Shown here in pieces: positions 1 through 64,000 of a stretch of 64,000 bases of DNA. The position numbers and the translations under genes are program-made. The notes beneath the pieces are model-generated. The model did no database searches. It worked only from the letters and a program-made list of their open reading frames with translations, and had not been told where the DNA came from. The stretch comes from Ligustrum vulgare. Taxonomy: Eukaryota; Streptophyta; Magnoliopsida; Lamiales; Oleaceae. Numbering within the stretch: the stretch's first letter is position 1; each line of letters begins with the position of its first letter. The stretch covers positions 26,498,639-26,562,638 of the forward strand of contig OY743184.1 of NCBI GenBank assembly GCA_963555705.1, read 5' to 3'.

Positions 1-1397
1 ATTTAGAGACCTTTAAAGCTAGACTGGTCCCTAAGGGTTTCACCCAAAGAGAAGGTATCGATTATGAGGAAACTTTCTCACCTGTGGCCATGCTTAAGTT
101 TATTCGGATCCTCTTATCCATTGCAGCTCATTTTGATTATGAGGTGTGGCAAATGGACTTCAAGATAGCATTCCTTAATGAAAATCTTGACGAAAGCATC
201 TATATGATGCAACCAGACGGTTATATCCAAAAGGGTCAAGAGCATAAAGTATGCAAACTGCGTAGGTCTATTTATGGACTTAAGCAGGCGTCTAGGTCCT
301 AGAATATTAGATTTGATCAAGCTGTAAAAGGTTATGGTTTTGATCAGAATCTTGATGAGCCTTGCGTTTATAAGAAAATTAAAGACAACAAGGTAATTTT
401 TCTCATACTGTATGTAGATGACATCCTGCTCATTGGGAATGATGTAGGAGCATTAAAATCAGTTAAAAACTGGTTGGCACAACAGTTTGATATGAAGGAC
501 TTGGGAGAAGCCAATTATGTTCTAGGAATCCAGATCCTTCGGGATAGGAAGAACGGGAGAATTGCGCTATCTCAAGCTTCATATATAGACAAGATTGTGG
601 TGATGTTCTCTATGCGAAATTTCAAGAAAGGTCAAACGCATTTTAGACATGGAGTTCACTTGTCACGGGAGCATTGTCCTAAGACTCCTAGTGAAGTGGA
701 ACACATGAAACAGGTTCCTTATGCTTCAGCTGTAGGAAGTCTCATGTATGCTATGCTATGTACTCGCCCATATATCTGTTATGCTGTTGGGAGTGTCAGT
801 AGATATCAGTCAAATCCTGAACCAGAGCATTGGACCGCTGTAAAGCATATACTCAAGTATCTTCACAGAACTCGAGATTATATGTTAGTTTATTCAGCTC
901 CAAATTTGGTGCCAACGGGTTACACTGATTTTGATTTTCAAGCTGATAAGGACTCCCAAAAATCCACATCTGGATCAGTGTTCACACTGGGTGGTGGTGC
1001 CGTTGTTTGGAGGAGTATCAAGCAATCATCCATTGCTGATTCCACCATGGAGGCAGAATATGTGGCAGCTTGTGAAGCAGCCAAAGAGGAAGTATGGTTG
1101 AAGAAATTCTTACTGGACCTTGAGGTGGTTCCATCTACATCTCAGGCCATTACTCTATACTGTGATAACAGTGGAGCAGTGGCAAATGCAAAAGAGCCAC
1201 GCAGCCATCAGCGTGGAAAACACATTGAGCGTAAATACCACTTGGTTAGAGAAATCGTTCAACGAGGAGATGTGACAGTGTGCAAGATAGCATCAGCAGA
1301 AAATCTTGCAGACCCTTTTACCAAAAGCTTACCAGCTAAAAGTTTTGAGGGTCATGTTGAAAATATGGGTGTACTTAACATGTCTCATTTACTCTAG
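1..1397 (+). pseudogene. Ty1/copia pol fragment: reverse transcriptase and RNase H (5' part outside window)
   Basis: The reading frame is open from the window edge with copia RT signatures: KARLVPKGFTQ near the start, MDFKIAFLNENLDE around 155-195, and the catalytic YVDD at 411-422. RNase H follows with YTDFDFQADKDSQKSTSG, STMEAEYVAA and CDNSGAVANAKEP, ending at 1397. One in-frame stop (TAG, 300-302) sits after GLKQASRS, where relatives have Trp, so a single TGG to TAG change probably broke it; both sides are in the same frame. Gag, protease and integrase would lie upstream of the window. The polypurine tract and 3' LTR follow directly, so this is the 3' end of one element. It is inactive unless the stop is suppressed. 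Family call is secure; the sub-lineage is not. Confidence 0.93.
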
Positions 1398-1412
1398 GGC
1401 AAGTAGGAGAAT

Positions 1413-2861
1413 TGTTGGATAGTATATGCCCGTCGAGTTAATTTATTTGTACTCGTGACATTTTTGGAATAAAATATTATTTTGATTAAATATTTGATTA
1501 TATTATTTTGAGCTTGCATTAGTCGATAGATCGATTCGATATTACTAATTGAGTGTTTAAGTTGTTAAACACAGAAAGATTCAATTTGAAATTCGATCTA
1601 AAATTATTGTTCACGATCAGTAAAATAAATATGGATAATTTATTTTGATCGTCTCTGTTAATTCTATGATATTGGCATTTCCTATTTTTCACGAATGTAT
1701 AATTTAATAAAACTTGATTTAATTACTAAATACATGTATTTAATAATTTATTAAGTTTGATTAAATTATGCAATTTATTTCTTATTTTCGAGAAATACAT
1801 TTTATTGAAAAGATAATGATCAAGAAAATATTGATATTTACTTGATCATAATCGCGAAAATCTTTGATCATAATCTCGAAAATATGTTAGTAGTATTCTT
1901 GATAATATCTTATATTTATTCTTGGTATCCAAGATATGGTAAGTATCTTCTTGATATGGTCAATAATATTTCATTCTTATCTTTGCATATGGTAAGATGT
2001 GTTGGACGACAATCTATGTAGGGAAATTCTTAAGGGCCGAAAATATGAAGTCCATATTTATGTTAATCACGTGATTGATTAACTTATGGTAAGATTACAT
2101 GATTTATCTATATCTTGGTTATGGTAAGATTTAGTTAAGAATATTTATCTTACCTTTTATTAATTATCTCTACCATGTTTTGCAGGTATTAGAGATCTTG
2201 TGCAATAAGGAAACTTGGGAGCCAAGGAAACCTAATTGCACTATAAAGAGAGGAAAAACGGGATGTTTTTCTTGTGATGTGAAAAATACAAAAATCGTGT
2301 GGAGCTTGACATAATTCACGTCCACTTCATTAAGAAATCTTGAAGCCTATTTTCGTGTGTGCACAAATACAAAAGGCTTCAATTGAGTTGTGATATCAAC
2401 ACTCCGGGAGGAGGATTCAATCACTGAGAGAAGGAAAATATTTCAGCGTGAAGATCAAACGGGAGGTTTGGATCATGTTCGAACGGGAGTTCGAGGTTGC
2501 TGAAAAGGTGTTGCAGATTCAAAGAAAACTACTGAAGAGTGGTGGGACGCCATCTCACATTACATGCCACAGAAGGATCAGGGAGTGATCTATTTCATGG
2601 ATGTTTGATAAAGTCCATGCGTAGATTTATCCTGTAGTTTAGACTGATCTGTATAAACTCTTTCCTTATATAGTGATTTGTTTTTGTTCGCAGGATGCGA
2701 ACCGTGGGTTTTCCCTGTTAAGTTTTTCCCACGTTAAGCTCAAATTATTGTGTTCTTGTTCATTTATAATTCCGCACAATTTAGTCTGATTGTTTACGTT
2801 TTATGATCCAGACGAATCTCCGGCAAGATTTATCTGGTACTGCGCTAAACAGAACTTAACA
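1413..2861 (+). repeat. 3' LTR of the copia element
   Basis: A purine-rich tract (GGGCAAGTAGGAGA, 1397-1410) follows the pol stop. The LTR starts TGTTGGATAG and ends AACTTAACA, so the termini are TGTT...AACA as in copia LTRs. Length is about 1449 bp. It is AT-rich with no coding frame. The partner 5' LTR is outside the window, so the boundary is set by termini and PPT only. The next bases (ATTTAT) may be the target duplication. Confidence 0.8.
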
Positions 2862-3245
2862 ATTTATTGTTAACTGGTTACTGTCCAGACACATCTGTGA
2901 CAGTCTGTTTATAAAATTTAGACAACCTCAAATTTTCAGTCTCGATTTCATTAAAATCTATCTTTGATTTTGAAAATGAAATTGAGAGTACATTTGATAT
3001 GTATTGAACGGGACCACGTGAAATTAATTTGTGACATTGACCGTGCAAATTTAATTTCACTTGACTATCGTACATGGAACCTTAATTCTAATCAGATAAT
3101 GAACTTCGATTACTAACTTGAAGTTCTTTGAGGTATCAATGGGTGAGATCAAATTGTTGGTCAATATCTCGGTACTTTGGGAATTAAAATAAACTAATGA
3201 GGAACATATATTGGTATTATGAAATCCGTCACCTTTAGGTATGAT

Positions 3246-4559
3246 TAGGGGTGGACGTGGTTCGGTTTGGTTCTGGTTCTAGAAGAACCAAACCAAACCA
3301 TAAACCGATGGTTTTTTACTAATGGAACCAATTGGTTTTTTTAAAGATATGGAACCAAACCGCTCGGTTCTGGTCTGGTCTGGTTTGGTTCTGGACCATT
3401 ACTTGAATTTTTAAATAATAAATACAAATTAAAACCTGTTTATATCCGCTTCCTCATTAGAATCCATCTACATCATTACTAGATAGGAAATGAAATTTTT
3501 AGTTAACAAAATAAAAATTTAGAAAAAGTAACATATTATTCTAAGTCAAAGAAGAAGAAACTCGCCTGAAGGAAGCTCGTCAACGCATTGAAACTTAAAG
3601 AATTGAACATAAAGGTTGTTTAGACTTATAGTTACAGGTTATGATAAAGTCCTGGATCCCATTCTATCGTGGTGCCGTGTGATTTAGGGATGGAATTTGC
3701 AATTTGAGTTTAGGTGAACTCTTGAGAATTGACGAATTGGTTCTGGACCATTACTTGACTTTTTAAATAATAAATACAAATTAAAACCTGTTTATATCCG
3801 CTTCTTCATTAGAATCCATCTACATCATTACTAGATAGGAAATGAAATTTTTAGTTAACAAAATAAAAATTTAGAAAAAGTAACATATTATTCTAAGTCA
3901 AAGAAGAAGAAACTCGCTTGAAGGAAGCTCGTCAACACATTTAAACTTAGAGAATTGAACATAAAGGTTGTTTAGACTTATAGTTACAGGTTATGATAAA
4001 GTCCTGGATCCCATTCTACCGTGGTGCCGTGTGATTTAGGGATGGAATTTGCAATTTGAGTTTGGGTGAACTCTTAAGAATTGACGAATTGGGCCGAGGT
4101 TTATATATACATAAATTTTAAAAAATAAACATCATTGCCGTCGATGGTGACTAAGGAGTGCAACGATTGCTGTGTTATAGGAGTGCAAGTAAAGCAGTGT
4201 GAATGCGTGTCTATAATTGAAAAGAAGAAAAATGAATTAGAATTGGAATTTAGATTTATAATTTAAAATTTTTGTCTAATAGGAAATGAGATAAAATGTA
4301 TATTAAATAACATTTTTGTACATTTCACATTTATAATTTTAGATTTTAATTTTTTGGTGAGATGAATATCCACTAATTTGTAAAATATATATATATATAA
4401 ATTTAGATTGGTTTTTGGTTCTGGTTCTGAAAAGAGAACCGGAACCAGAACCGAAACCGAATGGTTCTTGATTCTAAGAACCAAACCATTATTTTTTTTT
4501 ATGTAGAACCGAACCAAACCGCTTGGTTTGATTTGGTTCGGTTATTTTGTCCACCCCTA
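3246..4559. mobile_element. Non-autonomous hAT element, 1314 bp, 8-bp TSD GGTATGAT
   Basis: Termini are TAGGGGTGGAC and GTCCACCCCTA, and the inverted repeats continue as GGTTCGGTTTGG-rich subterminal sequence on both sides. The flanks carry a perfect 8-bp direct duplication GGTATGAT (3238-3245 and 4560-4567). TAGGGGTGG-type ends with an 8-bp TSD identify the hAT superfamily. No transposase frame is present. It sits inside the older copia LTR, so it is younger than that LTR. Confidence 0.9.
3385..4088. repeat. 352-bp tandem duplication inside the hAT element
   Basis: Two copies, 3385-3736 and 3737-4088, begin with TTGGTTCTGGACCATTACTT and both end in GAATTGACGAA. They differ at only a handful of bases, so the duplication is much younger than the decay of the surrounding LTR. 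No coding content. Confidence 0.93.
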
Positions 4560-5450
4560 GGTATGATCATGATCTCACTGGTTCTTCTAGTGGACAGTTA
4601 AATCTGATCTCAATAATTCGACAGTGATTGTTGAATTCTATGATGTGATGTGATCACATAGAACTGTCAGATAAAAGATGAGAGTTGAGAATTTATGAAT
4701 ATTCAGATAAGGATATTTTGGTCATTTAACCTTACTTCGAATATTCCAGTTGATCGACGGGGGTAACATCTAAGAGCGGTAAGTCAGAGGATATAATTAT
4801 TGGTTATTGCTTCAATAATTACAATTTTACTAAGAGTGCAATATCATTCTTTAAGTGGAATAGAACGTGATTAATAAATTATTTTGATTGGTCAAGAGTT
4901 GACTGGATCAAAATTAATTTATTAGAGTTTAATTTAATTGGGTCCGATCAGGTTTCCTTGGTGGCTTCAATATAACAGGCATATAACTTGTATTGGGTCG
5001 TGCAAAAATGAGCATGAGTTATAGTATTAGGGTTGGTAGAGTTTTTAGAGGGTAAAGAAGTTATAAATAGTTTTCTAAGACTATTTTTCTTAACATAATA
5101 CACTTGTGGTCGGGACACACACTAAAGTGTGAAGTGTGTGTTTTCTTCTCTTGATTAAAACCCTAACTCTAGTGTAACCAAAATCCAGAGAAAAGTGACC
5201 ACACACTTACATAGTCTCTGTTGGAGAACACCAAGAAAAACTTGAAGGTTTGGATATTGGTGGAATCAAGAATAATACAGATAATTGTCAAAGCACGCTA
5301 CAAGGGTAACGATTACTAAACTATTATCTGTTCAAAATTATTTAATCAGTCAAATACATAAAAGAGCGAATTCCTACTATAGGATGATCCAAATCACAGA
5401 AAATTAATTTTTGTGATTAGATATCCCGTTATTTTTATTTTCCCAACACC

Positions 5451-5928
5451 CTCAACATTAACCTTAATCAAATCATTCAACAAGATTTCATCCACTTCAT
5501 GGAAAAACCTCGCATAAGGATAAGAAACCCCAACATCTAGTCCTCTAATTGTGTCTTTAATTCTTCCTACACCATCATCCAAATCACCCGAGAAATCAAC
5601 CACCACTGTCTTGATTTTGGTTGACCCGTGTTTTGACTTGATCGAGTCCGAAACTTCCCGGAGCTTATCCGGGTTCCGACCCACAAGAACCAGGTTCAGC
5701 CCTTTCCGGGCCAACTGAAAAGCAAAAGCTTTGCCTATTCCGTCAGTAAGGCCGGTGACCAGAGCCCAAGATCCGTATCGCTTGAGATTCTTCCCGGGCG
5801 GAGGAAATTCACGTAGACCCATTTCAGAGTGATGAATGAACATTTAAGAAGTGATAAAAACCCGAGTGCTAGAAGCGGAAGCAGCCATGTGGGCTGGATT
5901 TGAGCAGTTCTAATATACACTCCGCCAT
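5451..5928 (-). pseudogene. KCR1: Very-long-chain 3-oxoacyl-CoA reductase (KCR1-like), broken N-terminal fragment
   Basis: The intact enzyme reduces 3-ketoacyl-CoA in the ER fatty acid elongase complex that makes wax, sphingolipid and suberin precursors. Seen here: a start at 5928 (MAECILELLK), a hydrophobic N-terminal anchor ([15 protein letters not shown]), then the short-chain dehydrogenase nucleotide-binding region with [33 protein letters not shown] and [13 protein letters not shown]. Three reading frames are needed: one shift lies within the first 15 codons, a second at the CCCGGG before KNLKRYGSW. The conserved LINN-G segment between GLDVG and VSYPYA is missing, an in-frame loss of about 18 nt. 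Homology stops at NVEG, where a copia LTR terminus begins. Tyr-Lys catalytic motif and C-terminus are absent. A dead copy or 5' remnant; a functional paralogue is expected elsewhere. Confidence 0.9.
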
Positions 5929-7237
5929 GGGTGACGGTTCTAAGATTTGACGGGAGTTAATTACTAGGAGAAATGATAGATGTTATGCTAATTTATTATT
6001 GCACGTGTGGCAGAAACGTAGATCAATGAAACAACACAAATTCAACACGTTGATTCGAAGGAATTCCGAATTGACTGCAAATTGGAGAAAACTGCAAGAA
6101 CATAATGTTTATTTCTTCAAAAAACTGCTGCAAAACGTGAGAAGACTTCACTTAAATATAAAACCATAACCCTAAATGCGCAATACTGAAAAATGACTAA
6201 AATACCCCAAAAAAAACATAAAAACAATTTAAAGAATGTACGTTTTGACTGTCTAAACGATTTCGAAAGGTCAAAATCCATCATACATCACGACGAAGCG
6301 GTGAGTCTTGTCCGGCTCGTTGAGACTTTTCCGAAAAGTACTTATGAGCCCAAAACGAATGTCTTATGACCCTGTTATGACCAATTCTTTGAAAACTTCG
6401 AAGCCGAACGTTCCCGCGCGTCCAAATAAGTCAATACTCTATCCTCGACTCCATCAATGTGGCTTGTGCAAAATTGCAAGCAAATGCAAATATATACAAC
6501 GTCGAGGGTGGGTTGAATCGGTAAGCAGAAACGGTTGTGGAAATTGTGCATTTACTAATAAGAGTAGGGTGTTTGATGTTTCATGATCCAGGTTGTTGAA
6601 GCAGATGAGCTGAAATTTGGCTTTAGGCAACCAATAAATATGCTTGTACTATTCTAACTAATTTTCATGCACAGGAACACGGGTGATGATACGGGGCTTA
6701 CTGGTCCCGCCCCCCATGTGAAGGGGCGGTCACCGATGGTAAGTTTCGAGGTGATTTTAACATTTTTTCAGGGAAAAATTGGGTTAATGATTGGATTAGC
6801 GACAAAAATACTTTCCGTCCCAAAAAGTTAGTTCTATGGTTATTTTCACATCGATTAAGAAATGATAGTTAGTATAGTTAAGGTATTAAATTTTATCAAT
6901 ATTTTTCATTTGTACCATTTATCCCTTATTTATTATTTTAAGTGGACTCACTTCGTTTTCCACAAAAATTTAAAAATACAATAACTAAGTAGTTTGTGTG
7001 TATTGTATCAAAATACATTAAATAAGGATATATGTGGAAATGAAAAAATGAATATATGCTCAATATAGAAATAAGACTATTTTTTTGAGACAGACAAAAA
7101 TAGTATACTGGACTATCTTTTTGGGATGGATAGAGTATTAAACAAATCTGAGCGTGACTATTGGCCCAAAAATAATCGATTTTGAGCTTTAACCGTGGGT
7201 CGCACTGACTGTGCGCGCCTGACAGATTGACAATTCC
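5929..7237. other. Non-coding stretch upstream of the KCR1 fragment
   Basis: No convincing coding frame. The first part could be the old KCR1 promoter. Between about 6000 and 6330 the minus strand has an LTR-like look (TATA-like TTTTATATTTAAG followed by a leader), but I find neither termini nor a target duplication. The rest is AT-rich. Confidence 0.4.
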
Positions 7238-7985
7238 TAGAGGTGTCAATCTGGGTGGTCTGGGCCGGGTCGGTCCGCCAACATAAAAGCCCGATAACGA
7301 CCCTCTTGAAAAAAAGTCCGCCCGCTGCGAGTTATGGATCAGTTACGGGCCAGCCTACAATTTTTGAACTACAACCTAGATCCGCTCGATGGTCCATGCG
7401 GGTCGAGCCCATGCGGGTCGCAGTTCGTTCTGATTTGGCCCGTATGAATAAAAATATAGATTTTTTCATATTTATAACAAATTTTTTGTCAAATTTCTAA
7501 ATACAAAATGATTAAAATGATAAATTCATATTTACACCATAAAATATTTACATAGAATTTAAAATTATATTTTATGTTATATGAATTATTTCTAAATTTG
7601 CAAATTTAAATAAAATATAAACAAATAACAATTAAATGTTAAATGTATTTCTAATTACTATTATTTATCAAAGAACATTACGTTTTTTAGCTATTAGGGA
7701 GGGGAAAAAAATAAGATTTTTCTTTAAAAGTTGTATTAGAGTTTGTAGAAGAAGAGAGATTTTCAATGTTACCATATTTAATAAAAACATTTTTTTATTT
7801 TTTATTTTTTTTTTTACTGGCTAGCGGGTTAACTGCGGCCCGTGAAGGTTTGACTCGCAAAACCTACGGTTCACAACTTCTTGACCCGTGAACTGACCAC
7901 ATGGGTCACGGGTCGTCTCGCGGTCCCGGGTCAATTCGGGCCGATTTTCACCAATTTGATCGGCCCATCCGTCTTGACACCTCTA
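7238..7985. mobile_element. Non-autonomous hAT element, 748 bp, 8-bp TSD ACAATTCC
   Basis: Starts TAGAGGTGTCAATC and ends GTCTTGACACCTCTA, an inverted repeat. The 8-bp TSD ACAATTCC is perfect (7230-7237 and 7986-7993). Subterminal regions are GC-rich and repetitive (GGGCC, CGGGTC, GACCCG), typical of hAT transposase-binding regions, around an AT-rich core with no real protein. TSD perfection suggests a fairly recent insertion. Confidence 0.92.
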
Positions 7986-9167
7986 ACAATTCCTAACGGA
8001 GAATGCAGATTCTCTTACTAATTAATGGACATTTACCCTTTTGCCCTTGCAATTCGTTTGGTTGAAACTTCAAACTACTCTCTCTATATACCCCACACCC
8101 AAACCATTATGTACTGGAATGTAGGGGTGAATAAATCGTCAAACCACCAAACTAAATCAAATCGTAATAAATGGTTTGGCTTGGTATGAAAAAATTCCAA
8201 ATTGCTTTATACGGCTTGGTATGGAATTCAACTGTCGAAACCCCGTTTCAAATCCCCAACCTACCAAGTTAAAAAATTAACTTCTCGCGATTTCTACGGT
8301 TATGTACAGAAAGATATTGAGTGTAGGAGACGAGTCTTGGCCTTTCCAGTGTTGTCTTCGTGCACTGTACGGGAATTGCTTCCATAATTATAGAAAGACT
8401 CTTTTCATGAGAATGAGAATATATATAGAAACCTTAGCAAATTAGGTTGAGCAACTTTATGGTTCAGTGGTGCAATTGTTTACCACTTCTACGTTCTAAC
8501 AATTAGTAAACATAGTTGATAATTGAATCAGTCAAACTAAAGGCTTTGTGTTTCATTTAACATTTCTTACTAATATTTAGTACGGTTGATCTGCTGCTAC
8601 CTTTCATACACGTTATTCATCATTTTAGCATCCTTTCAAGTTTCAAAACAAGGGAGCTATTTTAAGGCATTAATTTATATATCTCGATTTTTCAGATTCT
8701 TTACATTTCCTCTTTTACTGCTATATCTGAATCAATCAGATAAATCAAAAGGGTTATCCACGAAGTTTTCTCTTGCCTTTAGATTATTATCGAAGCATAT
8801 CTCATTTTCCAATAGATGCTCGGAGAATGTGAAGTGTTGCTTATAATAATTACCATAATCCAAGACAAAGCCACTTTTCGGTAAATAGTTTTTTTTTTTT
8901 TTTTTTTAATTATCGCTTCAATTTTCAATAGAATTTTTTAACCACACATCTTTTCTCTCTTTAATTTTTAACTTTACATCTACCTCGAGATCCGTGAAAA
9001 AAAAAAAAATGATTTTAATCGATCCGAACAATGGTCAAGTCAATTGCTCCCCTAACAATATATTGGGCAGTCAGGCAAAATGGGAATAATTGCTAGTAGC
9101 AAGAAAGTAAATCAACAAAGTGATATTGTAGATTCATACATAAAGAGATATAATATGCACCATCCAT

Positions 9168-9350
9168 TGGCGAATCCACCACATGGTGAGCCGTCGCGCT
9201 CGCCCTGCTGAATTCGCCTAAAAAAAATTAATAAGAATTTTTGTCATTTTTTTATTGCGACTTGAAAAATACAGTTATTTTACTGAAATCCGCATATGAT
9301 AAATTTTTTTTATCGATATCCGCTCGTGTTGAAAAAATTCTATGGATCCA
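9168..9350. mobile_element. Small hAT-type MITE, 183 bp, 8-bp TSD CCATCCAT
   Basis: Begins TGGCGAATCCACC and ends TTCTATGGATCCA, flanked by CCATCCAT on both sides (9160-9167, 9351-9358). The core has ATTGCGACTTGAAAAATA, which recurs in the elements at 24027 and 24371, so the three form one family. It lies within the larger hAT. Confidence 0.75.
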
Positions 9351-9696
9351 CCATCCATTACAACAGTCTTTCCCAAAAGCGCAAGTGCTCTGATGAAATT
9401 TCATAGCGATGTTTTCTTTCTTTTCGAGTTTTTATACTAAGACAGAGTCAAAGAATATAACCAACTATTATGGCTAACAGCATCATGCACAACCACAAAA
9501 GCTTTACAATCTAAAGCTTCAGCATAAGCTTGCAGTTTGCACCTTACAACGTTATCCTATTTTATCATTATGCAGTTCTTAATCATTAGGGAGCAGCCAT
9601 AATTAGAAGACATAAAATGCACATTTTAACTCGATATTTTAGACGAATATATATTTTTAAGCTCGTATGGAATATATTAATTTAATTGTTGACAAA

Positions 9697-11034
9697 TGAT
9701 AAGTATTATATTAACGTTTATTTGATGCACTTATATCCTTGAATACACAATAATGTGATTCTATCTAAGTATTATTAATACATTTTATATTTTATATTGG
9801 ATAGGATCATAAAAGAAGAAAAAAGGACCAAAATGCACGCAAAATTGAAGATTGTGGACTTAGATGCAAAATTGGTTACGGCCGTAAGGTTACATATTCA
9901 CGGCCGTAAAAGTGGTAACCGTGTTAAGACAAATCAGCAGAAACCTCTTTACGGCCGTAAAGGAAATGTTACGGCCGTAACTATTCAAGTCAAAAATTTC
10001 CATATTTAATTCTTTCCATAATTTTGGGATTTCTTGATCCCAAAGCTAGGGCACGAAATTGAGACTATAAAAAGGGAATTTCATGACAAGAAAAAGAGAC
10101 TTTTATTATTTTTGAAAGAGGCTACACATTGAGGAAAATTGAGAGAAAAATATAGAGCATTGTTGGAAGATTTTCAAGCCAAGAATATCAACAACAATGG
10201 AATTCATGAAGCAACTTGAAGAATCTACCACAACCATACTAGGCTAAATTCCATATCTTGTTCAAAGGGGAAGTTGTGTCAATTCAATTATGTTATTTTC
10301 TTTTCCTACAAATTAGTAGCGTAATTTATTCCTTTATTTCAATTGTTGGATTATTATGTTTTGAATGTTCAATTGAGTTTATTTGATTAATAGTTTAATT
10401 TGGCCAATTGGATTATTTATCTTTGGATTCATGAATATGCTATGTTTAGATTCTTGATCCGTAATTGTCATTGAATCTTTACTTTAGTAACAAATAAATC
10501 TCGTGCAGGTTTAGTAATAATTCAATTTGGATTGATTGATTCGAGCTTGTATAATTAACGATCCAATTCAATCTATTCTTCTAAATTTTCATACTAGTCG
10601 TGCATTAAATTCTAAGAGCTTGTTTAGGATTGTCCGTGGCTAGAATTGGTTCGAAGAGCTTGTTTTGAATCAATACACATAAGGAAGAATTTAGATAATC
10701 AGAACTTGTTGATTATTTATGATTGATAATTGAATTAGGGATAGAAACACGTTACAAGGAAAGATATAACATTAATTGAGGGCACAACCGAACCCGAGAA
10801 CAAGATTTATTCTCATATTATTTCTCTAGTCATATTTAATTGTTTATTTTTATGCATATTTTTTATTCAAGCAATTTCAAACAACAAAACCCCCATTCCA
10901 TTCTAATTGATCGAACAACTAAAATTAGTTTTCGTTCCTCGTGGGATCGACCCTTACTCTCACTACTACATTATTAATTAATATTTAGCGAGTAAGGAAT
11001 TATTTATTATTTTGGTGCATTGCGACAGGCATCA
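9697..11034 (+). repeat. 5' LTR of the Athila-like element
   Basis: TGATAAGT...GGCATCA termini, 1338 bp. A palindrome cluster built on TTACGGCCGTAA lies at 9876-9981, about 80 bp before a TATA box (ACTATAAAAAGGG near 10064). A 70-codon frame inside the LTR is present in both copies but looks fortuitous. Confidence 0.95.
9876..9981. promoter_or_regulatory. Paired TTACGGCCGTAA palindromes upstream of the LTR TATA box
   Basis: Perfect palindromes at 9876-9887, 9947-9962 (CTTTACGGCCGTAAAG) and 9968-9981 (GTTACGGCCGTAAC), plus an imperfect one near 9898-9910. They form two pairs with centres 22 and 20 bp apart. The same array is in the 3' LTR (about 15942-16047). Function is inferred from position only. 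Confidence 0.65.
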
Positions 11035-11040
11035 AATTTT

Positions 11041-11058
11041 TGGCGCCGTTGCCGGGGA
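11041..11058 (+). other. Primer-binding site complementary to tRNA-Asp
   Basis: TGGCGCCGTTGCCGGGGA lies 6 nt after the 5' LTR and matches the complement of the plant tRNA-Asp 3' end including CCA. This is the usual primer site of Athila/Tat-type gypsy elements. Confidence 0.9.
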
Positions 11059-11171
11059 CGGTTAACCAATTTAGTGTTTAATCAATTAGAATTTTATTTT
11101 TCTGCATTTATTTTATTTTTATTTTATTTTCTATTTTATTTATATAATTTTCCCAAAAAAAAAAATTATTT

Positions 11172-13530
11172 TTGTGCTCCTTTACTTATATGCTTAAAAT
11201 TCGGTCAACTAATTGTGAACTTTTTGATCTTGACCCAGAAATTGAGAGGACTTTTCGACAGCAAAGGAGAGCAGTACGACAAATGGCAGCTAACAACATC
11301 GACGACAGAACTCTTAAACAACTGGCTACTCCCGATGTGGCTCAACAGCCATTATGTATTACTTTTCCAACGGTAGAAGAAGGAAGAACCTTTGAGCTAA
11401 AATCCGGGTTGATCCACCTTCTACCTACTTTTCGGGGACATGCCGGTGAAGATCCATATAGACATCTAAAGGAGTTCCATGTGGTTTGCGACAGTATGAG
11501 GCCCACGGGCATTACCGAGGAGCAAATAAAAATGAGAGCCTTCCCATTCTCATTGAAGGATGCCGCCACCGACTGGCTCTATTGTCTACCATCAGGGACA
11601 GTCACTACTTGGAATGACATGAAAAGACTCTTCTTGGAAAAATATTTCCCTGCATCGAGGGCTGGTACCATCCGAAAAGAAATATGAGGGGTGCGCCAGA
11701 ACAACAATGAAACATTATATGAGTATTGGGAGCGTTTCAAAAAGATCATCTCCAGCTGCCCCCATCATCAGATTGGCGAGCAACTTTTGGTGCAATACTT
11801 CTACGAAGGTCTAGCGCCAATGGACAGAACTAATGGACAAGACGCCAGAGCAAGCACGGGCTTTAATCTCCAACATGGCAGAGAACACTCAGCAATTCAA
11901 CTCGAGTAGGGAATCCCAAGTCCGTCGAGTAAATGAGGTAAGTAGTACCAATATTGAAGGTCAATTATATGAACTAACGAATCTTGTTAAGCAACTTGCT
12001 GTAGGGAATTTGAAACAAGTCAAAGCTTGTGGGATATGTTCAAACTTTGGACATCCAACAGATACCTGTCCGGTATTGCAAGAAGAAAACAATGAACAGG
12101 TAAATGCTGCTGGAGGTTTCCCTTTCCAAGGGCAACAGTACAACCCATATTCAAACACGTACAACCCCGGGTGGAGAGATCACCCCAACTTGAGCTACGG
12201 AAATAACAAACCCCCAGGTTTTACTTAAAACAAGCCACAAGGACAATTCCAGCAGCAAGGAACCTTTCAACCACAGGGGCAATATCAACAAAAACCTCAA
12301 AATTCAGGTATGTCTCTTGAAGATATGGTTAAGATGTTGGCAACTAACACGATGCAATTCCAACAGGATACCAAGTCAAGCATTCAAAACCTGGAAAATC
12401 AAATGAGCCAAATGGCCACTGCCATAAATAGATTGGAGGCACAATCTGGAGGGAAGCTACCATCACAGCCCATGGTGAATCCTAAAAACGTGAACGCCAT
12501 AACTCTCCGGAGTGGAAAGGGAATTGAAGGTCCGCAATTGGAACCGGCTGCACCCGAAGTGGAGGAAGATGGAAAGGAAGGAGTCGGGAAGAGAAACGAC
12601 ACTTCGCAAAACCCTCAGGTAAAAACTAACTCCCATTTAAATGTTAAACTAACACCCCCACCTTTTCCTAGCAGGTTAGCGAAGACAAACAAAGAGAGCA
12701 AAGAAAAGGACATGTTAGAAATGTTTATGAAGGTTGAAATCAATATCCCGCTATTGGAGGCCATCAAGCAAGTCCCTCGGTATGCAAAATTTTTAAAAGA
12801 TTTATGCACTAGCAAACGGAAACTGGTGGGAAATGAGATGGTAAGAATGGGTGAGTCTGTATCTGCACTTCTTCAAAGAAAATTACCTCCCAAGTGCAAG
12901 GATCCAGGTATGTTTACCATACCTTGTCAAATAGGTAATAAGAAAATAAATCGTGCTTTAATAGACTTAGGTGCATCTATCAATGTAATTCCTAGGTCCA
13001 CCTATGCATCATTAAAACTTGCCAAACTGACTGAAACTAATGTTATAATTCAACTAGCCGATCGTTCTAATGCTTATCCTGACGGGGTAGTTGAAGACAT
13101 TCTAGTGCAAGTAGGAGGGTTAGTTTTTCCTGCAGATTTTTATGCATTGGACATGAATGATGACCACTCCCCCAACTCCACTCCTATTTTGCTAGGGAGA
13201 CCATTCCTAAAGACATCTAAGACTAAGATAGATGTTAGTAGTGGCACACTTTCCATGGAATTTGATAATGAAATTGTTCAATTCAATATTTATGATTCCG
13301 TGAAGAATTTTGGTGATGATCCTATTTATTCTGTTAATGTTAATGACTCTTTAGTACAGGAAGTTCTCGATATTGGTGGAAAGGACTGTCCAAAGTTACC
13401 GAAATCAGGTAAAATCCCATCCATCTCATTACCAGTCTCTGATGAAAAATCTCTACCCCCTGTTTTGCAGGCCATAATGAAGAGCATGAAGAAGAAATTG
13501 AGCTTTGGGAATCCAGTTGACCCCGGATGA
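11172..13530 (+). pseudogene. Athila-like gag-protease, broken by two stops and a frameshift
   Basis: Gag packages the element RNA; the protease would process it. Seen in order: gag capsid region (FRGHAGEDPYRHLKEF, MRAFPFSLKDAATDWLY, FLEKYFPASRA, YFYEGLAPMDR), a CCHC zinc knuckle CGICSNFGHPTDTC near 12028-12070, a Gln-rich linker, the NAITLRSGK motif near 12493, and a retropepsin domain with active-site ALIDLGASINVIP near 12955 and ILLGRPFL near 13185. DLGA in place of DTGA is common in Athila relatives. Lesions: TGA at 11685-11687, a frameshift near 11830, TAA at 12226-12228. The frame ends at 13530 with no RT. The true start is unclear; the Met at 11283 (MAANNIDD) is as likely as the upstream one. 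Confidence 0.9.
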
Positions 13531-15762
13531 AGAAGGAAGCAACCTGTCGAGCCAACGACAGTAAAAAAGGGCGCTGCTCGGGAGGCAACCCGAGAGGGAA
13601 GTCTCTTTACTCCCCCATTTTTCTTTTCTGTTATTGTTATTATTAGTTCATTTTACTTTATTGTTATTTTCTTTTTCTTTTTCCGTTTAAGTGAAAAAAA
13701 AAAAAAAAAAAAACTCAGAGGCAACCTTACGGCCGTATGACACACCTTATGGCCGTAATTCAATTTTTAAACATTTATTCAGAAACCACCTTACGGCCAT
13801 AAGACACATCTTTACGGTCGTAATTAACCTTTCTCCAAAATTTTCAGAGGCTTGATTACGGCCGTAAAACACATCTTTACGGCCGTAAATCCAGAAATTT
13901 CAAATTTAAAAATTTGTTTTCCCCCTTTTATTGTTTTGCTTTTCAATGAGGACATTGTTTTTTCTAAGTGTGGGGGGGATTAAATTGATTGTGAGCTTAA
14001 TCTTGTTCTCTACTTTCGTTACCTATCTATGCTACTTAGGTCTTAAACCATACTTTGATAGGAAGCAACCCTACTTTTGGTTCATTTTTTTGAAAAAAAA
14101 ATCATTGCATAATTGGATATTAATTGAGCACATAGAGATGATCTCGCCTAAACCTGCACGAATAGGTTATAATTGAATTGTAAAATTGTTAGATGTCTAC
14201 AACCTAGTCAACCCAAACAGAAATGGACATATTACCCTTCATGTGTAAACCTGAGCGCCCCAATTCCAACGGAAATTATTATACTTTCGTGAGTAGTGAT
14301 GGTTTGAATACTTTTAACCGTTATCCTCGACCAATGGACTTAGATTTGGAATGAAGATCAAGCAATGACCTATAACTCATAATTGGATGGGAGAAACACG
14401 TGAAAACCATAATTTGTGTGAGCTTTTGAGCCTAAGAGCTGTTTTTAATACTTATGAGCTCGTAATTCTTTGATGTGTGTCCTGCATGGTTGGGTTATGC
14501 TTGGATGTGCTTTCTTGTGCATACCGTTGTAGCTTCTTGATTCAAGTACAAATTATAGCAAAGGCATTAGGTTAAGCAAAATTTGACTTGCTAAAAGAGG
14601 CTACCTTGCTACATGGACCAATAGAAGCCCCTTTGAGCCTTAGCCTTTCTTTGAATCTTTGATGCCACGATACAAGCCACGAATACCTTTTCTTTCGCAT
14701 TGTCTTTGTTTTGGACCCATAAAGAAGGGATTCGCAAGCTTTTGTTGATTGAGGATTGTGCTATGGTCTAAGTCTAAGAAGTTGAAATGGTTATCTTGTG
14801 TTGGGCGATGGCTGTGTAATGGACTAAATTCAGGGGATTGTAATTCTATCTTGTACCAATTGATGACTGCGTAATGATTTGAAAAAAAAAAAGTTGCAGT
14901 CTATAATCGAAAAAAAATCGAAAGAGAAAAAGCAATGAAAAGGAAGTTAGTCATGAAAATTAGTAGTTGAGGATGTCAAACACTCAACTTGTGAAAAAAG
15001 AGAGAGAGAAAAGAAAAGAAGAGATTCAAGTGTGAATAAAGTTGGGTAGCGGGAAACAATAAAGATCATATTAAGGGAGAATGAAGTAATGTTATTTTGA
15101 ATTGACTTAGTTTGCGAAATTCCTTTTCGACTCAGCCTAAATATATCCTTTTATCCTACCTGAGTCGAAGCCCCGCTACAACCAAATAAAGACCTTCGCT
15201 TTGCACTTGTGTTATTGTTGGCTCCGGTTATGACAGTAAGGCAATCTGTGGTACTGACTTATCCATGCAGAGAGATGAGCGAAAATTCAAACCCTTATAC
15301 ACTTTGTGCGAAGAGAGAAATATCTTGTGAGGGTGTTAACTCCCATTACATATGCTTATGAGTGGTTTGAATTGCTTGGTCTAGGGTTGGTGCTATGAAT
15401 GTGGTCGGGGATACTGTGTTGATTGAATTCACATCATAATTAACTCGATTTACGCGACTGATTTCCTCTAGAGTTGGGTGAAACTATTTTCCTTATAGTC
15501 ACTCAATAATGGTTGGGAGGTGAGTGAATACGAGAGGTGCAAGGAAATAAACCATATCGACCCATGATTGGGATGGAAAAAAAAAGGTGCGTTGCATCTC
15601 TAGCACACACTAACACAATCCGATTGAGCAATGAAATATTTTTGCTAAAGAAAAGTGGGTTGCAACCTCAAGTCTCTAAATTGTAATCTGTTGTTTAAAT
15701 CCTATTCTTTTCTCTGTCTATCTTTGTTCGAGGACGAACAATGGTTCAAGTGTGGGGGGATT
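13531..15762 (+). other. 3' non-coding region of the Athila-like element with two polypurine tracts and palindromes
   Basis: Begins with GCTCGGGAGGCAACCCGAG, a hairpin common in this lineage. Three palindrome pairs of the ACGGCCGT type lie at 13727-13890 (best copy TTTACGGCCGTAAA, 13876-13889). A PPT-like AAGTGTGGGGGGGATT sits at 13965-13980, and the true PPT (AAGTGTGGGGGGATT) abuts the 3' LTR at about 15748-15762. No conserved protein is seen. Confidence 0.75.
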
Positions 15763-17101
15763 TGATAAGTGTTATATTAACGTTTATTTGATGCACTTAT
15801 ATCCTTGAATACGCAATAATGTGATTCTATCTAAGTATTATTAATGCATTTTATATTTTATATTGGATAGGATCATAAAAGAAGAAAAAAGGACCAAAAT
15901 GCACGCAAAACTGAAGATTGTGGACTTAGATGCAAAATTGGTTACGGCCGTAAGGTTACATATTCACGGCCGTAAAAGTGGTAACCGTGTTAAGACAAAT
16001 CAGCAGAAACCTCTTTACGGCCGTAAAGGAAATGTTACGGCCGTAACTATTCAAGTCAAAAATTTCCATATTTAATTCTTTCCATAATTTTGGGATTTCT
16101 TGATCCCAAAGTTAGGGCACGAAATTGAGGCTATAAAAAGGGAATTTCATGACAAGAAAAAGAGACTTTTATTATTTTTGAAAGAGGCTACACATTGAGG
16201 AAAATTGAGAAAAAAATATAGAGCATTTTTGGAAGATTTTCAAGCCAAGAATATCAACAACAATGGAATTCATGAAGCAACTTGAAGAATCTACCACAAC
16301 CATGCTAGGCTAAATTCCATATCTTGTTCAAAGGGGAAGTTGTGTCAATTCAATTATGTTATTTTCTTTTCCTACAAATTAGTAGCATGAATTTATTCCT
16401 TTATTTCAATTGTTGGATTATTATGTTTTGAATGTTCAATTGAGTTTATTTGATTAATAGTTTAATTTGGCCAATTGGATTATTGATCTTTGGATTCATG
16501 AATATGCTATGTTTAGATTCTTGATCCGTAATTGTCATTGAATCTTTACTTTAGTAGCAAATAAATCTCGTGCAGGTTTAATAATAATTCAACTTGGATT
16601 GATTAATTCGAGCTTGTGTAATTAACGATCCAATTCAATCTATTCTTCTAAATTTTCATACTAGTCGTGCATTAAATTCTAAGAGCTTGTTTAGGATTGT
16701 CCGTGGCTAGAATTGGTTCGAAGAGCTTGTTTTGAATCAATACACATAAGGAAGAATTTAGATAATCAGAGCTTGTTGATTATTTATGATTGATAATTGA
16801 ATTAGGGATAGAAACACGTTACAATGAAAGATATAACATTAATTGAGGGCACAACCGAACCCGAGAACAAGATTTATTCTCATATTATTTCTCTAGTCAT
16901 ATTTAATTGTTTATTTTTATGCATATTTTTTATTCAAGCAATTTCAAACAACAAACCCCCCATTCCATTCTAATTGATCGAACAACTAAAATTAGTTTCC
17001 GTTCCTCGTGGGATCGACCCTTACGCTCACTACTACATTATTAATTAATATTTAGCGAGTAAGGAATTATTTATTATTTTGGTGCATTGCGACACGCATT
17101 A
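15763..17101 (+). repeat. 3' LTR of the Athila-like element
   Basis: Near-identical copy of the 5' LTR, ending ATTA where the 5' copy ends ATCA. Palindromes and TATA box are kept. Followed by the TSD ACAAA. Confidence 0.95.
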
Positions 17102-17602
17102 ACAAACTAAGGTTTCAAACATTAAAAATTGATTTGGTTTGGTTTACGAAACGAAATTATTTGATTTGGTTTCAAAAAATTCCAAACCGTTCTAAATGGT
17201 TTGGTTAGAGAATTTTCTACAAACCGCCCAAATCAAGCTGTTTTCACCCCTAATGGAAAGGTGAATTGATTAAAAGAGATGCTCACTTAAAAAGTTAGTT
17301 AATTATTTGTTTGTGACATTATTTCATTTCATATTTCGACAGTATTTTTAAAATTCATTACGTTTTAAAAAAAAGCATTGTCTTGTGTTACCCATTCGAA
17401 ATAAATATTAAAAGGATCATGTTATTTTTCAAAAAGGCACCATAATTTGAGAATTGTTCTGAAGCATAAAAAATTGAATATATTTGTTAACAACCCTTTC
17501 CAAAATTTCCCATTGAGAAATCAACATTGAAAGAGGTGGCTAGCTTCTTAACACAATAATTATGATAGTAGTACAACATAATGATACTTGTAACTATAAC
17601 AT

Positions 17603-19147
17603 ATGAGTTACAAAAGCAACATGATAGTATGTATGCTAACATTGTGTTTATTTGTCTCAAATAGTTGTATGATAAACAATCACTTACGAAAAGATGTGAG
17701 ATTCCCAAGAAACTATACAATGCAAAGTGGTAGAAAAATCTTCAATCGGTTTGAGATACTGAAGATGATTGGTTTCATTGGGAAAGTTTTTCAATTGGGT
17801 TTAGTTGTGGACCATGAACTAAGTCACTACTTGGTTTTGCAATCTTTGTCAAAGAGCTATTCAAAGTTCATTATAAATTTTAACATGAATGAGCTTGAGT
17901 GCACACTCCATGAGTTTCTAAATATGCTTAAGATTGTTGAGTCAAATATCAGGTTTGATAATGGGAAGTTTCCTGGGCAATGATTCCTCTAAAATGAAAT
18001 TCCAAATGAGGCTTTGATCAAATAATGCTAAGACAAACAAAACAACAGTCAAAGTATTGAAGGACCATCCAAATTTCAATGACCCTTGTTTTCATTTGGA
18101 ATGAAATTTTGTTTGGAAGAAGAACTTTAAGGCTTACCTCAAAAACTTGAAAGTAAAGAAGTCTAATGAAGCTTCTATTACAAATAATTTTTGTTGAGGT
18201 TGATTTAGCTATTTCTTTAGCCTCTAGGTATTAGATACCAGGTTTGGATCTTATATTTGAATAAATATGCCCCAACTAAAGAAAATATACTACTACGAAA
18301 GAAATAAGTTGACCTACAAGACGGAAATGAGAAGGTTGTTGCATAACCTATAGGGACAAATTTCTTGCCATTGCCTTACAGCATAGTATTAGAATTATAA
18401 AAATGTCATTCTCACCATTGCCACGAGCATTATTTTGATTTCATATTTAGACATGAATTGTTTAATATTAAGGACAATCATTGTTCCATTTTATCTTGAG
18501 AAGATATCAAATGGGTGTGGTGAGTTACAATATGATATTTATATTCTAGATAGTGAGTTTTCTATTAAGAGTATAGAGAAATAAAAGCGTAAGAGAGTTA
18601 ATCTAAAATTGCATATCTCCCATTTCAAAAATAAAAAAATAAAAAAAATTACATATCTCCACCACATATTACGTCACATAAATGAAAATGCATTTCCAAA
18701 TTGCATAGAGATGTATATTTGAGTTCAATTGATTTTGAATCACTTGACAAATGCAATTCATACCTGCTAGGAAAGATAACCAAATCTCCTTTCATGGAAA
18801 AGAAGAAATATTTGCATAATTACTAGACCTGGTACATAGTGATGTATGTGGATATCAATTACTGTTAGAGGTATTTTCTCTTACTCCATCACATTTACTA
18901 ACCACCATTGAAGATATGATTATGTATACTTGATGAAATTCAAGCTAGAACTGGAGAAAATAATGACTAAAAGTATTCTAAAACTAAAATCAGATCAAAG
19001 TGGAGAATATCTTAAAGGGGATTTTCAGATTATCTAGAGGAGAATAAGATTCCCTTGCAGTGGACTTCAACTTATACACCGCATGAAAATGATGTACCTA
19101 AACAAGAAATCGTACACTATTAGATATGGTACGATAAATGATGACCC
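17603..19147 (+). pseudogene. Decayed Ty1/copia gag and integrase remnants
   Basis: A 126-codon frame (17603-17983) carries a copia gag (UBN2-like) signature: LGLVVDHELSHYLVLQSLSKSY, FIINFNMNELECTLHEFLNMLK. About 850 bp further, frame-shifted pieces of integrase are readable: DLVHSDVCG near 18830, LKSDQSGEYLKGDF near 18990, YTPHENDVPKQE near 19070 and a terminal LDMVR. Many stops and shifts; the protease region is not recognisable and RT is missing. I see no LTRs for it. Confidence 0.75.
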
Positions 19148-19170
19148 GTAGAAAATACAAGTCAATTGGA

Positions 19171-20447
19171 TGATAAACGAGCTACATTGTGCACATAAGG
19201 AGCTAACAAAGTCAATCAAGGTGCAAAATGGAGCTAAAGTGAAAGAAGAAGATTGAGGGCTTAATCGAATGAATCAAGATAAAAATGAAGTTAATTGGAA
19301 GAAACCAAAAGTTCAGATATTAAATGGCTCTAATTAGAAGATGAAGGACTTGAGGTGCAATTAAAAAATGAGAACTAGCTTATGCGGAATAAACGATGAA
19401 AATTGCATGAAACTATTATAACTGCGCAACCACGCCTTATAAAGGCCTGCGGCCGCATGAAGGTCTTTAAAATTAACAGTGTCGAAAAGTAATGACCCTA
19501 CGGCCACAAGATTTATAACCGTACAGTTGCACGCTCGTTCGACTGGGCCGATTACTGGGCCTTTTAACTCGAATTTCAACAGGTTTCTCTCTATTTTGCC
19601 TAGGTTTTGACTACAACTATATATATATAGACACACACACGACAAGAGGCATGTTTTTGGTGAATGATTCAAGTTTGAAGATTCTTCTACAACATGACGA
19701 AAATAGGTGATAAACTCCAATTATTCTTGTTGTAAATTATCTTCAATTATGTTTCTATGCTAGATTTTTATATTAGGATTGTGATGAAACTTTATCTTCC
19801 GGATTCCATGTTTTGATTTATTGTTTAAATTATGCAATTTATTGGTTTGAGCAATTAATTCGTTCTTTCATGCTTATATAATTATTTGATCATTAATTAT
19901 ATAATTATTGTGGTGTTTTTCTAAGTTCGAAAGATTAGAATTACATTATACAAGTTTTAATCGCCACAAGGTTTGATAGAGGGTAGAAATATACTCATAT
20001 GTTTTGTGTAATCTTCAATAGTGTCCACAAAACAATAATGTTTTTTTACATGTTGATGCTCATCATAGGAAAAAAGTCGCTTGCATTTAGAAAAAAGTTT
20101 TATGCACCGTTCGAAAAGAGGGCTTATATAACATTAGGAACATGAATTTTAAAAATCGAATAAATTGTTGTTAAACGTTTAAGTCAAGATATGGATGATG
20201 CAGATAAAGTGGATTCATAATTTTGACATATTTGTTTCATATGTTTTATAAAAATCAATTCTTTTCGTTTTTCTAGTTTAATTGGTAATTTAGTTTAGTT
20301 TATAAAAATTCTTAAAGTGGTTTTCTAGTTCCGGTTAAGAAGTATAATCTAAAATAATAAATTGTCTTAATCGTTGTGAGTACGATACTAAGACTTAACA
20401 ATTCACTATATTATTTGTGCGATGTGTACATTTGCGGTTAGCAAAAG
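19171..20447 (+). repeat. Probable gypsy LTR remnant (solo or truncated)
   Basis: Begins TGATAAACGAGC, like the Athila-like LTR, has a TATA run (ACTATATATATATAG near 19615) and a 3' part ending in GTGCGATGTGTACATTTGCGG, an arrangement seen at gypsy LTR ends. A GC palindrome TGCGGCCGCA (19448-19457) lies upstream of the TATA run. I could not find a target duplication or primer site, so the 3' border is approximate. Confidence 0.5.
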
Positions 20448-20489
20448 TAACTTCTGGTTCAGTTTTGTAAAATTGAGCATGGAATTACT

Positions 20490-21029
20490 TTAACTACTGC
20501 CAACTTTGAACATAATTTGCTGGAAAGTTAATGAACTATGAGAATGCAACATAGTAAGTGAACTTGGGAACAATCTCTTTTTATGATAATCTGTAACTTC
20601 ACCACATTGTAATGTAAAATGTCCTATGTGTTCCAAAGTGGATATTTCCCCTAACCCAGTGAATAAGGAAGATTCAAGTAGCCTAAACCCTCTAGACCAA
20701 GGATACGCTTGATCTACACAATATGTATAAGGTTTCCTATATGTTGGACGAATTACTGGACGAGTTCCGAATGTCATTTGATCTTGTAAGATCTCCATTA
20801 TTTGCTCCTTTAATATAGCATTGGGATCAAATTGAGCTCCTGCTGATTGTAGTGCATAAGGCACCGCCGGTGGTGATCCCAACATTAGCCATAAATAAAC
20901 CATTGTTTGCTTCATTAACACCAAATAATGGCTGGTTTGCTCCTTATTTTGGACATTTTCCCTCATTTTAAAGGTACCCCATAGTGGATATTCCAGCATC
21001 TCCCACGTTAGAGGGTCCAATACCCCCAT
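20490..21029 (-). pseudogene. Ty3/gypsy gag fragment, minus strand
   Basis: A 179-codon frame contains a retrotransposon gag entry motif: PTYRKPYTYCVDQAYPWSRG, SLFTGLGEISTLEHIGHF, TLQCGE and KKRLFPSSLT. These match the conserved head of the gag domain in plant gypsy elements. The rest of gag (WYANLP-type region) has lost its frame. The minus-strand upstream part (21030-21360) looks like a shifted gag N-terminus. Pol is absent. Confidence 0.65.
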
Positions 21030-21862
21030 GTTGGATGTACCAATATGCGGTGTTTCTAGGTCCTAAATTGTATTTACGACTGGTAATAAATTTTTGCATT
21101 CATGTTTGGTGAGTTATTACCTATTAAGCTCCGAGTTTGGAAGTAGTTACTCCCTCCCATAGGGTTTGTTTGACATACTTGACCTACTAGTTGGCTTCAT
21201 AATTGATATGAAATAATTGTTGTTCACTTTTTTACATAACCGTCATCCACTTCTTCTAGTAACTTCCCTTGATGATCCAACTTGTTTCATCCACGTTCTC
21301 ATTAATTGTTCACATCGTGGTAACTACTAGCAAAGGCTCCAAAAGATTACCTTGAATCGCGGTGTAAGCTTTGGAAACTACTTCTTTGCTTGCTCATCGC
21401 CCAATGGTCCATATGCTCTGCAATCTCCCATTCGCCCAGACATGCTCTGTTCGCCCTATCGCCCAGATATCACTTTGATATTTTTAATGGGCTCTTATGT
21501 TTCGGACTTCCATATTGGGTCTTTGAATTGGGTATTTTTATGTGCCAACATAATGTCTCAAAATATTGATGGGGCCATTCTAAGTTGTTTTGACAAGTTC
21601 TGTTTCTTGTCTCAGTTTTATGCCTTGTACGGTTACAGATTCTTCATTTTATGGTTTTCTAAATTAGAAACCTATAAATTGTGTGCTTATTGTTGATATT
21701 GTACTGAGTTTGTAGTACAAAAAACACTTAAAATGTAGAATTCAACTTGGCTATTATTTCTTTCTGTTTGGTATTTTGATCTACCAAGGGTCGCATAACA
21801 ATTAAATAAAAGGGCAAAAAAAAAAAATCACATTATGGTATATTGAACTAGTATGACATTTA
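21030..21862. other. Non-coding stretch, probable gag-flanking remnant
   Basis: No protein recognised. A short repeat of CGCCCAGA/CGCCC units at about 21388-21475 gives a 114-codon frame that looks like low-complexity sequence rather than a gene. Confidence 0.35.
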
Positions 21863-22045
21863 GCCCCTGTTTGAGACCTATTATTTCAAAATAATATGGT
21901 TTGTAATAGTAAATTTTGGAGAATGTGTGGTTAACAGTAAAGAATCTTTTTGAGTTTATGTGTAGATTATTTTATTGGTAAAATGTGCGGTTGAAGATGA
22001 GTTTTGAAATAATGAGATTTGAAATAATGAGTTCCAAACATAGGC
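21863..22045. mobile_element. PIF/Harbinger (Tourist-like) MITE, 183 bp, TSD TTA
   Basis: Left end GCCCCTGTTTGAGACC and the reverse complement of the right end GCCTATGTTTGGAACT are similar, and both continue into TATTATTTCAAA-like sequence. TTA flanks both sides (21860-21862, 22046-22048), the usual Harbinger target. Non-coding. Confidence 0.75.
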
Positions 22046-22384
22046 TTATATTGCCTACACTGTAATTTTCCTGCAATTTGCTTTGACTAAACCTTTCTTC
22101 TTAAATTGTGCCAATGAATCAGATGGATAATGGACAGTCTTGATGAATATAAAAAGGGAGCGCCTTGAAGAAATAAATGATGAGTTCAAACTATATCGCT
22201 TGTTCGGTAAAATCTTGCAAGCATACGAGATCGTTGTACAAGTAATAATATTTGTGATTTAAAAGTATTGTTCAAACAAGGAATAAGTTCTAGTCTTAAT
22301 TATCAGTCTTCTGTTGATTCAATTAAGTGAAACAATTAAAGGGAGTTTATTTTAGCTATTCTAAATTTTGCAATAAATAAAAAT

Positions 22385-23540
22385 GTTGGGTAGTAAATAT
22401 GAACAGAGGACGTGTATTAGAGTCCGAATCAACCTATTATTTTCTATCTCAATTCATCAAATTGTAGTTTAATTCGTTTATGCATTAGTTGACAATCTAT
22501 AATTCTCATGCAATTATCTTTCTTTTTCAAGACAAATTAAATATATCCTAAATATGACCCATATCTTTTTCCAGTCCGAATATGAATATTTAAAACTCTT
22601 TAAATCACAGAATTATTAATTAAACTGCACATGTCATAGTGTTATTCCTAACATTTAGTGTTCATGTGTTAATCATGCAATGTTCTAACCTATTGTGAGT
22701 TTTCCAACACTACAATAAACAATAATATATTTAATTGATAGCCAATCAATCTAATAATAAAAATACGCATTCAAGATTAATCAAGAAACACAAGAGTTCT
22801 CTAAACTACGAGTTTTTGAGTTGAAATAAATAAACAATAAGTACCATCTCATCCAATACATGAAAGAAATTAGACTAACATATTTATGATTAATTACACG
22901 TGAATAAATATGAAAAAATAAAAAATAAAAAATCACCCGGACTGAAATAACAATGTAAGGAATGTAGACAATCAAATATTCTCCTTGACTCTTCAAAAAG
23001 AATTTTTAAATCTTCAATTCATGTGCGTTTTCTTTGAATCCGCAAGTTAATTTCTCCCAATTTGTTTCCTCTCTTTTATAATGAAAAGAACCCTTAATGT
23101 AGATTGAAAAAGATACATATGGGCCCCCTAAAAAGCCCTAAAAACGTGCAAAATGGAGTCATAAAACAAGTCAAAAAGGGATTCCTAAATAGAATAAGAT
23201 TCTGGAATTCGTGCTATCTGGGAAACCATGCAATTGAATGGTTATAACCATTGTGATTGCATTGTTATATCCATTTTGGTTCTGTTGCTCAAACAGGGTT
23301 CCTTGTGATTGCAAGACATAATGCCTATGTGATCACATAGGCAAAAACCTTCTCTCTTTTTTTTCTTTTCATTTGAATTAGGCCATTTTTATTTGTAGCA
23401 CAAGTTCTTCAACTTTTGAAAGTTTACGAATTGGTCCTTCAATTAGGCCATTTTTCTCCGTCTAAACTCCAAACACGTCCAAATTCAAGTTTTTCCTAAA
23501 ACAAACAAAATCAACAAATAATTTAGCAATATCACATTAT
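22385..23540 (-). repeat. Probable gypsy LTR on the minus strand with two perfect palindromes
   Basis: Read on the minus strand this has the architecture of the Athila-like LTRs: a start near TGTGATATTGC (about 23540), palindromes GCCTATGTGATCACATAGGC (23323-23342) and AATGGTTATAACCATT (23237-23252), then a TATA box (TTATAAAAGAGAGG near 23075), and an AT-rich R/U5-like part. Borders are estimated; no target duplication found. Confidence 0.45.
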
Positions 23541-24026
23541 AAAACACTTATAATTTTCTAAATTTAAGACCAAGATAAGTACATCACTGCCACATGATCT
23601 TGAATTGTGCAAAAGCTTGCCCAAAGAGACTGAATCCCGGGAGGCAAATCCAGAACATCAAGAAACTTGAGATGTCACTCCTAGGAAATATGATGAAGTT
23701 CGTTGATTTTGTTCACAGTTATATTGAAGGACCGCTCGAGCATTATTACTTAATGAATGCACTTTTGTAATTTGCAGTCTTCCATATCTATTGTGTATCT
23801 TAGTTCAAGGTCATTGCTTTAAAATTAGATTAAATGAGGTTTCGTGTATAACTTGCAATATGGATAAATTGTGCATGTATTTCTCATTTTTCGATATTGA
23901 TTCAGCCTCATTGTTTTGTTAGTCTCTTTTAATACATTTCAGTACAAGCATTTTTTGCTTATTTGACATTTCAGTGACTGGATATTTCCTACTACAGAAA
24001 AATCACATTGGTAATGTTCTCATGGT

Positions 24027-24195
24027 TAGTGGTGGATCCAGAAACTTTGTTCAGTTCGGGCAGACATCAATAAAATTTTTTTTGGATAGGGCAGACTTAA
24101 GTTATAATAGCTTTATTTTTTTAGTCGCAATAAAAAAATCACCGAATCCAGCACGGACGGCGTATCTAACTCGTCACAAGGTAGACCCGCCCCTA
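24027..24195. mobile_element. Small hAT-type MITE, 169 bp, TSD CTCATGGT/CTTATGGT
   Basis: Ends TAGTGGTGGATCCA and GTAGACCCGCCCCTA are inverted repeats. The flanking 8-mers (24019-24026, 24196-24203) match at 7 of 8. The core contains TTTAGTCGCAATAAAAAAATC, related to the elements at 9168 and 24371. Confidence 0.8.
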
Positions 24196-24370
24196 CTTAT
24201 GGTGTAAATTTTTAAGCTATCATTAGTGCGTTTTCTTGCCCACACAAGTAGTAATATGCCATCCCTAGATAGTTATTGGGATGATGGGCTTTCACAGGGC
24301 TTGGTGGCCTGTCATTACTGGATATGCACCTGACCATGTTAAAAGCATGTCAGTCGGTCAGCTTTACACA

Positions 24371-24549
24371 TAGGCATGAATCTACAGCATGATGAGCTGA
24401 CACGCTCACCCATGCTGGATCCGCCAGAAAAAAATTGTTAGATTTTTTGGAATCTTTTCGATTGCAACTCGAAAATAAAGTTATTCGAAAGATGTCTTCC
24501 CTAACTGAACGTCGGTCATAGCTGAACAAAATTCTTGAGTCCATCCCTG
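24371..24549. mobile_element. Small hAT-type MITE, 179 bp, TSD TTTACACA
   Basis: Starts TAGGCATGAATCTAC and ends TTGAGTCCATCCCTG, an imperfect inverted repeat. The 8-bp TSD TTTACACA is perfect (24363-24370, 24550-24557). Core ATTGCAACTCGAAAATAAAG recurs in its two relatives in this window. Confidence 0.82.
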
Positions 24550-24934
24550 TTTACACATGATCTTCAGAAATCAAAATCGTGAGTTCATTGAAAAGATAGA
24601 AAAACTACCATAGACAATCCATTAGAGGTGGCAAACTAGCCGAGCCAATCGTCGGTCATTGACTCGGCTCGTGAAAACACAAGCTAAGACGCGAGCCAAT
24701 CACTCACGTGAAACTATGCTCGGCTCATGGTTTCATGAGTGGCTCATGGCAATGAGCCAGGCTCGTGGCTCTTTGCCACAAGTCGGTGAGCTGGCTTGTC
24801 AAAAAAATAAATATAAAAAAAATTCCAAATGTGACTGTTGGGAAGTTGTGTGATCGTTGGCAACAGTCACAAAACTTTTATTTAGTCTATTGGGGTCCTC
24901 AACAGTCTAATTTTTTTTCTTTCTTCATTTTCTT

Positions 24935-24947
24935 CCTATAAATATCC
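24935..24947 (+). promoter_or_regulatory. Likely TATA box of the hAT transposase
   Basis: CCTATAAATATCC lies about 285 bp before the transposase ATG, after a pyrimidine-rich stretch. Position fits a core promoter; no other evidence. Confidence 0.45.
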
Positions 24948-25220
24948 TCTAATTCAACTTCATTTTATCACCGAATCTCTCAATTCTTCTACTCTCTGTA
25001 ATCTTTGTCCAAGCTCTCTACAATTATACAATTATATACTTCACTCTTTCAAATTTCATTACATAAATTTACAGTTCATTTCAATCTCTCAATTTTTCAT
25101 CATATCTCTCAATTCTAACCATTTATACAATTATACACATTTCATTTTCAATATTCTTATGACCTACACTACAATTATATACATTTCATTTTCTATTTCA
25201 AATTTTCAACGTACAAAAGA

Positions 25221-25472
25221 ATGGATCCCGGCCGAAGATTTGTTGAAGAATTGTTCGATGGTGACCTTGGAGTTCGGGGGCATGACTCAACACCACAATC
25301 TCACTCTCACTTCGACGATGAATTTTCCGGTCTCAACAACATACCAAATCCAGAAAATATTGAAGCAGACACAGGAAATCAACAAATCGATTTAAATGAT
25401 ATTGAAGAAGATGTTGATGTTCAAAAACCTGGAAAAGGTAAGAAGAAAGTTGCAAAGTGTTGTGATCACTTT
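25221..25472 (+). pseudogene. hAT transposase, N-terminal part up to the BED zinc finger
   Basis: Starts MDPGRRFVEEL at 25221. An acidic, disordered N-terminus leads to KGKKKVAKCCDHF, the start of a BED zinc finger (usual form: VWDHF). The frame is cut after ...GATCACTTT by the gypsy insertion, whose 5-bp target duplication ACTTT (25468-25472 and 36646-36650) restores the join exactly. Before that insertion the transposase read through this point. A Cys replaces the usual Trp before DHF, so the finger may already have been imperfect. Confidence 0.85.
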
Positions 25473-26154
25473 AATGACGGCAACGCCCAAAATTAAACTT
25501 TACACGTCATGCATAGGAGCCCACGTGGGACCCAATAGTTACCAGATGGACCCACCAACTTGCAAGTTATTGTGAGGCTGAGGCAGTATAGGGACCAAAC
25601 CACTTGCTGCCAAACTACTTGGTAATGTCATCCGAGGTATATGCCTAGAGACGGCGGCACAATTGGACAATTGTGTCAGTAAGATTGGACTTCGATGCAA
25701 GTTGTAACTTGATAGGAAAACACCTTTACTAGAGATGTGATGGTAGCCGTAACTCTACGGTAGGCTATAATGATTATGACCAATTAAATGGTTAATCTGA
25801 CCAGCGGCTAGGGCGAAACCACGTGTAAATTTGAACATGTGTCATGATCATAGGATATGATTCCAACTATAAATAAGACACATTAGGTTCCAAGAAAGAG
25901 GTTAGAAACTCAACAAATGAACTTGATATATAAAATCTCACTCCCTTTTCTCTATTTTACACACTTATATTTCCTACACCCAAATTATATTAACTTGAAA
26001 TTAGTACTGACTTAAGCATTGGAGAGCAAACAAGGGTCACCTCAGCCCCCTTTGCATACTGATTGTTTGTCCTAGTGCGCAGGGAGTCCACATGTTCAAG
26101 AGGGAGGAACTGGGAAGTGTTGATCTAAGGTCCTACTAGATTTTTTTGTCAACA
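25473..26154 (+). repeat. 5' LTR of the Tat element
   Basis: Matches 35957-36645 through most of its length (GGAGCCCACGT, TAGTTACCAGATGGA, CTCAGCCCCCTTTG). The first bases differ (AATGACGGCAACGCCC against TGTTACGACCACGCCC), so the start is fixed by the TSD. Ends TTGTCAACA. Confidence 0.85.
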
Positions 26155-26157
26155 TTT

Positions 26158-26175
26158 TGGCGCCCTTTGTGGGAA
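26158..26175 (+). other. Primer-binding site of the Tat element
   Basis: TGGCGCCCTTTGTGGGAA starts 3 nt after the LTR end. The TGGCGCC start is typical of this lineage. I do not assign the tRNA. Confidence 0.75.
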
Positions 26176-26229
26176 ATCACACCTTTAACCACGGAAAACC
26201 ACTTGGTAAAAAGCCATCAAGAACTTTGA

Positions 26230-26425
26230 AAAAGGCCAAGAACTTTGGAATATAAGTCCAGAAAATCCTGAAAAGGGGCTTTAAGCTTTGAAACATAAGT
26301 TTAACCACCTTGAAAAAGGTCTATAACTTTGAAACATAAGTTTACCTACCTTGTAAAAGGTCTATAACTTTGAAACATAACTTTACTCACCTTGAAAAAT
26401 GGTATATAACTTTGAAACAAAGGAT
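26230..26425 (+). repeat. 41-bp tandem repeats in the untranslated leader
   Basis: About four copies of a unit with CCTTGAAAAAGG and TATAACTTTGAAACATAAG; copies starting near 26311, 26352 and 26393 are each 41 bp apart. They lie between primer site and gag. Confidence 0.8.
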
Positions 26426-26446
26426 AATCATTTACTCATTGCAACA

Positions 26447-27640
26447 ATGAGTGAGAGTCATAATGATGCTAACCCTCAAAGGAGTCGAGAGGAACAGTAC
26501 GATGGTGGGGATACACATCAAGCAGACCAGTATGAGAACACCAACAAGGAGCTTGCACAACCTAATCCTCCTTATCGGCATCGAAATCGACGAATGTTGC
26601 AAGATATGATGTGCATGGCAACTCAAATGTTGGAGATGTAAAAGCAACAAATTGAGCAAACTACTGCCATGAATGCCTACATGGCAAGAGGATATGTGGG
26701 GAATGAACCAATGGCACCACCGTACTACTCGTAGCCACATTATTCACCCTCTAATGCGGGCACTGCATCGTAGTATTATAATGTACCACCAATGCATGCC
26801 GAGGTGGATTTTGTGCCTCGCAGCGAAGAGGACCCAGTGTATGCAGTACCGGAAGAGCACAACCATCAGCCTAAATACCATGAAGAAGCCACCCCCTCAA
26901 GCTCCGGCAGCATTTACAGCAAAAAAGGGGAATGTTCAGAGACAAGCGAGAAAGCAGGGCTGAACAAGCTCGACATCAGACACAAATGCCTAGGAATAGG
27001 CGTGAGCGAAGGGATGAAGAGGTCCTCTCTCGGGGTCACGTACCTAGAAATAGGTACGAGATGAGAATGGCAGAGCGGCACCCACCAACCCATGAGCTAG
27101 AAATAGATGGAAGAGAAGAGTCGCAGAGGCTCACTCTCAACCCCAAAGGGATCCGCCTAGCTATCAAAGGCCTAATTTCGGCTAGGCTTTATCACCTCGA
27201 GGGTGGAACCATGCCCAGCACCCCATGACCAATAACATGGTGCAGTGAACGTCGACCATGATGAAAGCAATGAGTTGTCGTCGTATGAATTAGATGATGA
27301 TGAGGAAATAAGCCCATTCACTGAAGGCATTCAGAGGTGTCTAGTACCCACCGATTTTGAAATGCCAGAGATAACAAAGTACTATGGGAGAGGTGACCCT
27401 GATGATCACCTACTGAACTACCATGCCAGTATGGAGATAGCCGAAGCTACTCTTGCACTAAAATGCAAAGCCTTCTCCTTAAGACTTGAGGGGAGTGCCA
27501 TACGGTGGTACAAAAAATTCCCTCCGGGCAGTATCCATGGTTGGAGAGGTATAAAAACAACATTTAAGAATGACTTTGTTTCCTCCACACGTACCATCGA
27601 TTTTTCGGACACGCTACAAAGGATTGCAGAGATATAAACA
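26447..27640 (+). pseudogene. Tat gag, decayed
   Basis: Starts MSESHNDANPQRSREEQ at 26447. A linker rich in Pro, Tyr and charged residues follows with several stops. The gag core is readable at 27245-27637: ITKYYGRGDPDDHLLNYHA, LKCKAFSLRLEGSAIRWYK, IKTTFKNDF. This is the retrotransposon gag fold of gypsy elements. A stop at 27635-27637 ends the frame; the C-terminal portion with a zinc knuckle is not recognisable. At least five stops or shifts. Confidence 0.85.
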
Positions 27641-27848
27641 TGTTGGCAGAATAGAAGGCCAATAAGAGAAGGGGAGGAAATAGTACCTCGAATAGAGGAA
27701 GGCTAAACAGGCCGAATGACCAAAGATTCAACCGAATTGAGCGAAGGGACAATAAGGTTACCCTCCCAGGGGAGGAACCAACAATCACTGTAGAGAGCAA
27801 GATCATGATAGAAATAAAGCTCCAGCGCTCGACAAGAAAGTCAGGGAA

Positions 27849-28702
27849 TTGCCCCATCCTCTGCATGATCTACCGATCCGTAAGATCGACAAAATATTTG
27901 GAGGGGCCCATCCAAGCGGGAGTACAAACAACTCCCAAAAGTGGTATATAAGGGAGGCCAAAGAGCCAGTTAATGTGAATTATCACATAAATTCACACCC
28001 CGTTGGGACCTCAAGGACAAATCCAATCACATTCACCCTGGACGATGCATTTCTCGCACAATGATGCGCTAGTGATTCATATGGTGGTAGCCGAAATGGA
28101 TTGTCCTGCATGCTGGTAGATGATAGTGACTCGATAAATATGATTTAAGGGGTAACCTATGATAAGATGGGAATTAGTATCCCACTTATTCCAGTCCCAA
28201 ACCCCATATACAGCTTTACCGGGGATAGTATCTTCCCCAGAGGGTCCATGATCTTTATAACTGAGGTGGGATAGGCACCTACCACTGCTAGGATACCAAT
28301 GGGATTCCTGATAGTAGATAAGACATCCTCCTGTAATGACTCAATTGGGAGACAGGACTTATCGAGTTGGGGACTGTCACTTACACGAAGTACATTTGCA
28401 TGAAGTTCTCAATTGAAAATGGGATAGCTACTATTAGGGGGAGCCAGACCGAATCACGATCATGCTATACAAATGATATTCGAAAGTTCCAAGATCGAAC
28501 TATCAACATTATTAGCGATATAGAGATGGCTGAGGCGATCTCACACCCTGAAAAATTGGGCACCGAACCTAATATAGATGGAGATGTCACAATGACGGAA
28601 GAAGATGATCTGGGGAATTTAGACCCCAGGATGACTAGTGCAAACTGTTGCATCGCTCCGGCTGAAAAGCTAGAATGCTTCTCTGTCGATCATCAAACCT
28701 GA
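27849..28702 (+). pseudogene. Tat protease region, decayed
   Basis: NPITFTLDDA precedes a retropepsin remnant CMLVDDSDSINMI near 28105, where the active site should read D-T-G-S-S; here it is D-D-S-D-S. VPNPIYSFTGDSIFPRGSM follows in another frame. The segment at 28367-28702 (FSIENGIATIRGSQTESRSCY) is the connecting region before RT. Stops and shifts throughout; not functional. Confidence 0.8.
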
Positions 28703-28739
28703 TGAAGGAATTCCAGATTGGGCAGAACTCAATGGTTGA

Positions 28740-29696
28740 ATTCAAGGGGCAGCTAAAAAGCTTCCTTCTCTAGAATCTCGACGTGTTCGCATGGAAACAA
28801 GACAACATGGTAGGAAAAGACCCCAAGGTAACTTGCCACAGACTCCAACTTGACCCAAGTCACCCCGGACATAGGCAGAAGATGAGACCTATGAGTCCAA
28901 AAAAATATGAAGCTTTGAAGGAGGAGGTGTTAAAGCTGTTGAAAAATACTTCATCAGGGAATCTCCTTATCCAAAGTGGTGTCCAAGCCTATACTTGTCC
29001 CCAAAGAAAATGGGAAGCTACGGGTATGCATCGATTTCTCGAACCGGAACCAAGCATGTCCAAAAGACAACTTTCCCTTACCCCGGATCTACCAACTAGT
29101 TGACTCCACGACGGGGCATGAAATGTTGAGCTTTATGGACGCATACTCCGGATATAATCAGATACCCATCCAAAAATCCGAAGAAGAGCACACCTCCTTT
29201 ATAACAGACAGGGGACTCTACTGTTATAGGGATATGCCCTTCAGGTTGAAAAACGCAGGAGCTACTTACCAAAGGTTGGTTAACCAGATGTTTTCGAAGC
29301 AACTCGGAAACACCATGGAAGTGTATGAAGCATGGTCTCTTCCAAGAATGTCCACCATTTGTCGGAGACCTTTGATACACTAAGGAAGTACCGGATGAAA
29401 CTCAACCCCATAAAATGTGCCTTCGGAGTAGCATCAGGTAAGTTTCTTGGTTTTATGGTGAACAGTAGGGGAATCGAAACCAATCAAGATAAAATCAAAG
29501 CTTTGCTTGACATGTGCTCTCCTCGAAGCCCCAAAGAAGTGCGAAGCTTAACTGGAAGAGTCATAGCATTGAGCAGATTCATATCCAAATCTACTATAAG
29601 TGCTTGCCTTTCGTTAAGGTATTGAAAGGAGGAAGAAGATTTCAATGGATGCAGGAATGCGAACGAGCCTTTACAGGGTTGAAGGAGTTTTTTTGA
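28740..29696 (+). pseudogene. Tat reverse transcriptase, catalytic YVDD deleted
   Basis: Two overlapping frames join FAWKQDNMVGKDP, PMSPKKYEALKEEVLKLLK, KENGKLRVCIDFSNRNQACP, SFMDAYSGYNQIPI, FITDRGLYCYRDMPF and LKNAGATYQRLVNQMF. After NTMEVY the expected VDD-MLVKS is replaced by a short out-of-frame segment; the next recognisable part is NVHHLSETFDTLRKYRMKLNP in another frame. So the metal-binding motif is lost by a small deletion. The thumb region KFLGFMVNSRGIE remains. Confidence 0.9.
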
Positions 29697-30511
29697 CAGG
29701 CCCCTCTACTATCCAAGCCCAAGGTCGAGCAGCTTGTGTTCCTATATTTGGCCGTCTCCAAAGAGGCTGTTAGCTCTGTCCTAGTTAGAGACAAAAATGG
29801 GAATCAAATTCCAGTGTACTATGTGAGCAAAGCATTGCTAGACTCTGAAACACGCTACCCTGACATGGAGAAGCTCGCCTTAGCTCTTATCACAGTGGCT
29901 CGTAAGCTCCGCTCCTATTTTCAATCATATTCCATCCGAATGCTTACAAATTTCCCCACGAAACAAGTGCTGCAGAAACTAGACGTATCCGAAAGGTTAA
30001 TGAAGTGGGCCATAAACGACCTGCAATATGTGCTTCGGACAGCAGTGAAGGGCTAGGCATTGGCAGATTTCATAGATGAGTTTACGCACCCACTGGAGTT
30101 GGAGATGATTGAAAATACAAGAGATACTCACAAATGTGGGCTATACATTGATGGATTTTCTACCAAAAGAAGGGCTGGTGTCGGTATAATAGTAATGAGA
30201 CTAGAAGGGTACAAACTGCATAGCGCAGTCTGCTTCGATTTTAGAGCTTTAAATAATGTGGCAGAATATGAAACCCTTTTAGTAGGAGTAAGGCTAGCAA
30301 TAGCTTTAAAGATCACATCATTGATAGTGAATAGTGATTCCCAACTCATTGTGAGCCAAGTCAATGGCCAGTTCGTCACCAAGGAGGCCGCAATGATCAC
30401 ATACTTGAAGAAAGTAAAAGATCTAGTAGCTCATTTTGAGAAATTTGAGTTGGTCCATATTCCTAAATTTGAAAATTTGAATGCATATGCTTTATCCAAA
30501 TTGGCAACTAG
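29697..30511 (+). pseudogene. Tat RNase H plus second, archaeal-type RNase H
   Basis: First domain: LYLAVSKEAVSSVLVRD, QIPVYYVSKALLDSETRYP and LALALITVARKLRSYF (29736-30000). After one stop (30054-30056) the second RNase H begins: LYIDGFSTKRRAGVGIIV, NNVAEYETLLVGVRLA and SDSQLIVSQVNGQF, with Asp, Glu and Asp catalytic positions present. This duplicated RNase H is diagnostic for Tat elements. The frame continues through 30851 without a break. Confidence 0.88.
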
Positions 30512-31765
30512 CAAAGAAGCCGAACTCCTCAACATGGTGCCCATTGAACATCTACCGGTCTCCTCTATTGATCCAGGGGAAGAAATATGTTCAATAGAAG
30601 AGGAAAGACCCATTATTGCTTACTTAAAGTATCAAACTCTACCAGTTGATCTGGACGAGGCTCAAAAATTACAAAGGTATGCAGCTACTTTTGTCCTCAT
30701 CAATGGGTTGCTCTATAAACGAAGTTACACTGAGCCTTTGTTACAATGCGTTTGTCCACCAGAAGGAAGGTACATAATGATGGAGATTCATGAGGGCATT
30801 TGTGGCAATCATGCCAAGGCATTATCCTTAGCTCAGAAAGCTCTGAAATAGGGGTACTTTTGGCCCACAATGTGGAAGGACATGTGTGACTTCGTCAGAA
30901 AGTACGATAAGTGTCAGAGGCATGCATCCATACCACACCGGCCACACCAAGAATTGAGAGTAGTGACCAACCTTTGGCCCTTTACAAAATGGGGAGTCGA
31001 TTGCTTCCAATTGTTGCGATTGACTACTTCACCAAATGGGTCTAGGGTAGAACCCTTGAAGAAAATTACTGAAGCAAACACTTCCAAATTTCTTTGGAAA
31101 AATATTATTTACAGGTTTGGGGTTCTACATTCGTTGGTGACAGTCAATGCAAAGCAGTTCAAAAACAGAAAAGTTGATGAGATGTGCGATGATTTGGGAA
31201 TTTGCAAATTATTCTCATCGCTGCACCATCCGCAAGAAAATGGGAAGGTCAAGGCAGTTAATAAAACCATCAAAAACACCTTGAAAAGGAAACTAGAATC
31301 AAAGAAGGGTGCTTGGGTAGATGAACTTCCCCAAGTCTTATGCCCACTTCAGACTACCTCTCACACATCGACTAGTGAGACCCCCTTCTCGATGGCTTAT
31401 GGATCCGAGGAAGTGTGCCCAGTGGAAATCAGAGTTCCCTCCCCTCGCCAAATTCACTATGACGAAGCCACAAATGAAGAAGCTCAAAGGGCAGATCCAG
31501 ATTTCCTCTTAGAAAGAAGAAATTACTCACAGGTTGTGTTGGCCCGCTACAGGAAAAGATGGCCCACTACTACAACAAGAAGGTAAAGAAATGGTTCTTC
31601 AGAATTGGGGATTTGGTCCTCAAAAAGGTCCTTCCCTCAACCCATGAACCGGGAGTAGGGACTCTAGGCCCTAATTGGGAGGGGCCTTATAAAGTTACTG
31701 CCGAGGTAATACCAGGGACTTACAAGATAGAAGACGTGTCTAGAGTACCCTTGCCTAATCCCTAG
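30512..31765 (+). pseudogene. Tat integrase, decayed
   Basis: HHCC zinc-binding region: IHEGICGNHAKALSLAQKAL, a stop (30849-30851), then YFWPTMWKDMCDFVRKYDKCQR. Core: WGVDCF retains the first Asp, but the second (normally in a TDNG motif) reads VTVNAKQF; HHPQENGKVKAVNKTI keeps the Glu region. The C-terminal GPY/F motif is present near 31670 (LGPNWEGPYKV). One shift at about 31555. No chromodomain is seen. Confidence 0.88.
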
Positions 31766-32399
31766 AACACTGACCACCTTTGTCGTTATTTTCAGTAAAG
31801 AAAGTTTCCCCTGGTTTGTGATATCTGCATCTGACTCTATGGAAATTATATAATAAAGAGCTTCCTTGTAAAAGTTCGCACCAAGCAAACTTACTAGAAT
31901 TGCCAGTTTAAACCAAAACAAATAGCTAAGGCATCTCAATGAAAAGGCTAATGTATTTGCCTCATCTAAATTATATATTTTCTTATGCCAAGCAACTAAC
32001 AATGAAATTATCAGATTATTTTGTTTAAAGTTTTTACACAAGGAACTCCCGTGAACCCGCGGGGTACTTAGGGCGCCTCGGTCGAATATGATAAGTTCCT
32101 TCTTTAGTTAAAGGAAGTGCTACGATTAATTTATGATTGAAATCTCTTTGAAAGAAAGTAAGAACGAACTCTTCGCATTACGCTTCCCGCAGTCAAAAGA
32201 GCCATGTTGATAAAATAAAACACACTTGGGACTATTGTGTAGCGAAGTTCAAACACTTATCGATCAGACCTAGCCAATGAACATGAATGCCTTAAACTGC
32301 CTTGGTCTGAGGGACTATCATACGAATCATACAAACAACAAAAACAAAATTAAAATTCCACATGTCATAAAAAAGTTATTACAAAATAGTTAGAAATCA

Positions 32400-35300
32400 A
32401 GGGAGAGGAGGAAGATCTCTGATTGAGCCATCTCCAGTAAAGTCTTGGGCTGAGTCGGCAGGGTCAGCATTAGGATTGCTCTCTTAAGCATCCCGTGGCT
32501 CCGGATAAAGAGCTTCTATATTGGATAGGTCGAGGTTGGGGAAAGCTTCCTTCATATCCCCTAAAGCCATTCTAGCTCAAATGTTTCCAAAAACCCTCTA
32601 CATGGCCCTAACTGCGATAGTCCGCTTCAGGGCCTCCTTAACCCGGGACTCTAAATGTCATTCTAAAGATGCGTAGTCCTCTTCAAACTTTTTCCTAGTC
32701 TCCACCTCTCTCTCCAATCTACCGATGACCTCTGTCACTTTGGCAGCTAGTTTGCTCTTTGTGGTGTTGGCTTCAGTTAGAGCTTCAGCAGTTATAGACT
32801 ACGCCCTGTTAGAATTATCAAGCTTTTTGCATAAGCTCGCCACATCAGCTTCAGAGGTACGGAGATTATGCCTTAACTTCTCATTGTCCTCTTGAAGGCA
32901 CTTGGAAAGAGCTCTTTCATCCGAGGAGGATTTGCGAGCTATGGATAGCTGATGCTTAAGAACATTTATCTCCTTCAGCATATTGTCGGCATGACGAAAC
33001 GTAGTCTCAGCATTCTTTTTTTCATGTTGCGCCTCCAAAATGGAGGATTCCACCTTGTCAATCAGAGTCAAGGCCCTAATGTTCATGGCTTTGGCAGCAA
33101 AGCAGTTTCCAGGCAGGAGGGACGCTAGAGGAAAAGATAGACCAGTCTTCAGTCCAAAACTGCTCCATAGCCAAGGAAGCTTTAGCAGGCAGAGACCTGG
33201 GAGAGTCGAACAAGCTGGGATCAAAGGTAAAATCCTTGGGAAGGACACTGGTTTTAATCTGCTGTACTACCCCAACCATGTCCTGAGTCACATCATAACC
33301 CACCCCTGGAATTGACAAAAAAGGCTCGCCTTCTTGCTCTTGCACTTCTGATGGTGGGGGTAGAGCAGCAGAACTGCGATCCTTACCCTTTTTTAGCCTC
33401 TTCAAAGGGGGAGGATCATCTTTAGAGACTGATTTAGAAATATAGTCGAAAATGGTATCCTTAATAAGGCCTTTTTTGGACCCCTTTTCTCCTTTGGCCC
33501 CGCCTCGTCAGACTTTTTCCCCTTTCCTATATCATGGACCTTCTTAGGGTCGACCCCTTCCCCAGAGTCTGGCTATTGTGGCCCAATTGGAAATAAGGTG
33601 GGAGGTGGTAAGAGCGCCAAAAGAGAACCCTCAAGTCAAGCAATGGATGCCTCGGATACCATCTTAACTGCTTCCACTTTAAGATTGGCGAGCACAGGCC
33701 TCTGCTTCCTTTCCACCACACTCCCTTGGCGGAGAGCAGAAGGGATTTTCTTTGACATTAGCCCCTTTAGGGAAATTTCATGGAAGTCTTTGGAATCTGA
33801 CAAAGGGGAGAGGAAGGTTAGTCCCAGGAAGCCAAACCTAAAGTAAAAGTCAAGGCAAAGAATCCAACTTACTCATAGCTCTCATAAGACCGTGCTTTAC
33901 GGAGAGCTTGTTCTGTTGGATGTCATGTTGGAAAGTGCCTCAGAAAGTAAAAAACTTCTTCATTGCTGGTAAATCTTCGTCAGAGAGCAGGGAAGTGAAG
34001 ATTTCCCTAAAATAGGAGGTAAAATGAAAATATGCGTTAGAGATAATGGACAAATATTATAAGCTATGCACTCACATCTGCAAATGGAAACAAAATAAAA
34101 GTCACGTAGAGAGGAAAGAGTTCAGGGAATGGTGATCTCAGGAGTAGGATCCATGGGTGAGCTCTTCCAACCCGCAGTGACTTAAAACCATTAGTTTCTC
34201 CAATATTTTATAGAAGTTGGGTGCTCAGTGATGATGGGGGGTGAGTACCTCTGGGATATAGATAGTACCAGTCCTTCACCTCTGATCTCACATCCTTATC
34301 CCTCCTAACAGATTTCTTTAAAATATACAAAGTGTGGATTATGTGTAGGGAGATGAGGTAGTCTAGATTGACTTCTTGCCACACTAACCAAGTACCCTCT
34401 GCTTGCGTCCAAAAGTTCGGAGCTAGGTGATAAGGACATAAGTTGTAGCTCCGAAGTAGGGCTCTGAAGAAAGGGTGTAAGGGGAGCCTCATCCCACACA
34501 CTAAGGCATCGTAACATATAGCCACTTGGCCTAGTGGTAGGCTGCAGGGTCGGCAAGATGGTGTGGGGTGCATTGGTCGAATGTCCTCCGGTAGTCTAAA
34601 TTTCGAAGGATCACCTACCAAATCGATCCCACGAATCTCATAATCAACTTCGTTCCTTTCCCATGATTCCGGGTTAGGTTCAGGGTCTACATGGTATCCC
34701 GACAACCTATTTACATAGTCAACCTATCCTTCGACTTGGGAGATTTCCTCCTCGGACAATCCAAGCTCCTCTCTATGTGCCCTAAACAGAGCCCTCACAG
34801 CCAAAACCAGAATCTTGTGGCTCAAATGAGGAGCTTCATGTCTCTTCTCTTTTCCGATCTCTATCACACTTACTTCAAAGTTCTCACAATGAAGCCTCCT
34901 CTTCAACGAAAAAATGAGCCATGTAGGGTTGGTTCTTTTCTTCTTCACTGTCAGAATCATCCAAATAGATTATACAACTGCATTTCCTATTCCTCCGCCT
35001 AACTCGCTCCTTGATAAAGCGGGAACTAAATACTGATTGAGACAGAGGGCAATAGCCTCTTATAGGAACCGCCATTACCACCAACTCTTGTGAACCCGTC
35101 CCCTCTACTCTTTCCATTTCTCCCAATTTCCAAACTTCCCCAAAAAGAAAAATGCGAGAAGAAAAAAGATATCTCAAACAAGCACTCACTAATTCAAAGC
35201 TACAATTAACAAGCATGCAAAGAAGGAAAAATTACCCGAGACAAGAGGTGATGAGAATCGGCGACCCTGAATTCAAAAGAAGGCAGCAACTTGGCGGAAA

Positions 35301-35405
35301 ACCTAGATGAAGAGATTCTCAAATAACGCATATAATATTCTCGGTGAAAGAAATTAGAAAGCCAACTTTCACGAGCTGACTTTGGGAAGATTTTTGGAGA
35401 TGTAA
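32400..35405 (-). pseudogene. Antisense gene in the Tat 3' region: plant-transposon-type protein with a long coiled coil
   Basis: Read on the minus strand: a leader and start MERVEGTGSQELV near 35117, an acidic stretch (LDDSDSEEEK), a region ending LSEEEISQVEG, then DYEIRGIDLVGDPSKFRLPEDI, ALVCGMRLPLHPFFRALL and LAPNFWTQAEGTW (34208-34705). The last set resembles the 'putative gypsy-type transposon' domain (PF04195-like) found antisense in some gypsy elements. Further down is a heptad-rich part (32799-33248: EAQHEKKNAETTFRHADNML, KSSSDERALSKCLQEDNEKL) and a C-terminal tail with AFPNLDLSN near 32530. Frames are broken by shifts, stops and possible introns. Function unknown; regulation by its own promoter is likely. 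Confidence 0.65.
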
Positions 35406-35433
35406 GAAAGGAGAAATGGTGAAGGGAAGAAAG

Positions 35434-35446
35434 CTTTATAGATAGG
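35434..35446 (-). promoter_or_regulatory. Likely TATA box of the antisense gene
   Basis: On the minus strand CCTATCTATAAAG is followed by a pyrimidine-rich leader (CTTTCTTCCCTTCACC). It lies about 320 nt before the candidate ATG. Confidence 0.5.
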
Positions 35447-35956
35447 CCCCCTTCATCTTGAAACTGAAAAGCTAATTCGACGGTACACATGTCCTAAAAT
35501 GGGAGTAAGGTTAAGCACCAAAGGTTTGAAATTCAGAAACAAAGGAATCTTCCTACTAATAAGGTGTATCTTACGCGTGGTATGGCGCATTCGCTTAAAA
35601 CATTCCTTGGAAATCAAAGCCAACTATTTTCTTGCCGTAAATGCGCCTCCCATAAAAGCATGCTAACATTTTGCAACGACTGAATTATAAAGGGAACAAG
35701 TCCAAAGGTCCAACTGTCACCTGTAAGAAATATAGTCAGCAGATAGAAAATCCTAAAATTCTGGAACGTTGCAACTGAACCAGCGCTGGGGTTGCCTCGG
35801 GTGCAAGAACAGGACCACTCCGGATGTGTTAGACTTTGCGCCACTCCATGAGAAAAACCATTATCTATCTTTATAACCTCACATTTAGTTCAGTTCAGCT
35901 CGCCTGTATCAAGTTCGGTACGCCCATAAATGACCCCATCAAACTTGAGGGACTAG

Positions 35957-36645
35957 TGTTACGACCACGCCCAAAATTAAACTTGACACGTCATGTATAG
36001 GAGCCCACGTAGGACCCAATAGTTACCAGATGGATCCACCATCTTGCAAGTTATTGTGAGGCCAAGGCAGTATGGGGACTGAACAACTTGTATTCGAGCT
36101 ACTTGTTTTGAGATAATGTCATCCGAGGTATATGCCTAGAGATAGCGGCACAGTTGAACAATTGTGTCAGTAGGATTGGACTTGTTTGCAAGTTGCAACT
36201 TGATAGGACAACACCTTTACTAGAGATGTGATGGTAGCCGTAACTCTACGATAGGGTGTAATGATTATGACCAATTAAATGGTTAATTTGACCAGCATCT
36301 AGGGAAAAGCCATTTGTAAAGTTGAACACGTGTTATGATCATAGGATATGATTCCAACTATAAATAAAACACATTTGGCTCCAAGAACGATGTTAGAAAC
36401 TCAACACTTGAACTTGATATATAAAATCTCAGTCCATTTTCTCTCTTTTACACACCTATATTTCCTGTACCCAAATTTTATAAACTTAAAATGAGTACTG
36501 ACTTAAGCATCCGAGTGCAAACGGGAGTCACCTCAGCCCCCTTTGTATACTGATTGTTTGTCCTAGTACGTAGGGAATCCACATGTTTAAGAGGGAGGAG
36601 TTGAGACATGTTGATTCAACGTCCTACCAGATTTTGTGGTCAGCA
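35957..36645 (+). repeat. 3' LTR of the Tat element
   Basis: Starts TGTTACGACCACG after a purine-rich AACTTGAGGGACTAG tract and ends GGTCAGCA, followed by the TSD ACTTT (36646-36650). A TATA-like ACTATAAATAAAAC lies near 36357. Confidence 0.88.
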
Positions 36646-36650
36646 ACTTT

Positions 36651-38560
36651 AAATTAATCTCAACTGGGAAAACAACTGACGGAATGCAAGAGTTCAAAGT
36701 AATGTAAAAATATTGTGTACAACAATTGACAAGACAAAAGGGTATTGGTACTACGCACCTCAACCGTCACTTTAGCAAGTGTGTGACCAAACACGGGTTC
36801 GTTGAATCAAATCAAAGTCAATTACAATTTGGTTCATCTACTAGTGGTTTTGCTGCTGGATCTACACTTTCAAATTGGATGTATTCCGAGAAAGAGAATC
36901 GAACTGAGATGGTTCAATTCGTTGTGGGAGCGGAGTTTCCACTAAGCATAGTGGACAACGAACACTTTGTTATCTATAGCAAACGTTATCTTCAACCCAG
37001 GTATGTTGGTATTAGTCGAAATACTCTGCGTTCTGATACTATAGAATATTTTCTTCAAATTAAGAAGCAATTAATAGTTGAATAACATAAATATGGTCGT
37101 GTTATTTCTTTTACTTTCGATCTTTGGGAAGGTATTAATAAAAAAAGGTTATATTGCTACCACTACACACTTTATTGATCCACTTTGTGTTATGCATAAA
37201 AAATTCTCGCTTTTAAAATTATAAAATTTCCTCATAACGCAATCAACATATTTAATGTTATACTACAACTTGTTGAAAAATATGCTTTCGAAAGTAAAAT
37301 TCGATCATTTACTTTCAATAATGCTAGTGTAAATAAGCCTGTAGTAAATAAGTTATGTAGAATTCTTAATTTGGTGAATTTTTATTCCATGTTAGATGTG
37401 TGTGTCATATTTTAAATTTAATTGTTTAAGATGAAATAAAACATATTAAAGATCAAATGGATAGAATTAGAGATGCATTAGTGTACATAACTCTATCACC
37501 AAGTAGAAAACAATACTTTGAAAAGTTATGTTTACAATATGGTAAAGATGCTAAGAAATTTATCACCGACGTAGGCCATATTTGGAACTCTACATATTTG
37601 TTACTTAAATCATGTGAAGGTTTTGAACACATAATAATCGAGTATTATAACAGTAGAACACTTAAAAATAAAAATGATTCTATATTAATAGAAGATGATT
37701 GAGAAATTGCTTTTAAAGTCAAAAGAATATTGACAAGTTTTTATTATTCTACCAACATGTTATCTGGGGTATATTACCCAATTAGTTCAAGAGTTCTTAA
37801 ACGTCTTTATGTTGTTGCAAGAACTTTTTATTGTTGTAGATATGACACATTTTTTGTTGATATGATAATTGCTATGGAAATAAAATTTAGAAAAATATTG
37901 AGAAGATTTACATATGTTATTTCTCTTATGGTGCGTAATAGACTCGCGTTACAATTTGAAATGTACAAAACTTCTTCTTATAAAAATAAGTAGCGATTGA
38001 TTTTGAAAACTCCTATCACTTATAATAATTTAGAAAGCACGTTAGTAAGCATGTATAATGCATATGTAGCATGATTAGGAACTAATGTTAGTCATACATC
38101 GTCTGCAACATCACGTGTCACTACACTTAAAGATGACGAAGTAGAATTATTAGATCTAATGGAAAAAAAATTAGGTATACACAAAGAACTTCTTCTTACA
38201 ATATGTCTCCTAGTTTTCATAATGAATCAGGTCCACTTGTAATACCTGAAGAATTAAAAAATTGTTTTAAACAAGAATTACTTAGGAATGTAGAGACTAT
38301 TGATTCTTTAGTAGTTGATTTATTTGGATTTTGGTGAACAAACTAACAAAGATATCCAATAGTTTTCTCTATGGTAAAAGATCTACTAACACCTCCAGTT
38401 AGTATGGTAGCTTTGGAGTTTGTTTTAGTGTAGATAAAAAGGTTTTTTCAGAAGTCAGGAGCCGACTCAAAGAAGATATTTTGAAAGTATTAATGTGTGT
38501 CAAAGATTGGTAGAACGCTCATTTTTCGCATACAAAATAAGTATTCCGAGAATTGCTTGC
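36651..38560 (+). pseudogene. hAT transposase, main part (BED finger remainder, RNase H-like core, hAT dimerisation domain)
   Basis: Continues the transposase begun at 25221. BED finger end: KYCVQQLTRQKG and THLNRHFSKCV give the C-C and H-x-N-R-H ligands. Then ISRNTLRSDTIEYF, FTFDLWEGINKK near 37110, HILNLIVQD-like sequence near 37400, DRIRDALVYITLSPSRKQYFE and HIWNSTYLLLKSCEGFEHII (37457-37700), and YSTNMLSGVYYPISS. The C-terminal dimerisation region is readable in shifting frames near 38306-38535 (MVKDLLTPPVSMVALE). Similar to plant RICESLEEPER-type domesticated hAT proteins, but with at least ten stops or shifts. Dead. Confidence 0.88.
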
Positions 38561-39346
38561 AGTCAAGTAAATGATATCTAGCTTTAAACTTTTAATTTCT
38601 TTATATAAAATACTACTTTGATTTCAAAACAAAATTTGTACACGTAATAAGTTGTTCGTGTACAATTTTAACTTCACCTACTAGAAAATTCAATTATTCA
38701 AGCTAGTAACCAGTCCCAAGCCCAGAAAAAGGAAGAGAATTTTGAGTTTTAAACTTGTAAATTTTAATTTATTTACTAAATTATAGTTTTTGTTTTTTCG
38801 AATTATAATTGGATATTTGAACAATTAAACTTATAATTCATTCATTCAGTGCTTTTACATTACTTATTAACTTATCTATTACACAAGTAACAACTAATTA
38901 TAAATTTATATATAATATATCATTATATATTTAATAATCAAGTATTTTAATTTAACTTGAAAAAGAAAAAAAAAAACTTAAACGGAAGAAACACAAGACG
39001 AAGCTCGGCTCGGCCCACGAGCCTGAGCCGAGAGCTCGTGGGCCAAGCCTAGCATAGGCTCGACTTGTTTGACACGAGCTCGTGGCTCGATTGGACTAGC
39101 TGAGCACGAGCTCAAGCCGGGTCAATCCATTACCATCTCTACATTCCCTTGTTTAGTTGTATGGTCAGTATGACCCTTTTAATTATGCCCTAAATGCAAA
39201 TGCATTTTGAATTTGCCAATTTTTATATTTACACTGTTTCTGGATGACCCACTTGAGGTAATAGGAAAATATAATAGAAATCATATTCATAGTTTTTGGG
39301 TCACGTCTATGGAGTTAGCTTATATTTATCTAAAAATCTCAAGAAA

Positions 39347-39358
39347 ATCCTATATATT
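39347..39358 (+). promoter_or_regulatory. Probable TATA box of the cysteine-rich peptide gene
   Basis: CCTATATATTGTG lies about 125 bp upstream of the ATG at 39478, with a purine-rich leader (GACAGAGACAGG) in between. It sits just outside the hAT right end, in host sequence. Confidence 0.5.
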
Positions 39359-39477
39359 GTGAACAGCATGAGAAATTCCCACCAACCAAGAAGCTAATTG
39401 AACATCAAAGTACGTAGACAGAGACAGGCAGACAGACAGACCAATTCAAGATTGAAGCTTCCTTTGTAACTAAAACG

Positions 39478-39815
39478 ATGAAGTCAGGAGTGGCCAGTTT
39501 GTTAATATTCACGGTCTTTATTCTGCTCACCTCCCACGGTGCTCGACTCCCATTTCTGATAAATCCTCAGACTCTGGAACCATATCAATACGTCACCGTA
39601 ACAGGTTAAAATGCTCAGCCATCCCACTTTCAGATTTATTTCTCGAAGTATTGCTATCAAATGACGTGCAAGAATAAGCAGATGATGGATTTACAATGTG
39701 GGCTGAAAATGTTTATTGTGTAGGTTGTAACAATAACTGCGATATAGCATGCTGTTACTGTGATATAAGAAAACAACCACCACTGTGTGTCCAGTGCTGC
39801 AGAGAAAGCCCTTGA
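39478..39815 (+). CDS. Secreted cysteine-rich peptide, two exons (39478-39604, 39724-39815), 72 aa
   Basis: Exon 1 starts ATG at 39478 and codes for MKSGVASLLIFTVFILLTSHG, a clear signal peptide with predicted cleavage near residue 20. A GT donor at 39605 and AG acceptor (TGTGTAG) at 39721-39723 give a 119-nt intron. Exon 2 codes for a C-terminal domain with eight cysteines spaced C-x3-C-x3-CC-x-C-x8-C-x2-CC, ending CCRESP and TGA at 39813-39815. The x8 loop is DIRKQPPL: a basic residue pair followed by Pro-Pro, reminiscent of a Bowman-Birk inhibitor loop, but the cysteine pattern is not the standard one. Role in protease inhibition is a guess; a signalling or defence peptide is equally possible. 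Splice sites, phase and signal peptide all agree, and no lesion is seen. Confidence 0.75.
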
Positions 39816-40836
39816 TTCCTAGGTATGTCTCATTTCTCCATACATTTTAAAGTCAAACTGTTAATTTTGTTGTAGGTACATTAGTATAGATTGACTCATA
39901 GGCATCGGTTGCTCTAGACAATATGCGTTGGCTGTAAAAGCGATGCATTTGGTGCCGAAACACTTCTTAGTTGAAGTCCGCAAAAAAGTTCATGATAATG
40001 TGCATTACTTAATCCAAGTTTTAAAATGTCTTGATCAAAAGTTTCCTCAAGGTTTTCGAATATTATTGAAATTAAAATGTATTATCTTATGTTTGAGAAG
40101 TGTATATAAACATTTTAAATTATAAACATTATTAGCACCTTTGAAGTTTACTTGCACCCTAGCCAACACGGAAATGAGAGTAGTATAATCTCGAAATGTT
40201 CCTTTTAAGAGATTAAGCATGTGTTTGGTAAACTTTCAAAAATTATTTATAAATCAGTTTATAAATCACATAATTTCTCAAATCACTTTTTAACCACACA
40301 TTTTCTCTCTTCAATCCTAAATCACTACTTTTTACCTCAAAATCGTAAATGAACGAGTTTATAAACATAACAGTGTTACCATGGGAATGAAAATCTAGAA
40401 GAAGCAAATTTTTATTTATCTTCGAATGGGCTGTCACTGTGTATGCAGGGTGATCTGCCAAAGAAAAAAATAAGACATGCAGTTCAAGAAGAAAGCATTC
40501 ATGGATCAAACATGGGAAACATATTCTTGATTTTAGTTGCTTGCTTTCAACGTTTTGCTCTTGATGTGTAAGAAAAACTCAATTTAGACCAATAAAAATC
40601 AAGTCTCCAATTTTGTTTTATAATTTTCTTGTATCTGTTCCAATAGCAGATAATAACCCTGTTCTAATTAATCTGAGGAAATTGTACCATGACAATTTTT
40701 GATTTGCAGTAACAAATGTCACGTTTTTGTCCTTCCAAAAAATTGAAATACATTGATAGTCCCCAATTAAAATTATTTGACGAGTTTAAAAAGTGGTACA
40801 AAAAAGTAGATAACAATCCCACAAACACTCACTCCA
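39816..40836. other. Non-coding stretch downstream of the cysteine-rich peptide gene
   Basis: Contains the probable 3' untranslated region. A Harbinger-like fragment may begin near 40216 (ATGTGTTTGGTAAAC) with TTTTAACCACACATTTTCTC shared with other MITEs here, but I could not define both ends. Confidence 0.4.
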
Positions 40837-41520
40837 AGAACATCTACAATGCAACAATATTCATTGTACAAATATAACAAACTATTATTATTTTTTTAGA
40901 AAAAGAAAGAGAGATAAATGTATTGATTGGTGATAGAATATTAAAATTAATATTACACATTGTCAAGGACAATATCTATAAGTAGACATTGTGATAATCA
41001 ATTTCTAAGAGCATCTTTAATGATTCAATTGGTTGAGTGGAAAGGTTCTGCCAACTAAGCAAAAGTTAAGGCCTACCCAAAAAATCCTCTTCAATGACAA
41101 AAGTTACACCCCACTTGCAGCTGATATGGCACCCAAAAAGGTAGACTCGGTCCACAACAAGGTTCGGTTTCAAACCGCATATGTGACCGGACAACTCAGC
41201 AAATTTTTTCTTTTCAATGTAAATTGTTTTTTGGTTTCCCTCACTTCTTCCTCTCTCGGGTTTTCAATTGTCATTTTTTTTTTTTTTTTTTTTTGTGGAG
41301 TAACCGACTGATGCATTGGAAAAGGTTAAAAGGAGTCGGATGTATATTAGATGGACCTTATTCCACATAAGCTATGACCTTGTCAATTTTTTTGCCAAAT
41401 AAGCTTTAATGGACCTGGATCATTAAAGATGTCCTAATTTGCCACAGAAACACTTTTTGGTCATTTGTCAAGAAACTTGCTAAACATTGTGCCTTGATAT
41501 TGTTGCATTGGAGATGATCT
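40837..41520. mobile_element. TIR element (AGAACATCTACAATGCAAC ends), about 684 bp
   Basis: The left end AGAACATCTACAATGCAACA and the reverse complement of the right end AGATCATCTCCAATGCAACA match at most of 25 positions. No clear TSD. No protein. It contains the element at 41008-41435. These GAGCATCTCCAATG-like termini are common in plant MITEs; superfamily not assigned. Confidence 0.7.
41008..41435. mobile_element. TIR element nested in the previous one (AGAGCATCTTTAATGAT ends), 428 bp
   Basis: Left AGAGCATCTTTAATGATTCA; right end reverse-complemented AGGACATCTTTAATGATCCA. Includes a long T-run at 41275-41294. No protein. Flanks AATTT on both sides are too weak to prove a TSD. Confidence 0.68.
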
Positions 41521-41521
41521 A

Positions 41522-41956
41522 AGAGCATCTATAATGCTACACATTTCACATTGAATAAATTTTGTCATTTAATAGTCTGTGTATTGAATTTCTTCCCCAT
41601 AGGATGAATATTAAATTAAAAGAAAGAGAATGACAAAAGTTATCTCTAATGCATTATTTCTACGTCTTAAAATATTACCATGAAGTATTTCTTTTATTCA
41701 AATAAAATAAACTAAAAAATAGCATTTTTTTAATTAACAAAATCCAAAATTGATGAGTCAGCATGTTAAACACTCTTTCAAGTAATAGAAAGTGGGTTTG
41801 AAACTTTCTTCATTTATTGTTTCCATGTCAGTATGATAGATTAAAAAATTTAATGCCCCAGAGATAAAAAAATAATAATAATATTAGCTTAATGTCTTTC
41901 TTAATGATGTGGCAAACATTTTTTCAATGTGAAAAGTAAAGCATAGTAGATGCTCT
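41522..41956. mobile_element. TIR element (AGAGCATCTATAATGCT ends), 435 bp
   Basis: Left AGAGCATCTATAATGCT; right end reverse-complemented AGAGCATCTACTATGCT, 15 of 17 matching. It abuts the previous element at 41520 and the next MITE at 41959. Confidence 0.7.
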
Positions 41957-41958
41957 AA

Positions 41959-42204
41959 GGGTCTGTTTGATTGCAAGTATGAAAAATAAACGAAAAGAAA
42001 ATTAGTTATAAAAAATTATTTTCCATGAAAAATAAATTGAATGAATTTGGGTGTGTTAAATTGAAAGTGAAATTGAAATTTAAAAGTGTGATAAATGTTA
42101 AAAATGAATTCATAAAAAAAATCTTATTTTCAAGAAAAACCACAAAGATCGAGACATAACAAAATAAATTTCATTCAAAAAAGATGCAGTCAAACAAATC
42201 ACTT
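41959..42204. mobile_element. Harbinger-like MITE, 246 bp, TSD TAA
   Basis: Left GGGTCTGTTTGATTGCA; right end reverse-complemented AAGTGATTTGTTTGACTGCA. TAA on both sides (41956-41958, 42205-42207). AT-rich, non-coding. Confidence 0.65.
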
Positions 42205-42264
42205 TAATTTTTCATGAAAATTTTTTCTAAGAGAGTTTTATTGGGAACATTTACCATAGAAAAT

Positions 42265-42437
42265 TTCAAAATTAACGAGTCGGCGAGCCGCTCAGCTCAC
42301 CAGCTCATGGCAACGAGACATGAGTCAGGATCATTGCCATGAGCCGCTCGTGGTTCTCTCCCTTTGCTTGGCTCGCGGTCCTGCTCGTGAAATTGGCAAG
42401 AACGAGTCGAGAGCGGTTCGACTCGTTTGCCACATCT
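42265..42437 (-). mobile_element. Terminal fragment of a second hAT of the 24623 family
   Basis: Reads from 42437 on the minus strand as TAGATGTGGCAAACGAGTCG with GAGCCG, GCTCGTG and CATGGCAATG repeats, matching the left subterminal region of the large hAT. Only one end is present. Confidence 0.65.
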
Positions 42438-42640
42438 AGTTTTGACCAATTTTGAAGAAAATATTTTCTTAAGGATTGAGACGGGAAAATAAACACCAAA
42501 CCACCCTAATAGTCACCCACCCAACCAGATAAGTATAAAGTTTTAAAAAAAAACAAAAAAACAAAAACAAAAACAAAAGTCTCCTTTACCAAAAAAGGCA
42601 TCTAGCCCTATTCTACTTCCCAAATTAACATAACTCCCAT

Positions 42641-42998
42641 TAGTGATGGCAACGGGGCGAATCAATGCCAATCCAAATCGAATTTCATATTGGATCAGAA
42701 CAAATATTAAGAAATTTTTGTTATCAATTTCAGTTAAAGACAAGCAAGTTAATACATAATTCATAAAATAACTAATATAATATCTAATTCATGCAACAAA
42801 ACAATACATATAAAGAGAATTAGTGATTTTGTGTCAAATTATATGTTTTAAATTTAATAATTAAATTTTCTACAAAGTTTTTTAATTTTTTAAAAAATAA
42901 ACCGGATCGGGGATAGGATCACCCCACTCCAAATTCAATCCGTCGATCCACGGATCAGGAGTTTTTTGGATCGGATCATCCTTTTAAATTGTTGCCTA
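42641..42998. mobile_element. Possible decayed hAT-type element
   Basis: Begins TAGTGATGGCAACGGGGCG, like many plant hAT MITEs, and ends GTTGCCTA with GGATCGG/GATCC repeats before it. No target duplication, so only tentative. Confidence 0.35.
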
Positions 42999-43046
42999 AT
43001 AGTGTATGGAATACTATTTCCAAAAAACATGAATGCTTGTGGAAGG

Positions 43047-43797
43047 TGTTATGAAAATGTTGTTCAAATATATAAATAAAAGTTGAAAAGTGTGAGAACC
43101 GGTCCAATATATAAGGAACCGGTCCAATATATAAGGAACCGGTCCAAAAAGTGCAAAAACCGGACCAAATACAAATGGACGGACCAAATGGTCCGGACCG
43201 GACCTAAAGGTCCGGCCAGAATGAAGAACCACGCGATCGCGTGGTTAAGTGATTTATTCACTGCAGAAATTTTCGAGGCATCGCGCGATCGCGCGAGATT
43301 CATACCGGCGATCGCGTGGAGTTAAAATTCGACCGTTGGAGAAATTTTTCAGAATTTCTCAAGCACATTTTCAACCAATTTTGGCACTCTTTCGTGAAGA
43401 GTTGTATGAACAACGAATAGGGATGGTAGAATTCTATAAATAGGTATAGAATTCATGTTTTGAACAACTTTTGATTATCTAACCTTCAATAGTGATTATC
43501 ATCCAAAAGTTCCAAAATTTTATACTTAGAATCTTCAAAATTTGCTCTTCTTGTTCCTATTCTCCATATCAATTGTGCTATTTGATACTTGGTTTGAGGC
43601 TTGAAATCCGCTAAAGAAATTTGTTTGGAGGCCCTTTAGCATTCTCCTTTCGAGAGGGTGCAAATTTCGCTTTTAGGACAGCATTCTTTGCGATTCAAGT
43701 CAATTTGCAATATTTTGATTTCTTCTTGATTCTTTGTTTCAAGTTTTGTGTCAACTTCATTATAGCATATTTATTTGAGAAAGGAAATTTCTCAACA
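43047..43797 (+). repeat. 5' LTR of the copia element
   Basis: Contains a 20-bp tandem unit (GAACCGGTCCAATATATAAG, two copies near 43095-43140; one in the 3' LTR), palindromic CCACGCGATCGCGTGG (43229-43244) and GCGCGATCGCGC (43281-43292), a TATA box (CTATAAATAGG, 43433-43443), and AAATTTCGCTTTTAG (43662-43676). Confidence 0.95.
43662..43676 (+). promoter_or_regulatory. LTR segment complementary to the primer-site position
   Basis: AAATTTCGCTTTTAG is the exact reverse complement of 43800-43814. The 3' LTR keeps the same 15-mer at 48976-48990. Confidence 0.8.
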
Positions 43798-43799
43798 TT

Positions 43800-43814
43800 C
43801 TAAAAGCGAAATTT
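43800..43814 (+). other. Candidate self-primed primer-binding site
   Basis: CTAAAAGCGAAATTT starts two nt after the 5' LTR, where a tRNA-complementary site starting TGG is expected. It resembles no plant tRNA 3' end that I know. The gag ATG follows at 43821, so the leader after the LTR is only 23 nt. Confidence 0.6.
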
Positions 43815-43820
43815 TCTGCG

Positions 43821-46223
43821 ATGGCAACCGAAGGAGACACAACCATGGCTACAATCAAGTTAATGAATCAAGATTTTGTTCGCTTGGATCGTTTTGATGG
43901 TACCAACTTCACAAGGTGGCAAGACAAAATCAAGTTTCTACTAACGGCGCTAAAAATCTTCTACATCCTTGATCCCAATTTGGAAGACTTGCCCGAACCT
44001 TCCGAGAAAGATACCGAACAAGCAAGGATTGATCGAAAGAAGCGAGAAGAAGACGAACTTATTTGTCGTGGTCATATCTTGAATGCACTTTCGGATCGTC
44101 TCTACGACTTGTACACCAACACTAAATCTGCAAAAGAGATTTGGAATGCACTTGAAAACAAGTACAAGTCCGAAGAGGAAGGAACTACAAAATTCCTTAT
44201 AACAAGGTACTTTGATTTTAAATTTTTGGAAAATGTGCCCCTATTACCCCAAGTTCATGAATTACAAGTGATTGTCAATAAATTAAAAGCGGTGAAGATA
44301 GAACTTCCGGAATCATTTCAAGTAGGAGCAATTATTGCAAAATTGCCTTCTACTTGGAGAGGATATATGAAGAAAATCCTTCACAACTCCGAAGACTTTT
44401 CAATGGAGCAAATTCAAAAACATCTCCGAATTGAGGAAGAGTCGAGGGCAAGAGATGGGATTGAACATTCCCATGTTGGCACTTCTAAAGCCAATGCCTT
44501 GGAGAACAACAAAGTGACCAAAGTAAACAAAAGAAAGTTTACTAGCAACAACAACAACAAATTCAAAAAGAAGCCCAAGGGAGAATGCTTTGTATGTGGA
44601 AAATTCGGCCACTTTGCGAAAGATTGCCGACATAAAAAACAAAGCAATTTTGGAGGCAAGGTTAATTCCATTGACAAGAATGAAATTATTGCTACTATAA
44701 GTGAAGTGAATTCTGTCAAAGGAAAAATTCCGGGATGGCGGTATGATACATGCGCCACCGTTCATGTTTTCTATGACAAATCCTTATACAAGACCTATCA
44801 AGAGATTGATGATGGTCAACAAATTCAAATGGGAAATGACCATTGTTCAAAAGTCATAGGCAAAGGGAATGTTGATCTTCAATTCACACCCGGAAAGGTT
44901 GTAACTCTTACAAATGTCTTACATGTGCCGGATATGAATAGAAACCTTGTAAGTGGTGATTTGTTGGGAAAACCGGGCGTGAAATGTATTTTTGAGTCGG
45001 GAAAACTTGTATTGTCCCGAAATGGTTTCTTTGTTGGTAAAGGCTATTCCACTAATGGAATGGTCAAATTGTGTACTATTGACAATGCAATTAATAAAAT
45101 AAATTCTTCTTACTTTGTGTGTTCTTTAGATTTATGGCATGATAGATTAGGACATGTTGGATATTCTACTTTGCATAGAATGATTAGAAATGGCATGCTA
45201 TCTTGTGATTTTACAAAGTATGAAAAATGTGAAATTTGCACTAAGTCCAAAATGATTAAAAAATCTTTTCAAAGTGTAGTAAGATCATCTAATATTCTTG
45301 ACTTAGTTCATACCGACATTTGTGAACTTAATGGCATGTTAACTAGGGGTGGTAATAAATATTTTATCACTTTCATTGATGATTATTCTAGATTTTGTTA
45401 TGTTTATCTAATGAAACATAAAAATGAGGCTTTTCATATGTTTAAAGCATATAAAAATGAAGTAGAAAATCAAAAGGATAAAAGGATTAAAATTCTTAGA
45501 AGTGATAGAGGTGGTGAATATTTTTCTAAAGAATTTGATATCTTTTGTGAAGAACATGATATTTTACACCAATGTAGTGCACCTAGAACACCGGAACAAA
45601 ATGGCCTGGCGGAAAGGAAAAATAGAACCTTAGTTGAGATGATAAATGCTATGCTAACAAGGTCTAAATTGCCTAATTACTTATGGGGTGAGGCATTACT
45701 TACCGCGTGTCATATACATAATAGAATTCCTTCTAAGAAACTTAAAGTTTCACCTTATGAGTTGTGGAAAGGTCGGAAGCCTAACATTGGGTATTTTAAA
45801 GTGTGGGGGTGTTTGGCTTATTATAAAAACACCAATCCTAGTAAAACAAAACTAGGACCAAGAGGGATCAAGAGTGCCTTTGTTGGATATGCTATAAATA
45901 GTAAAGCATATAGGCTACTTGATCTAATATCCAATGTGATTATAGAATCACGAGATGTGGAATTTTTTGAGAATTCGTTAAGCGTTGATGATATTCCTCA
46001 AAATTCAAAAGAAATTCAAAATGAATTTCCGGCTTCTAAATCACTAGAAACATCTACCCAAGATGTAATTGAGACTAGTGAACCGCGAAGAAGCAAGAGA
46101 TCTCGTAAAGAGAAGGTATTAGGACATGATGAGATTGATTCTCAAAGGATCGCCTTTTACTTGATGAGATTGATTCTCAAAGGATCTCCTTTTACTTGGT
46201 TGAAGCAAGTAAGGAAGATATAG
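43821..46223 (+). pseudogene. Copia gag-protease-integrase frame, ended by a 35-bp duplication
   Basis: MATEGDTTMATIKLMNQDF starts at 43821. Domains: gag (FDGTNFTRWQDKIKF; IRIEE), zinc knuckle CFVCGKFGHFAKDC at about residues 256-269, protease with WRYDTCATVHVF (Cys where the active-site Gly usually stands), integrase HHCC (LWHDRLGHVGYSTLH, CEICTKSK) and core DLVHTDIC, RSDRGGEYFSKEF, PRTPEQNGLAERKNRT with D, D and E in place. A long hydrophilic linker follows. A 35-bp tandem duplication (46128-46162, 46163-46197) shifts the frame before RT, giving a stop at 46221-46223. Apart from that the 800 codons are open, so gag and integrase could still be made. Confidence 0.93.
46128..46197 (+). repeat. 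35-bp tandem duplication in pol
   Basis: Two copies starting GATGAGATTGATTCTCAAAG, differing by one base (GATCGCC against GATCTCC). 35 is not a multiple of three, so this is the frameshift that separates integrase from RT. Confidence 0.95.
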
Positions 46224-46936
46224 TAAGAATAATTCCATATGTTCTTCAAATTGATAGTGATCCTAAAACCTATAAAGAAGCAATGACTTCTAGAGATAGC
46301 ACATTTTGGAAGGATGTTATCGATGATGAAATGGATTCTATAACGTTCAACAACACTTGGAAGATTGTTGATTTACCGGCTGGATCAAAAGTCATTGGTT
46401 GCAAGTGGGTATTTCGAAGAAAATACAATACCGATGGTTCGATCCAAACCTATAAAGCAAGATTAGTTGCTAAAGGTTTTCGACAAAAGGAAGGAATTGA
46501 TTATTTTGACACTTATGCACCGGTGGATAGGATCACTACTATTAGAATACTATTTGCACTATCTTCTATATTTGATTTGCATGTGCATCAAATGGATGTG
46601 AAGACTGCATTTTTAAATGGAGAATTAGATGAAGAAGTTTACATGGAACAACCGGAATGTTTTGTTCTTCCGGGTAATGACAATAAAGTTTGTAAACTTA
46701 TTAAATCGCTATATGGTTTAAAACAAGCTCCTAAAAAATGGCATGAGAAATTTGATAATGCATTTATGTATTTTGGTTTTTCACATAATGTGGTAGATAA
46801 ATGTTTATATATTAAAAGTTGTGATAAACTTGTTACATTTGTGTGTTTGTATGTGGATGACATGTTGATTAAAAGTAATCACATGAATGGCATAAAAGAG
46901 AAACGAAGAGGTTTCTATAGTCAACATTCAATATGA
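46196..46936 (+). pseudogene. Copia reverse transcriptase
   Basis: Opens in the new frame at the end of the duplication. Motifs: WKDVIDDEMDSITFNNTW, GCKWVFRRKYNTDGSI, YKARLVAKGFRQKEGIDY, HQMDVKTAFLNGELDEEVYM, LYGLKQAPKKWHEKF and an intact YVDDM at about 46851-46865. After MNGIKE a one-base shift changes frame, and the correct frame also has a TAG (46917-46919) shortly after. Upstream the frame should join the gag-integrase part. Confidence 0.93.
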
Positions 46937-47802
46937 AAGATCTTGGTCAAGTGGATACCATATTGGGTATAAAAGTGATCAAGAATGAGTTGGGGTATGC
47001 ATTAACCCAATCACATTATATAGAGAATGTGATTGAAAAGTTCAAACATTTGAACATTAAAGAGGCAAATACTCCATTTGATTCAAGTATTAAACTTGTA
47101 AAGAATGTTGAAAGGGCTATTGGACAACTCGAATATGCGAGTGCAATTGGAAGTCTAATGTATGCAATTCAATGCACGAGACCGGATATTGCATTTGCCA
47201 TGAGTAAACTTAGTAGGTTTACTAGCAATCCAAGTGTTGAGCATTGGAAAGCGATTGGAAGAGTTCTTGGTTATCTAAAGAGAACTAAAAACCTTGGACT
47301 TCAATATTCCAAGTTTCCAGCAATATTAGAAGGATATACCGACGCAAGTTGGATATCAAATGCTGGAGAAAATAAATCAACCTCGGGATGGTTGTTTACA
47401 CTTGGAGGTGGTGCTGTTTCTTGGAGATCAAAGAAACAAACAATTATAACACATTCCAATATGGAATCCGAGTTTGTTGCATTAGCCGAAACTGGAAAGG
47501 AAGCAGAATGGCTTAAGGATCTTCTTTATGAAGTTCCATTGGATACGAAGAAGGAATCTTCAATATCTATACTATGTGATAGTCAAGCTACTCTAGCAAG
47601 GGCTTATAATGAAGTCTACAATGGAAAGTCAAGACATATGAGTCTTAGACATGATTATATAAGAAAATTAATAAAGGATGGAATAATATCACTTACCTAT
47701 GTGAGGTCAAGTGAAAATTTGGCTGATCCATTCACAAAACCACTTACCAAAGAGTTGGTAAGACAAACATCGAGTAGGATGGGGCTAAAACTCCTATTAT
47801 AA
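46933..47802 (+). pseudogene. Copia RNase H and pol C-terminus
   Basis: [15 protein letters not shown] is the usual RT-RNase H connection. RNase H motifs: [71 protein letters not shown]. Ends at 47802, normal for copia. No further lesion inside. The start Met here is internal to the original polyprotein. Confidence 0.93.
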
Positions 47803-48360
47803 ATTCACCAATGACGGAAACCCTACCTGTAATTATGAAATGAGTAATTCACGGGTTCAAAGGGTAACAAAAAGTCATTCGATAAGTGAATTGTTGCAGC
47901 ACTTAAAAATTATTTTAAGGCCCTATCCTAAGGATACAAGTGCTGGGGTAACTGTTTGGAGGGTTGAACAAATCTTTAAAAAATTCAGTAGTTAGTACAA
48001 GTGTCTTTAAAAGTTACCAAGACACTGTAAGAATTTCTCCTATATGAGCTTAGAAGTGGTGCCGCTTCAAGAAAAGTTTTGGAGTTACTTTCTGAAAAGT
48101 TCATGAACTCGGATGGACGCAAGGCCATTAACGCGTCAAAGTAAATCGTGTGGAACGTATTGAGCAAGAATGTTCACGTGTGCGATATCGCCGGTAATGT
48201 CATAAGTGATAACTGGTTCAAAGCCAAGGCTACCTGGGATCTCGATATTACTTTGCAATATTAGCACTAATATAAGGTTAAAATCGAAAGATACCTTATT
48301 TTATGCGTGACATCTTTTATAATTCTAAGTTGTGTTCATATATTTGAACAAGTGGGGGAT
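47803..48360 (+). other. 3' untranslated region and polypurine tract of the copia element
   Basis: About 560 bp with no coding frame, ending in CAAGTGGGGGAT directly before the 3' LTR. Several short repeats, no second gene. Confidence 0.75.
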
Positions 48361-49111
48361 TGTTATGAAAATGTTGTTCAAATATATAAAATAAAAGTTG
48401 AAAAGTGCGAGAACCGGTCCAATATATAAGGAACCGGTCCAAAAAGTGCAAAAACCGGACCAAATACAAATGGACGGACCAAATGGTCCAGACCGGACCT
48501 AAAGGTCCGGCCAGAATGAAGAACCACGCGATCGCGTGGTTGATGGTCCAGCGATCGCGTGGTTAAGTGATTTATTCACTGCAGAAATTTTCGAGGCATC
48601 GCGCGAGATTCATACCGGCGATCGCGTGGAGTTAAAATTCGACCGTTGGAGAAATTTTTCAGAATTTCTCAAGCACCTTTTCAACCAATTTTGGCACTCT
48701 TTCGTGAAGAGTTGCATGAACAACGAATAGGGATGATAGAATTCTATAAATAGGTATAGAATTCATGTTTTGAACAACTTTTGATTATCTAACCTTCAAT
48801 AGTGATTATCATCCAAAAGTTCCAAAATTTTATACTTAGAATCTTCAAAAATTGCTCTTCTTGTTCATATTCTCCAAGTTTATCAATTGTGCTATTTGAT
48901 ACTTGGTTTGAGGCTTGAAATCCGCTAAAGCAATTTGTTTGGAAACCCTTTAGCATTCTCATTTCGAGAGGGCGCAAATTTCGCTTTTAGGACAGCATTC
49001 TTTGCGATTCAAGTCAATTTGCAATATTTTGATTTCTTCTTGATTCTTTGTTTCAAGTTTTGTGTCAACTTCATTATAGCATATTTATTTGAGAAAGGAA
49101 ATTTCTCAACA
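48361..49111 (+). repeat. 3' LTR of the copia element
   Basis: Same length as the 5' LTR by compensating indels: one fewer GAACCGGTCCAATATATAAG unit and a rearranged palindrome area with CGCGATCGCGTGG twice in tandem (48526-48541, 48551-48563), while the GCGCGATCGCGC copy is lost. TATA box (48748-48758) and AAATTTCGCTTTTAG (48976-48990) kept. Confidence 0.95.
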
Positions 49112-50318
49112 GAAGGTTTCTAAGGATTTGTTTGGTATAATTAATTTACATCTCCCTTTGGACAGTCTTGTAAAATTTCAGTATTTGCATCTTACATAAT
49201 CACAAGATGAAGCTAGAATTTCAAATTTCACTTTCTAAACTTAGCACATAGTCAATCAGATGATGCTCTCTGAAATAAATACCAGATAATGCTCTAGTCA
49301 TTTGACACCTTAGGTTTTTGTGAATCTTTTTAAGAATAATGGATATAATCAAATATATGGATTCTAATAAGAAATAATTTTCCAAATTGGTGAAATGTAG
49401 ACATGAAGAAAATAGCAAATATTTTGCTAACGGCTCATCTGAGCCTTTTTCCTTCTGCTTTCTTCCCTTTTTTCTTCTTCTAATGAGAAAAATGGTTAGC
49501 TGTTTGAAAAATAGTGGGGATGCAAGGGGGAATTATCCCGGTCTGCATTAGGTGTAATGGTTGTATTTCTCCACCACACTTCATCTTGTCGAGTTTAAAC
49601 ATTGTCACATTCTCGCCCATTTCCCCATTTCTTCAATGTTTCTCCTGACTCTATAAAGTTATGTGAATTTGGGTATGTCAATTAGGTTCAACTCAACTAT
49701 TATATGCCACCTTTTCTCATTTAATAGTGGTTAAATGTATAAGATATGTGCTACATATGCATTTTCAATTTCAGTTGAAGTCCATGAGGCGTTTCTTAAT
49801 TTGCATATTAACTACCTTCACTGCAATTCACATGTCTATGGAATGTGATGATATGTTAAAAGGTTTATGAAAAAACATATGCAAAATGAGAGGATACAGT
49901 GGGATAATAAAATATATCTCTTCATATCTATGGCAGACAAAAGATTAAAAAAATTGTAATCATCTCTCTAATAAAGTTGTTGATCTTGAATTGGTCTAAA
50001 GATGTACCTGCTATTTGAAAAATAACCATTATTACATGTGGCTGATCAATCAAGTTAAATGTTTGTTGAAAATATGTCTAGGAGATCAAAGAAAAAATAT
50101 ATTTAAGAAAATGATATTCATAACATGGAAATACAGCAGAATTTCATAAAAATCCAATATCATCATAGTTACAAATTACTGCCTAGAACCTCCCTGCTTT
50201 TCACACACAGTATCCATCACCTTAATTGAAATCAATCCACTGCTACAGATCCATAAATTTAAAGAGAAAAGATATTGACTATGTCCGTCAAACTCTAACT
50301 ATTTTCTCACTCAGCCAT
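49112..50318. other. Non-coding host-like stretch
   Basis: Follows the copia TSD. AT-rich with no recognisable protein, TIRs or LTR ends. Probably intergenic. Confidence 0.35.
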
Positions 50319-51700
50319 CTAATGAATTTCAACCATCTTTCCCTTCCTAGCCCTCGTCACGCTTCTCAGAACGATGTCCTCATCAGTTTCGTAACCACGG
50401 CTATGCTTTTGGTTTCCATGCTTGAATAGTTGGCACGCAAGACTTGTTCTACCACTCTTTGGATAAAAGACATCCGCCATTTGCTCTATCTTGCAATTGA
50501 TTATAAACATTGCATACTTCATCACATATACACAATAGTTCTGCCTGCAATTATGTAATTGCATAAGTATACTGGTGCACATAGATAAGAAGTTGCAAAT
50601 TCCGAACAAGTTCAATGACACGTAAACAAGTTCAATAGTGAAAATAAGCATTACAAGATATAATATTGTATTTACCCATTTCCATCCTGGGTATTTGGCT
50701 ATCAATTTTGATGACAAGGGTCTCGATACTGCCAGACACATCTAGATAGCTGACTGGCCATGCATTTATATTAAACATCATGCATGGTAGAACATATGCG
50801 AAAGCATCCACATCTGCCATTACCATACGGTCTCTAATAGTCATCCTACTTGAGTTGTAAACATTTAGACACCTTGACTTCATGTCGAAGTGTCATAGGA
50901 TCCAGTGGGCCTTTGTCACCATCATGATAGGTATCAAAATGTGTTCCACACGCAGTCACCTATTGTTGCAGTGTAAGTACTCTCCTGTAGCGTATGCAAC
51001 AAGTGATTTGAAGCTCGATATAGCTTTATGGTCGACCTTGCATGCTTTATAAACGTATCTGACCATATCTCCAAAGAATGAGTCCATCTTAGTCTCGTTG
51101 AAACTTAAATTGTGTCCAAATTGAATCATCTTATGAAAGTAGTAGAAGCACACATTTAAATGCTATGAAAAATTTAAGTATGAAAATTTTAGCGCCAAAT
51201 TACGATAGGAAAAAATATAGTGTCGACATAAATACGGTATCAAAATAACTAAACATGAGATCATAGATTTCACCATATCTCTGAGGTTCACGTTTGGGTG
51301 CCATAACGCATACCACCAAGTGTTCGTCTCGACGTCGAATGGACTGAACTGGTAAGGTGGTTGGATATGATCTCTTTTGAATGAGGGAACTTGATTTTTC
51401 TGTAATGGATATAAAATTTAAAAATTTAAATGAAAGAATGACGCAAGACTAGATTGCATCGTAAGTTTTGTATGTTGATCACTGTGCTATAAAAATTTAC
51501 ACTTACACATGTCCAGGTCTTACCGTCACGGATCCAATTCTTGAACGTGGCGACATCCCCGACCCCTGAAAGGGCAGTACCTTCCTTGAATGCATACAAG
51601 TTGTATCTCGTATGTTGTGAACCTGCCACTGAAATTATTGTTATAAGAATTGAGATTATAGGTAATCAACAATTTAACGCCCCGAATTTTTATTGAGTTA
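50319..51700 (-). pseudogene. Decayed Ulp1-like cysteine protease gene, minus strand
   Basis: Ulp1 enzymes release SUMO from proteins; plants also carry many such genes inside Mutator-like elements. Read on the minus strand: WWYALWHPNVNLRD near 51300, FGDMVRYVYKACKVDHKAI (50956-51153), then RCLNVYNSSRMTIRDRMVMA, which resembles the xVYDSL strand of Ulp1 domains, and after a plausible AG acceptor near 50545 QNYCVYVMKYAMFIINCKIE, resembling the catalytic Cys motif (normally NDCGVYVMKY) with Asp changed and Gly lost. The tail runs to 50319. Stops and shifts are many. The assignment rests on two short motifs. Confidence 0.42.
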
Positions 51701-52449
51701 TAAATCCGAAGTGTTGCTAAAAATAATATGATTTTCTTCATTGTTGATGCGGAAGCATTAAAAAAAATGATTCTTTTACTTTAAAAATAAATTGTATTAA
51801 AAAAACTTACCAAACATGAAATTTAAAAGATTTCCCAACAAATCATAATAATTTAATTTAATAAATAAACATATCTCTAACATTAAATAAAATTGGAATA
51901 GGAAAATTTATAACTTTAATTCTTCAAAATCTCATGGCAGTCTGCATCACTATTTCGTCACAATTCAATCGATCCGAACTAGCCTGTAAAATTTTAAAGT
52001 AAGAGTGAGTAATAAAAATATCTAATAAGATACGTGCAAATTCTAATTCAACATAACATAAATATAAGGTACAATTAATACAAAACATTTTCCTCGTTTA
52101 GAGTAGCTGACCGCGATAACAACTAACTCAAGGAATTACTTAAGAATCCCTACATCGATCCCGAAGGATTTAACATAACATCCTCACTAGCTTAAGTTCT
52201 TTGATGTACGATTCTCATCTCGGTACTTTGAGAGTATTCTTTGATGTACCAGTTGATCGCGGTACGTTGGGATTTCAAGTAAAATGATTATAGATTATAT
52301 GTCAAAATTAATAAATATTTCAATGATTGATTATACTTATACAAATCAGAAATTGTGGTTTATGATATGCAAGAACATACATGTATAATAATTGAAAGAT
52401 TTAATATATCCAGATTAGTATCACTATAGAATGATACAAATGACTCCAT
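51701..52449. other. AT-rich stretch, possible LTR remnant
   Basis: Begins after TTAACGCCCCGAATTTTTATTG (51676-51697) and contains GTGAGTAATAAAAATATCTAATAAG, phrases I associate with decayed plant LTRs. No borders or proteins found. Confidence 0.3.
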
Positions 52450-53522
52450 GATATTGAAATTGGAGTGTACTATTTATAACATCTGGAAAATTGATTATTC
52501 AGAAGTAAATTTAAAAATGAATATTTTATTATTCACCATAACTATATATGGAAATAAATATATTTAATTATTCACCAGAAGTGGATTCTAACTTTGATTA
52601 TTCACCAGAAGTGAATTCTAGATTTTAATTTTCACCAGAAGTGAAAGATGCAATCGGTAAATTAGTAGAACATTACTTAATATAGCATGTTATGACATCA
52701 TAAATGAGTTATAAACGATTTATATAAAGCTCATCATAAATGATATGTTTGATGAAAAGATTTGTGATTGCATCAATATACTTGTGATATTCCATGAAAG
52801 GAATAAATACGCGTTGCACTCTTTTTTCCTTAGTTGAGGTTTTGTCCCACAGGGTTTTCCTAGTAAGGTTTTTAATGAGGCAGCAGTTGAGGCGTATTAA
52901 TGAGAATTCATGAAAATAATGTACTATTTTTCCCTTCGCTAAGGTTTTGTCCCATAGGGTTTTCCTAGCAAGGTTTTAGAGACATTATCACAGCTATCGA
53001 CGAGCTATAATTCAACAACACATTGTTATACTGGAATACATATCTTATGAAGAATATTATGATATCGATTACACACAAGAAGATTTTTATATATACATAT
53101 TACAGACGAAAGATGATATGAATGTTCGAGAAGTTCATGAATCCTCGATTACACACTTCAGGGGGAGAATCATGTTGTACTCTTTTTCCTTCGTCCAGGT
53201 TTTGTCCTACTAGATTTTCCTGCCAAGGTTTTAACGAGGCAGCGGCTGTACTCTTTTTCCTTGGTTCAGATTTTATCACACTGGGTTTTACTGATAAGGT
53301 TTTAACGAGGCAGCACTTCAGAACTTCAAACTTCATTACATGATTTGTTCTACTTATTATTGGATGTCATTTCGTACATTAGACTCAATGATTCACAATG
53401 GTCAACATCAGGGGGAGCTGCTGTACTCTTTTTCTTTCGCTCAAGTTTTATCACACTGGGTTTTCTTAGCAATGTTTTAACGAGGCATGCAATTGCATAA
53501 TATGTCATTCAAGGGGAAGTAT

Positions 53523-53558
<36 letters not shown>

Positions 53559-53718
53559 ACATTTACCATTATATCCCTGTAAACTTTACATTATTACGAT
53601 TGTGTCATTATCCACCCCTATATACTTACTAATTGTAGACACCATAATGAGAATTATTTCCCTCATTCTCTCCATCTCTCTATCTCTTTCTTGTTCTAAT
53701 TTATATAGTTTTACAACA
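52450..53718 (+). repeat. 3' remnant of a copia element: internal repeats and short 3' LTR
   Basis: Three or four degenerate units with ATTATTCACCAGAAGTGAA (52525-52650) precede about five units with CTCTTTTTCCTTCGC, TTTTGTCCCAC(T)GGGTTTTC and AAGGTTTTAACGAGGCA (52830-53490). Such units occur upstream of the 3' LTR in several plant copia elements. A purine tract (CAAGGGGAAG, 53511-53520) then leads to a short LTR, about 53524-53718, ending TTTTACAACA. Coding part is gone. Confidence 0.6.
53524..53553 (+). repeat. (TG)n microsatellite at the LTR start
   Basis: About 15 TG units follow TATTA. It may have grown from the LTR's own TGTG start. Confidence 0.9.
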
Positions 53719-53976
53719 GTTAAAATCTAAGGTTTCATGTAATTTTCCCTTTTAATATATTAATGCCTTATTTTTTTGGTTTGGGGGCCCACCAATGATT
53801 GACTTTCAATACAAAAATGGTACTTTTCTAGCACCAATTTGACCACACATGAGGCCCACGGCAATTTTCCCTTCCAGGGCCTACAATTGTTGACAAGTTC
53901 ACTGTACAAAACTTTGGTTTTTGGCCAAAAACCGGGATCGAGACATGGGCTTATTGTTACAAATGGATATTTAAAA

Positions 53977-55299
53977 GGGAAAAATATATAAATAAGGTAT
54001 TTATAAATGCAAATTTCAAAATTAAGATGAAACTTGTATAATTTCAAAATTCAGATTATAATTAAGATTCATTAATTAAATTAAGTAATTAAAAATATTT
54101 TATTAATTATATATATTAAGGTCACAAGTTCTATAATTTCAAGTCACAAATTATCAAAATGTAGGTCACAAATTAGACTTAATTTCAGGACACAGTAAAA
54201 AAAAAATTAGGTCACAAAGCAGATTTATTTTAGGTCACAGTATAAGTGAAACTCTAAGTTAAGGTCACAAATTATCGTATCAGTAGGTCACAAAATGTCA
54301 AATTAATCTAACATATTTCTAGATCACAACTTATCAAATTGTTAAATAACAAATTTTTAAGTCATAATTATCAAATTATTAGGTTACAATTATTTGATTT
54401 CTTAGTAACAACTTGTCAATTATTAGATTACATATTTTTTTGAAGTCACATTTACTGCCATCTCTCTCAAGCAAACACCAATCACCATCACCTCTCCCTT
54501 TCTCTCACGCATAGCCACCAGCCTCTCTCCCTCACTCAACACTGCAAGTCCACTGGCTACACCAATCACCACCATCTTCTTCCCTCTCAAACCAGTCACC
54601 TCCCCTTCCGTTTCTCTCTTCTCTCACAGACTCCGCCGCGCCTCACAAAGCCCCCGGCACCCACCTTCAACAACCACCACTCTCCTCTCTCTTTCGCACA
54701 GATCAACCTTCCTTCCACTGACCAATGCCGGCCCTTTATCTCCCGCAACACGCAACAACCTTCTTCAACTTGTTGCTTCTCTCTTTCCCCTCACAACAAC
54801 CCACCACTGGAGCGCCTGCACTCGCTAGTCACCACCGCCGCTTCCCTCTTTTCCCCAAAAACCACCAACCTCTCCTTCACTCTCGCTTCATATCGACTCG
54901 GTGACGCAACTGCTAGATTTATGCAGTGGCGCCGCCGCTTGATTGAGGCAGCGACTGTAAGTTGCGGTCGGTGAAATTGATGCTTCCAACGACGGTTTGC
55001 TGGCAACATTCGAAGAAGTCTAAATCTCGACGGATGTGTGGCTGTTGGGAGGAAGGGGCTGAGGTGGTGGTATGCGTACTGGGAGAGAAATGGAATATAG
55101 AGAGAGAAAAAGTAAATAGGGTTTGAAGTAATGTATTATGGTTAAAAATTGCGATTTGGTTGAATAAATAATATAATATTATTATGTAAAATTTTTAATT
55201 AATTAAATTTTGAATTAAGATCTAATTTTTGAAGTAATAAATGTTTGATCTCATATATGAATTTGAATATTTAAAAATAGGATTGGGTGTAATTTCCTC
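53977..55299. mobile_element. Mutator-like element, 1323 bp, 9-bp TSD TATTTAAAA
   Basis: Starts GGGAAAAATATATAAATAAG and ends GGGTGTAATTTCCTC. The outer 150 bp of each side are imperfect inverted repeats (AAATTTCAAAATTAAGAT, AATTAATTAAATT on both). The 9-bp duplication TATTTAAAA is perfect (53968-53976, 55300-55308), the Mutator size. The interior has degenerate GGTCACAAATTATCAAA units (54115-54460), shared with the neighbouring fold-back, then a GC-richer region (54470-55090). Confidence 0.75.
54470..55140 (-). other. GC-richer cargo inside the Mutator-like element, possible captured gene fragment
   Basis: Base composition jumps from AT-rich to about half GC. On the minus strand CTCTCTCTATATTCC near 55100, a pyrimidine-rich leader and a 72-codon frame (54791-55009) look like the start of a gene, but I recognise no domain and the plus strand is simple CT-rich sequence. 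Could be a captured promoter and first exon or just low-complexity DNA. Confidence 0.35.
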
Positions 55300-55424
55300 T
55301 ATTTAAAAACGGGGAAATTACATAGAACCTTGTATTTCAAAGATGCAATTCAAATATCATGTGAAGAAAATCTTTTTTTTTTTAAATTTCAGGTGCTAAT
55401 TCATTTAATTAGGTGTTTAATAAT

Positions 55425-55428
<4 letters not shown>

Positions 55429-55477
<49 letters not shown>
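55429..55477. repeat. (TA)n microsatellite
   Basis: About 23 TA units in the AT-rich left end of the fold-back. The right end lacks a matching run. Confidence 0.95.
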
Positions 55478-55481
<4 letters not shown>

Positions 55482-55559
55482 AACACAATTATCTTATCTA
55501 CTATATATTATATTGAAACTAATATAATATTAAGTCAAAAACTCAAATTTTGACGTCAA

Positions 55560-56900
55560 AACCTCTCACCACCCCGCCCACCACCCCACCCACCCTACCC
55601 AAAAAATAATTTTTATTTTTTTTCCTTTCGATATTTTCCTATCATTCCCCATCTCACCCCCACCCCAACCCCACTCGACCCTACCCCACCTCATCGTAAA
55701 GTGACAAATTGATCTCACCCTAACCACACCCGATCCCACACACACACTGCTCACCCACCCCACATCACCACACATATCCTACCCCACCCCAAATATAAGT
55801 TTATTTTTATTTTTTCTCGATGTTTTCCTACACTTCCCCTTCCCACCCCACCCCAACCCAACCCCACTCGACCCTTCCCCACCTCATCGCAAAGTGACAA
55901 ATTGATCTCACCCTAACCATATCCCCCGATCCCACCAACCCACCCACCCTGCCTACCCACCCCACCTCACCACCCATATCCTACCCACCACAAAAAATAA
56001 GTTTATTTTTACTTTCTCTCAATGTTTTCCTATACTTCCCCATCTCACCCCAACCCAACCCCACCACACTCGACCCTACCCTACCCCACCCCACCCACCT
56101 CATCGAAAAGTGATAAATTGATCTCACCCTAGCCACATCCCCAGACCCCACCCACCCATCCTGCCCACCCACACCATCTCACCACCCATATTCTAACCCA
56201 CCCCAAAAATAAATTTATTTTTATTTTCTCCCGATGATTTCCTACGCTTCCCCATCCCACCCCCACCCCACCCCACCCCACTCCACCCCCACTCAACTCA
56301 ACCCCTACCCCACCTCATTGCAAAGTGACAAATTGATCTTATTACAGCCACAGATCACCACCCCACCCCACCCCCACCCACCCTATACCAAAAATAATTT
56401 TTACTTTTTTTCATTTCGATGTTTTCCTATCATTCCCAATCCCACCCCACCCTATCCTACCCTACCCTACCTCACATCATCTCAAAGTGACAAATTGATC
56501 TCACCCTAGTCAAATCCCTGACCCCACCCACCCACACACCCATATCCTATCCCACCCCAATAATAAGTTTATTTTTATTTTCTCTCGATATTTTCCTACA
56601 CTTCCCCATCCCACTCCACTCCACCCCATCCCAACCGGACCTAACCCCACTCGACCTTGCCCTACCCCATCTCATCGCAAGGTGACAAATTGATCTCACC
56701 CTAACCACATACCCCGACCCCACCCACTTCACCACCCATATCCTACCCACCCCAAAAATAAGTTTATTTTTATATTCTCCCAATGTTTTCCTACACTTTC
56801 CCATCCCACTCCACCCCACCCTACCCCAACCCAACCCCACTCCACTTGACCCTACATCATCTTATCGCAAAGTGACAAATTGATCTTATCCCAACCACAG
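55560..56900. repeat. C-rich array with seven units of about 160-216 bp, left arm only
   Basis: The phrase GTGACAAATTGATCTCACC(C) occurs at 55701, 55894, 56110, 56325, 56487, 56682 and 56872, spaced 193, 216, 215, 162, 195 and 190 bp. Between them are CCCCACCC runs and AAAAATAAGTTTATTTTTATTT. This unit is absent from the right arm. Confidence 0.9.
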
Positions 56901-57715
56901 ACCATGACACACCTCTCCGCGCTCACCCACCCTATCCCACCCCATCGCAAAAATGATTTTTTTCCTTATACTTTTCCACCTACCCCCACCCAGCCTGACA
57001 CCACCCTACCGATCCCACCTCACCCCAAAAATGATTTTTTTCTTCTATATTTTCATGCCCCCACCAACCCCATCCCCAACACCACCCTGACCACCCCACA
57101 AAATGAGTTTTTTTTTTTTATCTCTCCATATTTTCCCACCCTACCCCGCTACCCACCACACCCAAAAATGATTTTTTTCTTCTAATTTTTCACACCCACC
57201 ACGCACCGACCCTACCATCTATCCACCCAACCAATCGACCCAACCACACCAAAAAATGATTTTTTTCTTCCACTTTTTTCACACTCCACCCAGACCCTAC
57301 CCTTGCACCCACCCCACTCCACCATACCCACCCATCCCATTCTTACCCACCATCAGAAAATGATTTTTCTCCTTCAATTTTTCACACCCTCACCCACCTC
57401 GCTCCCACCCCACCCGCCATGCACTCAACCAAATGACCCCACCCAAAAATGATTTTTTTCTACTTTCCACACCCCGTCCCGACCCTATGCCGTCACCCAA
57501 CAACCTCACCACTATCCACCCCACCTTAAAATGATTTTTTTCTACTTTTTCACACTCCGTCCCGACCCTACACCTGTCACCCACCAACCCCACCCCTACC
57601 CAAAAATGATTTTTCTTTTTCTAATTTTCCACACCCCGTCCCTACCCGCCACCCACCCAACAAACCGACCCTACCCAAAAATGATTTTTTTCTTATACTT
57701 TTCCTCGTCCAATGG
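56900..57715. repeat. C-rich array with AAAAATGATTTTTTTCTTC units, left arm
   Basis: About ten units with AAAAATGATTTTTTTCTTC followed by CCACCC-rich sequence, about 70-105 bp apart. The right arm has the reverse complement (GAAGAAAAATCATTTTT). Confidence 0.9.
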
Positions 57716-58340
57716 TGAAAAAAAGTTATAGATGGTCACAACCTTTAATATAATTGGTCACAATCATTTATAATTGGTCACATATTATTTATTTATTGGT
57801 TACAACTTATTCGCTTTTTTCATGATTAGTTAATATTTTTTGTCACAATTACCTAATAATTGGTCACATTCCCTACTCATCATAAGTTATACAAAGTCAC
57901 ATTTAGTCGACATTTTGGCTACACTTACCTAATAATTCGATCACCCCAGCCTACCCCACCCCCACATGCAAAGTCACAACATGTCACACAATGTCACAAT
58001 TGGTCACACAATGTCACATTACAAATTTAGTTGAAAAACCTCACCCACCTACCCTTACATTCCTAAAGCCACAGTTGGTCACACAAGGTCATAGTTTGAT
58101 CACACGAGGTCACAGTTAGATCACAATTGGTTTAGTTGTAAAATTCGATCACACAAAGTCACAATTCGATAACATAAAATCACAGTCGGTCACACGAAGG
58201 TACGGTTCGATCACACAAGGTCATAGTTCGGTAACACATGTGACCGAACTATGACATCGTGTGATTGAACTATGACCTTGTAAGACCGAATTGAGACTTT
58301 GTGTAATCGAACTGTGACCTTGTATGTTCAAATAGTGACT
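57716..58340. repeat. GGTCACA repeat block, left side of the fold-back centre
   Basis: Dozens of degenerate TTGGTCACA, AGGTCACA and GGTCACAC words. Within 58080-58335 the orientation of the GTCAC word flips to GTGAC, making local hairpins. Mirrored by 59265-60060. Confidence 0.88.
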
Positions 58341-58345
58341 TTGTG

Positions 58346-59259
58346 TGATGAGATCCCGGTCGGGGAATCTCGTCGAACACGCGGAATAACGACAATTAAA
58401 ACCTAGGAAAGATCTAAATCAGAACTGACACAAGACAAACAACGAAAATAAGGATAGAACGACGGTAAAACTTTTACCCGACAATCACGACGCAATTTAT
58501 GGCGATGCGGATTGAAGAACCAAGATTGGTGAACGCCACAAGGACTTGTCAATTTCCTTGATAAGTTTCGAATTCGGAAACACCACAAATATTCTTGCGA
58601 ATATTTGATAAGTTTGCTAGAAGAACGCCACAAAGATCGGATCTTTGATAAGTTCAAGAAAAAGGGAATAAACTCAACCTCTCAATTTTGGAGAATCCTC
58701 TCACAAATTTTATTAATCAACTCAAACTTGTCTGTTTACAATGAATTGAAAAAAGCGTATAAATAAGCAAAATAACCTAGCATCTAATTTACTCAAAATA
58801 GAATTCTAATTAGACTAAAATTCTAAAATAGGAAAATAACCTAAAATAATAAACGGAAACGAAATAATTGTAAAATCCGGAATCCTGAATTACGGCCGTG
58901 AATATATAACTTACGGCCGTAATGAACATTCTGTCTCAAATTTCAATCAGGTGTTACGGCCGTGATTAATATGTTACGGCCGTAAAAGATTTCAATTTCA
59001 GTTTTACGGCCGTGAGAAACTTCTTACGGCCGTAATCAGCGTTCTGCCTGTTTCTGCCTTAAGAATGTTACGACCGTAAAAATGAAGGTTACGGCCGTAA
59101 ATCAAGTTCTGCCTTATTGTTTGATTTCCTGCCTCGGCTCGATCCTTTCGCCTTCTCGGCTCGACCCCAACACGGAACTTGCTCCGTTTTGCACGTAGAT
59201 CACTATCATATTGCCGATGGCTCGACTTCGCCCTTCGATGCCTGGTCCGGATCACATCA
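58346..59259 (-). repeat. Solo LTR, 914 bp, TSD TTGTG, at the fold-back centre
   Basis: Plus-strand ends TGATGAGATCCC and GGATCACATCA, flanked by perfect TTGTG (58341-58345, 59260-59264). On the minus strand the order is LTR start, palindromes (58889-59100), TATA box (TTATTTATACGC near 58760), so the element was on the minus strand. No interior remains, as expected for LTR-LTR recombination. Palindromes match those of the Athila-like LTR. Confidence 0.93.
58889..59100. promoter_or_regulatory. Four pairs of ACGGCCGT palindromes in the solo LTR
   Basis: Pairs at 58889-58922, 58953-58984, 59002-59035 and 59067-59100. Each has a partner ending TTACGGCCGTAA; within pairs the centres are 20-21 bp apart. 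Pairs repeat every 50-65 bp. Confidence 0.75.
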
Positions 59260-59264
59260 TTGTG

Positions 59265-60060
59265 TGATCAAGTACGAGATGTGACAAATTATTAGGTAAA
59301 TGTGACCAAAATATTTACTAATTATGACTTGTGAGAAATGGGGGATGTGACCAAGAAAACTAAGAATACGGAATGTGACCAAATATTAGGTAATTGTAAC
59401 AAAAATGTTAACTAATTGTGATTGAGGAAACGAGTAAATTATGACCAACAAATAAATAATATGTACCAATTATATGACAATTTTGATCAATTACAGGTAA
59501 ATGTGATCAAAATATTAACTAATTGTGAGTTTGTGCGACTTATGATAAGTGCGAATGTGATCAAGAAAACAAGTAAGTTTTGATCAATCAATAAATAAAT
59601 TGTGATCAATTATTGATGACTATGACCAATTATTAGGTAACTATGACCAATAAATAAATAATATGCGATCAATTATGGATGATTGGGACCAATTATATAG
59701 ATTGTGACCAACTGTGACTTGGTATGACCATTGTACAATGATGTGATGTGACCTACAATTGTGTCAAATATAACTATGTGTGATTGAACTGTGACTTTGT
59801 AAGAACGAAGTGTGACTTTATGTGATCGACTTGTGACCTCGTGTGATCTAACCGTGACCTCGTTTGACCTAATTGTGACCTCCTGTGACCTAACTGTGAC
59901 CTCGTTTGACCAAACTACGACGTTGAGTGACCGAACTTTGACCTCGTGTGACCAACTGTGAATTTGGAGGGGTGGGATTTTACAACTAAATTTGTAATTG
60001 TGACTCTATGTGACCTTGTGTGACTTAACTGCGATCTTATGTCAACTTGCGTGACTGACC
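59265..60060. repeat. GTGACC repeat block, right side of the fold-back centre
   Basis: Degenerate TGTGACCAA, ATTGTGACC and CTCGTGTGACC words, the reverse complement of the left block, ending near 60060 where the G-rich array starts. Confidence 0.88.
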
Positions 60061-60064
60061 GTTA

Positions 60065-61440
60065 CTTTGGGGTGGTGATGGTGGGGTAGAGGTCGGGTGG
60101 GGGTAGAAAAATTAGAAGAAATCATTTTTGTGGTGAGGTGGGGTCGGGGTGGGTGGGTGGGGTCGGGGTTGGAAAATCAGAAGAATAAAATCATTTTTTT
60201 GGGGTGGGTGGGGGTAGGGTAGGGTAGGGATAAAGTAGAAGAAAAAAATCGATTTTTGGAGTGGGGTGGGTGGGTAGGGTGGGGTCGAGGTTGGGTTGGG
60301 GGTTGAAAAAGTAGAAGAAAAAAAATTATTTTTGGATGGGTGGGTGGGTGGGTGGGTGCGTGGGGGGGTTGGGGTAGGGAGGGTTGAAATGGGGTGGTTG
60401 GGGTAATGTGTGAAAAAATAGAAGAAAAATAATTTTTTGATGAGGTATGGTGGGTGGCGGGGTGCGGTGGGATGGGGGTGGGGCGGTTGGGGGGAAGTGG
60501 GAAAAATTAGAAGAAAAATCATTTTAGGTGGGGTGTAAAAAATAGAAGAAAAATCATTTTTCGAAGGGGCTAGTGTGGGTGGGGTGCGGGGGGATAGGAT
60601 GGGCGGTTGAGGTGAAGTGCGAAAAAATAGAAGAAAAATCATTTTTGGGTGGGGTGGGGTGTAAAAATATAGAAGAAAAATCATATTTAGGGGGGTGGGT
60701 GGGTTGCAAGGTAGGGTCGGGACGGGATGCGTGGGGGTGTGGAAAATTAGGAGAAAAAATTTAATTTTGGGTGGGGTGGGGATTGGGTGACGGGGTAGGG
60801 TCTGGCGAGTCGTGGAAAAGTAGTGGAAAAATATCATTTTGGATGAGGTGGGTTGGGATAGGGTTTGGGGCGAGGTTAGTGAGGGAGTCGAAAATTAGAA
60901 GAAAAAAATTAATTTTTGGTGATGTTGGGTTGGGTTGAGTTGGGGTAGGTGGCGGGGTAGGATAGGGTAGGGTCGGGCGAATTGTGGAAAAGTAGTAGAA
61001 AAAATCATTTTGCGTGAGGTGGGTGGGGTAGGGTAGGGTCGGGATGGGATGGGTGCGGTGGGGAAGGGTGGGAAAACATCTAAAAAAAAACTTATTTTTG
61101 TGGTGGGGTGAGGTGGGAGGGGTTGGGTGGGGGTGGGATGGGATGAGACTGGTGGGTGGGTGGGTGAGATGAGATGAGAAAAATAGAAGTAAAATCATTC
61201 TTGTGGTGTGGTGGGGTTGAGTGGGTGGGTGGGTGGGGTTGGGGAGGAGTGGGGGTGGGGTGTGTAAGGTGATGTCCGGGGTGGGAATGAGTTTGGAAAA
61301 GTAGAAGGAAAAATGTCATTTTTTGAGGTGGATGGGGTGGGTTGGGTTGGGTTGTTGAGATGGGGTTGGGTGAGTGCGGGGTTGAGTTGGATTGGATTAG
61401 ATTGGGTTGTGTTGGGTTGGGTTGGGTTGGTGTGGAGTGG
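60065..61440. repeat. G-rich array, right arm
   Basis: About fifteen units with AGAAGAAAAATCATTTTTGG followed by GGGTGGGG-type sequence. Includes GGGTGGGTGGGTGGGTGGG-like runs near 60338-60358 and near 61220. Strong strand asymmetry: almost no C on the plus strand. Confidence 0.92.
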
Positions 61441-61629
61441 TTGTGGATTATGTATTATTTTGATTTTATTATTTAGTATTATAAAATTTTTAATGTAATA
61501 TATAAATGATAATTATTATAATATTATATTAATTAATTAGCTAATTAACACCTAATTTTAAAAAAAAAATCTTAAATTTATTATGTTAAAAAAGTGAAAG
61601 TTTTAATTGTATAGTCATTCACTTTTCCC

Positions 61630-61742
61630 TTTAAAAAAACAGCAGGGTTATATGTAAATTCATCCCACGGCCTAATCCAATACAACCCAACCCCATACCC
61701 ATTCACACTCTGCTTTCTTCGCTTCCGACTTTCTAGTTCAAA
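61630..61742 (+). promoter_or_regulatory. Residual SF3B5 promoter and 5' untranslated region
   Basis: Only 113 bp separate the fold-back end from the SF3B5 ATG. The interval is CA-rich then pyrimidine-rich (CTGCTTTCTTCGCTTCC). No TATA box. A telo-box-like AAAACCCTAA lies just inside the first intron (61760-61769), common near housekeeping gene starts. Confidence 0.5.
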
Positions 61743-61916
61743 ATGCAGGTGAAGATCTCTAAAACCCTAACTCTTTCTGAAAATTGTATTACTCAATTAA
61801 ATTTTCTTTTCTCTTTCTGTGAGGATGCAGGCAAGTGACAGGTTCAATATCAACTCGCAGCTGGAGCATTTACAAGCTAAATATGTCGGAACAGGCCACG
61901 CCGATTTGAGTCGATT
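61743..61916 (+). CDS. SF3B5: Splicing factor 3B subunit 5 (SF3b10), first two coding exons; rest beyond window
   Basis: SF3B5 is a small core subunit of the SF3b complex of U2 snRNP, which recognises the intron branch site in the nucleus. Exon 1 has only ATGCAG (61743-61748), then a GTGAAG donor; exon 2 (61831-61916) codes for ASDRFNINSQLEHLQAKYVG and TGHADLSR, identical in style to the very conserved start of this roughly 86-residue protein. A GTTAGT donor follows in phase 2. The expected remainder (EWAVNIQRDSYASY-type) is not in the window; a copia element sits in the following intron from 62054. The 82-nt first intron itself ends in ATGCAG, so translation from 61825 without splicing gives the same protein. 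No lesion is seen in the part present. Confidence 0.88.
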
Positions 61917-62053
61917 GTTAGTATCCTCTCAAAATTTGAAATTCAGTTTCTATTAATTTATCAGTAAATATATAAAATATATTCCGTCAATGTTCTTATT
62001 GTTAGAAAATTTTATTACAGATAATAATTTATCTATAATCTAAATAATCATCA
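61917..62053 (+). other. Start of the second SF3B5 intron
   Basis: AT-rich, non-coding, 137 bp between the GTTAGT donor and the copia LTR. Confidence 0.6.
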
Positions 62054-62458
62054 TGTTGGAATTATCAAGAATTAAATAACTGAAGCGGAAGCGTACCTTA
62101 ATCAAACGTGATTCACGATAAACAATTCGGTTGGTTGGATCTTCTAAATCCATACGTAGTCCTTTATTTTCTTTCTGATGATGGGATGTCAGACAAGATG
62201 AACAGTACGTAGGATTCAGGGACCATAACCGACTTTATATACTGAATTGCCAATTAACCTAATCCGGCCCATCATGAATTAGGTAATGGCCTGGTATCTA
62301 CACATAAAAGTCCATACATTTAATTGGATGCATTAAAGCCCGATCTATATAAAATCTTTATTAGATCACTTTAAATGGGCTTAACCAAAATTGATAGCCT
62401 TTTATTCAATACACAATAATTCACATATAAGCCCACACGATTGATTAAAATCCTTACA
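62054..62458 (-). repeat. 3' LTR of a minus-strand copia element
   Basis: On the minus strand a PPT (GCCCAAGTGGGAGAT, 62460-62474) precedes TGTAAGGATTTTAATC, and the LTR ends AATTCCAACA at 62054. About 405 bp. The other LTR lies beyond the window. Confidence 0.8.
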
Positions 62459-62859
62459 ATCTCCCACTTGGGCTATATGTGTAATCTTACAATTGTGTAT
62501 CAATCATAACCTTATGAGTACTCAGAATTTTGCTATCATTACTGAATGCATCCCCAAACAATCCGGTCCATCAATTATATCAACATAGGATCAAAGCGGC
62601 TTTCGCTACATTAATCGTAACTAAACCTTCAATGGTCACGTATATCGACATAACTGAATGACATGGATCAAGTATGGATGTGTAGCATGGAAATTACATG
62701 TAATGTGATCTTCAACATGCCTATTTCCAACTGGTCCAACTTTAGTGAGATCATCATCAAACGAGTTCAGAGATAATAAACCTGAAACCTTACAGCTGTA
62801 AATAACTTTAACTTTAAACTGTATCCAAAAGGACAGTAAATGTGTCTTATGCACCCAAA

Positions 62860-64000
62860 ATACAAACTCCCACTGAAACCGAATATCCTTAAGAAATACA
62901 ACACCCATATGAGTAATGTACTCATGAAAGACCTTGGGTTGTAATACTTTAGTAAGCGGATCCGCAATTATGGAGTTTGTCCCAATGTGCTCTTATTGAC
63001 ACGTGTCCACTCTGAACTGTATCCTTCACAACCAGGAACTTATGTCAATGTATTTTGACTTAGTTGAGCTCCTGTTGTTACTGGAATATAAATCTGCTGA
63101 GTTATTGTCACAATATAACTTTAGTGGTCTTTCTATACCATACAGAATATGCAGCCTTGTGACAAAGTTTCGCAGCTATATTCCATAATTAGATGCCCCC
63201 AAAATTGCTACAAACTGTGCTGCCAAGTGAAAGAAGCTAAAGTGTTTGTTAAGCACTCCATCCGGAAATAGCTCCAACAACCAGCAGATAAATGTAGCCT
63301 TATGTGGATCTTTTACTTTCTTGGCATCTAATAAAAATCGGAATCATAATACCATATGATCTCCAACTGATCCGATTTTCTGTATGTGAGCATGTAATCT
63401 TTTGTTCTCTTTAAATACCTTATAACCCATGTTTGGCTGCTTTCCAAATGATCCATCCCATGGTTACTTAAATATCTCCTTAGTATCCCAATAATGTATG
63501 CAATATCCGAACGCATACAAATTTGAGCATACATCAGACTTTCTATAGCTTAACTATATGTGATCCTCTGCATTTCTTTAACTTCAAGATAACTTTTCGG
63601 GCATTAGTTGAGACTAAATTGTCTCCCTTAGCGATAAGGGTGTCCCCTGATTTACTGTCTTGCATGTCAAACCTCTTAAGTACTTTATCGATATAGCCCT
63701 TTTGTGACAATTCAAGAATACCCCGAGAACAATCCCGGTGTATCTGAATTCCTAATACAAAAGAGACGTCACCAAGATTTTTAATCTTAAAATTCCTTGA
63801 CAAAAAATCTCATAATTTTATGTGACATACCTATATCATTAGTGGCAAGCAATAATCAACATATAAAACCAGGACAATATACTTACTCCCACTGAACTTG
63901 TAATACATACAATCATCAACAACATCAATCTCAAGACCAAATGAGATAATTGCTTGATGAAATTTGTATTACCCTTAACGGGAAGCTGGCTTGAGTACAT
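62860..64000 (-). pseudogene. Minus-strand copia RT-RNase H, decayed
   Basis: From the window end downward: LVLYVDYC near 63865 (YVDD with the second Asp changed to Tyr), SRNFKIKNLGDVSFVLGIQI and KGYIDKVLKRFDMQDSKSGD (63543-63803), MRSDIAYIIGILRRYLSNHG and LKRTKDYMLTYRKSDQLEII (63328-63534), then RNase H pieces (YCDNNSADLY near 63090, EHIGTN near 62985) and a C-terminal HMGVVFLKDI-like tail near 62890. Many shifts. It continues past 64000. Confidence 0.88.

Follow-up and report, generated by a model that had tools for sequence, protein, structure and literature searches.

Probable self-priming in a Ty1/copia retrotransposon of Ligustrum vulgare whose primer site is complementary to its own LTR

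The window, a stretch of 64,000 nucleotides of Ligustrum vulgare DNA, contains a plant Ty1/copia retrotransposon (Table 1). Its 751-bp long terminal repeats (LTRs) have TG...CA ends, and the duplication GAAGG is present on both sides. The domain order is that of Ty1/copia, with matches to PF14223, PF00665 and PF07727; the RNase H region was identified solely by its similarity to polyprotein ends, as a Pfam RNase H match is absent. Because gag-integrase, reverse transcriptase and the reverse transcriptase end with RNase H are distributed over three open reading frames, this copy is broken in two places. The alignment of its two LTRs shows 12 substitutions over 723 aligned bases, plus five indels, so the copy is fairly young. 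A 14-bp inverted repeat (48338–48351 and 48374–48387) would form a predicted hairpin whose loop holds the polypurine tract together with the beginning of the 3' LTR (z score −2.6; 2 of 200 shuffled sequences folded equally well).

Table 1. Features of the copia element and its surroundings (positions in the window)
Feature	Position	Strand	Remark
Ty1/copia element	43047–49111		6.1 kb
Target-site duplication GAAGG, left copy	43042–43046		directly before TGTTATG
5' LTR, 751 bp	43047–43797	+	TG...CA (TGTTATG...CTCAACA); aligned to 48361–49111
TATA-like box CTATAAATAG	43434–43443	+	read by eye
Predicted hairpin directly 5' of the primer segment	43639–43661	+	stretch 43639–43700, z −1.6, weak
Predicted self-primer segment AAATTTCGCTTTTAG in the 5' LTR	43662–43676	+	
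Hairpin at the 3' end of the LTR, 8 bp	43775–43795	+	TTGAGAAA/TTTCTCAA; resembles a U5 hairpin
Spacer TT (2 nt), LTR to primer site	43798–43799	+	
Presumed primer-binding site CTAAAAGCGAAATTT	43800–43814	+	perfect complement of 43662–43676
ORF 1	43821–46223	+	gag (PF14223), CCHC knuckle, Pol beta-barrel domain, gag_pre-integrs, integrase core, SH3-like domain
Tandem duplication, 35 bp	46127–46198	+	at the first reading-frame break
Reverse transcriptase ORF	46196–46936	+	RVT_2
Reverse transcriptase end and RNase H region	46933–47802	+	after the second frame break
Polypurine tract AAGTGGGGG	48350–48358	+	followed by 2-nt spacer AT, then 3' LTR; sequence inspection
3' LTR	48361–49111	+	aligned to the 5' LTR
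15-mer AAATTTCGCTTTTAG, 3' LTR copy	48976–48990	+	
Target-site duplication GAAGG, right copy	49112–49116		

Other repeats occupy further parts of the window. A gypsy-type LTR element with 98% identical LTRs lies at 9697–17102 and carries a TGGCGCCGTTGCC primer site 5 nt past its 5' LTR, and a second LTR-like pair, 87% identical, lies at 25477–36645 with a TGGCGCCC site 3 nt past the left copy. Further copia remnants are found at 3–1397, 18820–19031 and 63376–63582, and the longer matches among them are 36–48% identical to the element at 43047–49111. Two tandem arrays, C-rich at 55555–57700 and G-rich at 60091–61430, flank a region of ~21-bp repeats (about 57.7–60.0 kb) in what looks like a large inverted arrangement. 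At gathering scores, Rfam gave no matches within the 64-kb window.

The presumed primer site of the copia element starts where minus-strand DNA is expected to start. An earlier note on this DNA had described the 15 nt that begin 2 nt past the 5' LTR as the exact reverse complement of a segment of the same LTR, with the 15-mer also intact in the 3' LTR, and both observations were confirmed. The sequence AAATTTCGCTTTTAG matches at 43662–43676 and 48976–48990 on the forward strand and at 43800–43814 on the reverse strand, and no further copies with up to two mismatches were found elsewhere in the window. The RNA helix between 43662–43678 and 43798–43814 comprises 17 bp, since the TT spacer contributes one G-U pair and one A-U pair (with G43677 and A43678), and it stops at the LTR boundary. 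Spacers of 2 nt are present on both sides, TT after the 5' LTR and AT between the polypurine tract and the 3' LTR. The proposed geometry, in which the 3' end of the primer is directed toward U5, holds and is strengthened by this 2-nt spacing at both LTR ends. The identity of the 15-mer between the LTRs is little informative, since about 0.25 substitutions are expected in 15 nt. None of the 12 inter-LTR substitutions falls within 43662–43797, which is unconvincing (P = 0.08). Five of the 12 lie within 43617–43659, a 43-nt stretch immediately 5' of that segment.

Chance complementarity within an AT-rich leader is an extremely improbable source of the match. The longest self-match beginning 0–5 nt past the LTR is 15 nt, but the maximum in 20,000 base-shuffled leaders was 13 nt, and none reached 14 nt. 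Among 4,543 internal positions of the element a 15-nt match occurs only at the site itself (0 of the other 4,542). Inverted repeats of this length do exist in the window: a 15-nt complement no more than 751 nt upstream is found outside the element at three places among 57,039 positions, and when the LTR ends are slid across the window, 32 of 57,019 positions reach at least 15 nt, which for the window as a whole gives a rate above zero, of about 6 in 10,000. The three places, however, consist of one (TA)n run and two places in an array of diverged ~21-bp repeats. The element at 9697–17102 and the LTR pair at 25477–36645 (ends defined by BLAST) gave self-matches of 7 and 6 nt, and a third control, the copia element L006, one of 6 nt. 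The earlier judgement that a 15-mer match at this place is unlikely to be accidental is borne out by these controls.

Priming by a cleaved host tRNA, whose anticodon region would pair with the site as reported for Bianca and Osser, is less far-fetched than chance and still very unlikely. Such priming exists in plant copia elements (PMC6317226), and TAAAAGC in the site is complementary to GCTTTTA of the anticodon arm of tRNA-Lys(UUU). The site was compared with 18 plant tRNAs, an incomplete set, and the longest contiguous match was 7 nt, against 15 nt (17 with wobble) for the LTR. The matches were 5 nt for initiator tRNA-Met, 6 nt for tRNA-Ile and 7 nt for both tRNA-Lys(UUU) and tRNA-Pro. Neither the tRNA-Met 3'-end site with a TGG start that is typical of other angiosperm copia elements nor a half-tRNA-Ile site of the Bianca type is present. 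A TGG-starting site is absent from the primer position, as had been noted before; downstream of the 5' LTR, TGG does not occur until 24 nt past the LTR end, at the start of gag. The predicted duplex energy is −18.9 kcal/mol for the LTR 17-mer (−22.0 with flanks) versus −17.4 kcal/mol for the best of the 18 tRNAs, a gap that is smaller than that in match length because a long tRNA pairs in scattered pieces. In the same comparison, TGG-type sites were found at +5 and +3 of the control LTRs 9697–11035 and 25477–26154, and in L006 13 nt right after the apparent LTR proved complementary to initiator tRNA-Met in its anticodon region, indicating that the comparison detects both complete and half-tRNA sites. 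The published half-tRNA lineages, moreover, are other ones (PMC6317226). Complete-tRNA and half-tRNA priming were rejected as the main explanation on these grounds. The question raised by the earlier note, whether a tRNA fits the site better than the LTR does, is thus answered in favour of the LTR across the 18 tRNAs compared.

The L006 contig comes from an Aquimarina assembly and probably represents contamination; at 319–640 it has an apparent LTR (TGTTGG...ACAACA) directly followed by GGTTATGGGCCCA, a site of the half-tRNA-Met type.

RNA folding was examined with different 5' ends. The TATA-like box predicts an RNA start near 43465, some 200 nt 5' of the primer segment, in agreement with a caveat raised in the earlier note. 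From this start the pairing probability of the primer site with the segment was at most 0.001 for RNAs ending at 43870, 44100, 44300 or 44500, because the segment pairs partly with 43624–43631. Starts at 43500, 43540 and 43560 gave 0.000–0.014, and a start at 43655 gave 0.375. The probability was 0.95–0.96 in RNAs 43625–43870, 43640–43870 and 43662–43870, and 0.86 in RNA 43595–43830, which has a shorter downstream end than the others. Folds from 43465 hide the segment, so that its use would need an internal cut, chaperoning by nucleocapsid, another start or a shorter RNA, or a second RNA. In stability the folds of the leader are unexceptional (z −1.57 and −0.82). The hairpin at the 3' end of the LTR sits 2 nt before the primer-site helix. 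A site-like sequence at 43611–43622 was considered as a primer decoy and rejected, its local fold being no better than shuffles (z 0.09).

In retroviruses, U5 and the leader pair near the primer site. The 15-nt pairing could by analogy be a structural leader helix, serving packaging, dimerisation or a U5-leader stem while a different primer is used, and its folding in cis in the shortened RNAs would fit such a role. The helix, however, occupies the very place that a primer requires, from 2 nt past the LTR, and neither the 18 tRNAs compared nor the scan for TGG revealed a tRNA-type site at the primer position. We regard a purely structural helix as unlikely, though as the least unlikely of the three alternatives.

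Self-priming, in which reverse transcription is started by a primer cut from the element's own RNA and not by a tRNA, is the probable reading of this locus. It is favoured by the exact 15-nt complement at 2 nt past the LTR in combination with the lack of a TGG-type site and the intact 15-mer in both LTRs. The cleavage of the primer and its use are inferred steps. The RNA segment 43662–43676, probably with some 5' sequence left, would anneal to 43800–43814. An endonuclease would cut after G43676; the most plausible candidate is the RNase H of the element itself, which would attack the RNA duplex as in Tf1. The new 3' end would then be extended from 43799 into U5. The resulting cDNA would extend 2 nt past the LTR, in agreement with the 2-nt spacer next to the polypurine tract, and two nucleotides would be removed from either end by integrase. 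Plus-strand synthesis that copies the primer would rewrite the site from the LTR sequence, and for this reason the two 15-mers would stay matched.

Self-priming in plant copia elements is not new. The earlier note had treated it as unfamiliar in this group, which does not stand, as it is already in print for TAR and for Houba and Osr-1. According to Neumann et al. 2019 (PMC6317226), 12% of plant LTR retrotransposons are predicted to self-prime, the lineages concerned being Tcn1 (gypsy) and TAR (Ty1/copia); the authors also mention that this had been proposed before for Houba and Osr-1. They call a self-primer when at least 10 bp complementary to the 5' LTR start 0–5 bp past it. In the same source the primer is half tRNA-Ile in Bianca, half tRNA-Met in Osser, Bryco and part of Gymco-II, and tRNA-Met in most elements of the other copia groups. 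With 15 bp at +2 the element lies within the published thresholds for a TAR self-primer, so TAR, for which this priming mode has already been predicted, is its likely lineage; the placement rests on the published primer-site key and not on a labelled tree. The present element adds a case to that prediction. The literature searched, which includes few subscription papers, yielded no plant copia element whose primer has been mapped, and the predictions found there come from complementarity.

The element resembles TAR (REXdb; rice Houba and Osr-1) in its copia order, with integrase before reverse transcriptase, and in its self-primer, since 10 nt or more of the 5' LTR are complementary to a site 0–5 nt past the LTR and no tRNA site was found. 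Its size (6.1 kb with 751-bp LTRs) is similar to that of Houba (6437 with 968) and Osr1 (6400 with 965). It differs from the rice proteins compared, P0176 and P0177, which are 56–57% identical to it in the reverse transcriptase. Bianca likewise is a copia element without a complete-tRNA site, but it has two ORFs split by a spacer and uses half tRNA-Ile (PMC6317226), whereas here gag and integrase share one ORF and the match to tRNA-Ile is 6 nt.

Outside plants, the closest parallel is with the Tf1/Sushi elements, S. pombe Tf1 and S. japonicus Tj1, whose site is complementary to the 5' region of their own RNA and which use no tRNA (PMC7175516, PMC4600332). In both cases the cut end would point into U5. 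Tf1 primes with the first 11 nt of its own RNA, and titles cited in PMC7175516 indicate that it depends on a stem-loop of the U5-IR type and on the cutting of an RNA duplex by RNase H. These elements are Ty3/gypsy, whereas the element at 43047–49111 lacks the gypsy polyprotein order. The comparison with Tf1 made in the earlier note stands for the geometry of the cut end and would not extend to the position of the complement, which in Tf1 is 11 nt at the RNA 5' end and here is 15 nt about 200 nt inside the predicted RNA, left unpaired with the site in folds from the TATA-predicted start. The GalEa copia elements of fungi are also without a tRNA site, but they have a palindromic hairpin at the site, and their authors report finding no LTR complement (PMC5445492).

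A mechanism peculiar to plant copia elements and different from that of Tf1 is put forward tentatively and with less than even confidence. The 15-nt primer, about 200 nt inside the RNA, would at first be hidden within a folded part of the leader and would then be freed by an internal cut or be supplied by a second packaged RNA. With an internal primer segment, the repeat effective in strand transfer would start at 43677 instead of at the 5' end of the RNA.

If the element is self-primed, the positions to be tested are a cut after 43676 and a cDNA start at 43799; if the cut occurs in cis, the cDNA would end at 43677, and the poly(A) site would lie downstream of 48990. In mammals, 3' tRNA fragments silence tRNA-primed elements at the primer site (PMC7472051). 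Where an element primes itself, its primer site has no need of a tRNA and such fragments find no target there; extended from mammals to plants, this would suggest an escape from that form of silencing.

Relatives of the element were collected in three protein searches, of which the best 120 of 276, 286 and 199 matches were considered, at least 300 different proteins in total. Among the matches listed, the best seven for ORF 1 (P0001–P0007) are 65–73% identical over 77–98% of the ORF, and those with names include proteins from grapevine, citrus, banana, sunflower and other Asteraceae, and beech. No protein labelled Fourf, Houba or TAR is among the matches listed, in which names are abbreviated. 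The reverse transcriptase tree, with 32 rows and no lineage labels, joins the element to P0015, P0001 and P0003 (100/99), and with midpoint rooting the rice proteins fall in a different part of the tree. The rice relatives include large clusters (P0187 with 47 members, P0222 with 51), which at a guess would suit the abundant Houba/Osr1 families.

A search of viral_contigs with gag and reverse transcriptase pieces and a 12-protein alignment gave no DNA relatives, the genome of the window itself possibly being absent from that set. In genome_contigs, seven copia contigs were found in bacterial assemblies, 33–48% identical to the element. The 5' ends of L001, L002 and L006 were inspected, and repeats were sought in five of the seven (without L003 and L007); by identity, none of the contigs inspected belongs to the family of the element.

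Protein sequences were also read upstream of gag. Of 300 proteins listed, 54 have long upstream extensions, none of which fits an initiator-tRNA-Met site. P0002, P0021 and P0050, relatives within the wider clade of the element, were used for the reading, after P0024, P0047 and P0068 of that clade had been dropped as likely gene-model fusions and the rest as members of other clades. Upstream of gag these three can encode neither an initiator-tRNA-Met site nor the CTAAAAGCGAAATTT 15-mer, which suggests that the primer site varies between families, as a self-primer may. The test is weak, because it reads proteins and not DNA, three likely fusions were dropped and the 54 extended proteins contain no positive. 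When the 15-mer was sought in the first 200 residues of 300 listed proteins, one match was obtained, at residue 154 of P0215, which we read as lying inside gag. Many proteins of the group formed by P0176 and related rice and grass sequences have a long N-terminal extension of gag, possibly reflecting a leader intron or gene-model noise.
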